A stretch of 64,000 bases of DNA from Yponomeuta sedellus (Eukaryota; Arthropoda; Insecta; Lepidoptera; Yponomeutidae), in NCBI GenBank assembly GCA_934045075.1, contig OW203738.1:62001-126000 (forward strand). The letters run 5' to 3'. Positions 1-64,000 of this stretch are shown here, piece after piece; the stretch's first letter is position 1, and each line of letters begins with the position of its first letter. The notes below the pieces were generated by a model. It was not told the origin of the DNA and ran no database searches. It saw only the letters and a list, made by a program, of their open reading frames with translations. The position numbers were made by a program, and so were the translations under genes.

Positions 1-368
1 TGTTTGAGCAATGGGATGGGGGGGGGCGGCGCATTGGAGCGTATGGGGGCCTATATGGCCCCCCTGAGGAGACGCGGCGTTCCCTTGCTCCGTCGTAGCG
101 ATGGGGCAGGGGGCGCCGCTGGGGAACCACTCTGGCTCCCCCACCAGTCGAGCCCCTCCAGTGGGGCGACCTCTTGCCGGGTCGCGGTGATTTAACCTTT
201 GGCCTACCCCGCGACCCGGTAGAGGAGAGGAGGATCACCGCGGGGGTTTAGTGGGTAGTCCAGCCCTCGGGCTGGGAGTCCCACACGAAGCCGCTCTGTT
301 GTCTCCTGACAGCAGAGTGGTGAAGTGCGTAAATGCATTCCCCCGCGTTACCAAAAAAAAAAAAAAAA
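1..368 (+). mobile_element. TSE-P copy A, left part cut off by window edge
   Basis: This is the 3' part of the plus-strand telomeric short element. It opens inside the long G-rich stem-loop that in copy B covers 1015-1072. It then carries the GGGGGCC/GGCCCCC hairpin, the CCGGGTCGCGG/CCCGCGACCCGG hairpin and the 3'-terminal three-way junction, and ends in poly-A 353-368. It is followed by only CCT (369-371) and then directly by copy B, with no telomere repeat between them. Open frames here are by-products of GC-rich structured sequence. Confidence 0.85.
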
Positions 369-371
369 CCT

Positions 372-455
372 CCCCCTCGACGGTTGCCGCCTTGTCGTGG
401 CGAGGGGGCTTTAGTAGCCGTGGTTGCGGGACCACGGTGAAACAAAGAGCAACCG
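372..455 (+). ncRNA. HDV-ribozyme-like nested pseudoknot at TSE-P 5' end
   Basis: The strand order matches hepatitis-delta-type ribozymes. P1 CCCCCTC (372-378) pairs with GAGGGGG (402-408). P2 CGGTTGC (381-387) pairs with GCAACCG (449-455). P3 GCC (389-391) pairs with GGC (399-401) around a 7-nt loop. P4 CCGTGGT (418-424) pairs with ACCACGG (431-437). P1 and P2 are 7 bp and P3 is 3 bp, close to HDV dimensions. The joining segment after P4 reads GGTGAAA where HDV has GGCGAA, so U replaces the expected catalytic C. P4 covaries among copies. Whether it cleaves is unknown. Confidence 0.5.
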
Positions 456-1279
456 CGGAGGGACCGCTCCTCGCTTGCGAGTCGAGCGGTCAGTAGGTGG
501 CGGTGCTGTATGGGCAGCACCGCCACTGAGGTGGGCTGCGATGCCGTATGGGCGGCATCGCAGCCGTAAGGAGGAGGCCGCGGCGGGAGAGGAGTGCCGG
601 TATTACGGTGCGCCGCTCTCCCTGCCTGCCGCGGCCTTACCGGGGCCGCCACCGGTTGATGGCGGACGCGGTGGGGTCGCAGGGGAAGAGGAGTGCTGGT
701 ATTGCGGTGCGCCTCTCTCCCTGTCCCCTGCGACCGTTTAGTCGCTTGGGCCCTGCTTCACACCGTGGAGTGGGACCCAAGCGACCATGAGGAGGAGGTC
801 CGGCTGGGGGGGGCGCCTCCGGGCGCCTCGTACCAGTCGGATCAGTGCCGTGGGCGGGGGGTCAGGGGACTCTCCGCCTCTAACACGGCGGGCCGGAAGG
901 CGCCCCTGCGTGATCCGGGGGTGCCTTCCGGCACAGAGAGGGCCCGCGCGCTCGCTCTCCGCCTTCTCTGTCCTCAGAGAAGCGCTGGTGAGCGACGCGA
1001 CGGGCCTCGCAGCGATGCGCCGCCCCCTCTAGTCCCATTGTTTTAGCAATGTGATGTGGGGGGGCGGCGCATTGGAGCGTATGGGGGCCTTTATGGCCCC
1101 CCCGAGGAGACGCGGCGTTTCCTTGCCCCGTCGTAGCGATGGGGCAGGGGGCGCCGCTGGGGAGCCACTCTGGCTCCCCCACCAGTCGAGCCCCTCACGC
1201 GGAGGGGCGACCTCTTGCCGGGTCGCGGTGATTTAACCTTTGGCCTACCCCGCGACCCGGTAGAGGAGAGGAGGATCAC

Positions 1280-1388
1280 CGCGGGGGTTTAGTGGGTAGT
1301 CCAGCCCTCGGGCTGGGAGTCCCACACGAAGCCGCTCTGTTGTCCCCTGACAGCAGAGTGGTGAAGTGCGTAAATGCATTCCCCCGCG
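1280..1388 (+). other. 3'-terminal three-way junction of TSE-P
   Basis: The closing stem is CGCGGGGG (1280-1287) with CCCCCGCG (1381-1388). Inside it, after TTTA, lie a GTGGG...CCCAC arm that contains CCAGCCC/GGGCTGG, and a CTCTGTTGTC/GACAGCAGAG arm. The same architecture, with different stem sequences, closes the 3' end of both TRAS elements and all TSE-M copies. It is probably the recognition site for target-primed reverse transcription. That role is inferred from R1/R2-type elements, whose 3' UTR is read by the reverse transcriptase. Confidence 0.6.
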
Positions 1389-1411
1389 TTACCAAAAAAA
1401 AAAAAAAAAAA

Positions 1412-1453
1412 CCTAACCTAACCTAACCTAACCTAACCTAACCTAACCTAACC
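1412..1453. repeat. Telomere repeat array (CCTAA)n
   Basis: About eight CCTAA units sit between TSE-P copy B and TRAS-A. Both neighbours abut with their poly-A ends, so this is the shared target of elements inserted in opposite directions. Confidence 0.97.
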
Positions 1454-1474
1454 TTTTTTTTTTTTTTTTTTTTT

Positions 1475-1561
1475 CGACGGGGGGGAAATCTTCAAAAAGA
1501 TACCCGACTTCCTGGGGGGAAAGCCGGGTTATGTTGGATTTCTACCAACTAAAACCCCCCC
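1475..1561 (-). other. 3'-terminal three-way junction of TRAS-A
   Basis: Closing stem G7 (1479-1485) with C7 (1555-1561). The inner arm is gttgg (1533-1537) with ccaac (1545-1549). The second arm is cccgac...gccggg, with one mismatch. In sense the closing stem is followed by TTTTAGT and ends with GATTT before the second strand, as in the other telomeric elements. Confidence 0.6.
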
Positions 1562-1780
1562 GGTGGCCCTCTCCGTGCGTGTGGAGGAGGGCTCCGGGAT
1601 CTCAGTGAACACACCGGAGCCCTCGCGCACTGTGCGTAGGCACCCGTCCTCGTTCAGGCACATGCCTGGACAGCCTCCTTTAACGGCGGTGTGCGGCCAC
1701 CACACACCGCCGCCTCCACGGGGTCGCTTGGAGCGGTGGCTCGAGCCCCCACTCTCACCACCCACGACCCCGGGGTCTCC

Positions 1781-1922
1781 GTTTAGTCGCCTCTTACGAC
1801 AGGCCGGAGATACCGTAGCCCTATTCTATGCCCGGGACTACAGGGCTGGGCCCCCTTTTAGTCGGCTCTTACGACAGGCAGGGGATACCGTAGTCTTATT
1901 CTAAGCCCATGACTACAGGGCG
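1781..1922 (-). repeat. Two diverged 66-bp direct repeats in TRAS-A 3' UTR
   Basis: Units at about 1781-1847 and 1857-1922 share a core readable on the + strand as tcttacgacaggc...gataccgtag...actacagggc. Each can fold. GTCG/CGAC is constant, while an outer stem is TCTCCG/CGGAGA in one unit and CCCCT/AGGGG in the other. The second unit overlaps the ORF2 stop codon at 1913. I recall similar motifs in other arthropod repeats but could not check this. Confidence 0.6.
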
Positions 1923-4900
1923 TTGGGGCTGGGGCGAGGCTGGTTAGCGCTGCCTCTGCGTCTCCGCCTCCTCACGGGGTCGGCCCTCTCCCGCTCGCGT
2001 TCGGCCTCCTCCTTCCTAGACATTACTGCCTCGCAGAAGGAGGCCATCGCTTCCCACTGGGGTTTGCCCATCAGCATTTCCGCCACCACAGAGGGTAGCC
2101 GGAGGTCTCCCCCGATCGCAGCAACTAGATCTTGTCGCTGCGATTGCCACGCGGGGCAGACCTCCAACGTGTGCTGGGCATCGTCGCTGGCGAAGCCGCA
2201 GTGATGGCAGGCCGCGGAATTCTCCCTACCGATTCGGTGCAGGTACTCACCGAAGCACCCGTGTCCGGTGAGCACCTGGGTCAGCCGGTAGCTGATCTGC
2301 CCTTCCGCACGGTTCATCCATTCGTCAAAAACGGGCAGGATTGCCCCCACAACCCTCTGTCGCTGCCTCGCCGGGTCCTGTAGGCGCGCTCTCCACTCTT
2401 CAAGGGCGTCCTCGTGCGCCTTCTGCCGCACCAGTGTTACGGCTCTGGGGGGCATGTCCTGCCCGTCCTCACGCATGCGCCGCAGCCTGACGTACAAGGT
2501 TGCATCCATCGACGCCAAGATGTCCAGGGGGGGGAATCTAGCCAGGAGTCCTGCCGCATCGTGGGAGATCGTGCGGTATCCGCGCGCTACCCTTATGGCC
2601 ATCCGCCGCTGTACACTCAGCAGTTTTGCCTTATGTATGCGGTTTCCGGCCAGTTTTCCCGCCCAGATTGGCGCGCCATAGAGGGCAATGGACCGCACGA
2701 TCCCCGCGTACAGTCGCCGAACATTCTCCCTCGGTCCTCCCAGATTAGGCAGGATTCGGTGCAAGGCACCCGCTACCTTTTCGATCCGGGGGACCAGACG
2801 GTTGAAATGCTCGGCAAACTCCCATCGACCGTCTAGGATTACTCCAAGGTACTTCATATACCTCCCCACCTGGACAACGGCGCCGCCGACTTGGACCGTG
2901 GAACTGGGCGGTTCCACGCCTTTGGGAAGGTCGTGAAACCAAAGCGCCTCAGTTTTGTGCGGAGCCACCTGCAGACCCAGGCCTTGGATCTTGCGGACCA
3001 CGCACGCGACCGCATGCTCAGCGACACAGGTGGCCCGCTCAAAGTTTTCGCCTTCTGTCAGCACTAGGGTGTCGTCAGCGTAGCACACCACACTAGCACC
3101 TGTGGGGAGAGGAATGCGGAGCACCACGTCATATGCGAGGTTCCACAGGAGTGGCCCCAGCACCGACCCCTGTGGAACCCCACAGAACATTTCTCTCTCG
3201 TGCAGAACTGCGTCTTGGCCGACGTACTCTATATACCTATCGCTCAAGTAGTCGCCGATGGTGCGACGCAGGTAGTCAGGCACGTGATGGTGGGCGAGCG
3301 CTTCTCTGATTGCCTTCCAGGGTAAGGAATTGAATGCATTCACTATATCTAGGCTGACTGCAAGCACAACCTTACTTTCGGACACCGCCTCTCGAGTGAT
3401 GGAGCGGACGCGCAGAATGGCGTCCACCGTGGAGCGCCCATGCCGGAAGCCAAATTGGCAATCCGATAAATCCGGTCCGACGCTCCACAGGTGGAGATTG
3501 ATACGTTCCGCCAGGACCCGCTCGAAGAGTTTGCCCGCCTCATCAAGCAAGCAAATGGGTCTGTATGCCGACGGTGAGTCCATAGGCCTGCCTTCCTTTC
3601 TGAGGAGCACGAGGCGTGCACGCTTCCACTCCGTGGGGAAGCGCCCTACAGTCACGCAGTCTGTGAGAAGGCGCTGGAACCGTTCGCCCAGGACGCCCAG
3701 AGCCAGCACCCAGGCCCGACCCGGAATGCCATCCGGTCCTGGGGCAGTGTTACGCGCCGCTAAGCGTCTCACGGCTCGCGCCAGCTCCTCCCTTCCCACA
3801 TCCAGGTCCTCCGTCCGCACGGGTGTCAGCAGCGTTGGCGTGCACGGTACGCTCGGCGGGCTGTCTGCAGCTCGCGGGAAGAGGGTGTCGACCACCCTGG
3901 CCGCGAGGCTGGGCTCTAGAGTCTCGGTCAACGGAGGAACCCACGGTCTGAGCTTGTCCATAACCATTTTGTATGGACGCCCCCATGGGTCTCCGTTGAG
4001 GCTGTCCACGAGTTCGCGGTAAGCCCGCTCCTTGGCGTTTGCGACAGCCGCTTGGAAGGCCTTTGTAGCTTCACGATACACATCGTACGCGGCCGTCCTC
4101 TCCTCGGAGGAAGCCCGGCGCCTCCTTCGCGCCCGCAGGTAGGCCCTTCTGGCGGTAAGGCACGTCGCACGCAAGTCCGCCAATTCATCAGACCACCAGT
4201 AGGTAGCGGTGCGTTCCATCGGCCTGGAACGGGGCATCGCGGTGTCGCAGACCTGGGTCATCCTCTCCCGGAACCATGCGGTCTCTTCGTCAGGGCTCGA
4301 TGCTGGAGACGGCTCAACCCACGCCGCAACACTGGCGGCCGCAAGGAGCAGGTCCCGGTCGAGTTTCCCCAGAGCCCATCTCTTCGGTCGACTGACGTCC
4401 CTAGGCGTCTCACGTCCGGAACGCACCGCCACGTCCATAAGGATGTACTGGTGGTCTGAGAGGGTGACAAATTCCTCCGCCACGCGCCAGCCAGATACCA
4501 TAGTATCCGCAGATGGGGACGCCCAGGACAAGTCTACGATAGACTCGCCCTGCCAGCGCACGCAAGTGCTGAGTGACCCACGGTTTAGGAGCCCAAGGTT
4601 TAGGCACGCCGCCCATTCCAGGACGGCCTCCCCCTTGGGCTCGTCCCTGGGTCCACCCCATGCACGCGCGTGGGCGTTGAAGTCCCCTAGGACCAGCACC
4701 GGACGGGGCTGACATCGGCGGACGCACGCCGCGAGATCGTCCATGTAGCCCTCATAATCTGCCAGGGAGACATTGGGAGAGACGTAGCAGGCGACAATTG
4801 CCACGTGACCCCACTGCACTGCCACAAAGCCGGACCCCTTCTCCAGCAGGGAGCACGGCGGGGCCTCCACGCCTCCGCCCCAGTACACTGCTACAGAGCC

Positions 4901-5200
4901 ACCAACGTCGCCGAACCAGCGAGGATGGGTTGCGACTCTGTAGGGCTCCGCAACTACGGCCAGGGCAATCTTATGCTCCGCGAGGGTCTGCATGAGCAGG
5001 TCCTGCGCCCCGCGGCAGTGGTTAAGATTGCCCTGGAGTATTCTGAGTTTAGCTGCGAAAGCTAGGCCTCGTTTGCCTCCGCTTGCCGGCTGGGGCCCGG
5101 CTGACTCGGCGCCGCCGAGTCTCCGTCTGCGGTAATAGAAATGGGTGTGGGAGGGACCTGCTTTTCTCTCCTCCCCCTTCTTTTCTCGGGTGCCGTGCAT
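1913..5200 (-). CDS. TRAS-A ORF2: APE-type endonuclease and reverse transcriptase
   Basis: A 1,095-residue frame. The endonuclease domain begins near residue 51 with QGNLN (N58) and AEPY (E85), then LGDFNAH (170s) and SDHQY (about 248), all typical of the R1 clade. The reverse transcriptase shows SLDIVNAFNSLPW (616-628), GVPQGSVLGP (674-683) and YADD (707-710). A CCHC-like knuckle lies near 998-1015, followed by an Arg-rich tail. The enzyme nicks telomere repeats and copies element RNA at the nick. The first Met (5200) lies 139 bp inside ORF1, and no Met occurs near the true start of the domain. Translation could start there or follow a -1 shift from ORF1. No stop or frameshift is seen inside. 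Confidence 0.93.
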   Translation of the reverse strand: MHGTREKKGEERKAGPSHTHFYYRRRRLGGAESAGPQPASGGKRGLAFAAKLRILQGNLNHCRGAQDLLMQTLAEHKIALAVVAEPYRVATHPRWFGDVGGSVAVYWGGGVEAPPCSLLEKGSGFVAVQWGHVAIVACYVSPNVSLADYEGYMDDLAACVRRCQPRPVLVLGDFNAHARAWGGPRDEPKGEAVLEWAACLNLGLLNRGSLSTCVRWQGESIVDLSWASPSADTMVSGWRVAEEFVTLSDHQYILMDVAVRSGRETPRDVSRPKRWALGKLDRDLLLAAASVAAWVEPSPASSPDEETAWFRERMTQVCDTAMPRSRPMERTATYWWSDELADLRATCLTARRAYLRARRRRRASSEERTAAYDVYREATKAFQAAVANAKERAYRELVDSLNGDPWGRPYKMVMDKLRPWVPPLTETLEPSLAARVVDTLFPRAADSPPSVPCTPTLLTPVRTEDLDVGREELARAVRRLAARNTAPGPDGIPGRAWVLALGVLGERFQRLLTDCVTVGRFPTEWKRARLVLLRKEGRPMDSPSAYRPICLLDEAGKLFERVLAERINLHLWSVGPDLSDCQFGFRHGRSTVDAILRVRSITREAVSESKVVLAVSLDIVNAFNSLPWKAIREALAHHHVPDYLRRTIGDYLSDRYIEYVGQDAVLHEREMFCGVPQGSVLGPLLWNLAYDVVLRIPLPTGASVVCYADDTLVLTEGENFERATCVAEHAVACVVRKIQGLGLQVAPHKTEALWFHDLPKGVEPPSSTVQVGGAVVQVGRYMKYLGVILDGRWEFAEHFNRLVPRIEKVAGALHRILPNLGGPRENVRRLYAGIVRSIALYGAPIWAGKLAGNRIHKAKLLSVQRRMAIRVARGYRTISHDAAGLLARFPPLDILASMDATLYVRLRRMREDGQDMPPRAVTLVRQKAHEDALEEWRARLQDPARQRQRVVGAILPVFDEWMNRAEGQISYRLTQVLTGHGCFGEYLHRIGRENSAACHHCGFASDDAQHTLEVCPAWQSQRQDLVAAIGGDLRLPSVVAEMLMGKPQWEAMASFCEAVMSRKEEAERERERADPVRRRRRRGSANQPRPSPNAL

Positions 5201-7356
5201 TTTTGCCCCATTGTGTGATCGGCGGGTAACCCACGATCTTTACAAATGGCGCAGGCTGGCGGCGCAGAGCACGTGGCGGCTTTGTGTCCGTCTTTTCCGC
5301 ACGAGAAGCAGATGTCGCTTCTGTCGGCCGTGTTTTTGCACTCGGCCCTCACATGTCCAGTCTCTAGGCACCGATAGCAGCGGACCGGCTTCTCTGGCAG
5401 ATATCTGACACGGGCAGACATCCAGTCGCCAATACGAATTCGGGTACCTGCTGTTATTGTTTTTGCCGCTGCTAGGGGACAGCGGACCCACGCCGTGCCC
5501 AGTTGACGCCCGCTCGAACGAATCGCACCTACTTTGACATCCAAGGCGCTGCAGCTGCCAGCAGCACCGATCGCAGCCGCTATGTCCGCCGGGGTGATCG
5601 AGTCGTCGAGATCTAGGACTCGTATTTCCCCCATCTTTACAGGGCGCGCAACTTTCACGGGTAGGTCCGACAGCGCTTCCCTGAGGCGCTCAGCTAGTTT
5701 GTCAGCGTTGCACGTGCTGTCTGGGCCTGTCACCTCAAGCAGAAGCCCGCCATTTCGGCCCTTCCTTTGGCGGACGTCATTTATGCCGCATTCAGAAAGC
5801 TTGACCCTCGCCTTGGCCGCAGACATCACTTGTGCATAAGTGACGTCTGATTCCCCGGGAAGGGTCAGCGAAACTGCCGACGATTTTGGGAGCTTCGGGG
5901 GCCTTGGTTTGCGGCTTTTTTCCTTGGTGCTTGACTTTGGCACTGTTTTGCGCTTGCCTGATTTTCCCTTCTTGCCAACGACCTTTGCCCACGACTCGGC
6001 AGGGTCGGGTCTCTCCAGTGATGCTGTGGACGGCGCAGGTACCGGAGGTAGAGGCATCACTGGGGGAGGTTCTCCGTCGGTCTTTTTCTTCCCTCTTCGC
6101 TTTTTCACCGGTGCGGGGCCAGATTTTGGTTCAAGCGTTGTACCAGACGGTTTGATGGGCAGTGCCACTGGCGTTTGCACTAAAGGCTTTGCTTGTGGGA
6201 ATGCCTTTGCTGTCTTCTTTTTGCTTGCCTGCTGGGGTTTCGCATTGACCACAGGAGAAGTAGTGGTCGCCGCCTGGTGTATAGTCCTACCAGGGAGCAA
6301 TTCGGCCTTGAAAGCTGCCAATTTTGCCTCGACCAGGGCCCCTAGTTGCTCCAAAAGAGCTTCCTGGGGCTGGGTGGACTGTGTGGGTGTGGGTGGAGGG
6401 AAGCTTGCTGGAACCTTCGATTTTCCCCTTTCTCGTCGCATGCCCTGGACCTCGCCACTTAGAGTTGACAGTTTTTCCTCGAGAGCGGCCATCTGTGTAC
6501 GCAGGGAAGCGTTTTCGGCTTCCAGGTATTCCACTCGCGCGGAGCTGGCCGTTCTCTGGACTAGCTCCTCCACAGCGGCTCTAGCAGTCAGGGCAGCCAT
6601 CCGTAGCTCCCGCACGAAGGATCCCTGAAGGTGTCTCGATTTGGCCGCAACAGCCTCTACAACAGTCATCTTTTCGGTGACCCGGGCACCAAGGTCAGCG
6701 GTGGGCTGCTGTCTCATCTCGTCCGCCAGTTCCACCTGGCTGGGCAGGGACTGGGAGGACCGAGTGGCTGCTGGTGGCTGCGTCAAGTCAATGTCGTCTT
6801 CCACCGACAGTGGAGGTCGCTTGCCTTTTGCCTTCTTGGCCCCGATACTGGCACTGTTGGCTACAGTTCGCTTTCTCTTTCTAGCAGACCCCGTCGACAG
6901 CTGTGAGGCCAGTGAAGAATCCGACTCATATTCGTTCTCAGGGAACGCAAGTCTCTCTAGTTCGACAACTGGGTACGATGGGTGGGCGAAAAAGTCGGCA
7001 GCAGTCTGCCGTTTCTCCTTTTCTTCTCCCCCCCTTCCGCTATCTTTCTTCTCCTTCTTTCCACTCTCTGACGTCATAACGTCCTCCGTCTTTCTCTCTT
7101 CCTCCTTATCAGCATCATCTCCCTTCCTTGGTGCTGCGACCTTGTCGCTTCCCTCGCCACCAGTGGCGCTGGAAGCGGCAAAACTGCCCGTACCACATGT
7201 TTGCTCACTTGAGGCGCGCGGCCTCAAGGAGAAGAAGTCGTCATTGCCCCCCCCAGAATACGAGGGGCAGCCCGACGCCGGATTGGCGCCGGGGAGGGAT
7301 TCTCCTGACTCGCAGGTACCCTCCTGGGGTAGTATTTCTTTGTTAACGGACTCCAT
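5062..7356 (-). CDS. TRAS-A ORF1: gag-like RNA-binding protein
   Basis: A 764-residue protein. The N-terminal third is acidic, Ser/Lys-rich and probably disordered. A heptad-like stretch (VEYLEAENASLRTQMAALEEKL) in the middle suggests a coiled coil. A basic Pro/Lys-rich linker follows, then a conserved domain, then three C-terminal zinc knuckles: CYRCLETGHVRAEC, CFSCGKDGHKAATC and a longer third one of the type CAICX(n)HX(n)C. This matches ORF1 of R1-clade elements, which packages element RNA and, in TRAS/SART, brings it to telomeres. It ends with GCC TAG, overlapping ORF2 in the -1 frame. Confidence 0.9.
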   Translation of the reverse strand: MESVNKEILPQEGTCESGESLPGANPASGCPSYSGGGNDDFFSLRPRASSEQTCGTGSFAASSATGGEGSDKVAAPRKGDDADKEEERKTEDVMTSESGKKEKKDSGRGGEEKEKRQTAADFFAHPSYPVVELERLAFPENEYESDSSLASQLSTGSARKRKRTVANSASIGAKKAKGKRPPLSVEDDIDLTQPPAATRSSQSLPSQVELADEMRQQPTADLGARVTEKMTVVEAVAAKSRHLQGSFVRELRMAALTARAAVEELVQRTASSARVEYLEAENASLRTQMAALEEKLSTLSGEVQGMRRERGKSKVPASFPPPTPTQSTQPQEALLEQLGALVEAKLAAFKAELLPGRTIHQAATTTSPVVNAKPQQASKKKTAKAFPQAKPLVQTPVALPIKPSGTTLEPKSGPAPVKKRRGKKKTDGEPPPVMPLPPVPAPSTASLERPDPAESWAKVVGKKGKSGKRKTVPKSSTKEKSRKPRPPKLPKSSAVSLTLPGESDVTYAQVMSAAKARVKLSECGINDVRQRKGRNGGLLLEVTGPDSTCNADKLAERLREALSDLPVKVARPVKMGEIRVLDLDDSITPADIAAAIGAAGSCSALDVKVGAIRSSGRQLGTAWVRCPLAAAKTITAGTRIRIGDWMSARVRYLPEKPVRCYRCLETGHVRAECKNTADRSDICFSCGKDGHKAATCSAPPACAICKDRGLPADHTMGQKCTAPEKRRGRREKQVPPTPISITADGDSAAPSQPGPSRQAEANEA

Positions 7357-7870
7357 AATTTTATTTCTAAGCTTTTCGGCTTCATCTGAAAGAGGTTGGG
7401 TTGTTACACACGTCGCTTCCCCACGACAACGTCGGTGCTATTTTTGGGGCTAGAACCCAGGGCCAGCACTAAGCCTGCAGATTTGGCCGCTAGTGGCTGA
7501 TGCACTCCCCAGCCGCTCAACGAGCACCCCGACGCCACGTGCCTCTGCGCCGAGGATTGAGGATTTTTTATAGAGGTTGTCTCCTCGCAGCCCGAAGGCC
7601 CCCGGTCCCACTCAGTGTGGGCTTCCGGTATGCCGACGGTGGCCGAAGCCTGCCCGGTAGCTGCGCAAGCGCAGATTCCGAGCCCGCCGTCAGGAGCGGA
7701 GCCCAAATTGGACTCCGCCGGACGTCCAGCAGCAGATTGCCACTGGACATCCCCCCCGCCTGGTTTTGGTCCGCGCCGGCCGAAGCCGGTACCCCCCATA
7801 TCTGGAGGGCGTTCCCCTATCCGCCACCTGGGGACGCGTCCGATGGGAGACCAGAAACTCCACACGGAAA
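7357..7870 (-). other. TRAS-A 5' UTR
   Basis: A GC-rich leader of 514 bp ending at the CCTAA array. I looked for an HDV-like ribozyme at its 5' end and did not find a convincing set of strands. Confidence 0.6.
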
Positions 7871-7890
7871 CCTAACCTAACCTAACCTAA

Positions 7891-7892
<2 letters not shown>
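7871..7892. repeat. Telomere repeat array (CCTAA)n
   Basis: Four CCTAA units plus CC lie between the 5' end of TRAS-A and the poly-A (here poly-T) end of TRAS-B. Confidence 0.97.
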
Positions 7893-7956
<64 letters not shown>

Positions 7957-8040
7957 CGGAGGGGAAATCTCTGACAGATACCCGGCGTCTCGGGGAAAAC
8001 GCCGGGTTATGTGGGGCTTGCACCCACTAAAACCCCTCCG
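7957..8040 (-). other. 3'-terminal three-way junction of TRAS-B
   Basis: Closing stem cggagggg (7957-7964) with cccctccg (8033-8040), 8 bp. Inner arm gtggg (8011-8015) with cccac (8023-8027). Second arm cccggcg with cgccggg. Stem sequences differ from TRAS-A while pairing is kept. Confidence 0.65.
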
Positions 8041-8222
8041 GTGTTCCGTCTCTCGCCATTCACACCGAGCTACGTGATTCGCAAAGACACCTCCGCAACT
8101 CGGCTGGCGACCCCGTCCCCACCTTTTGCGTTTCCGCATAGGGTAGCGGTGGAGGAGCCATAGGCGCTCCGCTACCCCCATTCTCTTCATCATAGCATCC
8201 ATCATATCTTGTTTGTTGTGCT

Positions 8223-8900
8223 GGTCGCACCAGTTACGATCGTGGGTCGCACGTGTGGTGGCGCCCGCTCCACGTCGATCTAGCACGTACCTAGCACCAC
8301 TCTTCCATCACCTTGTATTTCTGCTCGGCACACCATTCCGATCGCGGGGCAAGCGCGTGGTGACGCCCGGCCCGCGGTCTGGCATGTATAACGAGCCATT
8401 CATTCATCTTCTGTCACTGATCGTACCGTACTAGACGCGGGTCGCAGGTCAGTGACGAGCGCTCCGCGCCAGCCGGAAGGCACGATCTGAGCGCCATCCC
8501 TCTCCTCGTCTTATGTGACGGTCGCACCAGTTACGATCGTGGGTCGCACGTGTGGTGGCGCCCGCTCCACGTCGATCTAGCACGATCCGAGCACCACTCA
8601 TCCATCACCTGGTATATCTGCTCGGCACACCATTCGGATCGCGGGGCAAGCGCGTGGTAACGCCCGGCCCGCGGTCCGGCATGTATAACGAGCCATTCAT
8701 TCTTCTTCTGTCGCTGATCGTACCGTACTAGACGCGGGTCGCAGGTCAGTGACGAGCTCTCCGCGCCAGCCAGCAGGCACGACCTGAGCGCCATCCCTCT
8801 CCTCGTCTTATGTGCCGGTCATGCTACCCAGATCACAACTCCAGATTCAGCACGACCTCTGCACCGTTCATCCATCACATTTACTCACGCACTCCTCGCG
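8223..8900 (-). repeat. 297-bp tandem repeat in TRAS-B 3' UTR
   Basis: Two nearly identical units start at 8223 and 8520, each beginning ggtcgcaccagttacgatcg on the + strand. A third, diverged and partial unit starts at 8817, exactly 297 bp later. The duplication lies in the 3' UTR between ORF2 and the terminal fold. Confidence 0.85.
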
Positions 8901-9044
8901 TGCGCGGGCGGCGCGGCTGGTGCCCGCCGCCCCATAAATTAATCCTCATTCATGAAATCACTTTCATCCCTCTATCTTGCCGACCGCCGTGTCAGGGACA
9001 CTAGACACGGCGCCGACCGACACTTCGTCATTCAGGCGCAAGAC

Positions 9045-12000
9045 CTACCCCGGGTCTTGCACCCTCTGACCGACACCCGCTCTGCGCCTTCTGCGCTCCC
9101 GCCTTCCGCGCCGTGCCTCGGGGTCACGCTCGCGCTGCCTCTCAGCCTCCTCTTTAGCAGTCATGACTGCCTCAGCGAAGGCCTGGACGGCCCGCCAAGC
9201 TACCTCGCTGTCGACCATCGAGCGCACGACGGCCGGCAGCGACAGGTCCACCCCTATCACGACAGTCAGCGCCGCCCTCTCGTCCGCCCACGCCGGGCAC
9301 TCCACCAACGTGTGATGTGCCGTGTCCTCGTCGTGACCGCAGTGGTGGCACTCGGGTGTGGGTTCCGCTCCCGCCACCCTCCACAGATATCTCCCGAAGC
9401 AACCGTGCCCCGAGAGGAGCTGCGTAAGGTGGAAGGAGAGGACTCCGTGCCTCCTCGTCAGCCAACGCTCGAGAACCGGCCTCACCGCGGCGATAGTGTC
9501 GTGGCCCGCCGTAGGCTCCTCGAGTGCGCGCAGCCATCTGATGAGCAGACGTCTGCGAGCTCGCATGCGCCAACGCAGCATCTCCTCCCTCGACGGGGGC
9601 TCCCCCGCGGCCCGGCACTCGGCGACGCGGTCGTACACCAGCGTGAGCACACGTGCATCCATCTCCCAGGGCAGGCAAGCGGCCAGCACACACGCCGCCT
9701 CGTAAGAGACGGTGCGGTAGCCGTGCACCATTCGCAGGCAAATAGCCCTCTGCGGACGGTGCAGCAGGGCCCTGTTCGCCCGCCCCAGGGAGTCCTCCCA
9801 CACGGGTGCTCCGTACAGCGCCATCGACCGCACCACCAGCGCGTAAAGCCGCCGGCAAGCCGCATTCGGCCCACCGACGTTCGGCAGCAGGCGGCCGAGG
9901 GCACTGCACGCGGCCATGAGTCGCGGCGCGAGCCGTCGGAAGTGCTCGCAAAACGTCAGACGAGAGTCCAGAACGATGCCGAGGTAGCGCATGGCCGACC
10001 CGACATCGATCCCCACCCCATCCACCGTCACTCGAGCCCCATTCGGCGGCCCCCTCCGCGGCCCATGAATGCACAGGGCCTCGCATTTGTGGAGCGCCAC
10101 CTCCAGCCCCAGTCCTCGTATGCGCTGAAGCACCTCCTCTACACTCGCGGTAGCGAGCGCGGCCGCTTCGCTAAAGTTAGCGCCGCGGGAGGTGACCAGC
10201 GTGTCATCCGCATAGTAGGTCACGCCGGCCCCCTCCGGTAGCGCACCCCGCAGCACCCAGTCGAAGCCGATGTTCCACAGCGTAGGGCCAAGGGCCGAGC
10301 CCTGCGGAACGCCGCGTGACATGGGTTTCGCCGCCCACTCGTCCCGCGCCGGATACCGGATCTCCCTCTCGGAGAGGTAAGCTCCGATGATGCGGCGCAT
10401 GTGCTCCGGGAAGCCGTGGTACCGGAGCGCCTCCTCAATGCAGGCCCAGGGGAGGGTGTTAAACGCGTTCGCTATGTCGAGCGAAACAGCGAGTAACATA
10501 TCGCGTCCCGCCAGCGCCTCCTCCGCCATCCCCTTCACTCTGCGGATCGCGTCGACGGTGGACCGGAAGTGCCGGAATCCAAATTGGGCCTCGGAAAGGT
10601 CCGGCCCCACCGTCTCCATGTGCCGCACGAGTCGGGCCACCAGGATGCGCTCGAACAGCTTCCCCACCTCATCCAAGAGAACGAGCGGGCGGTAGCCTGA
10701 TGGCAAGTCCGCCGGTCGGCCCTCCTTCCTCAGCAGGACAAGTTTACCCACCTTCCACGGCCGGGGAAACTGGCCCCGCACGAGGCACGCGGTGAGCAAG
10801 GCCCTGAACCTCTCCTCCAGAGGGTCCAGGGCGATGATCAACGCGCGCCCCGGGATCCCGTCCAAGCCCGGGGCCTTTCTGCGGCCGCGAAGGCGCTGCA
10901 TAGCGGCACCGAGCTCTGCCGCCGTCACTTCCGGCGCTTCGGTTTCGGCCGTCCCATCCGGTAGTCCCATCGGGGGAGGCGTAAGTCCATTCGCGGGTGG
11001 AAATAGGCCGGCGACCACAGTGTCCACCGTCTCCGGCCTCATGCTCCGGGTGAGCGGCGGCGCAAACGGGCGGAGCTTGTCTCGCACCATTCGGTACGGA
11101 CGGCCCCACGGGTCTGCGTCAAGGGAGGCCAGCATTTCTGCAAATCCGGCGTCCTTTGCCGCCGCAATGGCTGTCGACAGAGCAGTCTTGCTCTCCCTGT
11201 ATGCCGCAAGCAGGCGGTCCTCCTCCTCGGGATCGCGGAGTCGCCGCCGGCGGCTGCGGGCGTGTGCACGCCTAGCGCGCACGCAGGCGAGCCGCAGTTC
11301 CGCGATCTCCGATGACCACCAGTGCACGCGGCGAAAGGGGGCACCAGGCCGAAGACGGGGCATCGCGACGTCACAGGCTCGCGTTAGCGCCCCACGAAGC
11401 CACTCAACCTCGGCCGAAACGTCTATATCCTCGGGGCTGGCGGCGGAGCCCTTGACCCAGGCCTCAACCTCGGCAGCCTCGTGCAGCAGCTCCCTGTCCA
11501 GCTGTTTGACAGCCCAGCGCGGGGGCTCTCCCGGCAGAGGGTGCCACAGGTCGGTCGGAGCCGTAGAGAGGGCCGTCACATCGAACCGAATGTATCGGTG
11601 GTCCGACAGAGTTTCTACCTCCTCCAAGACTTCCCAACCCGTGACGCGGCGCGCAAGGGAGTGTGTCGCAAACGTGACGTCCACGACCGATCCTCCCTCG
11701 TGTCGTACACAAGTGTGCACCCCTCCCCTGTTCAGTGCCGTGTATCCTCCCGCAACGGCCCAGTCCTCCGCCTCCCTGCCTCGCGCGTTTGTCACCGTGG
11801 ACTCCCACATCGGTGACTTGGCGTTGAGGTCCCCAGCGACGAGTACGTGGCGAGGACGGCGCCCGGCCACCAACACTTCGAGCTGGCGGAGGTATCGCTC
11901 GAACTGCGCAAGTGAGCCGTTCGGAGAGAAGTACACGGCGACGATCATCGTCCCATCGACCTCCCCCGCGACCCACCCGCGCCCCTTCGACAGCCGCTCC

Positions 12001-12203
12001 AACGGTGGTGCCCCAGCGCCCGTCCTCACGACCAATGCGACAGTGCCGTCGTCGTCACCCGCCCAGCCGGCGTGCGCCGGAACCCGGTAAGGCTCAGCGA
12101 CAACCGCCACGTGTATCTGCCACTGCGCAAGGCTCTGGATCAGCAAGTCCTGTGCTCTCGCGCAATGGTTCAGATTGGCCTGCAGGAATCTGCACGTGGC
12201 CAT
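9045..12203 (-). CDS. TRAS-B ORF2: APE-type endonuclease and reverse transcriptase
   Basis: A 1,052-residue protein that starts almost at the endonuclease domain: QANLN (N10), AEPY (E37), VAGDLNA (about 122-128) and SDHRY (200-204). The reverse transcriptase carries SLDIANAFNTLPW (574-586), GVPQGSALGP (631-640) and YADD (664-667). A C-terminal CHHC...H...C knuckle (about 952-969) and an Arg-rich tail follow. Role: site-specific nicking of CCTAA and target-primed reverse transcription. The start codon directly follows the ORF1 stop (TAAATG), a stop-start arrangement like the one used for coupled translation in SART1 (UAAUG). No internal stop is seen. Confidence 0.94.
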   Translation of the reverse strand: MATCRFLQANLNHCARAQDLLIQSLAQWQIHVAVVAEPYRVPAHAGWAGDDDGTVALVVRTGAGAPPLERLSKGRGWVAGEVDGTMIVAVYFSPNGSLAQFERYLRQLEVLVAGRRPRHVLVAGDLNAKSPMWESTVTNARGREAEDWAVAGGYTALNRGGVHTCVRHEGGSVVDVTFATHSLARRVTGWEVLEEVETLSDHRYIRFDVTALSTAPTDLWHPLPGEPPRWAVKQLDRELLHEAAEVEAWVKGSAASPEDIDVSAEVEWLRGALTRACDVAMPRLRPGAPFRRVHWWSSEIAELRLACVRARRAHARSRRRRLRDPEEEDRLLAAYRESKTALSTAIAAAKDAGFAEMLASLDADPWGRPYRMVRDKLRPFAPPLTRSMRPETVDTVVAGLFPPANGLTPPPMGLPDGTAETEAPEVTAAELGAAMQRLRGRRKAPGLDGIPGRALIIALDPLEERFRALLTACLVRGQFPRPWKVGKLVLLRKEGRPADLPSGYRPLVLLDEVGKLFERILVARLVRHMETVGPDLSEAQFGFRHFRSTVDAIRRVKGMAEEALAGRDMLLAVSLDIANAFNTLPWACIEEALRYHGFPEHMRRIIGAYLSEREIRYPARDEWAAKPMSRGVPQGSALGPTLWNIGFDWVLRGALPEGAGVTYYADDTLVTSRGANFSEAAALATASVEEVLQRIRGLGLEVALHKCEALCIHGPRRGPPNGARVTVDGVGIDVGSAMRYLGIVLDSRLTFCEHFRRLAPRLMAACSALGRLLPNVGGPNAACRRLYALVVRSMALYGAPVWEDSLGRANRALLHRPQRAICLRMVHGYRTVSYEAACVLAACLPWEMDARVLTLVYDRVAECRAAGEPPSREEMLRWRMRARRRLLIRWLRALEEPTAGHDTIAAVRPVLERWLTRRHGVLSFHLTQLLSGHGCFGRYLWRVAGAEPTPECHHCGHDEDTAHHTLVECPAWADERAALTVVIGVDLSLPAVVRSMVDSEVAWRAVQAFAEAVMTAKEEAERQRERDPEARRGRRERRRRRAGVGQRVQDPG

Positions 12204-14732
12204 TTACGCGGCAGTGTCCATGTCAGCCTCCGCAGTAGCCGCCCCTGCACCGGGGGTCGGCTGGCGCTGTGGCTGGGGAGGGGCCTGTGGGCCCAGACTC
12301 GCCGCCGGCGCTCTCCTCGGTGCAGGGCAGGCTTTGCTGCCGCACGTGTGCTCAGAAGGCCTACCCGCCGCCGCGCACAGGGTGCAGCGCGGCGTGGCGT
12401 GGCAGGCGCCGGCCTTGTGGCCGGGCTCACCGCAGCGATAACACAGATCACTGCGGTCCTCCGTCGACGGGCATAGCGCACGCGTGTGGCCAGGCTCCAA
12501 GCACCTGTAGCAGCGCAGTGGGCGCGCCGTCAGCAGCTCTACTCGGGCCATGCCCCATCCGACTGAGAGGCGGCCCGCCGCGAGGACCTTCTTCGCCGCA
12601 GACACGGGGCAGCGCACCCAAGCTGCGCAAGCGCCGGTCGCGCCAGGGCGCACCTCACCGCACTTTACCGCCCCCCGTTCACATTCACCCGAGCGAGCCA
12701 CCGCAGCGGTCACCTCGTCCGCTGTGACGGAATCGTCGAGGCCGAACACCCGCAGTTCTGCGGACTTGATCGGCCTCGAAACTCTCGCAGTCTGCGAGCC
12801 AAGAACCTCCTCCAGTTTTCGGGCCAGCGCGTCCGCCTTGGTAGCACTCGCGGCACCCGCCCCCGCCACCTCCAGCACCCGCGCCCCGGTGACCGATCGC
12901 TTGAACCGCAGCGAGGTGATTTCAAGCGAAGCGATGTCAATTTTTGACCTCGCTTCCGAAATCACCTGCGCATACGTCATGCCCGCTTCCATCGCCTCCG
13001 GCTGCAGCGTAATAACTACTGCAGCAGAACGCGGCAGACGCAGCTTGCGCGCGGCCAGCTGGCCCGGCGTGGGTGGCGTCCCCGCGGTCCCACGAGCCAC
13101 CGCCGTCACCGGTCCCGCGAGCGGGACGGACGCAGAGGCGGGCCCCGACAGCTCGCCGTCGGGTACCCGACGCGCCGCCATCGTCCTACGACGCCGGCGA
13201 CGGCGGGCGGGTGTCTCGTGCACCACCCAGTCCGCGGGCGAGGCGGCAGTCGGCGTGTCGTCGATAACCTCGACGTCGACGTCGTCCGTCTCATCATCCA
13301 CACAAGCGGCGGGTGGCGAGCGGGCGGTCGCCGCGTCCTCCCTCACACTCGTCGCCGTCGCGGGCAAGTCGCCGTGCGCGCCTACCGCACGCCCGCTGGC
13401 AGAAGCGGGCGAGCAGCTAACACGTCCGCCAGCCACCGCACCCGCATATGTGCCGCGTGTAGCAACACGTGCCGCCGCCACCCGAGCAGCAGCCGCCGAC
13501 ACCGTAGCGCGCACGCCGGCGCCGGGGGCCGGCGCGGCACGCACCACGGCGGCTGGCGACCCGCGCACCGCGGCGGGCGTTGACCCGCGCACGGCGGCGA
13601 GCGGCGGCCCGCGTACCGCGGCCGCCGGCGGACCACGCACAGAGACGGCCGGCGGCCCACGCACCGTTACGGCCGGCGGCACACGCACCGTGACGGCCAG
13701 CGGCCCACGCACCGTAGCGGCCGGCGGCCCACGCACCGTAGTGGCCGGCGGCCCACGCATCGCGACCGCCGGCGGCACACGCACCGCGACGGCCGGCGGC
13801 CCACGCGCCGTGGCGGCCGGCGGCCCACGCGCCGTCGCGGCCGGCGACCCGTGGGTCACACGTGCCGCAGCAGTCGCCGGTGTTCGCACCGATCCGGAAA
13901 CGGCCGGCGGCCGTACACGCCCGGAGTCAGCCGCCGGCGGCACACGCGCCGCGGCGGCAGCCGGCGAGGCACGAACAGCAGCAGCAGCGGCAGGCAAAGC
14001 GCGAACAGCGGCAGCGGCAGCCTGCACGGGTGCCACAACAGGGGCACGGCTCGCCTTCTCCAGCTCGTCGACCCTAGCGCGGAGGCGGGCGTTCTCCTCG
14101 GAGACACGGCGGGACTCGGCGGTAGCCGTGCGGACACTCAGTTCCGCAACAGCGTCCCCGATCGCCGCCGTAGCCTTCTTCAGGCCACCAAGCAGCTCGC
14201 CCTTTATATTTTTGGACTTGCGGCCCACTTCAGCTATGTATAGAATAGCCGAGTTTATCTGGGCCACAAGTTCCCCCACCGGTACGACGCCCCCCGCGAA
14301 CGCCGCTGACGTCGAGGCACGCGGCGATGTCGACCGACGATAGTACTGAGCCGTAAGGCTCGCCACCTCTGCCTGCGCGCAGAGCTTCTGCTCTTCGCGG
14401 GCGGCCTCCTTCGCCTCACCAGCCGTTCTACGGGCGCCGCCGCGCTTTCCCGTTCTGCCACGGGCCCTTGCGGCGACACCGCCGCGCGTCCCTACGCGGG
14501 ACACCTTTGGGAGCAAAGCCGTCTCCTCCTCGCCATCTGGCTCAGAGTCCCACGACCCATCCGACTCAGTGGAGCGGCCTCGCTTCCTCGCTGCCACCAC
14601 CCACAACTTACCGCGAGTTGGTTTTTTTCCCTCGTGGGTAGTTCGAGCGCCGCCGCCAGACGCCTCGCCGTCTCCCGCCATAGCGGCGCCGGCAGCCGAC
14701 AGATCGGCGCCAGGCGCCGCGGCCGCATCCAT
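12204..14732 (-). CDS. TRAS-B ORF1: gag-like protein with long Ala/Pro repeat
   Basis: An 842-residue protein. It has a charged N-terminus (residues about 1-130), then a predicted helical/coiled-coil segment around SEENARLRARVDELEKA (about 215-230). A low-complexity region follows, with roughly a dozen degenerate 8-residue units of the type VRGPPAAT. Then comes the conserved domain preceding three zinc knuckles: CYRCLEPGHTRALC, CYRCGEPGHKAGAC and a longer third. It should coat element RNA and guide it to telomeres. Compared with TRAS-A ORF1, the Ala/Pro block is the main difference. The start was taken as the first Met of the frame. The stop touches the ORF2 start. Confidence 0.9.
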   Translation of the reverse strand: MDAAAAPGADLSAAGAAMAGDGEASGGGARTTHEGKKPTRGKLWVVAARKRGRSTESDGSWDSEPDGEEETALLPKVSRVGTRGGVAARARGRTGKRGGARRTAGEAKEAAREEQKLCAQAEVASLTAQYYRRSTSPRASTSAAFAGGVVPVGELVAQINSAILYIAEVGRKSKNIKGELLGGLKKATAAIGDAVAELSVRTATAESRRVSEENARLRARVDELEKASRAPVVAPVQAAAAAVRALPAAAAAVRASPAAAAARVPPAADSGRVRPPAVSGSVRTPATAAARVTHGSPAATARGPPAATARGPPAVAVRVPPAVAMRGPPATTVRGPPAATVRGPLAVTVRVPPAVTVRGPPAVSVRGPPAAAVRGPPLAAVRGSTPAAVRGSPAAVVRAAPAPGAGVRATVSAAAARVAAARVATRGTYAGAVAGGRVSCSPASASGRAVGAHGDLPATATSVREDAATARSPPAACVDDETDDVDVEVIDDTPTAASPADWVVHETPARRRRRRRTMAARRVPDGELSGPASASVPLAGPVTAVARGTAGTPPTPGQLAARKLRLPRSAAVVITLQPEAMEAGMTYAQVISEARSKIDIASLEITSLRFKRSVTGARVLEVAGAGAASATKADALARKLEEVLGSQTARVSRPIKSAELRVFGLDDSVTADEVTAAVARSGECERGAVKCGEVRPGATGACAAWVRCPVSAAKKVLAAGRLSVGWGMARVELLTARPLRCYRCLEPGHTRALCPSTEDRSDLCYRCGEPGHKAGACHATPRCTLCAAAGRPSEHTCGSKACPAPRRAPAASLGPQAPPQPQRQPTPGAGAATAEADMDTAA
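13560..13870 (-). repeat. 24-bp minisatellite inside TRAS-B ORF1
   Basis: On the + strand, units of the type gccggcggcccacgcaccgt plus 4 bp recur about a dozen times with substitutions. The unit length is a multiple of three, so copy-number change keeps the frame and adds or removes eight residues. Confidence 0.85.
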
Positions 14733-14905
14733 CGTAGCTTATAACGTGCACTACGCACGCACACGCCAAACACAGATGCACACGTATGCAGGCACTTCAC
14801 ACTTTTATTTACTAATAAATAAACAAAAGCAATTGCTGCGGGTACTTATTTGCAAAGTAGCGAACAGCGCACACATCTACTCGCAATGGCGTACCGACGC
14901 AGACT
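14733..14905 (-). other. TRAS-B 5' UTR
   Basis: A short leader, AT-rich in its middle, ending in ...GACTC next to CCTAACC. The neighbouring TSE-M copy 1 has the same GACTC beside its telomere junction. Confidence 0.6.
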
Positions 14906-14913
14906 CAACCTAA

Positions 14914-14915
<2 letters not shown>
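14906..14915. repeat. Two telomere units between TRAS-B and TSE-M copy 1
   Basis: AACCTAACC lies between the 5' end of TRAS-B and a 29-T tail. The new element inserted almost at the end of the old one. Confidence 0.85.
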
Positions 14916-14944
<29 letters not shown>

Positions 14945-15054
14945 CACCCAGGAGAAACCCCAATTACGGGTACCACCGGCTCGGGGGAGCACAGTGGTTA
15001 TGTCGGACTCCCCGCCCTGAAAAGGGCGGTATACCGACTAAAACTCCTGGGGTG
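14945..15054 (-). other. 3'-terminal three-way junction of TSE-M copy 1
   Basis: Closing stem cacccaggag (14945-14954) with ctcctggggtg (15044-15054), one bulge. Inner arm gtcgg (15002-15006) with ccgac (15034-15038), enclosing ccgccct/agggcgg. Second arm accac/gtggt. Compared with the TRAS elements every stem has changed sequence but still pairs. Confidence 0.65.
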
Positions 15055-15665
15055 TTCCTTCGCACCGCAAAGGACGGGGCCACGGGAACGCTTGCGCACA
15101 CTTCCGCGACCCCGTCTGCGGGCGCCCTTTCGGGCACTCCTTCGGCGGCGCTTCTGCCCCGTCGGTGCTCGACGACGGGGCTAGAAAACGCCGCATCTCT
15201 TCGTTGGAGCGCATAGGGGCCAAGTGCGTATGATCTTGGCCCCCATACGCCCCAACGCGCCGCCCCCTCCATCCCATCGCAAGCCGGTCGATGAGACGGG
15301 GAGGGCGGCGCACCTCCTCGTTGAGGCGCGTGGGGGCCCAAGCGTCCCGGTCCCCACACGCCCCACACGTGAGGCCCGTCACGTCGCCCACCAGCACTTC
15401 TCTGAAAGCAGAGAAGGCGGTGAGCGACCGCGCGGGCCCCCTCCGTGCCAGAAGGCACCCTCGGAACACGCAAGGGCGCCTTCCGGCCCGCCGTGATGGA
15501 CGCGGAGAGTCCCCCGACCCTCCGCGTCCCGGCGGCCACTCTGGTCCGACTGGTACGAGGCGCGCGCGCTTCCGCGCAGCGGCGCCCCCCCCAGTCGGTC
15601 CTTCATTCGGTTGGTCGCCTGGGTCCCGCTCCACAAAGTGAAACAGGGCCCACGCGACCCCTCCC

Positions 15666-15829
15666 GCCAGATTTTTCGCCGCTGGCCAGCAAGATCCCAT
15701 AAAGAGAAGTTACTGACCAGCGCCCAGGGTGCACCGGCCCTTGCCACTTACCCTTCCTACTGGTTCAAGATGAATCAGTAGGAACGGAAGCGGAAGGGCA
15801 CACGGGAAGGTAATCTGGCATCGCACCCC
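15666..15829 (-). ncRNA. HDV-like self-cleaving ribozyme candidate, TSE-M copy 1
   Basis: In sense: P1 GGGGTGC (15829-15823) pairs with GCACCCT (15732-15726), starting with a G.U wobble as in HDV. P2 GCCAGAT (15819-15813) pairs with ATCTGGC (15672-15666). P4 GCTGG pairs with CCAGC (15721-15717/15685-15681). The joining segment GGCGAAAA (15680-15673) matches HDV GGCGAA around the catalytic C, and P1 is followed by GGGC as in HDV. Between P2 and P1' lie GCCCTT/AAGGGC (P3 candidate) and an added TTCCTACTG/CAGTAGGAA hairpin. The P1 start is at or within six bases of the element's 5' end. Confidence 0.72.
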
Positions 15830-15835
15830 AGACTC

Positions 15836-15905
15836 AACCTAACCTAACCTAACCTAACCTAACCTAACCTAACCTAACCTAACCTAACCTAACCTAACCT
15901 AACCT
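15836..15905. repeat. Telomere repeat array, longest in window
   Basis: Fourteen CCTAA units (70 bp) lie between the 5' ends of two elements in opposite orientation, TSE-M copy 1 and TSE-P copy C. Confidence 0.97.
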
Positions 15906-16733
15906 CCCCCTCGACGGTTGCCGCCTTGTCGTGGCGAGGGGGCTTTAGTAGCCGTGGTTGCGGGACCACGGTGAAACAAAGAGCAACCGCGGAGGGACCG
16001 CTCCTCGCTTGCGAGTTGAGCGGTCAGTAGGTGGCGGTGCTGTATGGGCAGCACCGCGACCGTTTAGTCGCTTGGGCCCTGCTTCACACCGTGGAGTGGG
16101 ACCCAAGCGACCAAGAGGAGGAGGTCCGGCTGGGGGGGGCGCCTCCGGGCGCCTCGTACCAGTCGGATCAGGGCCGTGGGCGGGGGGTCAGGGGACTCTC
16201 CGCCTCTAACACGGCGGGCTGGAAGGCGCCCCTGCGTGATCCGGGGGTGCCTTCCGGCACAGAGAGGGCCCGCGCGCTCGCTCTCCACCTTCTCTGTTCT
16301 CAGAGAAGCGCTGGTGAGCGACGCGACGGGCCTCGCAGCGATGCGCCGCCCCCTCTAGTCCCATTGTTTTAGCAATGTGATGTGGGGGGGCGGCGCATTG
16401 GAGCGTATGGGGGCCTATATGGCCCCCCCGAGGAGACGCGGCGTTTCCTTGCCCCGTCGTAGCGATGGGGCAGGGGGCGCCGCTGGGGAGCCACCTTGGC
16501 TCCCCCACCAGTCGAGCCCCTCACGTGGAGGGGCGACCTCTTGCCGGGTCGCGGTGATTTAACCTTTGGCCTACCCCGCGACCCGGTAGAGGAGAGGAGG
16601 ATCACCGCGGGGGTTTAGTGGGTAGTCCAGCCCTCGGGCTGGGAGTCCCACACGAAGCCGCTCTGTTGTCCCCTGACAGCAGAGTGGTGAAGTGCGTAAA
16701 TGCATTCCCCCGCGTTACCAAAAAAAAAAAAAA
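15906..16733 (+). mobile_element. TSE-P copy C, internally deleted
   Basis: About 0.81 kb plus poly-A 16720-16733. It is like copy B but lacks the block of hairpins corresponding to 524-729 of copy B. The GCGGTGCTG/CAGCACCGC hairpin joins directly to GACCGTTTAGTCGC (junction near 16057). Both ends and the 3' fold are intact. Copy H has the same deletion, so this is a propagating subtype. Confidence 0.85.
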
Positions 16734-16755
16734 CCTAACCTAACCTAACCTAACC
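16734..16755. repeat. Telomere repeat array (CCTAA)n
   Basis: Four units plus CC, flanked by poly-A of TSE-P copy C and poly-T of TSE-M copy 2. Confidence 0.96.
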
Positions 16756-16776
16756 TTTTTTTTTTTTTTTTTTTAT

Positions 16777-16873
16777 CGAGGAGAAATCCATTTACGGACT
16801 ACCCACCATTACTAGGTGGGCGTGTGTGGGACTCGCCCAGCAGAGTGCTGAGAATACCCACTAAAACTCCCCG
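16777..16873 (-). other. 3'-terminal three-way junction of TSE-M copy 2
   Basis: Closing stem cgaggag (16777-16783) with ctccccg (16867-16873), one A.C mismatch. Inner arm gtggg (16826-16830) with cccac (16857-16861), enclosing cagca/tgctg. Second arm cccacc/ggtggg. Confidence 0.55.
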
Positions 16874-17364
16874 TCTTCCATTCATGCCCTTGCTGGGGGT
16901 TGGCCTGGGACCGAAATCATTCACCAGTCCACCCCCGGGCTGCCCAGCTTGCGAGCCGGGCTGGCACCTATAGGGGACTGCCTCGGAAGATGAGGCAATC
17001 CCCTTGACTCCAGGATGAATGCACGCGCCAGTGCGGCTGGCGCGTGCAGACCAACTTAAGGGCAGAAGAGGGCCAGCAGAAAACTACCTCCCTCTCCCGC
17101 CCCCACCTCTGCTCCGGATTAGAGCGGCTGGAGGCTCCTCCTCCTTCCGCCCCATCCCCGCAGACCACCATACGCACCAACGCGCCGCCCCCCCCCCGCC
17201 CCACTGCCCCTGCAATGGGACAAGAAGAGGGCGGCGCATCGATGCGAGGCCCATCACGTCGCTCACCAGCGCTTCTCTGCCGAGGCAGAGAAGGTGGAGA
17301 GCGAGCGCGTGGGCCCTCTCCGTGTCAGAGGCGGAGGAACGGGGTTCCCTCCGCCTCCGGCCAT

Positions 17365-17750
17365 CCGGTCCGACTGGTACGAGGCGCCCGAAAGCGCCCC
17401 CCCCAGCCGGATCTCCTCCTCTTGGTCGCCTGGGCCCCACTCCACAGTGTGAAGCAGGGACCAGGCGACGACACCACCGACCGCTCCGAAGAGCGGTTCC
17501 TCCGGTCCGACTGGTACGAGGCGCCCAAAAGCGCCCCCCCCAGCCGGACCTCCTCCTCTTGGTCGCCTGGGCCCCACTCCACAGTGTGAAGCAGGGACCA
17601 GGCGACGACACCACGTACCACTCCGAAGAGCGGTACCTCCGGTCCGACTGGTACGAGGCGCCCGAAAGCGCCCCCCCCAGCCGGACCTCCTCCTCTTAGT
17701 CACCTGGGCCCCACTCCACAGTGTGAAGCAGGGACCAGGCGACGCCACCG
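17365..17750 (-). repeat. 137-bp tandem units of the TSE core
   Basis: Units 17365-17501 and 17502-17638 are each exactly 137 bp, and a partial third runs 17639-17750. Each holds two core hairpins: the ccgactgg/ccagccgg arm enclosing ggcgc/gcgcc, and the gtcgcctgg/ccaggcgac arm. A spacer hairpin differs between units (acc-gctc/gagc-ggt against gtacc/ggtac). Confidence 0.85.
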
Positions 17751-17754
17751 GATT

Positions 17755-17917
17755 CCAGATTTTTCGCCGCTGGCCAGCAAGATCCCATAAAGAGAAGTTA
17801 CTGACCAGCGCCCAGGGTGCACCGGCCCTTGCCACTTACCCCTCCTACTGGTTCAAGATGAATCAGCAGGAACGGAAGCGGAAGGGCACACGGGAAGGTA
17901 ATCTGGCATCGCACCCC
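17755..17917 (-). ncRNA. HDV-like ribozyme candidate, TSE-M copy 2
   Basis: Same module as in copy 1, with GGCGAAAA at 17768-17761 and P1 starting at 17917 directly beside the telomere repeat. The added hairpin has two changes that leave wobble pairs. P2 is shortened to 6 bp because the base after ATCTGG is A. Confidence 0.7.
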
Positions 17918-17954
17918 AACCTAACCTAACCTAACCTAACCTAACCTAACCTAA

Positions 17955-17956
<2 letters not shown>
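17918..17956. repeat. Telomere repeat array (CCTAA)n
   Basis: About eight units between the 5' end of TSE-M copy 2 and the poly-T of TSE-M copy 3. Confidence 0.96.
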
Positions 17957-17985
<29 letters not shown>

Positions 17986-18870
17986 CACCCAGGAGAAACC
18001 CCAATTACGGGTACCACCGGCTCGGGGGAGCACAGTGGTTATGTCGGACTCCCCGCCCTGAAAAGGGCGGTATACCGACTAAAACTCCTGGGGTGTTCCT
18101 CCGCACCGCAAAGGACGGGGCCACGGGAACGCTTGCGCACACTTCCGCGACCCCGTCTGCGGGCGCCCTTTCGGGCACTCCTTCGGCGGCGCTTCTGCCC
18201 CGTCGGTGCTCGACGACGGGGCTAGAAAGCGCCGCATCTCTTCGTTGGAGCGCATAGGGGCCAAGTGCGTATGATCTTGGCCCCCATACGCCCCAACGCG
18301 CCGCCCCCTCCATCCCATCGCAAGCCGGTCGATGAGACGGGGAGGGCGGCGCACCTCCTCGTTGAGGCGCGTGGGGGCCCAAGCGTCCCGGTCCCCACAC
18401 GCCCCACACGTGAGGCCCGTCACGTCGCCCACCAGCACTTCTCTGAAAGCAGAGAAGGCGGTGAGCGACCGCGCGGGCCCCCTCCGTGCCAGAAGGCACC
18501 CTCGGAACACGCAAGGGCGCCTTCCGGCCCGCCGTGATGGACGCGGAGAGTCCCCCGACCCTCCGCGTCCCGGCGGCCACTCTGGTCCGACTGGTACGAG
18601 GCGCGCGCGCTTCCGCGCAGCGGCGCCCCCCCCAGTCGGTCCTTCATTCGTTTGGTCGCCTGGGTCCCGCTCCACAAAGTGAAACAGGGCCCACGCGACC
18701 CCTCCCGCCAGATTTTTCGCCGCTGGCCAGCAAGATCCCATAAAGAGAAGTTACTGACCAGCGCCCAGGGTGCACCGGCCCTTGCCACTTACCCTTCCTA
18801 CTGGTTCAAGATGAATCAGTAGGAACGGAAGCGGAAGGGCACACGGGAAGGTAATCTGGCATCGCACCCC
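17957..18870 (-). mobile_element. TSE-M copy 3, near-identical to copy 1
   Basis: Tail of 29 T (17957-17985). Body and 3' fold match copy 1 with only a few substitutions. The 5' end abuts AACCTAACC with no extra bases, so the first base of ribozyme P1 is the element's first base. Confidence 0.87.
18707..18870 (-). ncRNA. HDV-like ribozyme candidate, TSE-M copy 3
   Basis: P1 starts at 18870 and P2' (ATCTGGC) ends at 18707. The GGCGAAAA joining segment is present. It appears identical to the copy 1 module. Confidence 0.72.
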
Positions 18871-18915
18871 AACCTAACCTAACCTAACCTAACCTAACCT
18901 AACCTAACCTAACCT
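18871..18915. repeat. Telomere repeat array (CCTAA)n
   Basis: Nine units between TSE-M copy 3 and the truncated TSE-P copy D. Confidence 0.96.
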
Positions 18916-19086
18916 GTCGCGGTGATTTAACCTTTGGCCTACCCCGCGACCCGGTAGAGGAGAGGAGGATCACCGCGGGGGTTTAGTGGGTAGTCCAGCC
19001 CTCGGGCTGGGAGTCCCACACGAAGCCGCTCTGTTGTCCCCTGACAGCAGAGTGGTGAAGTGCGTAAATGCATTCCCCCGCGTTAC

Positions 19087-19168
<82 letters not shown>
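18916..19168 (+). mobile_element. TSE-P copy D, 5'-truncated, very long poly-A
   Basis: Only the last about 170 bp of the element are present, beginning inside the CCGGGTCGCGG stem-loop at GTCGCGG. It ends with 81 A (19088-19168). 5' truncation is typical of target-primed reverse transcription. Confidence 0.9.
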
Positions 19169-19171
<3 letters not shown>

Positions 19172-19221
19172 AACCTAACCTAACCTAACCTAACCTAACC
19201 TAACCTAACCTAACCTAACCT
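19169..19221. repeat. Telomere repeat array, ten units
   Basis: (CCTAA)10 followed by CCT, before TSE-P copy E. The same length recurs before copy F. Confidence 0.96.
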
Positions 19222-20415
<1,194 letters not shown>

Positions 20416-21475
20416 CCCCCTCGACCCCCTCGACGGTTGCCGCCTTGTCGTGGCGAGGGGGCTAAGTAGCCGTGGGGGCCTACGGGCGGGAACACACCCA
20501 CGGTGAAACCAAGAGCAACCGCGGAGGGACCGCTCCTCGCTTGCGAGTTGAGCGGTCAGTAGGTGGCGGTGCTGTATGGGCAGCACCGCCACTGAGGCGG
20601 GCTGCGGTGTCGTATGGGCGGCATCGCAGCCGAAGGGAGGAGGCCGCGGCGGGAGAGGAGTGCCGGTATTACGGTGCGCCGCTCTCCCTACCTGCCGCGG
20701 CCTTACCGGGGCCGCCACCGGCTGATGGCGGACGCGGTGGGGTCGCAGGGGAGGAGGAGTGTTGGTATAGCGGTGCGCCTCTCTCCCTATCCCCTGCGAC
20801 CGTCTAGTCGCCTGGGCCCTGTTTCACACTGTGGAGCGGGACCCGGGCGACCAAGAGGAGGAGGTCCGGCTGGGGGGGGCGCCTTGTGCGCCTCGTACCA
20901 GTCGGACCAGGGCCGTGGGCGGAGGGTCAGGGGACCCGCCGCCTCTAACACGGCGGGCCGGAAGGCGCCCCTGCGTGATCCGGGGGTGCCTTCCAGCACA
21001 GAGAGGGCCCGCGCGCTCGCTCTCCACCTTCTCTGTTCTCAGAGAAGTGCTGGTGAGCGACGCGACGGGCCTCGCAGCGATGCGCCGCCCCCTCTAGTCC
21101 CATTGTTTTAGCAATGGGATGGGGGGGGGGCGGCGCATTGGAGCGAATGGGGGCCTATATGGCCCCCCTGAGGAGACGCGGCGTTCCCTTGCTCCGTCGT
21201 AGCGATGGGGCAGGGGGCGCCGCTGGGGAGCCACTCTGGCTCCCCCACCAGTCGAGCCCCTCACGTGGAGGGGCGACCTCTTGCCGGGTCGCGGTGATTT
21301 AACCTATGGCCTACCCCGCGACCCGGTAGAGGAGAGGAGGATCACCGCGGGGGTTTAGTGGGTAGTCCAGCCCTCGGGCTGGGAGTCCCACACGAAGCCG
21401 CTCTGTTGTCCCCTGACAGCAGAGTGGTGAAGTGCGTAAATGCATTCCCCCGCGTTACCAAAAAAAAAAAAAAAA
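20416..21475 (+). mobile_element. TSE-P copy F, duplicate of E
   Basis: Same sequence as copy E at an offset of 1,194 bp, as far as I could compare by eye. Poly-A is only 16 A (21460-21475). Followed by CCT and copy G without telomere repeats. Confidence 0.9.
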
Positions 21476-21478
21476 CCT

Positions 21479-22531
21479 CCCCCTCGACGGTTGCCGCCTT
21501 GTCGTGGCGAGGGGGCTAAGTAGCCGTGGGGGCCTACGGGCGGGAACACACCCACGGTGAAACCAAGAGCAACCCAGGAGGGACCGCTCCTCGCTTGCGA
21601 GTCGAGCGGTCAGTAGGTGGCGGTGCTGTATGGGCAGCACCGCCACTGAGGCGGGCTGCGATGCCGTATGGGCGGCATCGCAGCCGAAGGGAGGAGGCCG
21701 CGGCGGGAGAGGAGTGCCGGTATTACGGTGCGCCGCTCTCCCTGCCTGCCGCGGCCTTACCGGCCGCCACCGGTTGATGGCGGACGCGGTGGGGTCGCAG
21801 GGGAAGAGGAGTGCTGGTATTGCGGTGCGCCTCTCTCCCTATCCCCTGCGACCGTTTAGTCGCTTGGGCCCTGCTTCACACCGTGGAGTGGGACCCAAGC
21901 GACCAAGAGGAGGAGGTCCGGCTGGGGGGGGGCGTCCGAGCGCCTCGTACCAGTCGGACCAGTGCCGTGGGCGGAGGGTCAGGGGACCCTCAGCCTCTAA
22001 CACGGCGGGCCGGAAGGCGCCCCTGCGTGATCCGGGGGTGCCTTCCAGCACAGAGAGGGCCCGCGCGCTCGCTCTCCACCTTCTCTGCTTCATCAGAGAG
22101 GCACTGGTGAGCGACGCGACGGGCCTCGCAGCGATGCGCCGCCCCCTCTAGTCCCATTGTTTTAGCAATGGGATGGGGGGGGGCGGCGCATTGGAGCGTA
22201 TGGGGGCCTATATGGCCCCCCCGAGGAGACGCGGCGTTTCCTTGCCCCGTCGTAGCGATGGGGCAGGGGGCGCCGCTGGGGAGCCACTCTGGCTCCCCCA
22301 CCAGTCGAGCCCCTCACGTGGAGGGGCGACCTCTTGCCGGGTCGCGGTGATTTAACCTTTGGCCTACCCCGCGACCCGGTAGAGGAGAGGAGGATCACCG
22401 CGGGGGTTTAGTGGGTAGTCCAGCCCTTGGGCTGGGAGTCCCACACGAAGCCGCTCTGTTGTCCCCTGACAGCAGAGTGGTGAAGTGCGTAAATGCATTC
22501 CCCCGCGTTACCAAAAAAAAAAAAAAAAAAA
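21479..22531 (+). mobile_element. TSE-P copy G, full length
   Basis: P4 is of the CCGTGGG/CCCACGG type, but GTCGCTTGGG/CCCAAGCGAC is as in copy B, so it is a mosaic of the two sequence types. The CTTCTCTG hairpin has an enlarged loop (CTTCAT). Poly-A 22513-22531. Confidence 0.88.
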
Positions 22532-22544
22532 CCTAACCTAACCT
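22532..22544. repeat. Two telomere units
   Basis: CCTAACCTAACCT between copies G and H. Confidence 0.9.
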
Positions 22545-23381
22545 CCCCCTCGACCCCCTCGACGGTTGCCGCCTTGTCGTGGCGAGGGGGCTTTAGTAGC
22601 CGTGGTTGCGGGACCACGGTGAAACAAAGAGCAACCGCGGAGGGACCGCTCCTCTTCGTGAGTCGAGCGGTCAGTAGGTGGCGGTGCTGTACGGGCAGCA
22701 CCGCGACCGTTCAGTCGCTTGGGCCCTGCTTCACACCGTGGAGTGGGACCCAAGCGACCAAGAGGAAGAGGTCCGGCTGGGGGGGGCGCCTCCGGGCGCC
22801 TCGTACCAGTCGGATCAGTGCCGTGGGCGGGGGGTCAGGGGACTCTCCGCCTCTAACACGGCGGGCCGGAGGGCGCCCCTGCGTGATCCGGGGGTGCCTT
22901 CCGGCACAGAGAGGGCCCGCGCGCTCGCTCTCCACCTTCTCTGTTCTCAGAGAAGCGCTGGTGAGCGACGCGACGGGCCTCGCAGCGATGCGCCGCCCCC
23001 TCGAGTCCCATTGTTTTAGCAATGTGATGTGGGGGGGCGGCGCATTGGAGCGTATGGGGGCCCTTATGGCCCCCCCGAGGAGACGCGGCGTTTCCTTGCC
23101 CCGTCGTAGCGATGGGGCAGGGGGCGTCGCTGGGGAGCCACTTTGGCTCCCCCACTAGTCGAGCCCCTCACGTGGAGGGGCGACCTCTTGCCGGGTCGCG
23201 GTGACTTAACCTTTGGCCTACCCCGCGACCCGGTAGAGGAGAGGAGGATCACCGCGGGGGTTTAGTGGGTAGTCCAGCCCTCGGGCTGGGAGTCCCACAC
23301 GAAGCCGCTCTGTTGTCCCCTGACAGCAGAGTGGTGAAGTGCGTAAATGCATTCCCCCGCGTTACCAAAAAAAAAAAAAAA
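22545..23381 (+). mobile_element. TSE-P copy H, internally deleted subtype
   Basis: Has the same hairpin-block deletion as copy C (junction near 22704), but with the duplicated 5' strand. Poly-A 23367-23381. Followed directly by CCT and copy I. Confidence 0.87.
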
Positions 23382-23384
23382 CCT

Positions 23385-24431
23385 CCCCCTCGACCCCCTC
23401 GACGGTTGCCGCCTTGTCGTGGCGAGGGGGCTAAGTAGCCGTGGTTCAGGACCGCCACGGTGAAACCAAGAGCAACCCAGGAGGGACCGCTCCTCGCTCG
23501 CGAGTTGAGCGGTCAGTAGGTGGCGGTGCTGTATGGGCAGCACCGCCACTGAGGCGGGCTGCGATGTCGTATGGGCGGCATCGCAGCCGAAGGGAGGAGG
23601 CCGCGGCGGGAGAGGAGTGCCGGTATTACGGTGCGCCGCTCTCCCTGCCTGCCGCGGCCTTACCGGGGCCGCCACCGGTTGATGGCGGACGCGGTGGGGT
23701 CGCAGGGGAAGAGGAGTGCTGGTATTGCGGTGCGCCTCTCTCCCTGTCCCCTGCGACCGTTTAGTCGCTTGGGCCCTGCTTCACACCGTGGAGTGGGACC
23801 CAAGCGACCAAGAGGAGGAGGTTCGGCTGGGGGGGGCGCCTCCGGGCGCCTCGTACCAGTCGGATCAGTGCCGTGGGCGGGGGGTCAGGGGACTCTCCGC
23901 CTCTAACACGGCGGGCCGGAAGGCGCCCCTGCGTGATCCGGGGGTGCCTTCCGGCACAGAGAGGGCCCGCGCGCTCGCTCTCCACCTTCTCTGTTCTCAG
24001 AGAAGCGCTGGTGAGCGACGCGACGGGCCTCGCAGCGATGCGCCGCCCCCTCTAGTCCCATTTTTTAGCAATGGGATGGGGGGGGCGGCGCATTGGAGCG
24101 TATGGGGGCCTATATGGCCCCCCCGAGGAGACGCGGCGTTTCCTTGCCCCGTCGTAGCGATGGGGCAGGGGGCGCCGCTGGGGAGCCACTCTGGCTCCCC
24201 CACCAGTCGAGCCCCTCACGTGGAGGGGCGACCTCTTGCCGGGTCGCGGTGATTTAACCTTTGGCCTACCCCGCGACCCGGTAGAGGAGAGGAGGATCAC
24301 CGCGGGGGTTTAGTGGGTAGTCCAGCCCTCGGGCTGGGAGTCCCACACGAAGCCGCTCTGTTGTCCCCTGACAGCAGAGTGGTGAAGTGCGTAAATGCAT
24401 TCCCCCGCGTTACCAAAAAAAAAAAAAAAAA
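23385..24431 (+). mobile_element. TSE-P copy I, full length
   Basis: The P4 hairpin is CCGTGG/CCACGG with loop TTCAGGACCG, a third version of this stem. Poly-A 24415-24431. Joined to copy J through CCT alone. Confidence 0.88.
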
Positions 24432-24434
24432 CCT

Positions 24435-25478
24435 CCCCCTCGACGGTTGCCGCCTTGTCGTGGCGAGGGGGCTAAGTAGCCGTGGTTCAGGACCGCCACG
24501 GTGAAACCAAGAGCAACCCAGGAGGGACCGCTCCTCGCTCGCGAGTTGAGCGGTCAGTAGGTGGCGGTGCTGTATGGGCAGCACCGCCACTGAGGCGGGC
24601 TGCGATGTCGTATGGGCGGCATCGCAGCCGAAGGGAGGAGGCCGCGGCGGGAGAGGAGTGCCGGTATTACGGTGCGCCGCTCTCCCTGCCTGCCGCGGCC
24701 TTACCGGGGCCGCCACCGGTTGATGGCGGACGCGGTGGGGTCGCAGGGGAAGAGGAGTGCTGGTATTGCGGTGCGCCTCTCTCCCTATCCCCTGCGACCG
24801 TTTAGTCGCCTGGGCCCTGTTTCACACTGTGGAGCGGGACCCGGGCGACCAAGAGGAGGAGGTCCGGCTGGGGGGGGCGCCTTGTGCGCCTCGTACCAAT
24901 CGGACCAGGGCCGTGGGCGGAGGGTCAGGGGACTCTCCGCCTCTAACACGGCGGGCCGGAAGGCGCCCCTGCGTGATCCGGGGGTGCCTTCCGGCACAGA
25001 GAGGGCCCGCGCGCTCGCTCTCCACCTTCTCTGCTTCATCAGAGAAGCGCTGGTGAGCGACGCGACGGGCCTCGCAGCGATGCGCCGCCCTCCTCTTGTC
25101 CTATTGTATGGGCAATGGGTCGGGGGAGGGCGGCGCGTTGGAGCGTATGGGGGCCTATATGGCCCCCCTGAGGAGACGCGGCGTTTCCTTGCCCCGTCGT
25201 AGCGATGGGGCAGGGGGCGCCGCTGGGGAGCCACTCTGGCTCCCCCACCAGTCGAGCCCCTCACGTGGAGGGGCGACCTCTTGCCGGGTCGCGGTGATTT
25301 AACCTTTGGCCTACCCCGCGACCCGGTAGAGGAGAGGAGGATCACCGCGGGGGTTTAGTGGGTAGTCCAGCCCTCGGGCTGGGAGTCCCACACGAAGCCG
25401 CTCTGTTGTCCCCTGACAGCAGAGTGGTGAAGTGCGTAAATGCATTCCCCCGCGTTACCAAAAAAAAAAAAAAAAAAA
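24435..25478 (+). mobile_element. TSE-P copy J, full length
   Basis: The 5' half matches copy I. The middle stem is of the GTCGCCTGGG/CCCGGGCGAC type. The loop of the long stem near 25095-25125 is changed (tcttgtcctattgtatgggcaatggg). Poly-A 25460-25478. Confidence 0.88.
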
Positions 25479-25490
25479 CCTAACCTAACC
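25479..25490. repeat. Two telomere units
   Basis: CCTAACCTAACC between copies J and K. Confidence 0.9.
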
Positions 25491-26547
25491 TCGACCCCCC
25501 TCGACGGTTGCCGCCTTGTCGTGGCGAGGGGGCTAAGTAGCCGTGGGGGCCTACGGGCGGGAACACACCCACGGTGAAACCAAGAGCAACCGCGGAGGGA
25601 CCGCTCCTCGCTTGCGAGTTGAGCGGTCAGTAGGTGGCGGTGCTGTATGGGCAGCACCGCCACTGAGGCGGGCTGCGATGCCGTATGGGCGGCATCGCAG
25701 CCGAAGGGAGGGGGCCGCGGCGGGAGAGGAGTGCCGGTATTGCGGTGCGCCGCTCTCCCTGCCTGCCGCGGCCTTACCGGGGCCGCCACCGGTTGATGGC
25801 GGACGCGGTGGGGTCGCAGGGGAGGAGGAGTGCTGGTATTGCGGTGCGCCTCTCTCCCTATCCCCTGCGACCGTCTAGTCGCCTGGGCCCTGTTTCACAC
25901 TGTGGAGCGGGACCCGGGCGACCAAGAGGAGGAGGTCCGGCTGGGGGGGGGCGCCTTGTGCGCCTCGTACCAGTCGGACCAGGGCCGTGGGCGGAGGGTC
26001 AGGGGACTCTCCGCCTCTAACACGGCGGGCCGGAAGGCGCCCCTGCGTGATCCGGGGGTGCCTTCCGGCACAGAGAGGGCCCGCGCGCTCGCTCTCCACC
26101 TTCTCTGTTCTCAGAGAAGTGCTGGTGAGCGACGCGACGGGCCTCGCAGCGATGCGCCGCCCCCTCTAGTCCCATTGTTTTAGCAATGGGATGGGGGGGG
26201 GCGGCGCATTGGAGCGTATGGGGGCCTATATGGCCCCCCCGAGGAGACGCGGCGTTTCCTTGCCCCGTCGTAGCGATGGGGCAGGGGGCGCCGCTGGGGA
26301 GCCACTTTGGCTCCCCCACAAGTCGAGCCCCTCACGTGGAGGGGCGACCTCTTGCCGGGTCGCGGTGACTTAACCTTTGGCCTACCCCGCGACCCGGTAG
26401 AGGAGAGGAGGATCACCGCGGGGGTTTAGTGGGTAGTCCAGCCCTCGGGCTGGGAGTCCCACACGAAGCCGCTCTGTTGTCCCCTGACAGCAGAGTGGTG
26501 AAGTGCGTAAATGCATTCCCCCGCGTTACCAAAAAAAAAAAAAAAAA
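25491..26547 (+). mobile_element. TSE-P copy K, innermost copy
   Basis: Begins tcgaccccccctcgacgg, so it lacks the first C run of the duplicated start. Otherwise full length, with poly-A 26531-26547. Confidence 0.88.
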
Positions 26548-26554
26548 CCTAACC
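26548..26554. other. Inner end of the telomere
   Basis: CCTAACC is the last telomere unit. From 26555 (tcgacgaagtcg) the sequence is AT-rich chromosomal DNA with no further arrays. Confidence 0.85.
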
Positions 26555-27254
26555 TCGACGAAGTCGTAAAGTGGATTCGTACATAAATTTATACTCATAA
26601 TGCAGTCATAACCATACCGCGATTTACAAATGTAGGAGCGCCATCTAGTGTCACGGCAAACGAACTGATTCTCCTGTAAGCAAAATTTATATTATTGTTT
26701 GTAATTCACAGTTTTAATAAGTAGGTCGCTACATGGAAGACTGTATTATATTGCCTTAATTTTTTTTTTTTTTAGTTGCTGCCGGCGTAGTGACGACTAG
26801 GCATAGTTTCAATTATTCGAAAACTATCGTTACGATTTGTTAAGGTGTCAGTTAAAATTGGATTACTGTGCTGTTTTATAAATCCTAATTTAATTAGGAT
26901 TAGCAATACATTAAATTATCAATTCAGCAACATTTTAAATTTCAATATTCTTAGAGAGGATAGGAAATATTATCGATAAGTTACGAATGAATGTGGTGGA
27001 CTTAACGCAAAGAGTTAAAAAAAAAAAAAACCAATGACTTTGTTTAATTTCAAATTAACGTACATTTGCGAATTTGTAGTCGCAATACCACACGCTAGCT
27101 GTGAAGGAAAACATCGTGAGGAAACCCGTGACTTGGTTGGCTCCGCACGTATTGACTTTCCTGTGGGCTAGGCCGACTAAGCTGTCAGGATGGTATAGGT
27201 GCTGGGCAAGCCTACACCATCTATAAAACCATGTCCCAGGTACTACAGCGTCGG

Positions 27255-27345
27255 AATGCTTTCTTCACCTATCTAGTGTGAGCAAAGATGCCACTGTACG
27301 CTGTATAAATCATCTCATTAAGTAGATGTAAAAAGGCCAATATTA
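27255..27345 (+). repeat. Dispersed repeat, copy 1
   Basis: About 90 bp ending acgctgtataaatcatctca and agtagatg, matched by 57310-57412. The unit can fold back (cagcgtc...gacgctg in copy 2). Confidence 0.7.
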
Positions 27346-27364
27346 TTATATATATTAATGTAAA

Positions 27365-27462
27365 ATTAATGTAGTTCAAATCCCGGCAAGAGTGGAAATT
27401 TTAGCGTCTATATAGGTTTTTAAAATTGTCCTTAGCACGGGTTAGTGCATAAAAAAAAATTA
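27365..27462 (+). mobile_element. SINE tail fragment
   Basis: Matches the 3' half of the tRNA-derived SINE below: caaatcccggca...gtgg, then tttttaaaattgtccttagc and acgggttagtgca. Confidence 0.75.
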
Positions 27463-28289
27463 TTTATCTTAATACGTACATTATAAGGATACATACGTTC
27501 TATGTACTCCATAATCTAAACTCAAAATGCAATAGCCGTTTCCAAACGAGCTATACTTGCTCTCACGATAATAATGTCATGTACATGTCACCTGTTTTTT
27601 GCGAAAAAAAAAACTCGGCGCGTGTGGGCTTAATCACCACACGTGCCCACCATGGATTAGAATTTTCACGCGCTGATATATTTGGCTACCTTACATACTC
27701 AGGTGTCTCACTTCAACGCTAGCGAGTAGTATTGCTACAATAACTTCACAAAACATAGAAACGGAGTCATTGGTACATGGTAGGATCATTCTTCAGCTTA
27801 CCGCATCCAACATATGCCTGCAGGTTTTCGCAAACTACAGACAATTTAATACTAACACACAAATATTTTCACCTCTATCGCTTGTTTTATTGGATGAAAA
27901 TTATTAATTACCAAAATTCTAAGACCGAAATAATATCGACAAGGTCCCGTCGGTCTTCAAGGTCGTTTTTATTTTGCGTGATTGATATCAAACTACCACG
28001 CGGCTAAGCGGGCCAGTACAAGTGCGTTTCAAAATCTTGGGTCTTTTCGTGACAACGAAAATATTGTAGTCTTCTCGAACAAAACTCCTTTTAATCAGGA
28101 TAACTAGGGTAAATTACACGTTGACGGTATTTAAGTATATGCCTACGTAAGATTATTTTTCAACACCTGCTCTAAGACTGCATTTACGTAGGCGGTTTAT
28201 TTTTTTATTGAAAGAAAACAAAAAATTGTACAGTATATTTTTTTTAGCCTCTATGTTTGTGTCTAATAATAGTATAATTACAAATCAGA

Positions 28290-28976
28290 AAATGTCATGT
28301 GAAAAGACTCGAAAGTGTGCAAGCTAAGTGCCTCCGAATAATCTACCATAGGTCCAACGTGAGTCGTAGGAGAATGCCAAAATACACAGAGAGACTCAAA
28401 AAATTCAACTTGCAATCTCTTGAAACTAGACGAAAACAGACTGAGCTTATCTTTCTGCACAAACTGCTACACTCATCTATAGACTCACCATCACTACTGG
28501 CAGCAATCAATCTCAACACAAAACTGGTCAAACGTTCGGTTTGCTCCCGAAATACTTTCACATTAGGAACTTATAAAAATAATAGATCTTACTTCAATCC
28601 CATAACAAGAATGTGTTGCTCATATAATGAAATAACGAACACCAATAAAAACATTGACATATTTAACCCTAAGATCGGATTGTTGAAGTCTGAATTTGAG
28701 AAAAGCATAATCAGCCCGAAAAAATAGTCGCCTCCTTCTTCTTATTATTATAATTTATTTGTAACAATTGTTCTTTGCTTTGAATGTAAAATAATACATA
28801 AAATGCATGTTGTGTAAGTTTAAGTAACTCGTCAAAATTTCATATTATTGTAACCATGCTGTGTGCACATGTTTTGGAGATTAGTCTGGATCTTACATAT
28901 TAATTAATGTTATCTTGATGATATACTGGCTAATATCTGTTTTGTGTGCCTAATAAATAATAAAAAAAAAAGAAAA
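28290..28976 (+). pseudogene. 5'-truncated CR1/Jockey-type LINE, C-terminal end
   Basis: An uninterrupted 142-residue frame (start codon at 28299, stop at 28725) resembles the last part of LINE reverse transcriptase proteins: VQAKCLRIIYHR, then LQSLETRRKQTELIFLHKLLHSSIDSPSLL. It is followed by an AT-rich 3' UTR and an A-rich tail near 28963. The catalytic part is missing, so it is a dead fragment. Confidence 0.7.
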
Positions 28977-28979
28977 TAT

Positions 28980-29231
28980 GTAATAGGCATGACGAAAGAT
29001 TTTTAAACTCTCTTTCATAATGTAGGGACATATTAATTATCTCAAAAAAAAAACTATATTTCAGTAATAAACTAAAGTTCAACGAAGGCCATTTTTACAA
29101 AAATATTTTAAATCTGTGGAAAAACAGCTCGCAGTGTCATGGCGTCAAATCTGACGTCATGCCCAGGTAAACAAATATCAAAATCACTAGTGCCTAGTCA
29201 CAACAAAGCATTATTTAAGTCATGGTGTAGT
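28980..29231 (+). repeat. Dispersed repeat interrupted by mariner
   Basis: Matches the reverse complement of about 48050-48295: ttcagtaataaactaaa, aacagctcgca, tctgacgtcatgcccaggtaa. The mariner begins where the match stops. Confidence 0.65.
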
Positions 29232-30262
29232 TACGAGGGCTGCTACTTATGTATGCGGAATAGAAAAAATAAACAAATGTATATGGCTAAATATGCTTTT
29301 ATTGTTTTTCAAAGTATTCTCCACTATGATCGATGCACTTTTGCGTTCGATGAAAACAATAAAACACTTTTTCCACTCTGATTGAGGTATCTCCAAAACG
29401 TGCTGTTTGAACGCATCTACGGCATCTTCACGGGTCGAAAATCGTTGACCACGTAATTTATTCTTTACATTTGGGAATAAATAGAAATCATTGGGAGCCA
29501 AATCAGGGCTGTACGGTGGATGACCCATCAATTCTATTTATTTGACCATCCAAAAATAGTTGTTTCCTGAGATGTATGACAGCTGGCATTGTCATGGTGA
29601 AGTGTGATTCTGCGTCGCTGGTTGTTTTGGCGTATTTCTTCAAATACTTCCGGCAAACAAATGGTCGTGTACCACTCCGAATTAACCGTTCTGCGATTCT
29701 CCAGTGGTATTGTAACCACATGGCCATTAATACCAAAAAAGCAGGCCACCATTTGCTTTACAGTGCTTTTTGCATGAGCCACTTTCGTAGGGTTCGGCTC
29801 ATTTTGAAACGCCCAAACTGTTGATTGTTGTTTAGTTTCGGGATCGGACGCGTAGATCCAGGATTCGTCACCTGTGTACATATTATAAACAGATTTTGAG
29901 TCGCCTCCGTTGAATTTTTTTAAGGTTTTCTTGCACCATTCTACGCAAGCATCTTTTTGATCCTGAGTTAAGTTGTGCGGGATCCAACGCGAACAAATTT
30001 TTTTTACAGACAAATGTTTATGTAATATCCTATGAATGCTCGTCATACATATTCCCAGAATAGCCTCTATCTCGCGATACGTAACATGGCGGTCTTGCAT
30101 TATTAGTTTTCGCACAGCTTCAATATTTTGTGGCACAACCACCGATTTCGGGCGACCTTCTTTAACTTCGTCCGTGAACTTACTGCGCCCGCGATTAAAC
30201 TCACTAAACCAGTGATACACAGTGGTTTTTGATGGAGCTTCACCACCAAAAGTAGAAGTTAA

Positions 30263-32184
30263 CCCTTGGGGTGCCTGGTAGATAAAAATCACACGACGTG
30301 CCTGGTGGGTCTGCTAGACCCGTAAACCAAACTGATTATTTTTTAACATTTTGATGTGTTATGAAGCCAAATATCATATAATATTAATATTTGAGATTGT
30401 TTTCAAATGATTAAACAAAAAAATAAGACAAGTTATTTATATGTAAAGTTTTATTACAATATTAAAAAAAACTCTCATTCTTAGGTAACAAAAATTAACA
30501 CTTATTTTTAAATCAACAATATGTAAAATTTTTTTTGAGATCAAAATAATACTTCACTTTAATATAAGGCACATATGAATAGACTTACAGACTATTAACT
30601 TTGGATACTAAAATAAGAACATTGCTTCTAACTACTCAGTATTTGTGCGACAGTTTTCGCATTTAAAATTCGCGTGTTCCAAGCAAATGTGACTCTCGCA
30701 AGAAAGACACGTGTACTTAGATTTTCGATCCTTTTTGGCAGGGCATATATAACAACGCCTCTTTGTAGTAGTATCTTGTCTTTTAGCTGGTGGCTCTGAG
30801 GGGTCTCCTATATGAGAGCTAATTCTCTTCCTTAGGTTAGTCGGGAGACGCAAATTGAGTCGTTCAGCTTGATATCCAGCCGTCAATGACATGCCCAATT
30901 TTTTTATAAATTATCTTCTAGTTACACTGTACCGGAGCTGTTCATCATCTGAATAATTTTTACGTTTATGCCAGCGGTATTGAGAATCCAGAAAAAGATG
31001 GTCAGGGCCATCTTTTTGAATTTCGAGATACATCATACGTACGTATCATTTTGTCTACGTTATCCACACCACTTTTTGTCTGGTTATAGAAGGTTATAAT
31101 CGCAGGTTTTTGCTGATCACCTGTTTCAGGATCTATCTCACAATCGTGGTGAAGCGATGAAAGCATGAACACATTCTTGTTTGGTTTTGGAATATAAGAT
31201 AGAATTGTCAAATCCTTTTGAAACCCAAAAACTGTTGTATTGACGTCTCGTTTTTTCAAAAAGCTCGGTGGGATACAGGCTTTGTTTTTTTCATTGGCCC
31301 CACAGCAGTCAGCTTATGATTTTTCAGGAGATGTTCATACGTGGGATAGCTCGTAAACCAATTATCCATGGTGACATTTCTACCTGTCTGAGAGATCGGT
31401 TGTATTATACGATCAACCACATCATGTGGCTTATTGCTTACCTTATATGGACCCTCCGGCCGTTCTCCTGCATATATCTCCATATTCAAAGAATAATAGG
31501 TATGGGCATCAACAAGTTCTTGCTGGGCATGTCTTGCATGAGGTTTTACTCCAGGTGTTCCAGTATAAATGTTTTCCGTTCTCGTCCGGACGCGAGCACT
31601 CGGAGGATTACGGTACCATGTGGTGTTGTCTTTGTCTTTATATATTGATCTGTGAGCAAAGTTGCTCAAAGGCTGAGACATCTCATCATCACTGTCACTA
31701 ATTGGTTCATTATGGACTTCTGCTTCTTTCTCGGAATCATCTGAATCATGTTGGACACTCACGTGATCGGATTCGGCTCCACTTTCATCAAAAACTGCAT
31801 CATCATCATGGTCATCGAAGTCTTGTTCCAGAATTTGGCTAATTTCGGTATTATTTAATCGCCTGGCCATATTTAACTACAACAATATAATAACTATAAA
31901 TAATTAACTACACAAAACGTAATAAATAACGAAAAAAAAAATAGTTACTCACCAGTTAAAAGTTACGCCGCGTGCCTGGTTGGGTCCCTGAGGCCCGAGA
32001 GCACAGAAGACGCGTGTTACTCAAACGACAGCGCGTTGCGCACTGAGGGAAGGGCGAAAAAACTGGCCGCTAGTCTATATCGCGAAGCAACTGAGGCACA
32101 CAGCGGCCTAACTTAAAAAAATTGAAAAATATTGTTGATTTCTTGAAGTGATGGGTCTGTCAGACCCACCAGGCACCCCAAGGG
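30263..32184 (-). mobile_element. piggyBac-like element, internally deleted
   Basis: 1,922 bp with perfect 17-bp inverted ends CCCTTGGGGTGCCTGGT, flanked by TTAA at 30259-30262 and 32185-32188. The TTAA lies inside the mariner reading frame. Precise excision at TTAA would leave the mariner frame continuous at this point. Confidence 0.92.
30635..31870 (-). pseudogene. piggyBac-like transposase, deleted and frameshifted
   Basis: Starts at 31870 with an acidic N-terminus (ISQILEQDFDDHDDD). After HARHAQQELVDAHTYY the protein jumps to the later core: MDNWFTS holds the second catalytic Asp and SGVDNVDKM the third. The region with the first catalytic Asp is missing. Frameshifts occur near 31258 and 31002 and a stop near 30920. 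A Cys-rich C-terminal zinc domain (CYICPAKK...CLSCESHICLEH...CENC) is preserved at 30632-30760. It cannot make active enzyme but could be mobilised through its ends. Confidence 0.85.
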
Positions 32185-32604
32185 TTAATTGATCTACGCA
32201 CTGTTGTTGCGTTAAACTACGTCGAAAATCGTAATAAACCATAGCACGAATATTTTCACGAGTGAGTTCCATTTTTCCAGCGATATGACATTTTAAACCC
32301 AACAAAAAAAAAACACTAAGTATATAAGAGAAAAATATTAGCGGCCAGTATTTAAAAAAAGAACGAATTTGACCATGGAGGTCAGACATTGCGTTTAAAA
32401 TTATTGGAATCCCAGATTACGCATACATAAGTAGCAGCCTATGTATTATAGTTAAAAAACCTTCGTGTCAGCCACTACATATTGTTTGAAAGTAAAAAAA
32501 ATCGCACACTACAACGGAGCGTGCTGTAAAGTAGGTACTCTCAAATAAGTACGTGTTATATAGCGGCCTGCGTATTTCTTACGGTTTTTTTATTTATATT
32601 ACTT

Positions 32605-34115
32605 TGCTGAAATGAAATGAAATGAAATGAAAAGGTTATATTCAAAGTAGCGCAGATACTGCGGTTTAATGGACGTTACGAGTCAAACTTGGTGTCCATT
32701 TCAAAATCTGGATCATTTTGGAGAAAAAATGGACCAAAAAACTCCAAACTTAGTCTTTTCAAATTCCTTAACTAACAGAATTTACACAGATTCTACAAAA
32801 CTCGTGAATTTTACATGCTTGAATTCCAGACATCATTGTCATCTAAATAATCCTTAATATTATAGTAGCTCTTTTGGCGCAAAGTGTACTTTACACATTT
32901 TTTGAACCGCGCTTCAGTCAAACTTAATATATCTTCAGGGATTTTATTGTAGAAGCGTATACAATGCCCCATGAAGGATGTATGAACCTTTGCCAGCCTA
33001 AATCTTGGGGATCAAAAGTTTATGTTTATTTCTAGTATTTACATTATGTTGGCTACCTTCAGTTTTAAAGTTGCTAATATTTTTTCTGACATACATAATA
33101 TTTTCATAGATATACTGGCTGGCAACTGTCAGGATGTTTGTTTCTTTAAAGAATTCTCTTAACGAATCTCTACTGCCTAGCTTAAAGATGAATCTGATCG
33201 CTCTTTCCTGCAAGACGAAGATGGTCTCAATGTCCGCTGCCCGTCCCCACAATAATATGCCGTAGGACATGATACTATGGAAGTAACTAAAATAAACAAG
33301 CCTGGCAGTTGCGACGTCAGTTAGTTCCCTAATTCTTTTAACAGCATATGCTGCAGAGCTAAGCCTATTTGCCAATTTTTCTATATGAGGACCCCATTGA
33401 AGCTTTGCATCGATTGTAATACCTAAAAATACAGTCTCTTCGACAAGGTCTAGTTTGTCCCTTCCCAATATAACTTTGCTGTCAACTACTTTGACATTTG
33501 GTAGAGTGAACTTTATACATTTTGTCTTTTTTTAATTTAACAATAAGTTACTAGACGTAAACCAGTTTAGTACCTGAGAGAGAGCAGCATTAGTATTGTC
33601 AAGGTCATCTTCTTGTCTCTTAATTTTGAAAATAAGTTACGTGTCATCTGCAAATAATACTATCTCTGACATATTTTGAACCATGAACGGCAAATCATTT
33701 ACATATACGAGGAAGAGGAACGGCCCCAAAATCGATCCTGTGGTACTCCTATCCTGACCTCTGACCCTGAAGATTTAGTTCTATTTATATCAGCTCTTTG
33801 AATTCTTCCTTCTAAATATGATGTCATAAGTTTTAGGCTATTCCCGTTTATACCATAGTGCTTTAATTTTAAAAGAAGTGTTTTATGGTGAACGCAATCA
33901 AATGCTTTTGACAAGTCACAGAATACGCCTATAGCATCCTTGCGATCTTCCCATGCACTAAATATATGTTTAACTAACATGACGCCGGCTTCCGTTGTAG
34001 AGCGCCCTTGCGTAAAGCCGAATTGCTGACCATGGAGAAGTTGGTAGTCATTGAAGTGTGTAAGCAGTTGACCTAGAACTATCTTCTCGAATAGATCTGA
34101 ATGATCGAAAACCTA
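32605..34115 (-). pseudogene. Jockey-type LINE remnant (minus strand)
   Basis: Reverse-transcriptase pieces include QQFGFTQGRSTTEAGVMLVKHIF, FCDLSKAFDCVHHKTLL and IGVPQ (33700-34060). The C-terminal part FLGITIDAKLQWGPHIEKL ... YFHSIMSYGILLWG lies at 32998-33468. Several frameshifts separate them. The 3' UTR ends in an ATTTC microsatellite (gaaat repeated at 32610-32630 on the + strand). A 5'-truncated copy of the same 3' UTR lies at 49930-50262. Confidence 0.82.
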
Positions 34116-34142
34116 AATTTTTCTCAACATGTTTGTTTTATC

Positions 34143-34355
34143 AGATGTTGCTGCCTGTACGTAACGCAGAGAGGATTGTAAAGTGGTTCGAAATTTCACT
34201 GATGCCGGTAAGTCGCCCATTAGCTCAGTTGGAAGAGCGATGGCACGATTAGCCAGAGGTCGCGGGTTCGAGTCCCGGCATGGGTGGAATTTAAAGCCTC
34301 TAAATACGTTTTTAAAATTGTCCTTAGCACGGGTCAGTGCATTAAAAATAATATA
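34143..34355 (+). mobile_element. tRNA-derived SINE, full copy
   Basis: A head (tgttgctgcctgtacgtaac...ttcactgatgccgg), then a tRNA-like part with A box TAGCTCAGTTGG and B box GGTTCGAGTCC, then a tail tttttaaaattgtccttagc. At least five further copies lie in this window. The tRNA-like part cannot be taken as a working tRNA gene, because head and tail are constant in all copies. Confidence 0.88.
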
Positions 34356-34677
34356 ATCATGTTTGTCTCATTTTAATACTAAAGACTTGAGACGAAGAAT
34401 AGTAAAAACGGTTTTTATTTTTTCTAGTGCTCGTGTTAACCTCAGAAAATACTATACGAAGAATAGTTCTAATTTTCACCACGCCCAAGTTTGAAATGCT
34501 CGCTAAATTATTGATTTGTGGTCGCCATTTTCATATTTATAAACGGCAATATTCGAGGAATAAGGATTGTTTTATTTACCCTGTTGCACTGTTTCCTCGC
34601 AACAGGTTATTTTTGGAAAGTGTGAAAATAAAGGATTAATTATATAGTAGTTATGTTGAAAGCAACAAATAAAAACA

Positions 34678-35232
34678 ATGAGTGAGAAGCTGAGCACATT
34701 TGCATTCTTGTTATTCAAATTGTCAAAAATTCTTAGCACAAAAAACTGCCTTACAGCCTACCATGGGTTTGTCGCTTCCACACTGAGATACGGAATAATT
34801 TTTTGGGGTAATTCAACAGATAGAGACATTATTTTTAAAGTACAAAAACGTTGTGTTAGAGCTATTTTTGGTCTTAAAAGAATAGATAGTTGCAGACCAT
34901 ATTTCATACAAAATAAATTATTGACAATGTCTTCACTATATATCTTTGAGATGGCTGTCTTTGTCAGATTGAATCCGCAATATTTTGTTAAGGCCTCCAC
35001 AGTTAGTTCTAATGACATACGCTCACGTCACAGACACAGGCTTTGCTTACAAAGATCCAGCACAGCTCTGATGAGCAAAAGCGTTTTTTGTATGGCTCCG
35101 TTGATATATAATAAAATTCCCAATGACATTAAGGACCTCAACCTAAGGCAATTTAAAAATAAATTGTTTATATTATTAATTAATAAATGCTATTACAATA
35201 TTAACGATTTCTTGTGTGACAAAAATATTTAA
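34678..35232 (+). pseudogene. Jockey-type LINE C-terminal fragment (plus strand)
   Basis: A 184-residue frame with the typical LINE C-terminal stretch YHGFVASTLRYGIIFWGNSTD and VQKRCVRAIFGLKRIDSCRPYF. It lacks the reverse transcriptase core. A 3' UTR follows to about 35455, with taataaa-like signals. It resembles the 32605-34115 element in layout but has a different sequence. Confidence 0.75.
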
Positions 35233-35460
35233 TTAGTTGTAGAATCTTGTTATATTTATTGTGTATGTTAGATGACATTTGAATTGGTTACTGACTCTTG
35301 TGATAAGTACTTATTATTGTCATTACTATTATTATTGCATGTTTGCATGAACATTCATGCGCTCTAAAGGGCAGAACATGGAATGAACTAATGTAAGCCT
35401 CAAGACCTTTTATTATTACCTATGTTCATGAATAAATGACTCTTATTCTTATACATTTGT

Positions 35461-36205
35461 ATCAATTATGAGTTTTAAACTGAATTAAAGGCGTTGTAAC
35501 TAAAAAAATTGATAATTTAGGCAAAAATCAAGCGACATAGCGATCCGTGAACATTTGCGCAAACTTGACTTGACGTCTGTATGTTTGCTGCCATAAGATG
35601 TTACTAATTCCTGCGCGACGGTATATTGCTCAAGATAGCATTTTGGCGACTTATTTTAAAAGTAGGTGATCTTTAAATTTCTTTTTTTTAGAAGAAACAC
35701 ACTATAGTCATAACTTTCAGCTAACTTTTAAATCTTAAACACCTATTAAAAATCTGAGTTAGTTTTCAGAAATCATTTAAATAGCCTCCTGTGTGGAAAA
35801 ACCTTTTATGAGACACGTGCGGGTTATTATAAGTATACTTTAAGGCACACGAAATATTTAACAGCACATTACATCAGAAATAACACGTGCATAGGCGAGC
35901 TTATCTCTGAAAGGGATTGATGATTAAATACTTGTAGATAGTAAATGTACGGTTCATATTTGTTTACTCGTCTGTTGACATCAAGTTACCACCCTAGACT
36001 TGCCTATCAAAAATAACTATTTCATATTTTTTTTTCACAAGAACTATAAAAATTTTTGCTCATGTGTTTATAAGAGGCATTGTTTGTAATACGCCTTACG
36101 CTCGTAGCAGAGGCGCATTAGTTCAGCTTAGCTACGCTGGATTCTCCTTAACTATTAAATTTAAATAGAAAACGTGTTGTGCAATACATATGTAGTAGAT
36201 TCATT
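35461..36205. other. AT-rich interval, nothing recognised
   Basis: No ORF, structured repeat or transposon end could be supported here. Confidence 0.5.
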
Positions 36206-36209
36206 TTAT

Positions 36210-36472
36210 TATTTTTAATGCACTAACCCGTGCTAAGGACAATTTTAAAAACTTATTTAGAGGCTAAAAATTCCACCATGCCGGGATTCGAACCCGCGAC
36301 CTCTGGCTATCCGTGCCAGCGCTCTACCGACTGAGCTAATGGGCGACTCACCGGCATCAGTCAAATTTCGAACCTCTTTACAATATTCTCTGTATTACGT
36401 ACAGGCAGCGACATCTGGCAGAAGTAATTTGCATCACTTGCAGCCCCGAGTACCTACTTTGTAGTTAGGTTT
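36210..36472 (-). mobile_element. tRNA-derived SINE, full copy (minus)
   Basis: Reverse complement of the SINE at 34143. The B box lies near 36290 and the A box near 36335, and the head extends to about 36470. It lies about 320 bp upstream of alkaline phosphatase gene 1. Confidence 0.87.
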
Positions 36473-36504
36473 TACATTGGAATGATATCGCTGTACCCAC
36501 ATGA

Positions 36505-36582
36505 TTATATTATTTTTAATGCACTAACCCGTGCTAATGACAATTTTAAAAACTTATTTAGAGGCTAAAAATTCCACCCATG
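36505..36582 (-). mobile_element. SINE tail fragment (minus)
   Basis: Repeats only the tail of the preceding SINE (gcactaacccgtgcta...ggctaaaaattccaccca). Confidence 0.8.
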
Positions 36583-36769
36583 TAGTAGATTCATTTCGTT
36601 GAATAGTTAAATGCCTAAAAATATGTTGTATCTGTGAAGAAATAGTGTATAGGTATTGTATTATTTTTATCATCTTTAATAGGTGTCGACTAGACATTAT
36701 CGTGTTCTGAGAATGATGTATCTCAATCGTGATAGCGATAACCACAAGTTTAGTTTCAGCGAGCCACCT

Positions 36770-36792
36770 TAGTTGTCAGTCAGTTACGAATC
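36770..36792 (+). promoter_or_regulatory. Possible initiator of alkaline phosphatase gene 1
   Basis: TTGTCAGTCAGTT contains two arthropod initiator-like TCAGT motifs, 10-20 bp before the start codon. No clear TATA box is seen. An upstream non-coding exon cannot be excluded, because gctagcag at 36817-36824 could act as a splice acceptor in the same phase as exon 2 of gene 2. Confidence 0.35.
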
Positions 36793-38646
36793 ATGAGAAT
36801 ATTGGCACTTGTGCTAGCAGCGGCACTCGCCGCCGCCGACCGCTACCACCCGGAGCCGGCGACGCAGGCGGCGCGGGGCGCGCAGCGGGCGCGGCTGCTC
36901 CCGGGGGAGGAGACGGCCGAGTACTGGTACGCGGAGGCGCGCTCGCAGCTGCAGCAGCGGCTCGGCAGCCACGCGCACGCGGGCACGGCGCGCAACGTGG
37001 TGATGTTCCTGGGCGACGGCATGTCGCTGGCCACGCTGGCGGCGGCGCGCGCGCTGCGCGGCCAGCGCCGAGGCCAGCCCGGCGAGGAGGCGCGGCTCTC
37101 CTTCGAGGCGTTCCCCGCCGTGGGGCTCGCCAAGACCTACTGCGCGGACGCGCAGATTGCCGACTCGGCCTGCACGGCCACGGCCTACCTTTGCGGTGTC
37201 AAGGCCAACCTTGGCACGCTCGGCCTCGCTGCGAATGTGCCACGTTTTGATTGTGCTTCATCTCAGGACGAGGCGAATCGCTTGCGCTCTATCGCTGCAT
37301 GGGCTCTGGAGGACGGTCGTGACGCCGGTACGATAAACAATAAATTTATAACATACACCTCATGCTCTAAGTTCCGAGTCATAAAAGTAAATATCGACAA
37401 TTCTTCTGATTGACAGGGATCGTGACGACGGCACGAGTGACACACGCCTCGCCGGCGGGAGCTTATGCGAACGCAGCTGATCGCAACTGGGAGAACGATG
37501 CTGAAGTTCGGGCCGCGGGACAAGACCCCACTGCGTGTCCCGACATTGCGCACCAACTAATACACCAATACCCTGGCAACCAGTTCAAGGTAGCCACTAA
37601 AATCGTCAATTTCTACTGACATTATTAGGTTAAACTAGGCAAATGTTTAACCTAATTATGTCAATTAAAAATAATTCTAAGATTAAAACTCAAATAAAAA
37701 TAATTCTAAGATTGCATTGGGACATAAAGCATTGCATTTGCATTTGGTGACCCATTATTTATTTGGTTGTAAGGCTGGTCTCACTACATTGGTGGGTTCA
37801 CAGGTAATTCTCGGCGGAGGGCGGCGCGAGTTTCTGCCCAATAGCACTTTGGACGAGGAAGGTGCCGCGGGTTTGCGCGCGGACGGACGAGACCTGCTCG
37901 AGGAGTGGCGTGCAGACAAGCTGGCGCGCAATGTCAGCTACGAGTACATGTGGCACCGTCAACAGCTGCTTGACTCCAACGAGGAGGCGGATTACTTACT
38001 GGGACTATTCGAGAGTAGTCACCTGATGTATCACATGGAAGGACCAGAGGAGTCAGAGCCGACGCTGGCGGAGCTGACAGTAGCGGCCATGCGGCGCCTG
38101 GCGCGGAACCCTCGCGGGTACTTTTTGTTTGTGGAGGGGGGCCGCATCGACCACGCGCACCACGAGAACTACGTGCACCTGGCGCTGGACGAGACGCTGG
38201 AGCTCAGCGCCGCCGTGGAGGCCGCGTCCCAGCTCGGCGACCCGCGGGACACGCTGCTCGTGGTCACGTCCGACCACGCGCACGTGATGACCTTCAACGG
38301 CTACACGCAGCGCGGCGGCGACATCCTCGGCGTGTCCGACAGCGTGGGCGACGACGGCGTGCCTTACCTCACGCTGTCCTACACCAACGGGCCCGGCTTC
38401 CGCCCGCACGTCGCTGAGGGCGTGCGGGCCGACGTCACGCAGGAAGATCTGAGAGCGCCGCGGTGGCGCGCGCACGTGGAGGTGCCGCTGGAGTCGGAGA
38501 CGCACGGCGGCGACGACGTGGCGGTGTTCGCGCGCGGGCCGCGGCACCACGTGTTCGGCGGCCTGTACGAGCAGAGCCAGCTGCCGCACCTCATGGCCTA
38601 CGCCGCCTGCATCGGGCCCGGCCTGCGCGCCTGCGACGAGTCCTAG
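36793..38646 (+). CDS. Alkaline phosphatase, gene 1 (no GPI tail)
   Basis: Exons 36793-37327, 37417-37589 and 37804-38646, with GT-AG introns of 89 and 214 bp. They join to 517 codons including stop (516 residues). The signal peptide is [15 protein letters not shown]. Family signatures: FLGDGMS with metal Asp (D75), [10 protein letters not shown] with nucleophile Ser (S125), [19 protein letters not shown] (metal Glu/Asp/His), VTSDHAHVM and SETHGGDD. The enzyme hydrolyses phosphate monoesters at alkaline pH; lepidopteran members act in the midgut. The protein stops at CDES, just where gene 2 adds a hydrophobic GPI-anchor signal, so a secreted form is predicted. The last intron of gene 2 is absent. 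Exons are extremely GC-rich, introns AT-rich. Confidence 0.92.
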
Positions 38647-38767
38647 TTTGCTAAGTGTCTCAATTTTGGTATCGTATTATTATAAATTGACACTCTTACA
38701 CAACAACTCTGGGAGTATGTAATGACAGAAAATCAACGCTACACGCACGTTAAGAACCTTTTGCCTC

Positions 38768-38773
38768 AATAAA
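38768..38773 (+). terminator. Polyadenylation signal of alkaline phosphatase gene 1
   Basis: AATAAA lies 122 bp after the stop codon, followed by AT-rich DNA. Confidence 0.6.
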
Positions 38774-39151
38774 CTAGCAATATGTTACATAATGTGTTTG
38801 ATTTTAGGCTAATTTATAAATAGCATTAAAACTATTGTTATTCTTATTCTTGTTACCAATTATTTCCTTCAGGTGATTCATAATAAAAATGATCAAATAT
38901 GACATGTTGGGTCATATTTTGTAATTTCCTGCTGCTTGATTTTGTTCTGCCTATTTTTTTGTTGCTGGATAAAACAACTTTTACTGCTTATCAAAACCGC
39001 ACCTTTTTCCTGTTTGTTTTAAACTTGCCCCTCACCTATCCCCAAAACTTACTTAAAGAGGAAACTAGACTTACTGATTAGGTGGTATTCGTTTTTGTGC
39101 CTATGGTGCTCAAGCTCAGTAATATTAAAAAAGACTTTTTACTACTTTTTA

Positions 39152-39223
39152 ATTTTCAAGTTTTTACCATATCTAGAACTAGGTAGATATACTTAGTTCT
39201 AGATATGGTAAAAACTTGAAAAT
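39152..39223. repeat. Perfect 30-bp inverted repeat
   Basis: Arms 39152-39181 and 39194-39223 are exact reverse complements with a 12-bp spacer. No element ends or duplication could be assigned. Confidence 0.9.
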
Positions 39224-39394
39224 AGCGTAGTTATCTACATAAAGATTTTGGCCAACAGCACCCCACTTGGCCAGTACATATATGTACTAGCAGCCGATTT
39301 GCCCAGAATCTTTAACAAATGTTTAGATTTTCTGACCTAATGAAATACAGTAGGCTTGTTCCTCTAATCAAAAGTGGTGATAAGCTAGATCATC

Positions 39395-39640
39395 TCAGTA
39401 CTACCCATACTTACACACTTCAATAATTATCAACTTCTCCATAGTTATCAATTCGGCTTCACGCATGGGCGGTCTGCGACAGACGCTGATGTGACATTAG
39501 TTAAACATATTTTATATTTTATTGCTTTAGGTGTTTTGTGTGACTTGTTGAAGGCATTCGACTGTGTAGACTATTAAACACTTCTATTAAATTAAAACGC
39601 TTGGGTAGCGATATTTTTTTCATACGACGTGGGAGTGTTT
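39395..39640 (+). pseudogene. Jockey-type reverse transcriptase scrap (plus)
   Basis: Reading with frameshifts gives QFGFTHGRSATDADVTLVKHI and GVLCDLLKAFDCVD, the same motifs as in 33700-34060. Too short and broken to be a gene. Confidence 0.65.
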
Positions 39641-40109
39641 GGTCCCTTTTTCGACATTTATGATAGAAGCCTAACGTGTTATACCTTTATGAATAGCTAA
39701 TAAAACATAAATGTTTTATTTATAATCTGCCGATCTACTGCCATACTAATTTTTAAAGTTTTTTTCAAAAGAAAAATATTTTTTCCGAAAATGTTCAAGG
39801 CATTTTAACTTTTAACACTCTCTCACGACTAATTTTGTTAAGTTATCTACAATTTTGACTATCAACATAATTAATCATCTTATCGTCAATCTAAAACCTA
39901 AAAAAAACCTGCAGATTCACAATAAAAAAAATATTCTCAGGTTTAATGGTAAAAAGTTGGAATTATTTAGTAAAAAATTTAAAAGTCGAATAGCCAGAAA
40001 AATGTTAGGTTTAGGATAGGGGGTCCCATAGTAAAATCGGTCATAAATGATGTCTACTGTTAGTCCTTAGCGGGGATAGGTCGAATTATATATATATAAT
40101 TCTTTGCTA

Positions 40110-40165
40110 TTTGAATAGTCTACAAAATAATAATAATTCTATTGTAGACTATTCAAATGGCAACG
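40110..40165. repeat. Inverted repeat
   Basis: atttgaatagtctacaa and ttgtagactattcaaat, 17-bp arms around an AT-rich spacer. Confidence 0.8.
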
Positions 40166-40375
40166 AATTCAGTAAATAACTTTTGAGCCACTTTAACTAT
40201 GTATGACAGACTTTAATTGTGATTTAGATTTGTTTATAGACATTTCATATACAGAGTTAACACATTCCTCTAAATTCAATTTAAAATTGTTAGTATTATT
40301 TAACTTATAAATATATTAATGTACAAATAGCTCTAATACATCTAAATAAATATATTAACCTAACCGGCCTAACTT

Positions 40376-40430
40376 TCTTACGATGCAGGAAGAGACCCGT
40401 GCCCCCAGCAGTGGGGACATATAAGGGTTG
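40376..40430 (+). mobile_element. LINE 3' end fragment
   Basis: cccccagcagtggggacatataagggttgat is a short 3' tail motif also seen in reverse complement at 61718-61745. I recall it as a common lepidopteran repeat end; not verified. Confidence 0.5.
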
Positions 40431-40439
40431 ATATCGAAA

Positions 40440-41240
40440 GATATTTGAAAAAATGTTTATTTAATTTACAAATGTCTCTCACACATCTCTCCTGAGATTA
40501 GTTTATTTATTGTAAAGTTGCCCCATAATATGATTCCATAGCGAAGTGTAAAAGCTACAAGGCCGTGACAGTAACATAAAACTGTGTCACGATTCACTAC
40601 TTTAGCGAGCTTATATAAAGCGTATGAGAATTTATAGAGACGTTTGCAGATTTCTTCTAAGTGTAGCTTCTAAGTCAAGTTCTTATCAATAACTTTACTT
40701 TTTCAATTTTTTTAATCTTGTTTGTCGTTTTTACCCTTGTGTGTAGTTGATTGTTTACACCTTGTAGTTTACATTTATGTTCCTACCCTTTGACTAAAAT
40801 ACATCCCATTGGTTTTGTCAATATTTATAACCGGGTTATTATTAGTTGATCATTCTATAATGTGGTTGAGAGTAGTATTAATTCCTTTCTAGTAGTTTAC
40901 ATCATTAGTATTTTTCTTAGGATTGTGATATCGTCTTAAAAATTACCACGGGTAGGTGTACCTTATTTGACATATCGTTTATGTACAACAAAAAAACAAA
41001 GGAGGCCCTAAAACGCTGCATTGTGGGACACCAAAACAAATCTTTCTCGGCTGCGATTATTGGCTCTATTCCGACATATTCGATATCTGTCACTAAGAAA
41101 AGACAATATGATCATGTTCGTTACCACGTATGATATATGTGTACAGCTTATGCAGTAATATACAGTGATCCACGCAGTCGAAAGCCTTTGACATATCCAT
41201 AAAAATGGCAAAAATTTGGTTTCGTAAAATAGCATTATAA
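40440..41240 (-). pseudogene. Jockey-type LINE remnant (minus)
   Basis: The motif AIFMDMSKAFDCVDHCILLHKLY is readable at about 41150-41220, and degraded C-terminal reverse transcriptase sequence follows to about 40440. Many frameshifts. Confidence 0.65.
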
Positions 41241-41737
41241 TTATTACCGCCTCTCCGTATATCAGAGTGACCCGTGGACCTTCGGCTCGCACGCACTGGT
41301 TCTCATACATTCGAGCTTATGTTGAAATATTTTTGGATTCCTTTTTTTATGCGGTAGCTATTGTTTAGGTACTTTAAATTTGGTATAGGTTTTAAACCAC
41401 CCCAAATTCATGGTGTCAAAGTAGTCGAAAACATATTGAATTCAATTTAACACACGTACTTGCAAAGGTACTAAAATAAAAAAAACAAACAGAACACAGA
41501 AAGCCGTAAATCTGTGTGCACTTTACAATTAAACTCTGTAGTACGGTGCAGGCCCTTACAGAAGTACTTAACCACACCACGCTACATCTCCATTATTATT
41601 CTGACGGATATTTTCTTTAACTTAAGGTAATGTAATGAATATTCTATCTATCTATCTAATGTATTATATAATATCACAATAATCAAGGTGCAGCCTAAAT
41701 GTACTTTAAGACCTAGGACAGATATAGTAGCGCTGAT

Positions 41738-44700
41738 CTAGCGGAAGTATGCAGCAGCGAGCGCGATGGCGGCGAGGGCGAGCGCGGGTGTAGGCGCGCG
41801 GGCGGCGGGCGCGGCGCTGGGTTCGTCGCAGGCGCGCAGGCCGGGCCCGATGCAGGCGGCGTAGGCCATGAGGTGCGGCAGCTGGCTCTGCTCGTACAGG
41901 CCGCCGAACACGTGGTGCCGCGGCCCGCGCGCGAACACCGCCACGTCGTCGCCGCCGTGCGTCTCCGACTCCAGCGGCACCTCCACGTGCGCGCGCCACC
42001 GGAGATCGCGCGCTTCTGTTACACAAGTTGTTTCATTGATTTATTGCAAACAATGCAGCTTTCACGGAGTAAATAGTATATTTCATTACAAGTGCGGAAA
42101 GGCTGTCATTGCAAAGAGTTCCGACAAATGTTGGAACAAGTTGCAATGACGGTTCCGCACGTGTACTGAACAGAGAATGCATTCGTTTTGTGAAATCATT
42201 CACTACAAATCTTAACATGTCTCATTCACTCTAATAGTCCACGAGTAGTTCACCCTTCAAGGAACATTCTCAAATCTACCCTACTAAGAACCAAAATTCT
42301 GTAACTCATTTGTGCCGCCAGTTCGTTGTCGTTCCCTTCACGCGCTAACAGTCGTAAAAAGGGCTTCAAAGACTTAACGATTTAACGAATTGTGTTGGAC
42401 TTTCCTTTCATCATAATAAGGGCTATGTTTCTTTGGCTTCACTGATTACCCATTGAAATTAAAATGTCGCATCTTGCTCTGCACCGCGGTTCCATCTTTA
42501 CTTAGCGAGGTTATACGTTCCGAATCGAACTTCTGTTGCGGATAAAAATGCATATGCTTGACTTGTTTTTTTTTTATTTGAAACGATGCTAAATAAAAGT
42601 AAACGTAGGTACCGAATATTTAATTCGGAATGATGCATTCTCTTGCAGATGTACAACAAAAGAAAGGATAAGACTAGATTTTAATGTGTTGTGTTCTAAA
42701 CAAATACGTCATCATTTAATATTATGTTTAAAATTCATGTTTTGGTTGTCAGTCCTAAGCCTGCAAAGTATGAAGGAAAATCGAGATGTACCTACATCCA
42801 CATCCATCGTGACATAAAATTCAATTCAAAACACTTTTGTCATTCGCGGACTGCCGTGACTCAAAAGATACGTGAAAGAACTACTGAGCTGTGAACTATG
42901 AATGAGCTATGAACTATGAATGAACTCTGAATTATGAATGAAATATGAACTAAGAAGTGAACTATGAACTAATAGAGGGAGTTCAGATAAGGAAATGAAG
43001 TATATGACTCTTTTCTTTTCAGTGAATCGTTTCGGGCACCTCTAGTACTGAACGACTATTTTTAATACAGTTGCGAAAAAAATAAGCAATTTCCTAAAGG
43101 AAATTATTTGGAAAATGGCGCTAACCGTAAAAGAATATAAGCAGAGATTTTTTTTCTTCACCCATTCTAAGCAAAGGGAACTATGCCCATACAGCCAAGT
43201 CTTCAGTAGAATTTTTTTATTGATATGAAATGAAAATGAAATTTAATGAGATGAAATGAAATGAAACCTAACCTAACTCATTCAATGAAATCATTAAATC
43301 TGACATTGAAACAAATTAGTAGTTTCTTTTTAGAAATATACTATTTGCATGAATTATAAAAACTTGTACCTATGAATTTTTTAGGTAAAAACTTCATGGT
43401 TGTTTTTTCTTTTTAACAGACATTATTTTGACATTTGGGAAAGAGAACGCATGAGTTCGGGAAAGGTAAAAAAAAAACACGAGTATGTAATAGCCCACAT
43501 CCTGAACGCTATATACGTCCCTGCAATACGCCACTTTTAGAGCAACTGTATTAAAAAAAATATAATAGTGTTTTACTATTAGCACGATATACAATGCTGA
43601 TTGGTTAACGGAGTTCAAATCCCTTATAAAGGTTGTCGGGCTTAAAATGCGATGAGTTGTAGAAGATCAACGACTCACCAAAGCCGGGCTCCTCTGTAAA
43701 GTTGGCCCGCACGCCCTCAGCGACGTGTGAGCGGAAGCCGGGCCCGTTGGCGTAGGACAGCGTGAGGTAAGGCACGCCGTCGTCGCCCACGCTGTCGGAC
43801 ACGCCGAGGATGTCGCCGCCGCGCTGCGTGTAGCCGTTGAAGGCCATCACGTGCGCGTGGTCGGACGTGACCACGAGCAGCGTGTCCCGCGGGTCGCCGA
43901 GCTGGGACGCGGCCTCCACGGCGGCGCTGAGCTCCAGCGTCTCGTCCAGCGCCAGGTGCACGTAGTTCTCGTGGTGTCCGTGGTCAATGCGGCCCCCCTC
44001 CACGAACAAAAAGTACCCGCGAGGGTTCCGCGCCAGGCGCCGCATTGCCGTCACCGTCAGCTCCGCCAGCGTCGGCTCCGACTCCTCGGGCCCCTCCATG
44101 TGGTACATCAGGTGATTACCCTCGAACATTCCCAGTATATACTCCGCCTCCTCGGTGGAGTTGAGCAGTTGTTGACGATGCCAAATGTACTCGTGACTGA
44201 CGCCACGCGCCACCTTGTCTGCGCGCCACTCCTCGATCAAATTGCGGCCGTCTGCGCGCAAACCCTCGGTGCCCTCCTCATCCGTTGTGTTTATGGGTAG
44301 GAATTCTCGCCTTCCACCGCCCAGAATCACCTGCAACGATCGTGATGTACTCAGTGTCACAATTAATGCGAAAACAGATTACAGCTTGTCAGACGGCTTA
44401 CCTTAAACCGGTTACCGGGATACCCGTGTATGAGTTGTTGTGCGATGTCGGGACAGTGGGCGGGGTCGTAACCGGCAGCGCGCACTTGCGCGTCGTTCTC
44501 CCAGCCGCGGTTGGCGGAGCGCGCGTACGCGCCGGCCGGAGACGCATGAGTGAGGCGCGTTGTGGTCACGATACCTGAACACAATGTTATTTGACTGCGG
44601 ATTAAAACTGACATCTAAATACACACAAAAAAAATGTTTTGTTCAATTAAATAATCGTGATTTGATCGTGTCTTGTTCTGTACTAAACGGGTTTAGTTTA

Positions 44701-45717
44701 ATACAGAACTAGTTACATAAACGCTTTTGCAAAGAATGTTGGTGATCTGGTCTTCTTAATCCATTTCACAGACAATATCGGAAAAAAATATTGATTATGA
44801 AAACCAAATGTTTACTTAATTAAATTGAAAGCTGTTAGTTTCAGTTAGTTAGATTATGTGGAGTAGAAACTAACCAAGAAACTCCACATTTATTTATTTC
44901 AAAATAGGTTTTAACTTAATTAACAGAGAATATTACACTAGATATTATCGTCCCGTTAACATTATTCGAATACTTTGCGCACTCAGAGCGCCTTGAATAT
45001 TATTTAAATATTTTTTGTACATATGACCGTAAATAAATAAATAGATAATACTGGTTTAAGGGATGTGAATGGACTGAAATATATTGAGACATACCGGCGT
45101 CGCGGCCATCTTCCAACGCCCAGGCTGCGATGGAGCTAAGGTGGTGTGCCGTGTCCTGCGAGGCTGTACAATTCCAGCGAGGAACGGCCGCCGTGAGGCC
45201 GAGCGTGCCAAGGTTGGCCTTGACACCGCAGAGATAGGCCGTGGCCGTGCAGGCCGAGTCGGCGATCTGCGCGTCCGCGCAGTAGGTCTTGGCGAGCCCC
45301 ACGGCGGGGAACGCCTCGAAGGAGAGCCGCGCCTCCTCGCCGGGCTGGCCTCGGCGCTGGCCGCGCAGCGCGCGCGCCGCCGCCAGCGTGGCCAGCGACA
45401 TGCCGTCGCCCAGGAACATCACCACGTTGCGCGCCGTGCCCGCGTGCGCGTGGCTGCCGAGCCGCTGCTGCAGCTGCGAGCGCGCCTCCGCGTACCAGTA
45501 CTCGGCCGTCTCCTCCCCCGGGAGCAGCCGCGCCCGCTGCGCGCCCCGCGCCGCCTGCGTCGCCGGCTCCGGGTGGTAGCGGTCCGCCGCCGCCGCTGCA
45601 ACACAAAGCGCGCTCAGTCGCAGACTCACCCCCCTGCCTCGCCCCGCTCCCCGCCCCTCTCTCGCCCCTTTACCTACCGGCTACGCTCAGCAGTAGCGTA
45701 AGGTAGAGGCGCGACAT
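41738..45717 (-). CDS. Alkaline phosphatase, gene 2 (GPI-anchored form)
   Basis: Exons in sense order: 45717-45678, 45595-45095, 44574-44402, 44330-43679 and 42015-41738. All introns are GT-AG (82, 520, 71 and 1,663 bp). The exons sum to 1,644 nt, 547 residues plus stop. Signal peptide [17 protein letters not shown]. The same catalytic set is present: [17 protein letters not shown] (Ser about 127), [28 protein letters not shown] and SETHGGDD. After GLRACDEPS a hydrophobic tail ([16 protein letters not shown]) fits a GPI-attachment signal, so it should sit on the apical membrane of midgut cells, as known for lepidopteran membrane-bound alkaline phosphatase. It is convergent with gene 1. Large exon parts appear identical to gene 1. 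Confidence 0.92.
42085..42168. mobile_element. Fold-back (MITE-like) sequence in intron 4 of gene 2
   Basis: acaagtgcggaa...gtcattgcaa and ttgcaatgac...ttccgcacgtgt form a long imperfect hairpin with an inner ttcc/ggaa pair. Target duplication was not determined. Confidence 0.6.
42890..42975 (+). repeat. Degenerate 13-bp direct repeat
   Basis: gaactatgaatga-like units repeated about six times within intron 4 of alkaline phosphatase gene 2. Confidence 0.75.
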
Positions 45718-45763
45718 CTCTGCTAGAGTACCCGAAGCGTTGTATCTTTACGCCACCATCGGT

Positions 45764-45793
45764 CATTATAATATCTCAATTTCTTATCTTATC
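45764..45793 (-). promoter_or_regulatory. TATA-like box and paired GATA sites of alkaline phosphatase gene 2
   Basis: On the minus strand, GATAAGATAAG (45793-45783) is followed by ATTATAAT (about 45771-45764), some 50 bp before the start codon. GATA factors are usual regulators of insect midgut genes. The link here is inferred. Confidence 0.45.
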
Positions 45794-45799
45794 GCGCAA

Positions 45800-46648
45800 A
45801 AACATGCTAATTATATGATAGAGTAAGCTATTATGACTATATCACGCAATAAGCAATATTTCGGTAGTTGTGTAATAACAGTCCATCAAACAGATTATCA
45901 AGTGTGAAATAGTAAAATTAAAAGCTTAAAGAAATTCGATAAGATACCATCTACCTTCATACATTCAAGGAACCTCATATTACACCAGGCAAACTTTGCC
46001 GAACGGAGTTTCCTAGCGTGTTTCCCAGCGAGCGGAGTTTCCTGGGAAAAATATATATATATATACTCACTAATATACTCTTCCTCCGATTCTAATAATC
46101 TGTTAATCTACTATTAATAACTGTTCTGACAGTTATTTTTCTATGCATTCAAATCAAAAAAGCGGCGGTGCAGCTTCTTAAATATCGCCTGAGCCATTAA
46201 TATTGTAATAGTATTGCCATTAATAGTATTGTATCATACATAAGGGAGCAAAATAATATTTTTGCGGCGAGGGCATTCAAAGTACGCAAAGTACGTTTCA
46301 GGGGATTCAAAGTACTTCGCCCGAGTGCAATCTACTTTTCATAACCCTCGATGAGAAAATAAAAGGCACCAAATTTTTCAAAACAAAACCAAGAATTTCT
46401 GAGAATCAAACTTTCTAAGTCAATTTGCTGTAGAAGCTGTAGTTGGCGCGTTTTTACTTTGATTTCTTTTTTTTATTCAGCCGGTGGCGGCGCAACTATA
46501 GGCCATAGTACCGGCCAGTATTCAAAGAATATTTGCGTTCGATTTCTTTGGCGCTGAAAACTAAGATGTTCCAAATTAAAAAAGTGCGCGGCAAATATTA
46601 TTTTTATAAAAGTTAAGTGGGACTCAAGCCACATTTAAGAAACTTATC
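45800..46648. other. Upstream region of gene 2, no gene seen
   Basis: AT-rich with small repeats (agcggagtttcctgg near 46025, attcaaagtac near 46275-46315). Confidence 0.5.
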
Positions 46649-46651
46649 CAA

Positions 46652-47748
46652 CGGCCGAATACTCAAACGTCAGTCAAATCGATCACTCAGTTGAAGGGCA
46701 TTCAAATTTGAACATCTGTTAAATATTGAGTGGTATAAACAAACGTCATTCAAACAATTTCAGACCGTGATCAGCTGAGAAGCCGTCAAATAAACAACAA
46801 GTCTGTTTTCATTGAAAAATATTTAAACTTACGTTGTGATCAGATTTACGCAGAATTTGTTCGATCAATTTTAAGTTTTGTGATGAAATATGAAGTATTT
46901 TTATAAAAATAAAATAAATCATAATATGATTTATGAAACAAACTTAAATTATTATAACCTCGTTTTGTACAAAGCAAAATGTTTAATGTTGTAATAATAA
47001 TATCTTATATTGTCGTAGAATGAAACGTTAGGGCCATCTCACCAATGACATTTGAAAAGTCTACCACAATAAAAACATTGTGGTATTGCGGTTTTTTAAA
47101 GCTATTCCCTGATAAATAATATAAATCTTTATATTATAATATAAACTAATATAAACAAGAATTGAATAAGAATTATTATTATGCGTTATTATGCCAGTAG
47201 CATAATATAATATTAATAACGCAGGGTTCTTAAAATTTGGTCCACTGGCTGTTTGTATCTATTACTCCTTGTAACTGGTTGGATTGTATGTCAAAAGACG
47301 GACCGACTCCAAATATAATACCGTCTCTTTCGACAGCCGGAACCGCGCATGGAAGTCTGTTTCATTATAATACTCGAAAGCATTTAACTTTGCCTCATTT
47401 CTTCGAGGCACATTAGGCCCATCCTCGACATGATAAGGACATTGTTTTTCACATAAGTTCACTGATATTACAATTTTTTTTACGATTTGAAGGTCCTCGC
47501 GACCACTTTCAATTGTAACGCCTACTCAACTCGATTTGACAGCCCATTTGACAGATAAATTGCGCTAAGTTGCGTTCGAGTATACGAATTTTCCGCTGAG
47601 TGATGTTTAACTGCCAGTTATTTTGTGTTCCACTTAAATTTAACACAAGCTTTTAACTAACGTTTGTGTATACGAATTTTGTGTTTAACGGCTTGTCAAT
47701 TACTTAAGATGCCTTTAAATATTTGAATGACGTTTGAGTATTCGGCCG
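46652..47748 (-). mobile_element. PIF/Harbinger-type DNA transposon, deletion derivative
   Basis: Inverted ends CGGCCGAATACTCAAACGTCA at both sides, with an inexact continuation. Flanked by CAA at 46649-46651 and 47749-47751, a 3-bp duplication typical of this superfamily. 1,097 bp, much shorter than an autonomous element. Confidence 0.85.
47262..47462 (-). pseudogene. Harbinger nuclease, N-terminal piece only
   Basis: 66 residues containing LNAFEYYNETDFHARFRLSKETVLYL, which resembles the start of HARBI1-like DDE nucleases. The catalytic part is absent from the element. Confidence 0.65.
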
Positions 47749-47759
47749 CAAGTCGCTTA

Positions 47760-48020
47760 AATGGTACGAGAAACAGGTGATTAGTCATCATAAAGAAGAA
47801 GCAAAAAATTAATGTAATAAAATAATCTTGTAATAGTTAAACCTCCGTGATATTTACTTGGGCAATGGCAATAAGCGTGGCGACAGTATCAAATAATCAA
47901 AGATTTCACTATATTACGGGAGAGTACATATTAAAAGGATTTAAAAAATTGATATAGTTTAATAAAAAAAAATATCATACCGATATTTTCAATAAAATAA
48001 AAGATTATAATATTGCTTTC
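47760..48020. other. AT-rich interval, nothing recognised
   Basis: No ORF or repeat end supported. Confidence 0.45.
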
Positions 48021-48029
48021 AACCATTTT

Positions 48030-48295
48030 GATTGAAACACCCATCAAACCGCGTGACGTCATGCTTAGTAAACTTCACCCGTGCTTTGTTGTGAAACTAG
48101 TGATTACGATGTTTTTTACCTGGACGTGACGTCAGATTCAACCTATGACATTGCGAGCTGTTTTCGCACAGATTAAAATAATTGTAGATAAGTGGCTTTA
48201 ACCTTTGTTAAGTTTTAGTTTATTACTGAAATATAATAATTGTAAATAAAAAATGTGTCCCCACATTATGGAAGAGGATTCAAAAATCTGTTGTC
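48030..48295 (-). repeat. Dispersed repeat, second copy
   Basis: Reverse complement of the repeat at 28980-29231. This copy is not interrupted. Confidence 0.65.
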
Positions 48296-48602
48296 ATGTC
48301 TACTGTAAGCAGACATGATAATGTTGTAGTGGAAGTCGGCCGGAGTCCCCCGCCCGGGCCGGGCGCCCCGCCCGCGGCGGCCGCGGCTCCCGGTTCCCGG
48401 GCCCCGGGCCCCGGTGCCGCGCGGTCCGGCGAGGCGGCAGCGGCGGCCCGCTCCCGGCAGTGTCGCCCCGCCGCGTGCCGCGCCCGCCCGCGCTACGTCG
48501 CACGCCCGAGCACTTCCCGACTAACTGCTAACAACACGACGCCGCCGCCGTTGGATAAAATAAATAACTTTTACTTGATAACTTTCGTCTATACTATCAA
48601 TG
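48296..48602 (+). other. CpG-rich block, possible first exon and promoter
   Basis: A sharply bounded GC-rich stretch (about 48340-48550) in AT-rich DNA. It is followed by ctatcaat|gtaagtgg, a good splice donor at 48603. It could be the non-coding first exon of the Dok-like gene downstream, whose coding exon at 58255 begins with untranslated sequence. No conserved ORF is visible. Confidence 0.4.
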
Positions 48603-48699
48603 TAAGTGGTGAAAAGTTTGTGCGTGTGATGCAGTGTTGAAGTGGATGGAAAGTTAAAGTTGCCTTATGCGTGATGTGACGAGTAGTGCACCGAGTGCT

Positions 48700-49925
48700 A
48701 CGCGCTGCGGCCGCTGCGGCGTGCAAGTGCAACGCTGCGATCTAATATAAATACACGTCTATGTCCATCATCCAGCGTTTCACACGCACTGTCCTTCCGG
48801 CAGGGTCAACTTACAAAACTTTTAAATCACTATTTATCCACTTGTGCGGATTAGAAAATTATAAGAGTAGGTACCTATATTGATTTTGTAAAATACTTTT
48901 AGAATACCATGCTTTGTGTATGTGTGTGTTAGCCCGTGTAAGGAAGTATTTTTGATGCAAAATTATACATACCATGCATTTCACTTGTACCTATATAAAC
49001 CTATAAGCATTTCTAAATTCCACGGCTTGGACGGGCATAATCTATGTAAAATTTAGTAATTGCAATTAAACTTTAATACCTAAACAGCCGGAAAATCGGG
49101 GATCATTAGGTCTACAAACGTCTTTGAATCTCCAAGTGAAAATAGATTTTTAGCCTGTAAATAGGGTTTTTAAAAAGTTCGTCAAGTGAAAACAACTACT
49201 TTTGATTTAACTTATCTTTCGTTAGTTTATTACTGGTATACCACAAAGGATATACTTATCTTATCTAAAATATACAAGTTTGTCGAATTCACTCACTGAG
49301 AGTGCTATACAACAGTAAAAAACATAATATTATGCAACAAAATTGTATTATTGCTTATAACGCTAACGCTGTGTAATAGGGTTCTATATCGTTATTTGAG
49401 GTTACTTATACACATAATATACAGCGGACCTCAATAGAAATTGACCCCACGTCCTCCGGCATGCCGCGGCATGCCGCTAGACTAAGGCATACAATGTCAA
49501 TCAACGTTGAATACAAGGCATGCTTTCTAAATTCTACCGTTTATATATTTACTTGAAATTTTGTATTTGGAACTGTTAAATAATTAAATTGGGAGAGTAT
49601 AAATACTTAAGCCATTAATTGCGATTATTGGCCGCAGCGTTGTTTGCCGACTGTCAGCTGCTGGTATTTAAAATTCCAATACCAATCTTTGTGATAACAC
49701 TCTTCAATTACGCCTTCACTGAAGATAGCATTGTTGCTATGAGCCACCTAATATTTGATTATTATCGAATATTATGCTGAGACATAAAGGCATCATTAGG
49801 CCTTCATGTCTCAAAACAAAGCTTAAGCCGACAAGAGTTAATTCACGACCTCACTAGTGGCGACCAATGTTGGACCTGTGCCTACAACCTTGGTTCCAAA
49901 CAACATTCTACAATTACTTTCTTCC
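48700..49925. other. Long AT-rich interval, nothing recognised
   Basis: No ORF over 60 codons and no transposon ends recognised. If the CpG-rich exon belongs to the downstream gene, this is part of its first intron. Confidence 0.5.
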
Positions 49926-49929
49926 AAGA

Positions 49930-50262
49930 AATTAAATGAAATGAAAAGGTTTTATTCAAAGTAGCGCAGACGCTGCGGCTTAATGAACGTTACAATTCAA
50001 ACTAGGTGTCCATTTCAAAATCTAGATCATTTTGGAGAAAAAATGGACAAAAAAACTCCAAACTTAGTCTTTTCAATGTCCTTAATTAACATAGTTTACA
50101 TAGTTATTATAAAACATAGAACTCATAAATTGTACTGGCTTTAATTCCAGACCTCATTGTTATCTAGATAATCCTTTATGTTATAGTAGCCCTTTTGGCA
50201 CAAAGTGTGCTTAACATATTTTTTGAACCGCGATTCAGGCAAGCTTAATATATCTTCAGCAA
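49930..50262 (-). mobile_element. Jockey-type LINE 3' UTR copy
   Basis: Matches 32615-32940 closely (ttcaaagtagcgcaga, tggtgtccatttcaaaatct) and starts with the same aaatgaaatg tail. 5'-truncated near 50262. Confidence 0.82.
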
Positions 50263-51635
50263 TAAGATGAGTCCCACCCACCAAAAACCCACTAAAATGG
50301 CCCGCTCTCGACAACTTTAGTGGTCATTGGGATCTCATTTCAAAGAAGACGGTGGCATAGTTCGTTACAAAAAACCGGTCATTTTGCAACGATTAATTTG
50401 AAGATCATAGACCAGCGCACACCACAATTGATTGGTCGCCGATGACCACAAGTCATCGGCGACCTTCGGAAATCTAACCCTATGTTAGGCATTATCCAAC
50501 ACCATGAGAAGACAAGCTCACACGGTTATATAATTCAGTTTTTGAAACAGAAACACGTAGAAAATCTTGACTATCCTTCATAGTGTTCTGACTTAAGCAC
50601 TAAATAAACTCGTAAAATACAGAAATTTTTTTCGATAAATGTTTTAGTAAGATGAAGAAGCAGTCGACGTTTTCCAGTCAGCTATTTTGAACAGCCCTAC
50701 TTTGAAGTATAATAAATGTTTTTGGTACTAGCAAAAGGTAATGAATACATTGAAAACTAATATAAACTAATAAAATGCATGGATAGAAAGACCGCGCATA
50801 ACATTTGGTGGGCCTCCACTTCCAAGTGAGACTGATAAACATATTCACACTAGTAGTCTGCCGTCAGTCGCACCAAGACTGAACAAGAATATCTGTGTGT
50901 CTGATGTGGGCTCCTAAAAAAAGTTTTAAAAAGTAAAAAAAGAACTCGAACTTCGTCGTAGTTCCCTTTGTTACCTCATACTAAATATCCACCCTGCTTC
51001 ACTGCAGACCAAACGTCTCTCAGAGATATTGTTATTCTATCATATTTAATTAGGGTAACCAACCCATTGTACAGTAAGTGGTAAAATTTGCTTGCGTGCC
51101 TCCCACGGATTGACAATTTCAAGTGTTCATGAATGTGAACTTTAAATACTCACGAACGATACTTTCCTTCGCATCACAGTAAGCGAGTGTTTTAGATACT
51201 ATAAATTTGCAAATGAACGTAAGTTAAAAAACAAAGCACTGGCAAAAGGAATGATATGAAAACGTTAAAGGGATAATTTATGAAATATCCGGCCGGGTGC
51301 ATGCAACTCTACGGCATCGATTCGTACGCGATTCGTCGAAAAATTATTAAAAACCGACCACGCGCGAGTAAGTCACGCTCGGTTCAGCGTTCGCAATATA
51401 TTTGTCTTACTTAGCACAAATATGTTTTCTAACATTCCGTTCAGTTTATAAGTTATACCTACCATTAAGACTGAACTATTAACGTGTCATGTTTGACATT
51501 TACATTAATGTATAATTTTCACGTAAAAGCAAGTACGAAAACTGCGAGTATTAAGCGTATGAATTTTAATATTTATAAATGCAAGTATGGATTTTTATTT
51601 ATTCTGTTGCGCATTTTTTTTAAACGATTGTAATA
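50263..51635. other. AT-rich interval, nothing recognised
   Basis: No supported gene or transposon end. Confidence 0.45.
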
Positions 51636-51639
51636 GTTT

Positions 51640-51725
51640 TAAAAACCTATTTAGAGTCTAAAAATTCTCACAATTCTCTCAAAATTCTTTACACTATTCT
51701 CTGTATTACGTACAGTAAAACAATT
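51640..51725 (-). mobile_element. SINE remnant with tRNA part deleted
   Basis: The SINE tail (tttaaaaacctatttagagtctaaaaatt) is joined to its head (ctttacactattctctgtatta) without the tRNA-like middle. Confidence 0.6.
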
Positions 51726-51739
51726 AATCTTCTATACAT

Positions 51740-52615
51740 ATAAAATTCAAAGTCCTGACTGACTGACTCACTCATCAACGTCCAGCCCAAGCCGTTGGAC
51801 CTAGGAAGCTAGGATTTTGCACAGAGGGTCTCTATATAATGTAGGCATGGAATAAGACCGGATTTTTTGAACTTCAACCCCTAAGGGGCGAAAAGGGTTG
51901 CCAAAATTTGTACGGGAGTTATAAAGAATGTTGCCTAATTTTCTTGAAACTTAGAATAAACACTCTTCAACGTAATTGATGGAATACGTCTTTCGCCATT
52001 TTTTAAAATTCAACCCTTAAGGGAGAGAACGGGGTTGCAAAATTTTGTTCCTTGAATCTTTTCCAAAATTGGACCTAGGAAGCTGAAATTTTGCACAAAT
52101 GATCTATATATAATGTAAGCATGGAATAAGACCGGTTTTTTTTTAAATTTAACCCCTAAGGGGGCGAAAAGGGTTTCTAAAATTTGTGTAGGAAGTATAA
52201 AGAATGTTATCTAATTTTCTTGAAACTTAAAATAGATGTTCTTCAACACAATTAACTAAACACGTGTTTCGCCGTTTTTTCTAAATTCAGCCCTTAAGGG
52301 AGTGAACGGGGTTGCTAAATTTTGTTATTGAATCTTTTCCCGAATTGGACCTAGGAAGCTGAAATTTTGCACAGAGGGTCCATATATAATGTAAGCAAGG
52401 AATAAGACCGGATTTTTTTTAAATTCAATCCTTAAGGGGCGAAAAGGGTTGCCAAAATTTCTATGGGAGGTATAACGAACGATGTCTAATTTTCTTGAAA
52501 CTTAAAATAAATACGTTTCAACACAATTGATTGAACACGTGTTTCGCTATTATTTCTTAATTTAACCCTTAAGGGAGTGAACGGAGTTGCAAAATTTTGT
52601 TCTGTTGTATTCTTG
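51740..52615 (+). repeat. 275-bp tandem repeat, three units
   Basis: ttggacctaggaagct recurs at 51795, 52069 and 52345 (periods 274 and 276). Each unit also has ataatgtaagcatggaataa, aacccctaaggggcgaaaag and ttcttgaaacttaga-like blocks, in the same order. Confidence 0.88.
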
Positions 52616-52619
52616 GATG

Positions 52620-53515
52620 TTGTTGGGAAATATTATTATTATTATTAAATTCTTTATTTTACCTGTAAAGATTGTACAATAGGCGGGCTTAATGCTAAAT
52701 AGTATTTTATTCTAGCCAACCAACAGGTGACGTGGAGAAGGTGGGGGTAGTCTCAAACGGTGAGGTGATATTTTATTGTCAAATATCTTTTTTTTTATTT
52801 AAACTATATACCTATTACCACTTTATAATATTACCTTTTGTAGTCGACGTAAAAGCCATTCTGTCTTAGCGTAATATTACTCTTCGTTTGTTTACGGTGT
52901 TTTATTTCTTGGTTGTTGAGCGGAACCTTTGATATTTACTTATTGTTTGTTATCCCTCACATGCAATGATTGTTGAGTTATTACAAATTGATGAATCTAT
53001 GGTGCCCCACACTGCAGGTCCTATTATCTCTCTGTTTCGCGCCATGTCATATCTGTTGTATGACACACAGGTGATGGCTAGGGAGTTACGTGAGGCAATC
53101 GTTAGCCATGTAGTAGCAAACTGGGATTAGTAGATGTAGTAACTGGGATGTAGTAGCCAATTACTCCAGTGCTACTTAATACTGTATTGACATGTCACGC
53201 TCTCCTACTTATTATAGTTTATGTGAGCTGGAAGCGACAGGGCAACTCTTTCCGTACGTCTTTGAAGTTTACCTATATTTAGTGTTGGTACTACAGGTAT
53301 GACTGCGCCTTTCACATGATCTATCTCATGGCCATTATTATGTATATGTACGGAACTAAGTCGCCGTGCCAATTTCAGAGCCCGGCTCTCATTCACTTCT
53401 TCCTGTCATCGTCAAAACGACTACTAGGAAAAGGAAAGAAGTAAAAGCTAGAAAAAACGGCGTGCCAGATGCACTAACGCTACGAATTACTTTGTGTGTG
53501 ATTAATATGATCTTT
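52620..53515. other. AT-rich interval, no supported gene
   Basis: A 63-codon minus-strand frame at 53205-53396 has no recognisable feature. Confidence 0.4.
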
Positions 53516-53519
53516 TGAT

Positions 53520-53880
53520 TAGTCTGTGGACACTGTAGTGTTTATGGATGATGCAGTACACTATCCCGTAGAGTCTCTAAATACACTGAGCCCACCTGGT
53601 CTACCGTCTCACACACGTCTTATCCTTAAAGTTGGTGCTCCAGTAACACTACCGCAAAATCTTAATCCACCCAATTTGTGCAATGGGACCAGGTTGCACG
53701 TGAAAGCTTTACATAAAAACGTAATACAGGCCATTGTATTTACTGGCTGTACTAGAGGTGAATCGGTATATGTAGGTACCCCGTAAACGACTTATTCCAT
53801 CGGAGTACCCGTTCGAATTTAAAAGACTGCAGTTTCCCTTTAAAGTCTCTTTTGCAATGATCATTAATAAGAAAGATAGA
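53520..53880 (+). pseudogene. Helitron helicase C-terminal fragment
   Basis: HYPVESLNTLSPPGLPSHTRLILKVGAPVTLPQNLNPPNLCNGTRL and NVIQAIVFTGC are typical of the end of PIF1-type helicases of Helitrons. After a frameshift near 53780, RLIPSEYPFEFKRLQFPFKVSFAM continues the domain. The rest is missing. Confidence 0.8.
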
Positions 53881-54513
53881 TAGATAGAGAACACTTTCTT
53901 GTAAATAAAAATGGAAATTACACAGATATTTCTTAACCTAAGAGTACAGACGGCGGCCTTATCACTAAACGTGATCTCTTTCAGCCAACCTTAAGATGAA
54001 CCGGACAGATACATTAGAGAAGGAAGTCGCAGGGTCAGTCACTGAAAATAGCAGGGATTGATCTTAGAGGGGACTGCTTCTCGCACGGCCAGTGTTACGT
54101 GGCCTGCTCGAGAGTGAGCTCCCCTAGCAGCCTGGTCATATTGGCACCCGAAACAAGAACATCTAATGTGGTACATAAAGAAGTATTATGAATTATTAAA
54201 ATCACAACTAACCCCCTCTCAATAACAACAAAGTAATCATACCCTGACTTTTCGAATTTGCAGTAGGGATTGAGACAATTCGTCCTTTTTTAAAGAATTT
54301 CTCATAGACAGTTTATTTTTTAAAATTATAAAATTCTATTGTCCTTCTACGATTTGTCGCAGTTAGATAATTGATCAGAACAAAGATCATTTGCACCTTT
54401 TATTGAAGCATGCTGAATAACTAAAGTCCACGCGGACGGAGTCGCGGGCAAAAGCTAGTAATTAATAATACAATGAATTAATAATACAATTAATTAGTAA
54501 TACAATGTAAGCG

Positions 54514-54750
54514 ATGCAATTTACTTAAGCCAGATGTCGCTGCCTGTACGTAATACAGAGAATAGTGTAAAGAGGTTCGAAATTTCACTGATGCCGGTGA
54601 GTCGCTCATTAGCTCAGATGGAAAGAGCGCTGGCACGGATAGCCAGAGTTCGCGGGTTCGAATCCCGGCATGGGTGGAATTTTTAGCCTCTAAATAGGTT
54701 TTTAAAATTGTCCTTAGCACGGGTTAGTGCATTAAAAGTAAAAATAGTAT
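54514..54750 (+). mobile_element. tRNA-derived SINE, full copy
   Basis: Head from ccagatgtcgctgcctgtac, tRNA-like part with A box near 54607 and B box ggttcgaatcc near 54655, tail to about 54745. Confidence 0.88.
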
Positions 54751-54839
54751 ATTCCAAAATAGGCAAACCAATAAAATTATTTTATATAAAATCAACAATA
54801 TTAATTATTAGGAATTGAAATTAAATCTTTAAACCAAAT

Positions 54840-55570
54840 TTTTAAACTCCAATAGTATCCTGCGCATCAAAGATGTGATTCATCAATGCCACTGCTGCGT
54901 CGGTCGTTGACTCTTAACGACCCTTAGTGAAATCGAATTGTTTTTATGGAAGTTTTTTTAAAACTAAATTGTGTCAACAATTGGTGTAGAATTAGTTTTT
55001 CAAAGACTTTACATAATATCGGTAGTGTTGCTATGGGTCTAAAATTGTTTGGATCCTCATTATCACATGTATTAGATAGAGGAACTATTTGAATAAATTT
55101 TAAGAGATCTGGGAAAGATCCCACATCAACACATTTATTAAAAAAAATATCAAGGTGTGGTGCGATAATATGATTTATCGTGGATGTCAGTTAAAGCGAC
55201 AGACCCCACAGGTCTTCTGTTTCCGTTATATGGTTGAATGGTTTAATAATGGTTTGCGTTGTCTAACATTAATGATTGTGCTGACTGTGGGGAATAATTT
55301 AAACCCGCCGTTATATTTAGTGGGATGTTTGTGAATTCATTTTTGAATATTTTTACGATTTCGTCACTTGTGTTGACTATTTTCTCACCTACCTATTGCG
55401 CAAAACTCTGATCCCTCGGGTTTGTGTTGCCTGTTTTCTTGTTAATCACTTGCCAAATAGTTTGTTACTTTATTTGATGACGCCTTTATCTTTTTGCTTA
55501 TATTTATTAAGGGGTTTCGCTATATATATCGACCAAGAAATATACAACCTCCTTAGTAGTTTAAAGGTTA
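54840..55570 (-). pseudogene. LINE reverse transcriptase remnant (minus)
   Basis: A 66-residue frame at 54924-55124 reads FPDLLKFIQIVPLSNT...DPNNFRPIATLPILCKVFEKLILHQLL, the start of a Jockey/CR1-type reverse transcriptase. Flanking sequence continues the match poorly, with stops. Confidence 0.72.
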
Positions 55571-55574
55571 TCTA

Positions 55575-56595
55575 AACATTCTTATTAGCGTCTTCGGAAT
55601 ACTGGCATATTGATAATGTATTCTTGATGATTTTTTAGGCAATAAGCAAAGACAGAGTTGCTTTTTGATTGTTATCCATTCTAACGTCAACGCGGCTAAT
55701 TTGTGTAGTGAGATTGAGGCAATTTTATTTTTGAAATCTATAATATAAAAATGAATCGCTGAATGTGTTGATATGTTCAAATCTCGAGAACAGCTGATCC
55801 AATTTCGCTGATTATTTTTAGAATATTCCTCGAAATACGAGGATGGTTCTTACGGAGAGAAAAATAAAAAAAAAACATAAAAGAATCGACTGTTAGGGGG
55901 TACGAAGTTCCCTGGGTCAGCGAGTGTACAATAAAATATGCGAAACAAACACAGTTTTAAAAATGGCTATTGCCGCCACGGTCTCTGATAACTTTTTGTA
56001 AACAGCCAGGAAAATCATCACAATGTCCTCTTAAGTGGTCCTAGATCTATTTAACATCAGGACTAAACGCGAGCCTTCTTCTTCGATCTTCTTCAATTTC
56101 CGACAGCATGTAGGTGCTCTGTCATTACGACAGAGACATGTGCTCGAGCATTATCGTGGAACGAACTTAATGGAACAAACTTCTTCCACGTATCTTAGAG
56201 CTGTCAAACTCCCTCCAGAAATAACCACCTAGTTCGTACGTACTTCGTACGAACGCTAAGAACTAAGACACTGCTCCCTATACTATTACAAAGCCAGCTA
56301 GGAAACGTACGGTTTCGATAATGACACAGGGAGCAAAGCTCTTTTTTTGTCGCCTATAAACTCGCTAACATAATCTGGAACTCTTTAATCAATTCTGAAC
56401 ACCTCGCTGAACGAAACATTCTCCCACGCCTCTACCGCCCAACGAGAATGCTCGCTAATTCAACTGTTCGCTATTATGATTCAAGTGATTTGGGTGCGCT
56501 ACCCAAAATAAAAGTGGTATTAATAAAAAGTAACTATTATACCTAGGTAGTTACTAGTATCGCTAATATAACATCAGAAATGTAGATAACTTGGA
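55575..56595. other. Interval without supported gene
   Basis: Short frames such as 56035-56232 show no motifs. Confidence 0.4.
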
Positions 56596-56599
56596 AAAC

Positions 56600-56760
56600 A
56601 ATGTCATTGGTTCATGCCCGCACTGAGGATTGATCCTGGGTTTCTTGCTGAAGGAAAACATCGTGAGGAAACCTGAGTGTCTGAGGGGTTCAAATACCTT
56701 AGCGATTGAAATTGACAATTATGGGCCCGCGTGGTAATCACCCCATAGTCTCTCACTCTC
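56600..56760 (+). repeat. Dispersed repeat fragment
   Basis: Contains gctgaaggaaaacatcgtga, shared with 27110-27125, and a gggcccgcgtggtaatcacc block typical of repeat tails. Confidence 0.45.
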
Positions 56761-56821
56761 TCTCTGAATGAAGAACTGTACCTGCAGAGAAACGTTTATC
56801 TCGTAGACTACTTAAAAAATG

Positions 56822-57030
56822 TTTATGCCACACCTGGAAATAAAGTGGCTTTGTGCAGTGGAAAAAGCCGCTTTCTGGCCAAGTGTAAACATAAAAAGAT
56901 GTACACAACACGAGAGGTAATAAACAAAGCTCTCGATCGCATATTTACGTCCCTCGCTTGCAGCTCGGGCCGCAAACTTCTGCGATCTCGGCCTTTCTTT
57001 GTGTTACCACCCTAGTTATATAATGTACTA
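56822..57030 (+). mobile_element. Fold-back short repeat, copy 1 (decayed)
   Basis: A 210-bp unit starting tttatgccacacctgg and ending ttaccaccctagtt...taatgtacta, shared with 60914-61133 and 63134-63353. The 5' hairpin arms are eroded in this copy. Confidence 0.82.
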
Positions 57031-57309
57031 TTACGGTTTTATTTTAAAAAAAGGCGGTTCGATTTTTTTACCCCGTATCAAATAGTCTTTGGTAGACACT
57101 TTACAGACAGATAAACCGACGGACATGACGAAACTATAAGGGTTTGTTATTGACTACGAAACCCTTAGGTTACCAAAAAGCTTATTGAACTCTACTTAAT
57201 ATATAGAAAAAAAAGCTTTTTCGTCTCAAATTCGACTGTAGATACAATAATACAATACAAATAATCTATACTTCCCCATTCACAATTTAGTTTCAAATAG
57301 CGGTGGTAC

Positions 57310-57412
57310 AGTCTGTCTACAGCGTCGGAGTGGTCCCTTCACCCATCTAGTGTGAGTGAAGATACCACTGGACGCTGTATAAATCATCTCATTAAGTAGA
57401 TGCAAAAAGGCC
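57310..57412 (+). repeat. Dispersed repeat, copy 2
   Basis: Pairs with 27255-27345. It shows ctagtgtgagtgaagatacc and acgctgtataaatcatctca. Confidence 0.7.
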
Positions 57413-57775
57413 AAAAAAAGTCTGTTAGCTTTTAGAATATACCTCGGCTACTCTCGGGTAGAATTGGACATATTCGTGTAATAGAAATATCGGAACTAAT
57501 ATGACACTTAACTTTACATAACTTTTAATGTGAAAGCAAAATAGTGAAGAAAAGTTTCAGCAGGAAGTAGTATTACACTCGTGTGCTTTCGGCGAAAACC
57601 GAAGCCTACTCTAAAGCCCGAGGTATATTCTGAAACCCAACAGACGGTACATTATGGTGCAATAGAAGTGTTTTGTGAGCAGACTGGGTCCTTAACTAGA
57701 TTAGAGATCTGTATCTTAGGATGCCAGGCCACCCGAAAATTGTACAACAAAGTAGGCAACATACTGTAGACTAAA

Positions 57776-57999
57776 AACCTATTTAGAGGCTAAAAATTCC
57801 ACCCATGCCGGGATTCGAACCCGCGACCTCTGACTATCCGTGCCAGCGCTCTTTCCAACTGAGCTAATGGGCGACTCACCGGCATCAGTGAAATTTCGTA
57901 CCTCTTTACACTATTCTCTGTATTACATACAGGCAGCGACATCTGGCTTAAGTAAATTGCATCACTTACAGCCCCGACTACCTACTTTGCAGTTAGGCA
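57776..57999 (-). mobile_element. tRNA-derived SINE, full copy (minus)
   Basis: Tail at 57776, B box near 57815, A box near 57860, head to about 57999. A second, plus-strand tail fragment follows at 57999-58075, so two SINE pieces lie head to head. Confidence 0.87.
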
Positions 58000-58254
58000 T
58001 GGGTGGAATTTTTCGCCTCTAAATAGGTTTTTAAAATTGTCCTTAGCACGGGTTAGTGCATTAAAATTAAAAATAGTATAATACCTACTGTAGACTAAAC
58101 CAGCCCAAATTACGACCGACAGAGAAATGTACTAAAATTATAATAAAATACAAAACACAATAGTGGTTACCCATGTTTGTACTGGAAATGGATGTAAAGG
58201 TCGTGTATCGTGTAGTGGTGAGCAGCGAGGATCAAAATATTATATGTGTTGCAG

Positions 58255-58349
58255 GGACGCCGCGAGTCGGTGATGTGAAGGAGCCCTTGGATTCAGGCGG
58301 TCCAAGTAGCGGCCCAGCTGGGGCCGCGGGCGAGGCGCTCGGCCGCGGA
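58255..58349 (+). other. 5' untranslated part of the Dok-like gene's first coding exon
   Basis: Follows the acceptor tatatgtgttgcag (58241-58254). GC-rich, with no upstream ATG in the coding frame. Confidence 0.6.
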
Positions 58350-61300
58350 ATGGCGGACCAGTGCGTCATCATCGAGGGCAGCGTCAAGTATCGCGACGGC
58401 CGCAAAGTGAGCATCAAGTCGTGCCGTGTCGTGTTGGCTCGTGTCGTGTAACGTCCGTCAATGTCCTGTTGTCTGTTGCAGTGGAAGCCGCGCTGGTGCG
58501 TAATGCGGAAGTTGTCTCCTGTTGCCGGTAAGTTTTAAATTTAAGATAATAGATTTTATTACTTACATCCGTATGTTTAAAAAAAATTCCACGCCGGTAT
58601 TCGAACCCGCGACCTCTGTCTATCTGTGCCAGAGGTCACGGGTTCGAATCCCGGTATGGGTGGATTATTTGGTCTCAAAATAGGTTTTTAAAATTGTCCT
58701 TAGCTCGGGTTAGTGCATTAAGAATAATATAATTTTTTTGTTGTCATAAAGCCAATACAATGGAGTTTGGTAAAATAAGTGATTTATATGTGCATAACCT
58801 CAAAATCAAGAAATATATTTTATTTAGAGCATAGAAAGAGGCATTATACAAGTGCAGAAAAAAAATCAGTGAAAACTTTGTCACAAAATGTGGCACAATT
58901 AACAACATAAAACTACACTGAATTAAGCAAAAATGCCGCCCCGGAACACACCCGACTCAAAAGTTCCCATGACGCTAGCAGCATTACCCCGTTGCACCGC
59001 CAGGGAGATCCTTTGCATCAGTTTTTGCCTCATCAACCCAAACCCCCATTGTTTTCACGGCTAGACTTCCGAATCACCTATATACCTCAAAATTAATTAA
59101 GTTTAATTTGTTTTACCAATAATAGACTTTCAAACTGAAATTTTTGTCTCCTTTATTGAGCAATGACAATACAATATTTGAGTTTATTTTCTTACCCGGC
59201 TCAAATCAAATCTGACAGTTGGGAATAGTGATACAAGTTGACCCTGGCTAACCGGGGCTAGAGGCTTGGTAACATGGTCCACCAACATTTACCAATTTCT
59301 CATTGGGAAATAACATAACCGAGTCTGCACAACATCGTCACCGCTTAACCCAGTCTGTACAGTGTCCAAAAACTGTTTATAATCTCTGCGAGGTAATTAA
59401 TTCTTCTAATTAATACAGTATCAACCCTGATAAAATATATTTTTTACATCTGTACCAAATATGGTTACAACGATGCAACGTCATAGTTAACTCCGGTTCT
59501 CTATTCCGAGAGTAGTACGTATAGTGGGAGTCCTATTAAACCGATCATTGATACATTAGACACGCGACACAGTTGGCGACGCGAGGGTGCGAGGGTGTGA
59601 GGCTTGAGGGTCGCGCCCGCACCCTCCGCTTCGAAACGCTATGCAAATAATCAAGACGCCTTGCCAACATTATTTGTGTCAAAATAAGTAGAAATATTTT
59701 TTGCAAGACTGATGTTGCATTTTTTTACTAGACGCTGTAAGATTATAAGTTAGTTAATATAATAGTCTTAGTTAATTAGTTATGAATGAGTCGATGTTAA
59801 CTTCGAGAAAATTAAGTTCAATGTAAAAGAAAATATGTTTAATTGATAAAAACTGTAAGTTCGCACTAAGTTTGAATTCAGTATACTATACAAAGCGTAG
59901 GTACTAAATTGACGACATGTAAAAAAAACTAAGTGCTAGGCTATTCAGAAAGTATTGATAAAAAAGTTAGTTTATTATATATATTCATAATAGCAGATTA
60001 TTTCATTTTATGACCAAAAATTAGTACGTGCCAATTTCAAAATGTATCATGTAGAAAAAAATTCAAACAACATTCGTTTAATCAACGAATGTCGTTTGAA
60101 TTTTTTTCTTTCCAATGCAACCGTATTTCGTTGGTATTTGTGGTTTGATGAAAGATTTGGTCGCCTTTTGACGGCTGCTATGAAAGAAAACGTGCTAGTG
60201 CTGAGAAATGAAATCCAAGACAACATCGAGTTACTTATCTAAAGATTCATTACATATTGCTGATTAGATCGGAAAGCCCGTGAGCAACTAGCGACCAAAC
60301 ACAGGGTTCCGCGGCCTACTGCTCCACAACAACGCGCCCGCGCACACCGCGTTCATAACGAGGGACTCTATAGTATACCTGCGTACAGCCCTGATCTAGC
60401 ACCGTTTGACTTTATGCTCTGTCAGCGATCAAGCAGGCTGTGAACACCTTTTCGGCGGACTGGAGCAAGTGTTTTGATAACTGGGAATGCTGGAGGCATT
60501 TGAAAAGATTTGGCGGAGAACTTTTTCTTCATTTTCGCAAAGCTTTCTTAGCGTCCTGCTATAGAGAAATTTCTTGATGAAGAAACTTATATAATTTGTG
60601 TTTTTTACATTTTTCGACACCGTTGGTTGTTTTTGTGTGTACGCAGACTGCGTACACTTGCTGCTGTATCGGGACGCGCGCGCGCGCTGGTCGGCGGGCG
60701 CGAGCGGGGTTGCGGGCGGCGGCGGGGGCGGGGGCTTGAAGGCGGCGCTGTCCCTGGCGCGCTGCGTGGGGCTGGAGGAGTGGGCGGGGGCGGGGGCGGG
60801 CACGGGCGCGGGGGCGGGCGAGCACGCGCTGGCGCTGCTGTGCCGCGACGCCGTGCACGTGCTGGCGCTGGACTCGCGCGAGCGGATGCTGCAGTGGCAG
60901 GTACACAATTATTTTTATGCCACACCTGGCAATAAAGTGGATTTTTCCGCACGCTGCGCGTACGGAAAAAGCCGCTTTCTGGCCAAGTGTATATACAAAA
61001 GGATGTACACAACACGGGAGGTAATAAAGAAAGCTCTCGATCGCATATTTACGTCCCTCGCTTGCAGCTCGGGCCGCAAAGTTCTGCGATCTCGGCCTTT
61101 CTTTGTATTACCACCCTAGTTGTGTAATGTACTATATTTATTAAATACACACGGTCACCAATAGGTAATAATCAGATGAAAAAACAAGACATTTAAAAAG
61201 ACCTGGAGTTTGCTTAGTTTGAATAATGATCATTACATAATAATATTAAGAGCTTTATCCTGTTATGTCAGATTCACATGACGTCCAAATATTTTAGTCA

Positions 61301-63095
61301 CAACTTTGTTTGGCAGTCGGCGGCGGCGACGGCGCTGCGCGCGCGCTCATTTGAGGTGCGCGTGGTGGCGGGGGCGTGCGCGGGGGCGGCGGCGAGCGCG
61401 GGGGGGCGCGCGCGGCTGCACGTGGCGCGCGGGTGCGCGGCGCTGGCGGCGGGGGGCGCGGGGGGGACGCCGCCGCGCCTGCTGCTCGTCTGGGAGGTCA
61501 GCGCGCTGCGCCGCTTCGGCGCCGCCGGAGACAGGTCCGAGGCTCTCTCGTCGAATCATTAAAGATCTGTATCTGAACGCGATAACAAGGATCTAATATA
61601 ATTAGTAGATAATTTTATTAAAGAACGTAGTAAATGTTTCCAAAGACATTTTTGTAATGTCGTCGACCAAACTCTCTGAGCACATTCGTCAAAAGGATAC
61701 TTTTTTGTTAGTGTTATCAACCCTTATATGCCCCCACTGCTGCATCGCATCGCAGGAAGGTTAGGCCATACTCCACCGCGGGGCCCAAGAACGGGTCGCT
61801 GGAGGACTTGAAGACAGTGGCAGGCCTTACTGTCAAAAGTTATCGAGCCGCCCATGAGGCCTCTGACATGGTTTAACGACTGCCATTACATGACAGCCGG
61901 CACCGACGGCTTAACCCTTCTAGCGCCCCGCGCGCTCGGAAAAAAGAAAGTTCAAAGGTACCGCATAGTGCAGGGTCATTTCGCACCGCCATTTTTTTGC
62001 ATCTTTTTTGTGAACACAGTTCCGCATTTCTCAAATTAGAGAAAGTACTACGTAATTATTCAATAAGTGTTATATATCACTACAATCTGCATAAAATGCC
62101 CTATCCGGTTATTATACTTGTAATGCTAATAAAATTATCAATAAACTTACATGATATTCAAATGACGAGATGAATTTCACTATCCACGCCATTTTGACAC
62201 TACTTTGAACTTTGTCTCACTATTTTCACTAATTACTCATTCACTAGCACTGAACTAACACTTATAATATGATCTGCATATTATCTATTACTGTTTACAC
62301 AATTTTCATACTCTAATTCACCAAAATAAAGCTATAAATGAATAATTACCAGGAAGAGGTAAAATGACACTGACCGCCCATACAAGCGGCACAATCCGGG
62401 CTAAAAGTTCGAGGCTTTTTTCACTTTCTTTTCCATCAAATACAACGAAACTATTATTTGAAACATAATCTACACACTTTTCCCAGTAATTTGATATATA
62501 ACACATGAACAAATACGCAGCGTTGCCTTCTCTAAATAACTTATAAAACTTTAGCGAGCGGAGCAAGTCACGACGAAAACGCAAAATGGCGTCTGACCTA
62601 GCAAGCTCATGTGGTTTCGATGATAATTCAATTTTTTTCCACGTCACGTCATTTGATTGGTTGGCGAAAGTAATCCTTACTAACCATTGGCCAATAAAAC
62701 AACAGATATTGTCCATAGAGAATGCACAGAGCATAGATAAAAAGAGTCCAATCTGAGCGTTGCATAGTGTACATACGTCTGTACACTAAGCGCTTGGGGG
62801 ATTGCGCGCGGCCGGGCTGATTAGTGTACAGACGTATGTACACTAAACGCGAGAAGCGCCTTGCGAAGCACGAAAACGCTTGATTCCAGTCACTCGGTTC
62901 GCCTAGGCCACGAGCGCTTGCACGAAGAATACTTGTTGTTTTGCAATGTGTGAAAATGCGGTGGTGGCGGCAGGCTGGTGCTGGAGGGCGGCGCGGCGTG
63001 CGGGCGCGGCGCGGGCGCGCACGTGCTGGCGGCGGCGCGCGCGGCCGACGCGGCGGCGGCGCTGCGCCTGCAGGCCAGCCACGCGCTCGCCGACG
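58350..63095 (+). CDS. Dok-like PH + IRS-type PTB adaptor (partial, runs past window)
   Basis: Exons: 58255-58406 (ATG at 58350), 58482-58527, 60647-60900, 61317-61534 and 62974-63095. All junctions keep frame and four introns are GT-AG. The start MADQCVIIEGSVKYRDGRK joins WKPRWCVMRK and DCVHLLLYRD, then ALALLCRDAVHVLALDSRERMLQWQ, a PH domain ending in its C-terminal Trp helix. Next comes FEVRVVAGAC...RLLLVWEVSALRRFG and RLVLEGGAACGRGAG, the IRS-type PTB domain. This order fits docking proteins that sit under receptor tyrosine kinases. Ala/Gly-rich insertions are unusual. The last donor (GTTAGC) is weak; without splicing a TAG at 63098 would end the protein after the PTB domain. Confidence 0.68.
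58585..58735. mobile_element. Two SINE pieces in inverted order
   Basis: A minus-strand tRNA-like piece (58590-58632) meets a plus-strand piece beginning ccagaggtcacgggttcgaa (58629-58735), giving a natural hairpin inside an intron of the Dok-like gene. Confidence 0.75.
58740..60040. other. Intron of the Dok-like gene, nothing recognised
   Basis: AT-rich apart from a GC-rich spot near 59580-59640 (gcgagggtgcgagggtgtgagg). No transposon ends found. Confidence 0.5.
60054..60108. repeat. 55-bp near-perfect palindrome
   Basis: Arms gaaaaaaattcaaac...cattcgtt and aacgaatg...gtttgaatttttttc meet almost without spacer, with one mismatch. Confidence 0.85.
60330..60500 (+). pseudogene. mariner transposase scrap
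   Basis: Reads PAYSPDLAPFDFML, the third catalytic Asp region of mariner transposases, followed by frameshifted C-terminal sequence. It lies just upstream of exon 60647-60900 of the Dok-like gene. Confidence 0.65.
60914..61133 (+). mobile_element. Fold-back short repeat, copy 2
   Basis: Starts 14 bp after a splice donor of the Dok-like gene. Nested arms: TTTATG with a decayed partner, TGGC/GCCA, and TTTTTCCG/CGGAAAAA around cacgctgcgcgta. The body (gctctcgatcgcatatttac, cagctcgggccgcaaa) is shared with copies 1 and 3. Confidence 0.85.
61711..61770 (-). mobile_element. LINE 3' end fragment (minus)
   Basis: Reverse complement of the tail motif at 40376-40430. Confidence 0.5.
62318..62734 (-). 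other. 138-codon open frame of unknown nature
   Basis: An uninterrupted frame in an intron of the Dok-like gene, antisense to it. A central stretch (SDAILRFRRDLLRSLKFYKLFREGNAAYLFMCY) looks protein-like, and the C-terminus is hydrophobic. I do not recognise a family, and it may be part of a repeat. No splice or promoter evidence. Confidence 0.2.
62765..62845. repeat. Perfect 25-bp inverted repeat with near-palindromic arms
   Basis: Arms 62765-62789 and 62821-62845 are exact reverse complements with a 31-bp GC-rich spacer. Each arm (agtgtacatacgtctgtacact) is itself almost palindromic. Confidence 0.9.
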
Positions 63096-63133
63096 GTTAG
63101 CACCGCACACGACACACTCCTACTGTTATACCG

Positions 63134-63353
63134 TTTATGCCACACCTGGCAATAAAGTGGCTTTTACCGCACGCTGCGAGTACGGTAAAAGCCGCTTTCT
63201 GGCCAAGTGTAGACATAAAAAGATGTACACAACACGGGAGGTAATAAAGTAAGCTCTCGATCGCATATTTACGTCCCTCGCTTGCAGCTCGGGCCGCAAA
63301 CTTCTGCGATCTCGGCCTTTCTTTGTATTACCACCCTAGTTGTGTAATGTACT
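63134..63353 (+). mobile_element. Fold-back short repeat, copy 3
   Basis: Best-preserved copy. Nested arms: TTTATG/CATAAA, CACAC/GTGT, TGGC/GCCA and GGCTTTTACCG/CGGTAAAAGCC. It starts 38 bp after the last exon end in the window. Confidence 0.87.
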
Positions 63354-64000
63354 ATTATCTACTCTGATACTATAATACAAACATTATGAAACTGAAAACA
63401 AAACTCTTATGACAAACATTACGCATAGGTCAAAAATATTTTTTTTTATTACAATACAGGTCTTGTACACCTGTATCACAATGTAACTTTTTAATCATAA
63501 CGATACACCTATACAACCTCCAGCTGGATCAAGAAGGTTGAACCTCTACTTAAAAAAAAGGTTTTAATGAACGTGTCCGCGGTGACGCAATACACATCGG
63601 TGGCGCAAACATTTTACATTTAAAAACCTTTGGCAGAATCCTAGGGGGTACCATAAAAAAAAGAATTGAATTGAATTCAATATTTAAACAAAGTTTGGTT
63701 CTGTTTAATTGATTTTATGTATTATGCTATGAGAGTAGATAAAGTAGTGTATGACACTGTACATAACTTAGTCTTATAACACTCGTGTGACTCGCTTACG
63801 GGTCGGTTTTTTAAAACACACTCGTGTTATAAGAACCTTTGTTATGCAAAAGTATCACAAACTAATATTAAGTAGCTTTTTTATTAATTTTCACTGGTCT
63901 TGCACTGCACACTTCCACATAATAATATGCATTAATGATGTTTGATGATGTATACAATATTTTTTGTAATTGAGATCGAGGGTTCTAATTACTGAGACCA
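63354..64000. other. AT-rich end of window with a small hairpin
   Basis: cttataacactcgtgtg and cacactcgtgttataag (63773-63834) form an inverted repeat, possibly a MITE. Nothing else is recognised. Confidence 0.55.

Follow-up and report, generated by a model that had tools for sequence, protein, structure and literature searches.

HDV-like self-cleaving ribozymes are known at the 5′ ends of LINEs of the R2, R4, L1 and RTE clades (PMC3774820). The nearest case to the elements described here is that of the R2/R1 hybrid SIDEs of Drosophila, non-autonomous elements that carry a 5′ HDV-like ribozyme and an R1 3′ end and are taken to be released from a co-transcript and mobilised by the R1 machinery (PMC3414825). 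In trypanosomes, an HDV-like ribozyme lies 5′ of the autonomous LINE L1Tc and of its non-autonomous partner NARTc (PMC4035085, PMC8256844). The telomeric LINEs of Lepidoptera, SART and TRAS, insert into TTAGG repeats in opposite orientations (PMC10088271). Here, we analyse short retroelements, TSE-M, in a window of 64,000 nt from Yponomeuta sedellus (assembly GCA_934045075.1, contig OW203738.1, positions 62,001 to 126,000; the window is this whole stretch), in which a predicted HDV-type ribozyme fold is placed directly at the element 5′ end, as in SIDE-like elements.

Like the SIDEs, TSE-M is non-autonomous and combines a 5′ HDV-like module with a 3′ end that may be related to that of an R1-clade LINE; however, the SIDEs occupy the 28S rDNA site with a ribozyme from R2 (PMC3414825), whereas TSE-M has telomeric and TTAGG-like targets, a presumed SART-like helper and a hairpin in L3. 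R2 ribozymes and the TSE-M module share the order P1-P2-P3-P1′-P4-P2′ and a C in J4/2 (putatively catalytic in TSE-M), and R2 ribozymes process the element 5′ end, as the TSE-M module would; extra length often lies in J1/2 in R2, whereas in TSE-M J1/2 has 3 nt and the extra length is in L3 (PMC3774820). R2 elements for which the cut falls at the element's own 5′ end usually show variable junctions (PMC3774820), whereas the interstitial TSE-M junctions are uniform, a difference that counts against the ribozyme reading. The L1Tc/NARTc pair belongs to another LINE clade, host and target, and the presumed helper LINEs of TSE-M, unlike L1Tc, have no such 5′ fold (PMC4035085, PMC8256844). With the SART/TRAS LINEs, TSE-M shares its place in TTAGG repeats and a 3′ structure common to the LINEs of the window, but it is only 885–1141 nt long and starts with a ribozyme-like module (PMC10088271). 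Among the papers listed in a search of the open-licence literature, none dealt in its title or abstract with HDV-like ribozymes of telomeric elements of the SART/TRAS type. As far as that literature shows, what is new for elements with HDV-like ribozymes is the telomeric setting, the SART-like partners, the L3 hairpin (to our knowledge), the uniform interstitial 5′ junctions and a possible twin on the opposite strand.

In its left part, the window consists of a telomeric array that reads (CCTAA)n in plus-strand orientation; non-repeat sequence follows to the right. The elements and modules are as follows.

1475..7868, minus strand: other SART-like LINE (ORF1 5062-7356, ORF2 1913-5200)
7957..14906, minus strand: SART-like LINE, candidate helper (ORF1 12204-14732, ORF2 9045-12203)
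14945..15829, minus strand: TSE-M copy 1 (subtype I), 885 nt, poly(A) 14916-14944
15666..15829, minus strand: putative ribozyme module of copy 1 (subtype I), identical to that of copy 3 over 164 nt
16777..17917, minus strand: TSE-M copy 2 (subtype II), 1141 nt, poly(A) just beyond
17755..17917, minus strand: putative ribozyme module of copy 2 (subtype II), 163 nt, 2 differences from copies 1 and 3
17986..18870, minus strand: TSE-M copy 3 (subtype I), 885 nt, poly(A) 17957-17985
18707..18870, minus strand: putative ribozyme module of copy 3 (subtype I), 164 nt, P1 base 1 being element base 1
15906-26541, and also from 372, plus strand: TSE-P family, sharing body blocks with TSE-M

In both LINEs, ORF1 has a zinc-knuckle match and ORF2 has endonuclease and reverse transcriptase domains. 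The second of the two ORF2 proteins drew 271 protein matches; among the 120 listed, the first four named by species are from the lepidopterans Helicoverpa, Cydia, Plutella and Papilio. We take the Papilio xuthus entry to be a SART element, and we label the LINEs SART-like because of this presumed identity, their target and their orientation. The LINE at 7957..14906 has the same orientation and the same TT^AGG junctions as TSE-M. Its kind differs from TSE-M at the 5′ end: in the few copies available, LINE 5′ ends vary by 1–2 nt (one copy has a longer prefix), and an anchored descriptor found no HDV fold there in either LINE family, so the presumed helper would be independent of a ribozyme. Elsewhere in the window lie two oppositely oriented, similar coding regions (36793-38646 and 43605-45629), which we take to resemble alkaline phosphatase genes, and a minus-strand ORF (29534-30292) that presumably resembles a mariner-type transposase.

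By the pairing potential of their sequence, all three TSE-M modules in the window fit an HDV-type nested double pseudoknot, P1-P2-P3-P1′-P4-P2′. Its parts in copy 3, directly upstream of which lies (TTAGG)nTT, are as follows.

18864..18870, minus strand: P1 5′ strand GGGGTGC (partner GCACCCT 18767-18773)
18861-18863, minus strand: J1/2 GAT
18853..18860, minus strand: P2 5′ strand GCCAGATT (partner AATCTGGC 18707-18714)
18850..18852, minus strand: P3 5′ strand ACC (partner GGT 18774-18776)
18841..18849, minus strand: L3 UUCCCGUGU, with U and G spaced by five and a P1.1 strand at positions 2 and 3
18778..18840, minus strand: 63-nt hairpin between L3 and P3′, 22 pairs in the main helix
18764..18773, minus strand: P1′ GCACCCT, then P1.1 strand GGG
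18722..18763, minus strand: P4 hairpin, with compensatory C-G/U-A and G-C/A-U changes
18715..18721, minus strand: J4/2 GGCGAAA with the presumed catalytic C
17986..18094, minus strand: TSE-M 3′ end, a structure common to the long LINEs and TSE-P

The pairings that the original prediction had read from the three minus-strand copies (P1 GGGGTGC/GCACCCT, beginning with a G.U pair; P2; P4 GCTGG/CCAGC; GGGC after P1′; GGCGAA before P2′) are all present. P2 has 8 bp, its outermost pair missing in the copy at 17917, and P3 ACC/GGT sits exactly between P2 and P1′. L3 starts TTCCCGT and places the signature U and G at module positions 22 and 27, five apart; the paper that gives this spacing rule states that the U/G pair is fully conserved across the natural variants of the HDV ribozyme (PMC3386971). 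P1.1 pairs L3 positions 2–3 with the two bases after P1′ (pair types U.G, U-A and C-G at one pair, plus an invariant C-G), and GGCGAA of J4/2, which holds the putative catalytic C, is invariant in 13/13 aligned modules.

The TSE-M module departs from the usual plan in L3. Between the P3 strands lie 73 nt, made up of a 9-nt loop, the 63-nt hairpin and 1 nt (C), in place of a short L3, and the hairpin is no part of the usual HDV-type core. A short L3 is usual, but the papers, in the parts drawn on, do not name it as defining; what they give instead is the double pseudoknot together with five or six bases that are invariant. L3 of HDV-type ribozymes is part of the active site, and we know of no natural HDV-like ribozyme with such a hairpin insert. 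The pseudoknot-free minimum free energy fold of the module (−85.1 kcal/mol) has P1 and P4 formed, both P2 strands single and L3 bases paired with CGG in place of P3; a fold constrained to contain P1, P3 and P4 is 3.1 kcal/mol less favourable, and the contribution of P2 would be −10.7, with no pseudoknot penalty counted.

The whole fold recurs in 26/26 full-length modules from the window and from a further 194 kb of telomeric sequence (BLAST matches, with alignments <90 nt dropped and 2 partial modules left out of the count), and all 28 full or partial modules lie in TTAGG sense. A further descriptor match, in locus L070, is probably chance. The covariance-model check proposed with the original prediction came out negative: no Rfam HDV family matched the TSE-M modules, including subtype III, up to E=10. 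The L3 hairpin may explain this, yet TSE-P, with a short L3, is also without a match. At E≤10, the three stretches searched gave 18, 4 and 25 sub-threshold matches, mostly to microRNA families and none to HDV, the best lying opposite TSE-P on the other strand (a flavivirus stem-loop, E 0.0053) and on subtype III (a microRNA, E 0.007). At gathering level, the only Rfam matches in the whole window were four to tRNA (at 34216, 36276, 54605 and 57802; 32–39 bits), which are mutually similar and may be tRNA-derived SINEs. Pattern matches outside the host, in 33 viral contigs (16-mer), 2 bacterial contigs (20-mer) and 1 viral contig (18-mer), were taken as chance.

Scanned freely, the descriptor is fairly common: 258 shuffled windows contained 48 places with P2 of at least 7 bp and 19 with at least 8. 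The significance of the TSE-M fold thus comes from its anchoring at the first base of the element. So anchored, the descriptor with P2 of at least 8 bp was fitted by 4/56,468 shuffles; with P2 of at least 7 bp and the L3 and P1.1 rules added (U/G spacing, first P1.1 pair, no gap before P1′), it was fitted by 10/1,425,117, figures to be read with descriptors written after the sequence was seen, although published work supplied the U/G rule and the order of the helices. The anchored fold was absent from 10 other repeat junctions at nine offsets each (90/90 negative); in 5 of the 10 the junction is a 5′ end from one of the two LINE families, and in the other 5 it is an end of unverified intactness.

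Comparisons among subtypes show a core that is better conserved than the periphery. The modules of copies 1/3 and copy 2 are identical at 161/163 positions, both differences falling in the L3 hairpin with pairing kept as G.U, and similarity between subtypes I and II drops right after P2′, in agreement with the shared module originally predicted. A third subtype, found in the flanks of four fetched loci, has a module ~80% identical. Between one copy each of subtypes I and III, with core positions set by the analyst, 2/53 core positions and 30/112 peripheral positions are changed (Fisher p 2.5e-4), that is, subtype III keeps 51/53 of the core and 82/112 of the periphery; where P4 of subtype I has GCTGG/CCAGC, that of subtype III has GTTAG/CTAAC. 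In an alignment of 13 modules, 11 of which are distinct, pairing holds in 98.5% of 612 cells, against 31–50% in slid-partner controls. Both partners have changed in six pairs, of which the L3 hairpin has four and P4 has two. None of 500 shuffles reached the observed paired cells, doubly changed cells or covariation score; 255/500 reached the number of doubly changed pairs and 483/500 the number of pair types. The double changes come from few lineages, and the C-G type in P1.1 is from one copy. An earlier count, made on 7 distinct modules, agrees with this. Among the 11 distinct modules there is no variation in P1, in P3 or in the inner six P2 pairs, and the P2 end pair is lost in subtypes II and III. 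Covariation is therefore silent on P1, P3 and P2, helices that are supported by conservation and geometry. A genome search with a pattern for an altered P1 base 4 gave four copies, all uncompensated.

The 5′ ends of the elements coincide with the start of the fold. A module search of the host genome (657.5 Mb) gave 922 first-look candidates; of these, 40 were scored, all 40 being full-length and identical, and 30 were fetched, of which 23 were classed as interstitial and 7 as telomeric. Interstitial sites mostly contain AGG, and in 21/23 interstitial copies target-site duplications of 12–17 bp, mostly beginning AGG, abut P1 base 1. The remaining two have one extra T (L059) and a 1-nt difference in a T run (L061). 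The abutting duplications place element base 1 at P1 base 1 at separate insertions, in samples chosen for full-length matches and with some targets recurring (L037, L058 and L087 share one). For subtype III, 505 first-look candidates yielded 40 scored, all full-length, and in 20/20 upstream flanks (40 nt), taken from loci that are not near the end of a contig, the boundary falls precisely at base 1. At telomeric junctions, 14/21 copies start exactly at base 1 and 7/21 have 1–10 extra bases: GGGGT (two), GGGGTGCGAT (two), GAGTCT, T and CT. Five of these seven extensions look like duplications reaching into the neighbouring element; T and CT do not. The two window copies predicted to begin at P1 base 1 do so, and the GAGTCT that precedes the third (copy 1, 15829) belongs to a target-site duplication, AGGTTAGGTTGAGTCT, because this sequence recurs after the copy 1 poly(A), at the LINE 5′ end at 14906. 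A template jump, considered as the origin of GAGTCT, was dropped since the duplication was found.

Several interstitial copies share a repeated target near GGGTTGGTGGAGGATTGTAAGACAG, an apparent insertion hot spot (L048, L066, L088, L090, L091, L096, L098, L106 and L107). TSE-M also lies within or at other TSE-M (L043, L044, L056, L058, L102 and L108), giving tandem arrays and doubled 5′ starts, and nested copies sometimes reuse the same target-site duplication.

Behind the module, the subtypes are related. The two bodies had been described as unrelated; they in fact have blocks in common at 73–90% identity, and both share blocks with the plus-strand TSE-P (69–92%). One subtype III body is 92% identical to that of subtype I. 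Related bodies with differing module similarity indicate that module and body histories are partly separate. A 137-bp tandem repeat (2.8 copies, 17364-17749) in the copy 2 body multiplies a piece of the body common to TSE-P. At the 3′ end, the two LINEs, TSE-M I, TSE-M II and TSE-P fit one consensus fold, with TTTAGT in 5/5, ACATAACC in 3/5 and a closing GC stem; 9 of its 22 pairs have at least one double change, and the overall covariation term (+0.24) is not favourable. TSE-M and LINE 3′ ends have this structure and short motifs in common, BLAST-level similarity covering only 26–29 nt. At 885–1141 nt, TSE-M is too short for a LINE ORF2. Because TSE-M and the LINEs share the 3′ plan, orientation and TT^AGG junction, TSE-M is likely to be mobilised by a SART-like LINE. 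In our reading it is non-autonomous, parasitises telomeric LINEs of the R1 clade and probably lacks its own promoter.

A ribozyme is the best reading of how the module can fold, of the precision with which separate insertions begin, of the conservation of the core and of the compensated pair changes: it is likely that the modelled TSE-M module is an HDV-type self-cleaving ribozyme that would cut a co-transcript immediately 5′ of element base 1 and so set the RNA 5′ end. The same evidence backs the original prediction of a 5′-end ribozyme, while its picture of purely telomeric elements gives way to one in which 23/30 fetched copies are interstitial. TSE-M lies in the sense of an RNA reading from the subtelomere to the chromosome end. 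Read-through RNA of the G-rich (TERRA-sense) strand would cross (TTAGG)n, telomeric or other upstream sequence, into TSE-M; the pseudoknot would fold and the C of GGCGAA would act in cleavage, leaving an element RNA that starts GGGGUGC. With its SART-like 3′ structure and poly(A), this RNA would be taken up by the SART-like reverse transcriptase and inserted at TT^AGG, and the interstitial copies may be due to the endonuclease of that LINE acting where a site resembles TTAGG.

A sharp transcription start site would give uniform 5′ ends too, and an exact 5′ end could mark the start of the element's own Pol II promoter, the pseudoknot serving otherwise, for example in binding a LINE protein. Promoters of their own are attributed to R1-clade LINEs (PMC3414825), a 5′ pseudoknot of R2 RNA is reported to bind protein (PMC8256844), and the SART-like LINEs, with 5′ ends varying by 1–2 nt, manage without an HDV fold. 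However, neither a start site nor a protein site needs P1, P2, P3, the U/G spacing, P1.1 and GGCGAA jointly, and the position of P1 at element base 1 and the conservation of just the core positions would be left unaccounted for; we regard this explanation as improbable. Less probable still, with only a slim chance, is an inactive HDV-like fold carried as a relic in the 5′ end. The L3 insert and the lack of an Rfam HDV match are what one might expect of a relic, but the core is kept while the periphery has diverged by 27%, subtypes I, II and III all retain the fold, and copies whose modules are 100% identical have exact 5′ ends. A Pol III SINE of the ordinary kind would likewise be short and non-autonomous, with a precise 5′ end and target-site duplications, but this reading is very improbable for an element of 885 nt with internal TTTT runs (such as TTTTAGT in the 3′ end), which should stop Pol III, and with no tRNA-, 7SL- or 5S-type Rfam match in its module.

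The ribozyme reading of TSE-M may have a counterpart on the other strand. A 22-nt piece of the TSE-P 5′ end matches 863 places in the genome with two mismatches allowed (1 for the reversed control). Among the 100 places listed, one (C4:10068254) is plainly interstitial; the others are blocks at contig starts, near contig ends or on C1 and C2. The 5′ end is CCCCCTCGACGG in 9 junctions from telomeric loci, and 7 others have doubled or extended starts that look like duplications. An HDV-type fold can be drawn from this end.

15906..15989, plus strand: candidate TSE-P HDV-type fold
15906-15912/15936-15942, plus strand: P1 CCCCCTC/GAGGGGG, followed by J1/2 GA
15915-15921/15983-15989, plus strand: P2 CGGTTGC/GCAACCG
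15923-15925/15933-15935, plus strand: P3 GCC/GGC
15926-15932, plus strand: L3 UUGUCGU, 7 nt, U and G five apart, with a G-C P1.1 pair
15952-15971, plus strand: P4
15972-15982, plus strand: J4/2 UGAAACNAAGA

This version, with a 7-bp P1, P3 GCC/GGC and L3 UUGUCGU, replaces a first reading with an 8-bp P1 and P3 CCG/TGG. Anchored rules with P2 of at least 6 bp and a short L3 were fitted by 2/1,425,117 shuffles, and a pattern fixing most of the core matches 29/29 TSE-P copies from the window and fetched loci. A seventh P4 pair, left free in the pattern, is T-A in 8, G-C in 14 and T.G in 7, and J4/2 is constant except for the base that follows its presumed catalytic C. Against the fold, base 1 is C rather than G, J1/4 has 8–9 nt and the P2 end pair is lost in 8/29; no Rfam HDV family matched the TSE-P module. 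When more of the downstream sequence is included, the prediction favours a different fold (−50.4), and for the exact 84 nt the values are −36.7 versus −32.8 plus −10.2 for P2. From this modelling, we give the TSE-P 5′ end about even chances of being an HDV-type ribozyme. That both telomere strands carry ribozyme-tipped parasites, TSE-M in TTAGG sense with its L3 hairpin and the compact TSE-P in CCTAA sense starting with C, each freed from TERRA-like or antisense transcripts and riding a SART-type LINE, seems to us slightly less probable than its opposite.

If the ribozyme reading of TSE-M is true, the strategy of R2, which is to live in a transcribed repeat and be cut out by a ribozyme, would have been carried from rDNA to telomeres, and would be used by elements that rely on the machinery of another LINE. 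It would also follow that the HDV-type active site can accommodate a large L3 hairpin and that ribozymes cut telomeric RNA, possibly from both strands; if the reading for both strands is true, this would happen at hundreds of sites per genome.
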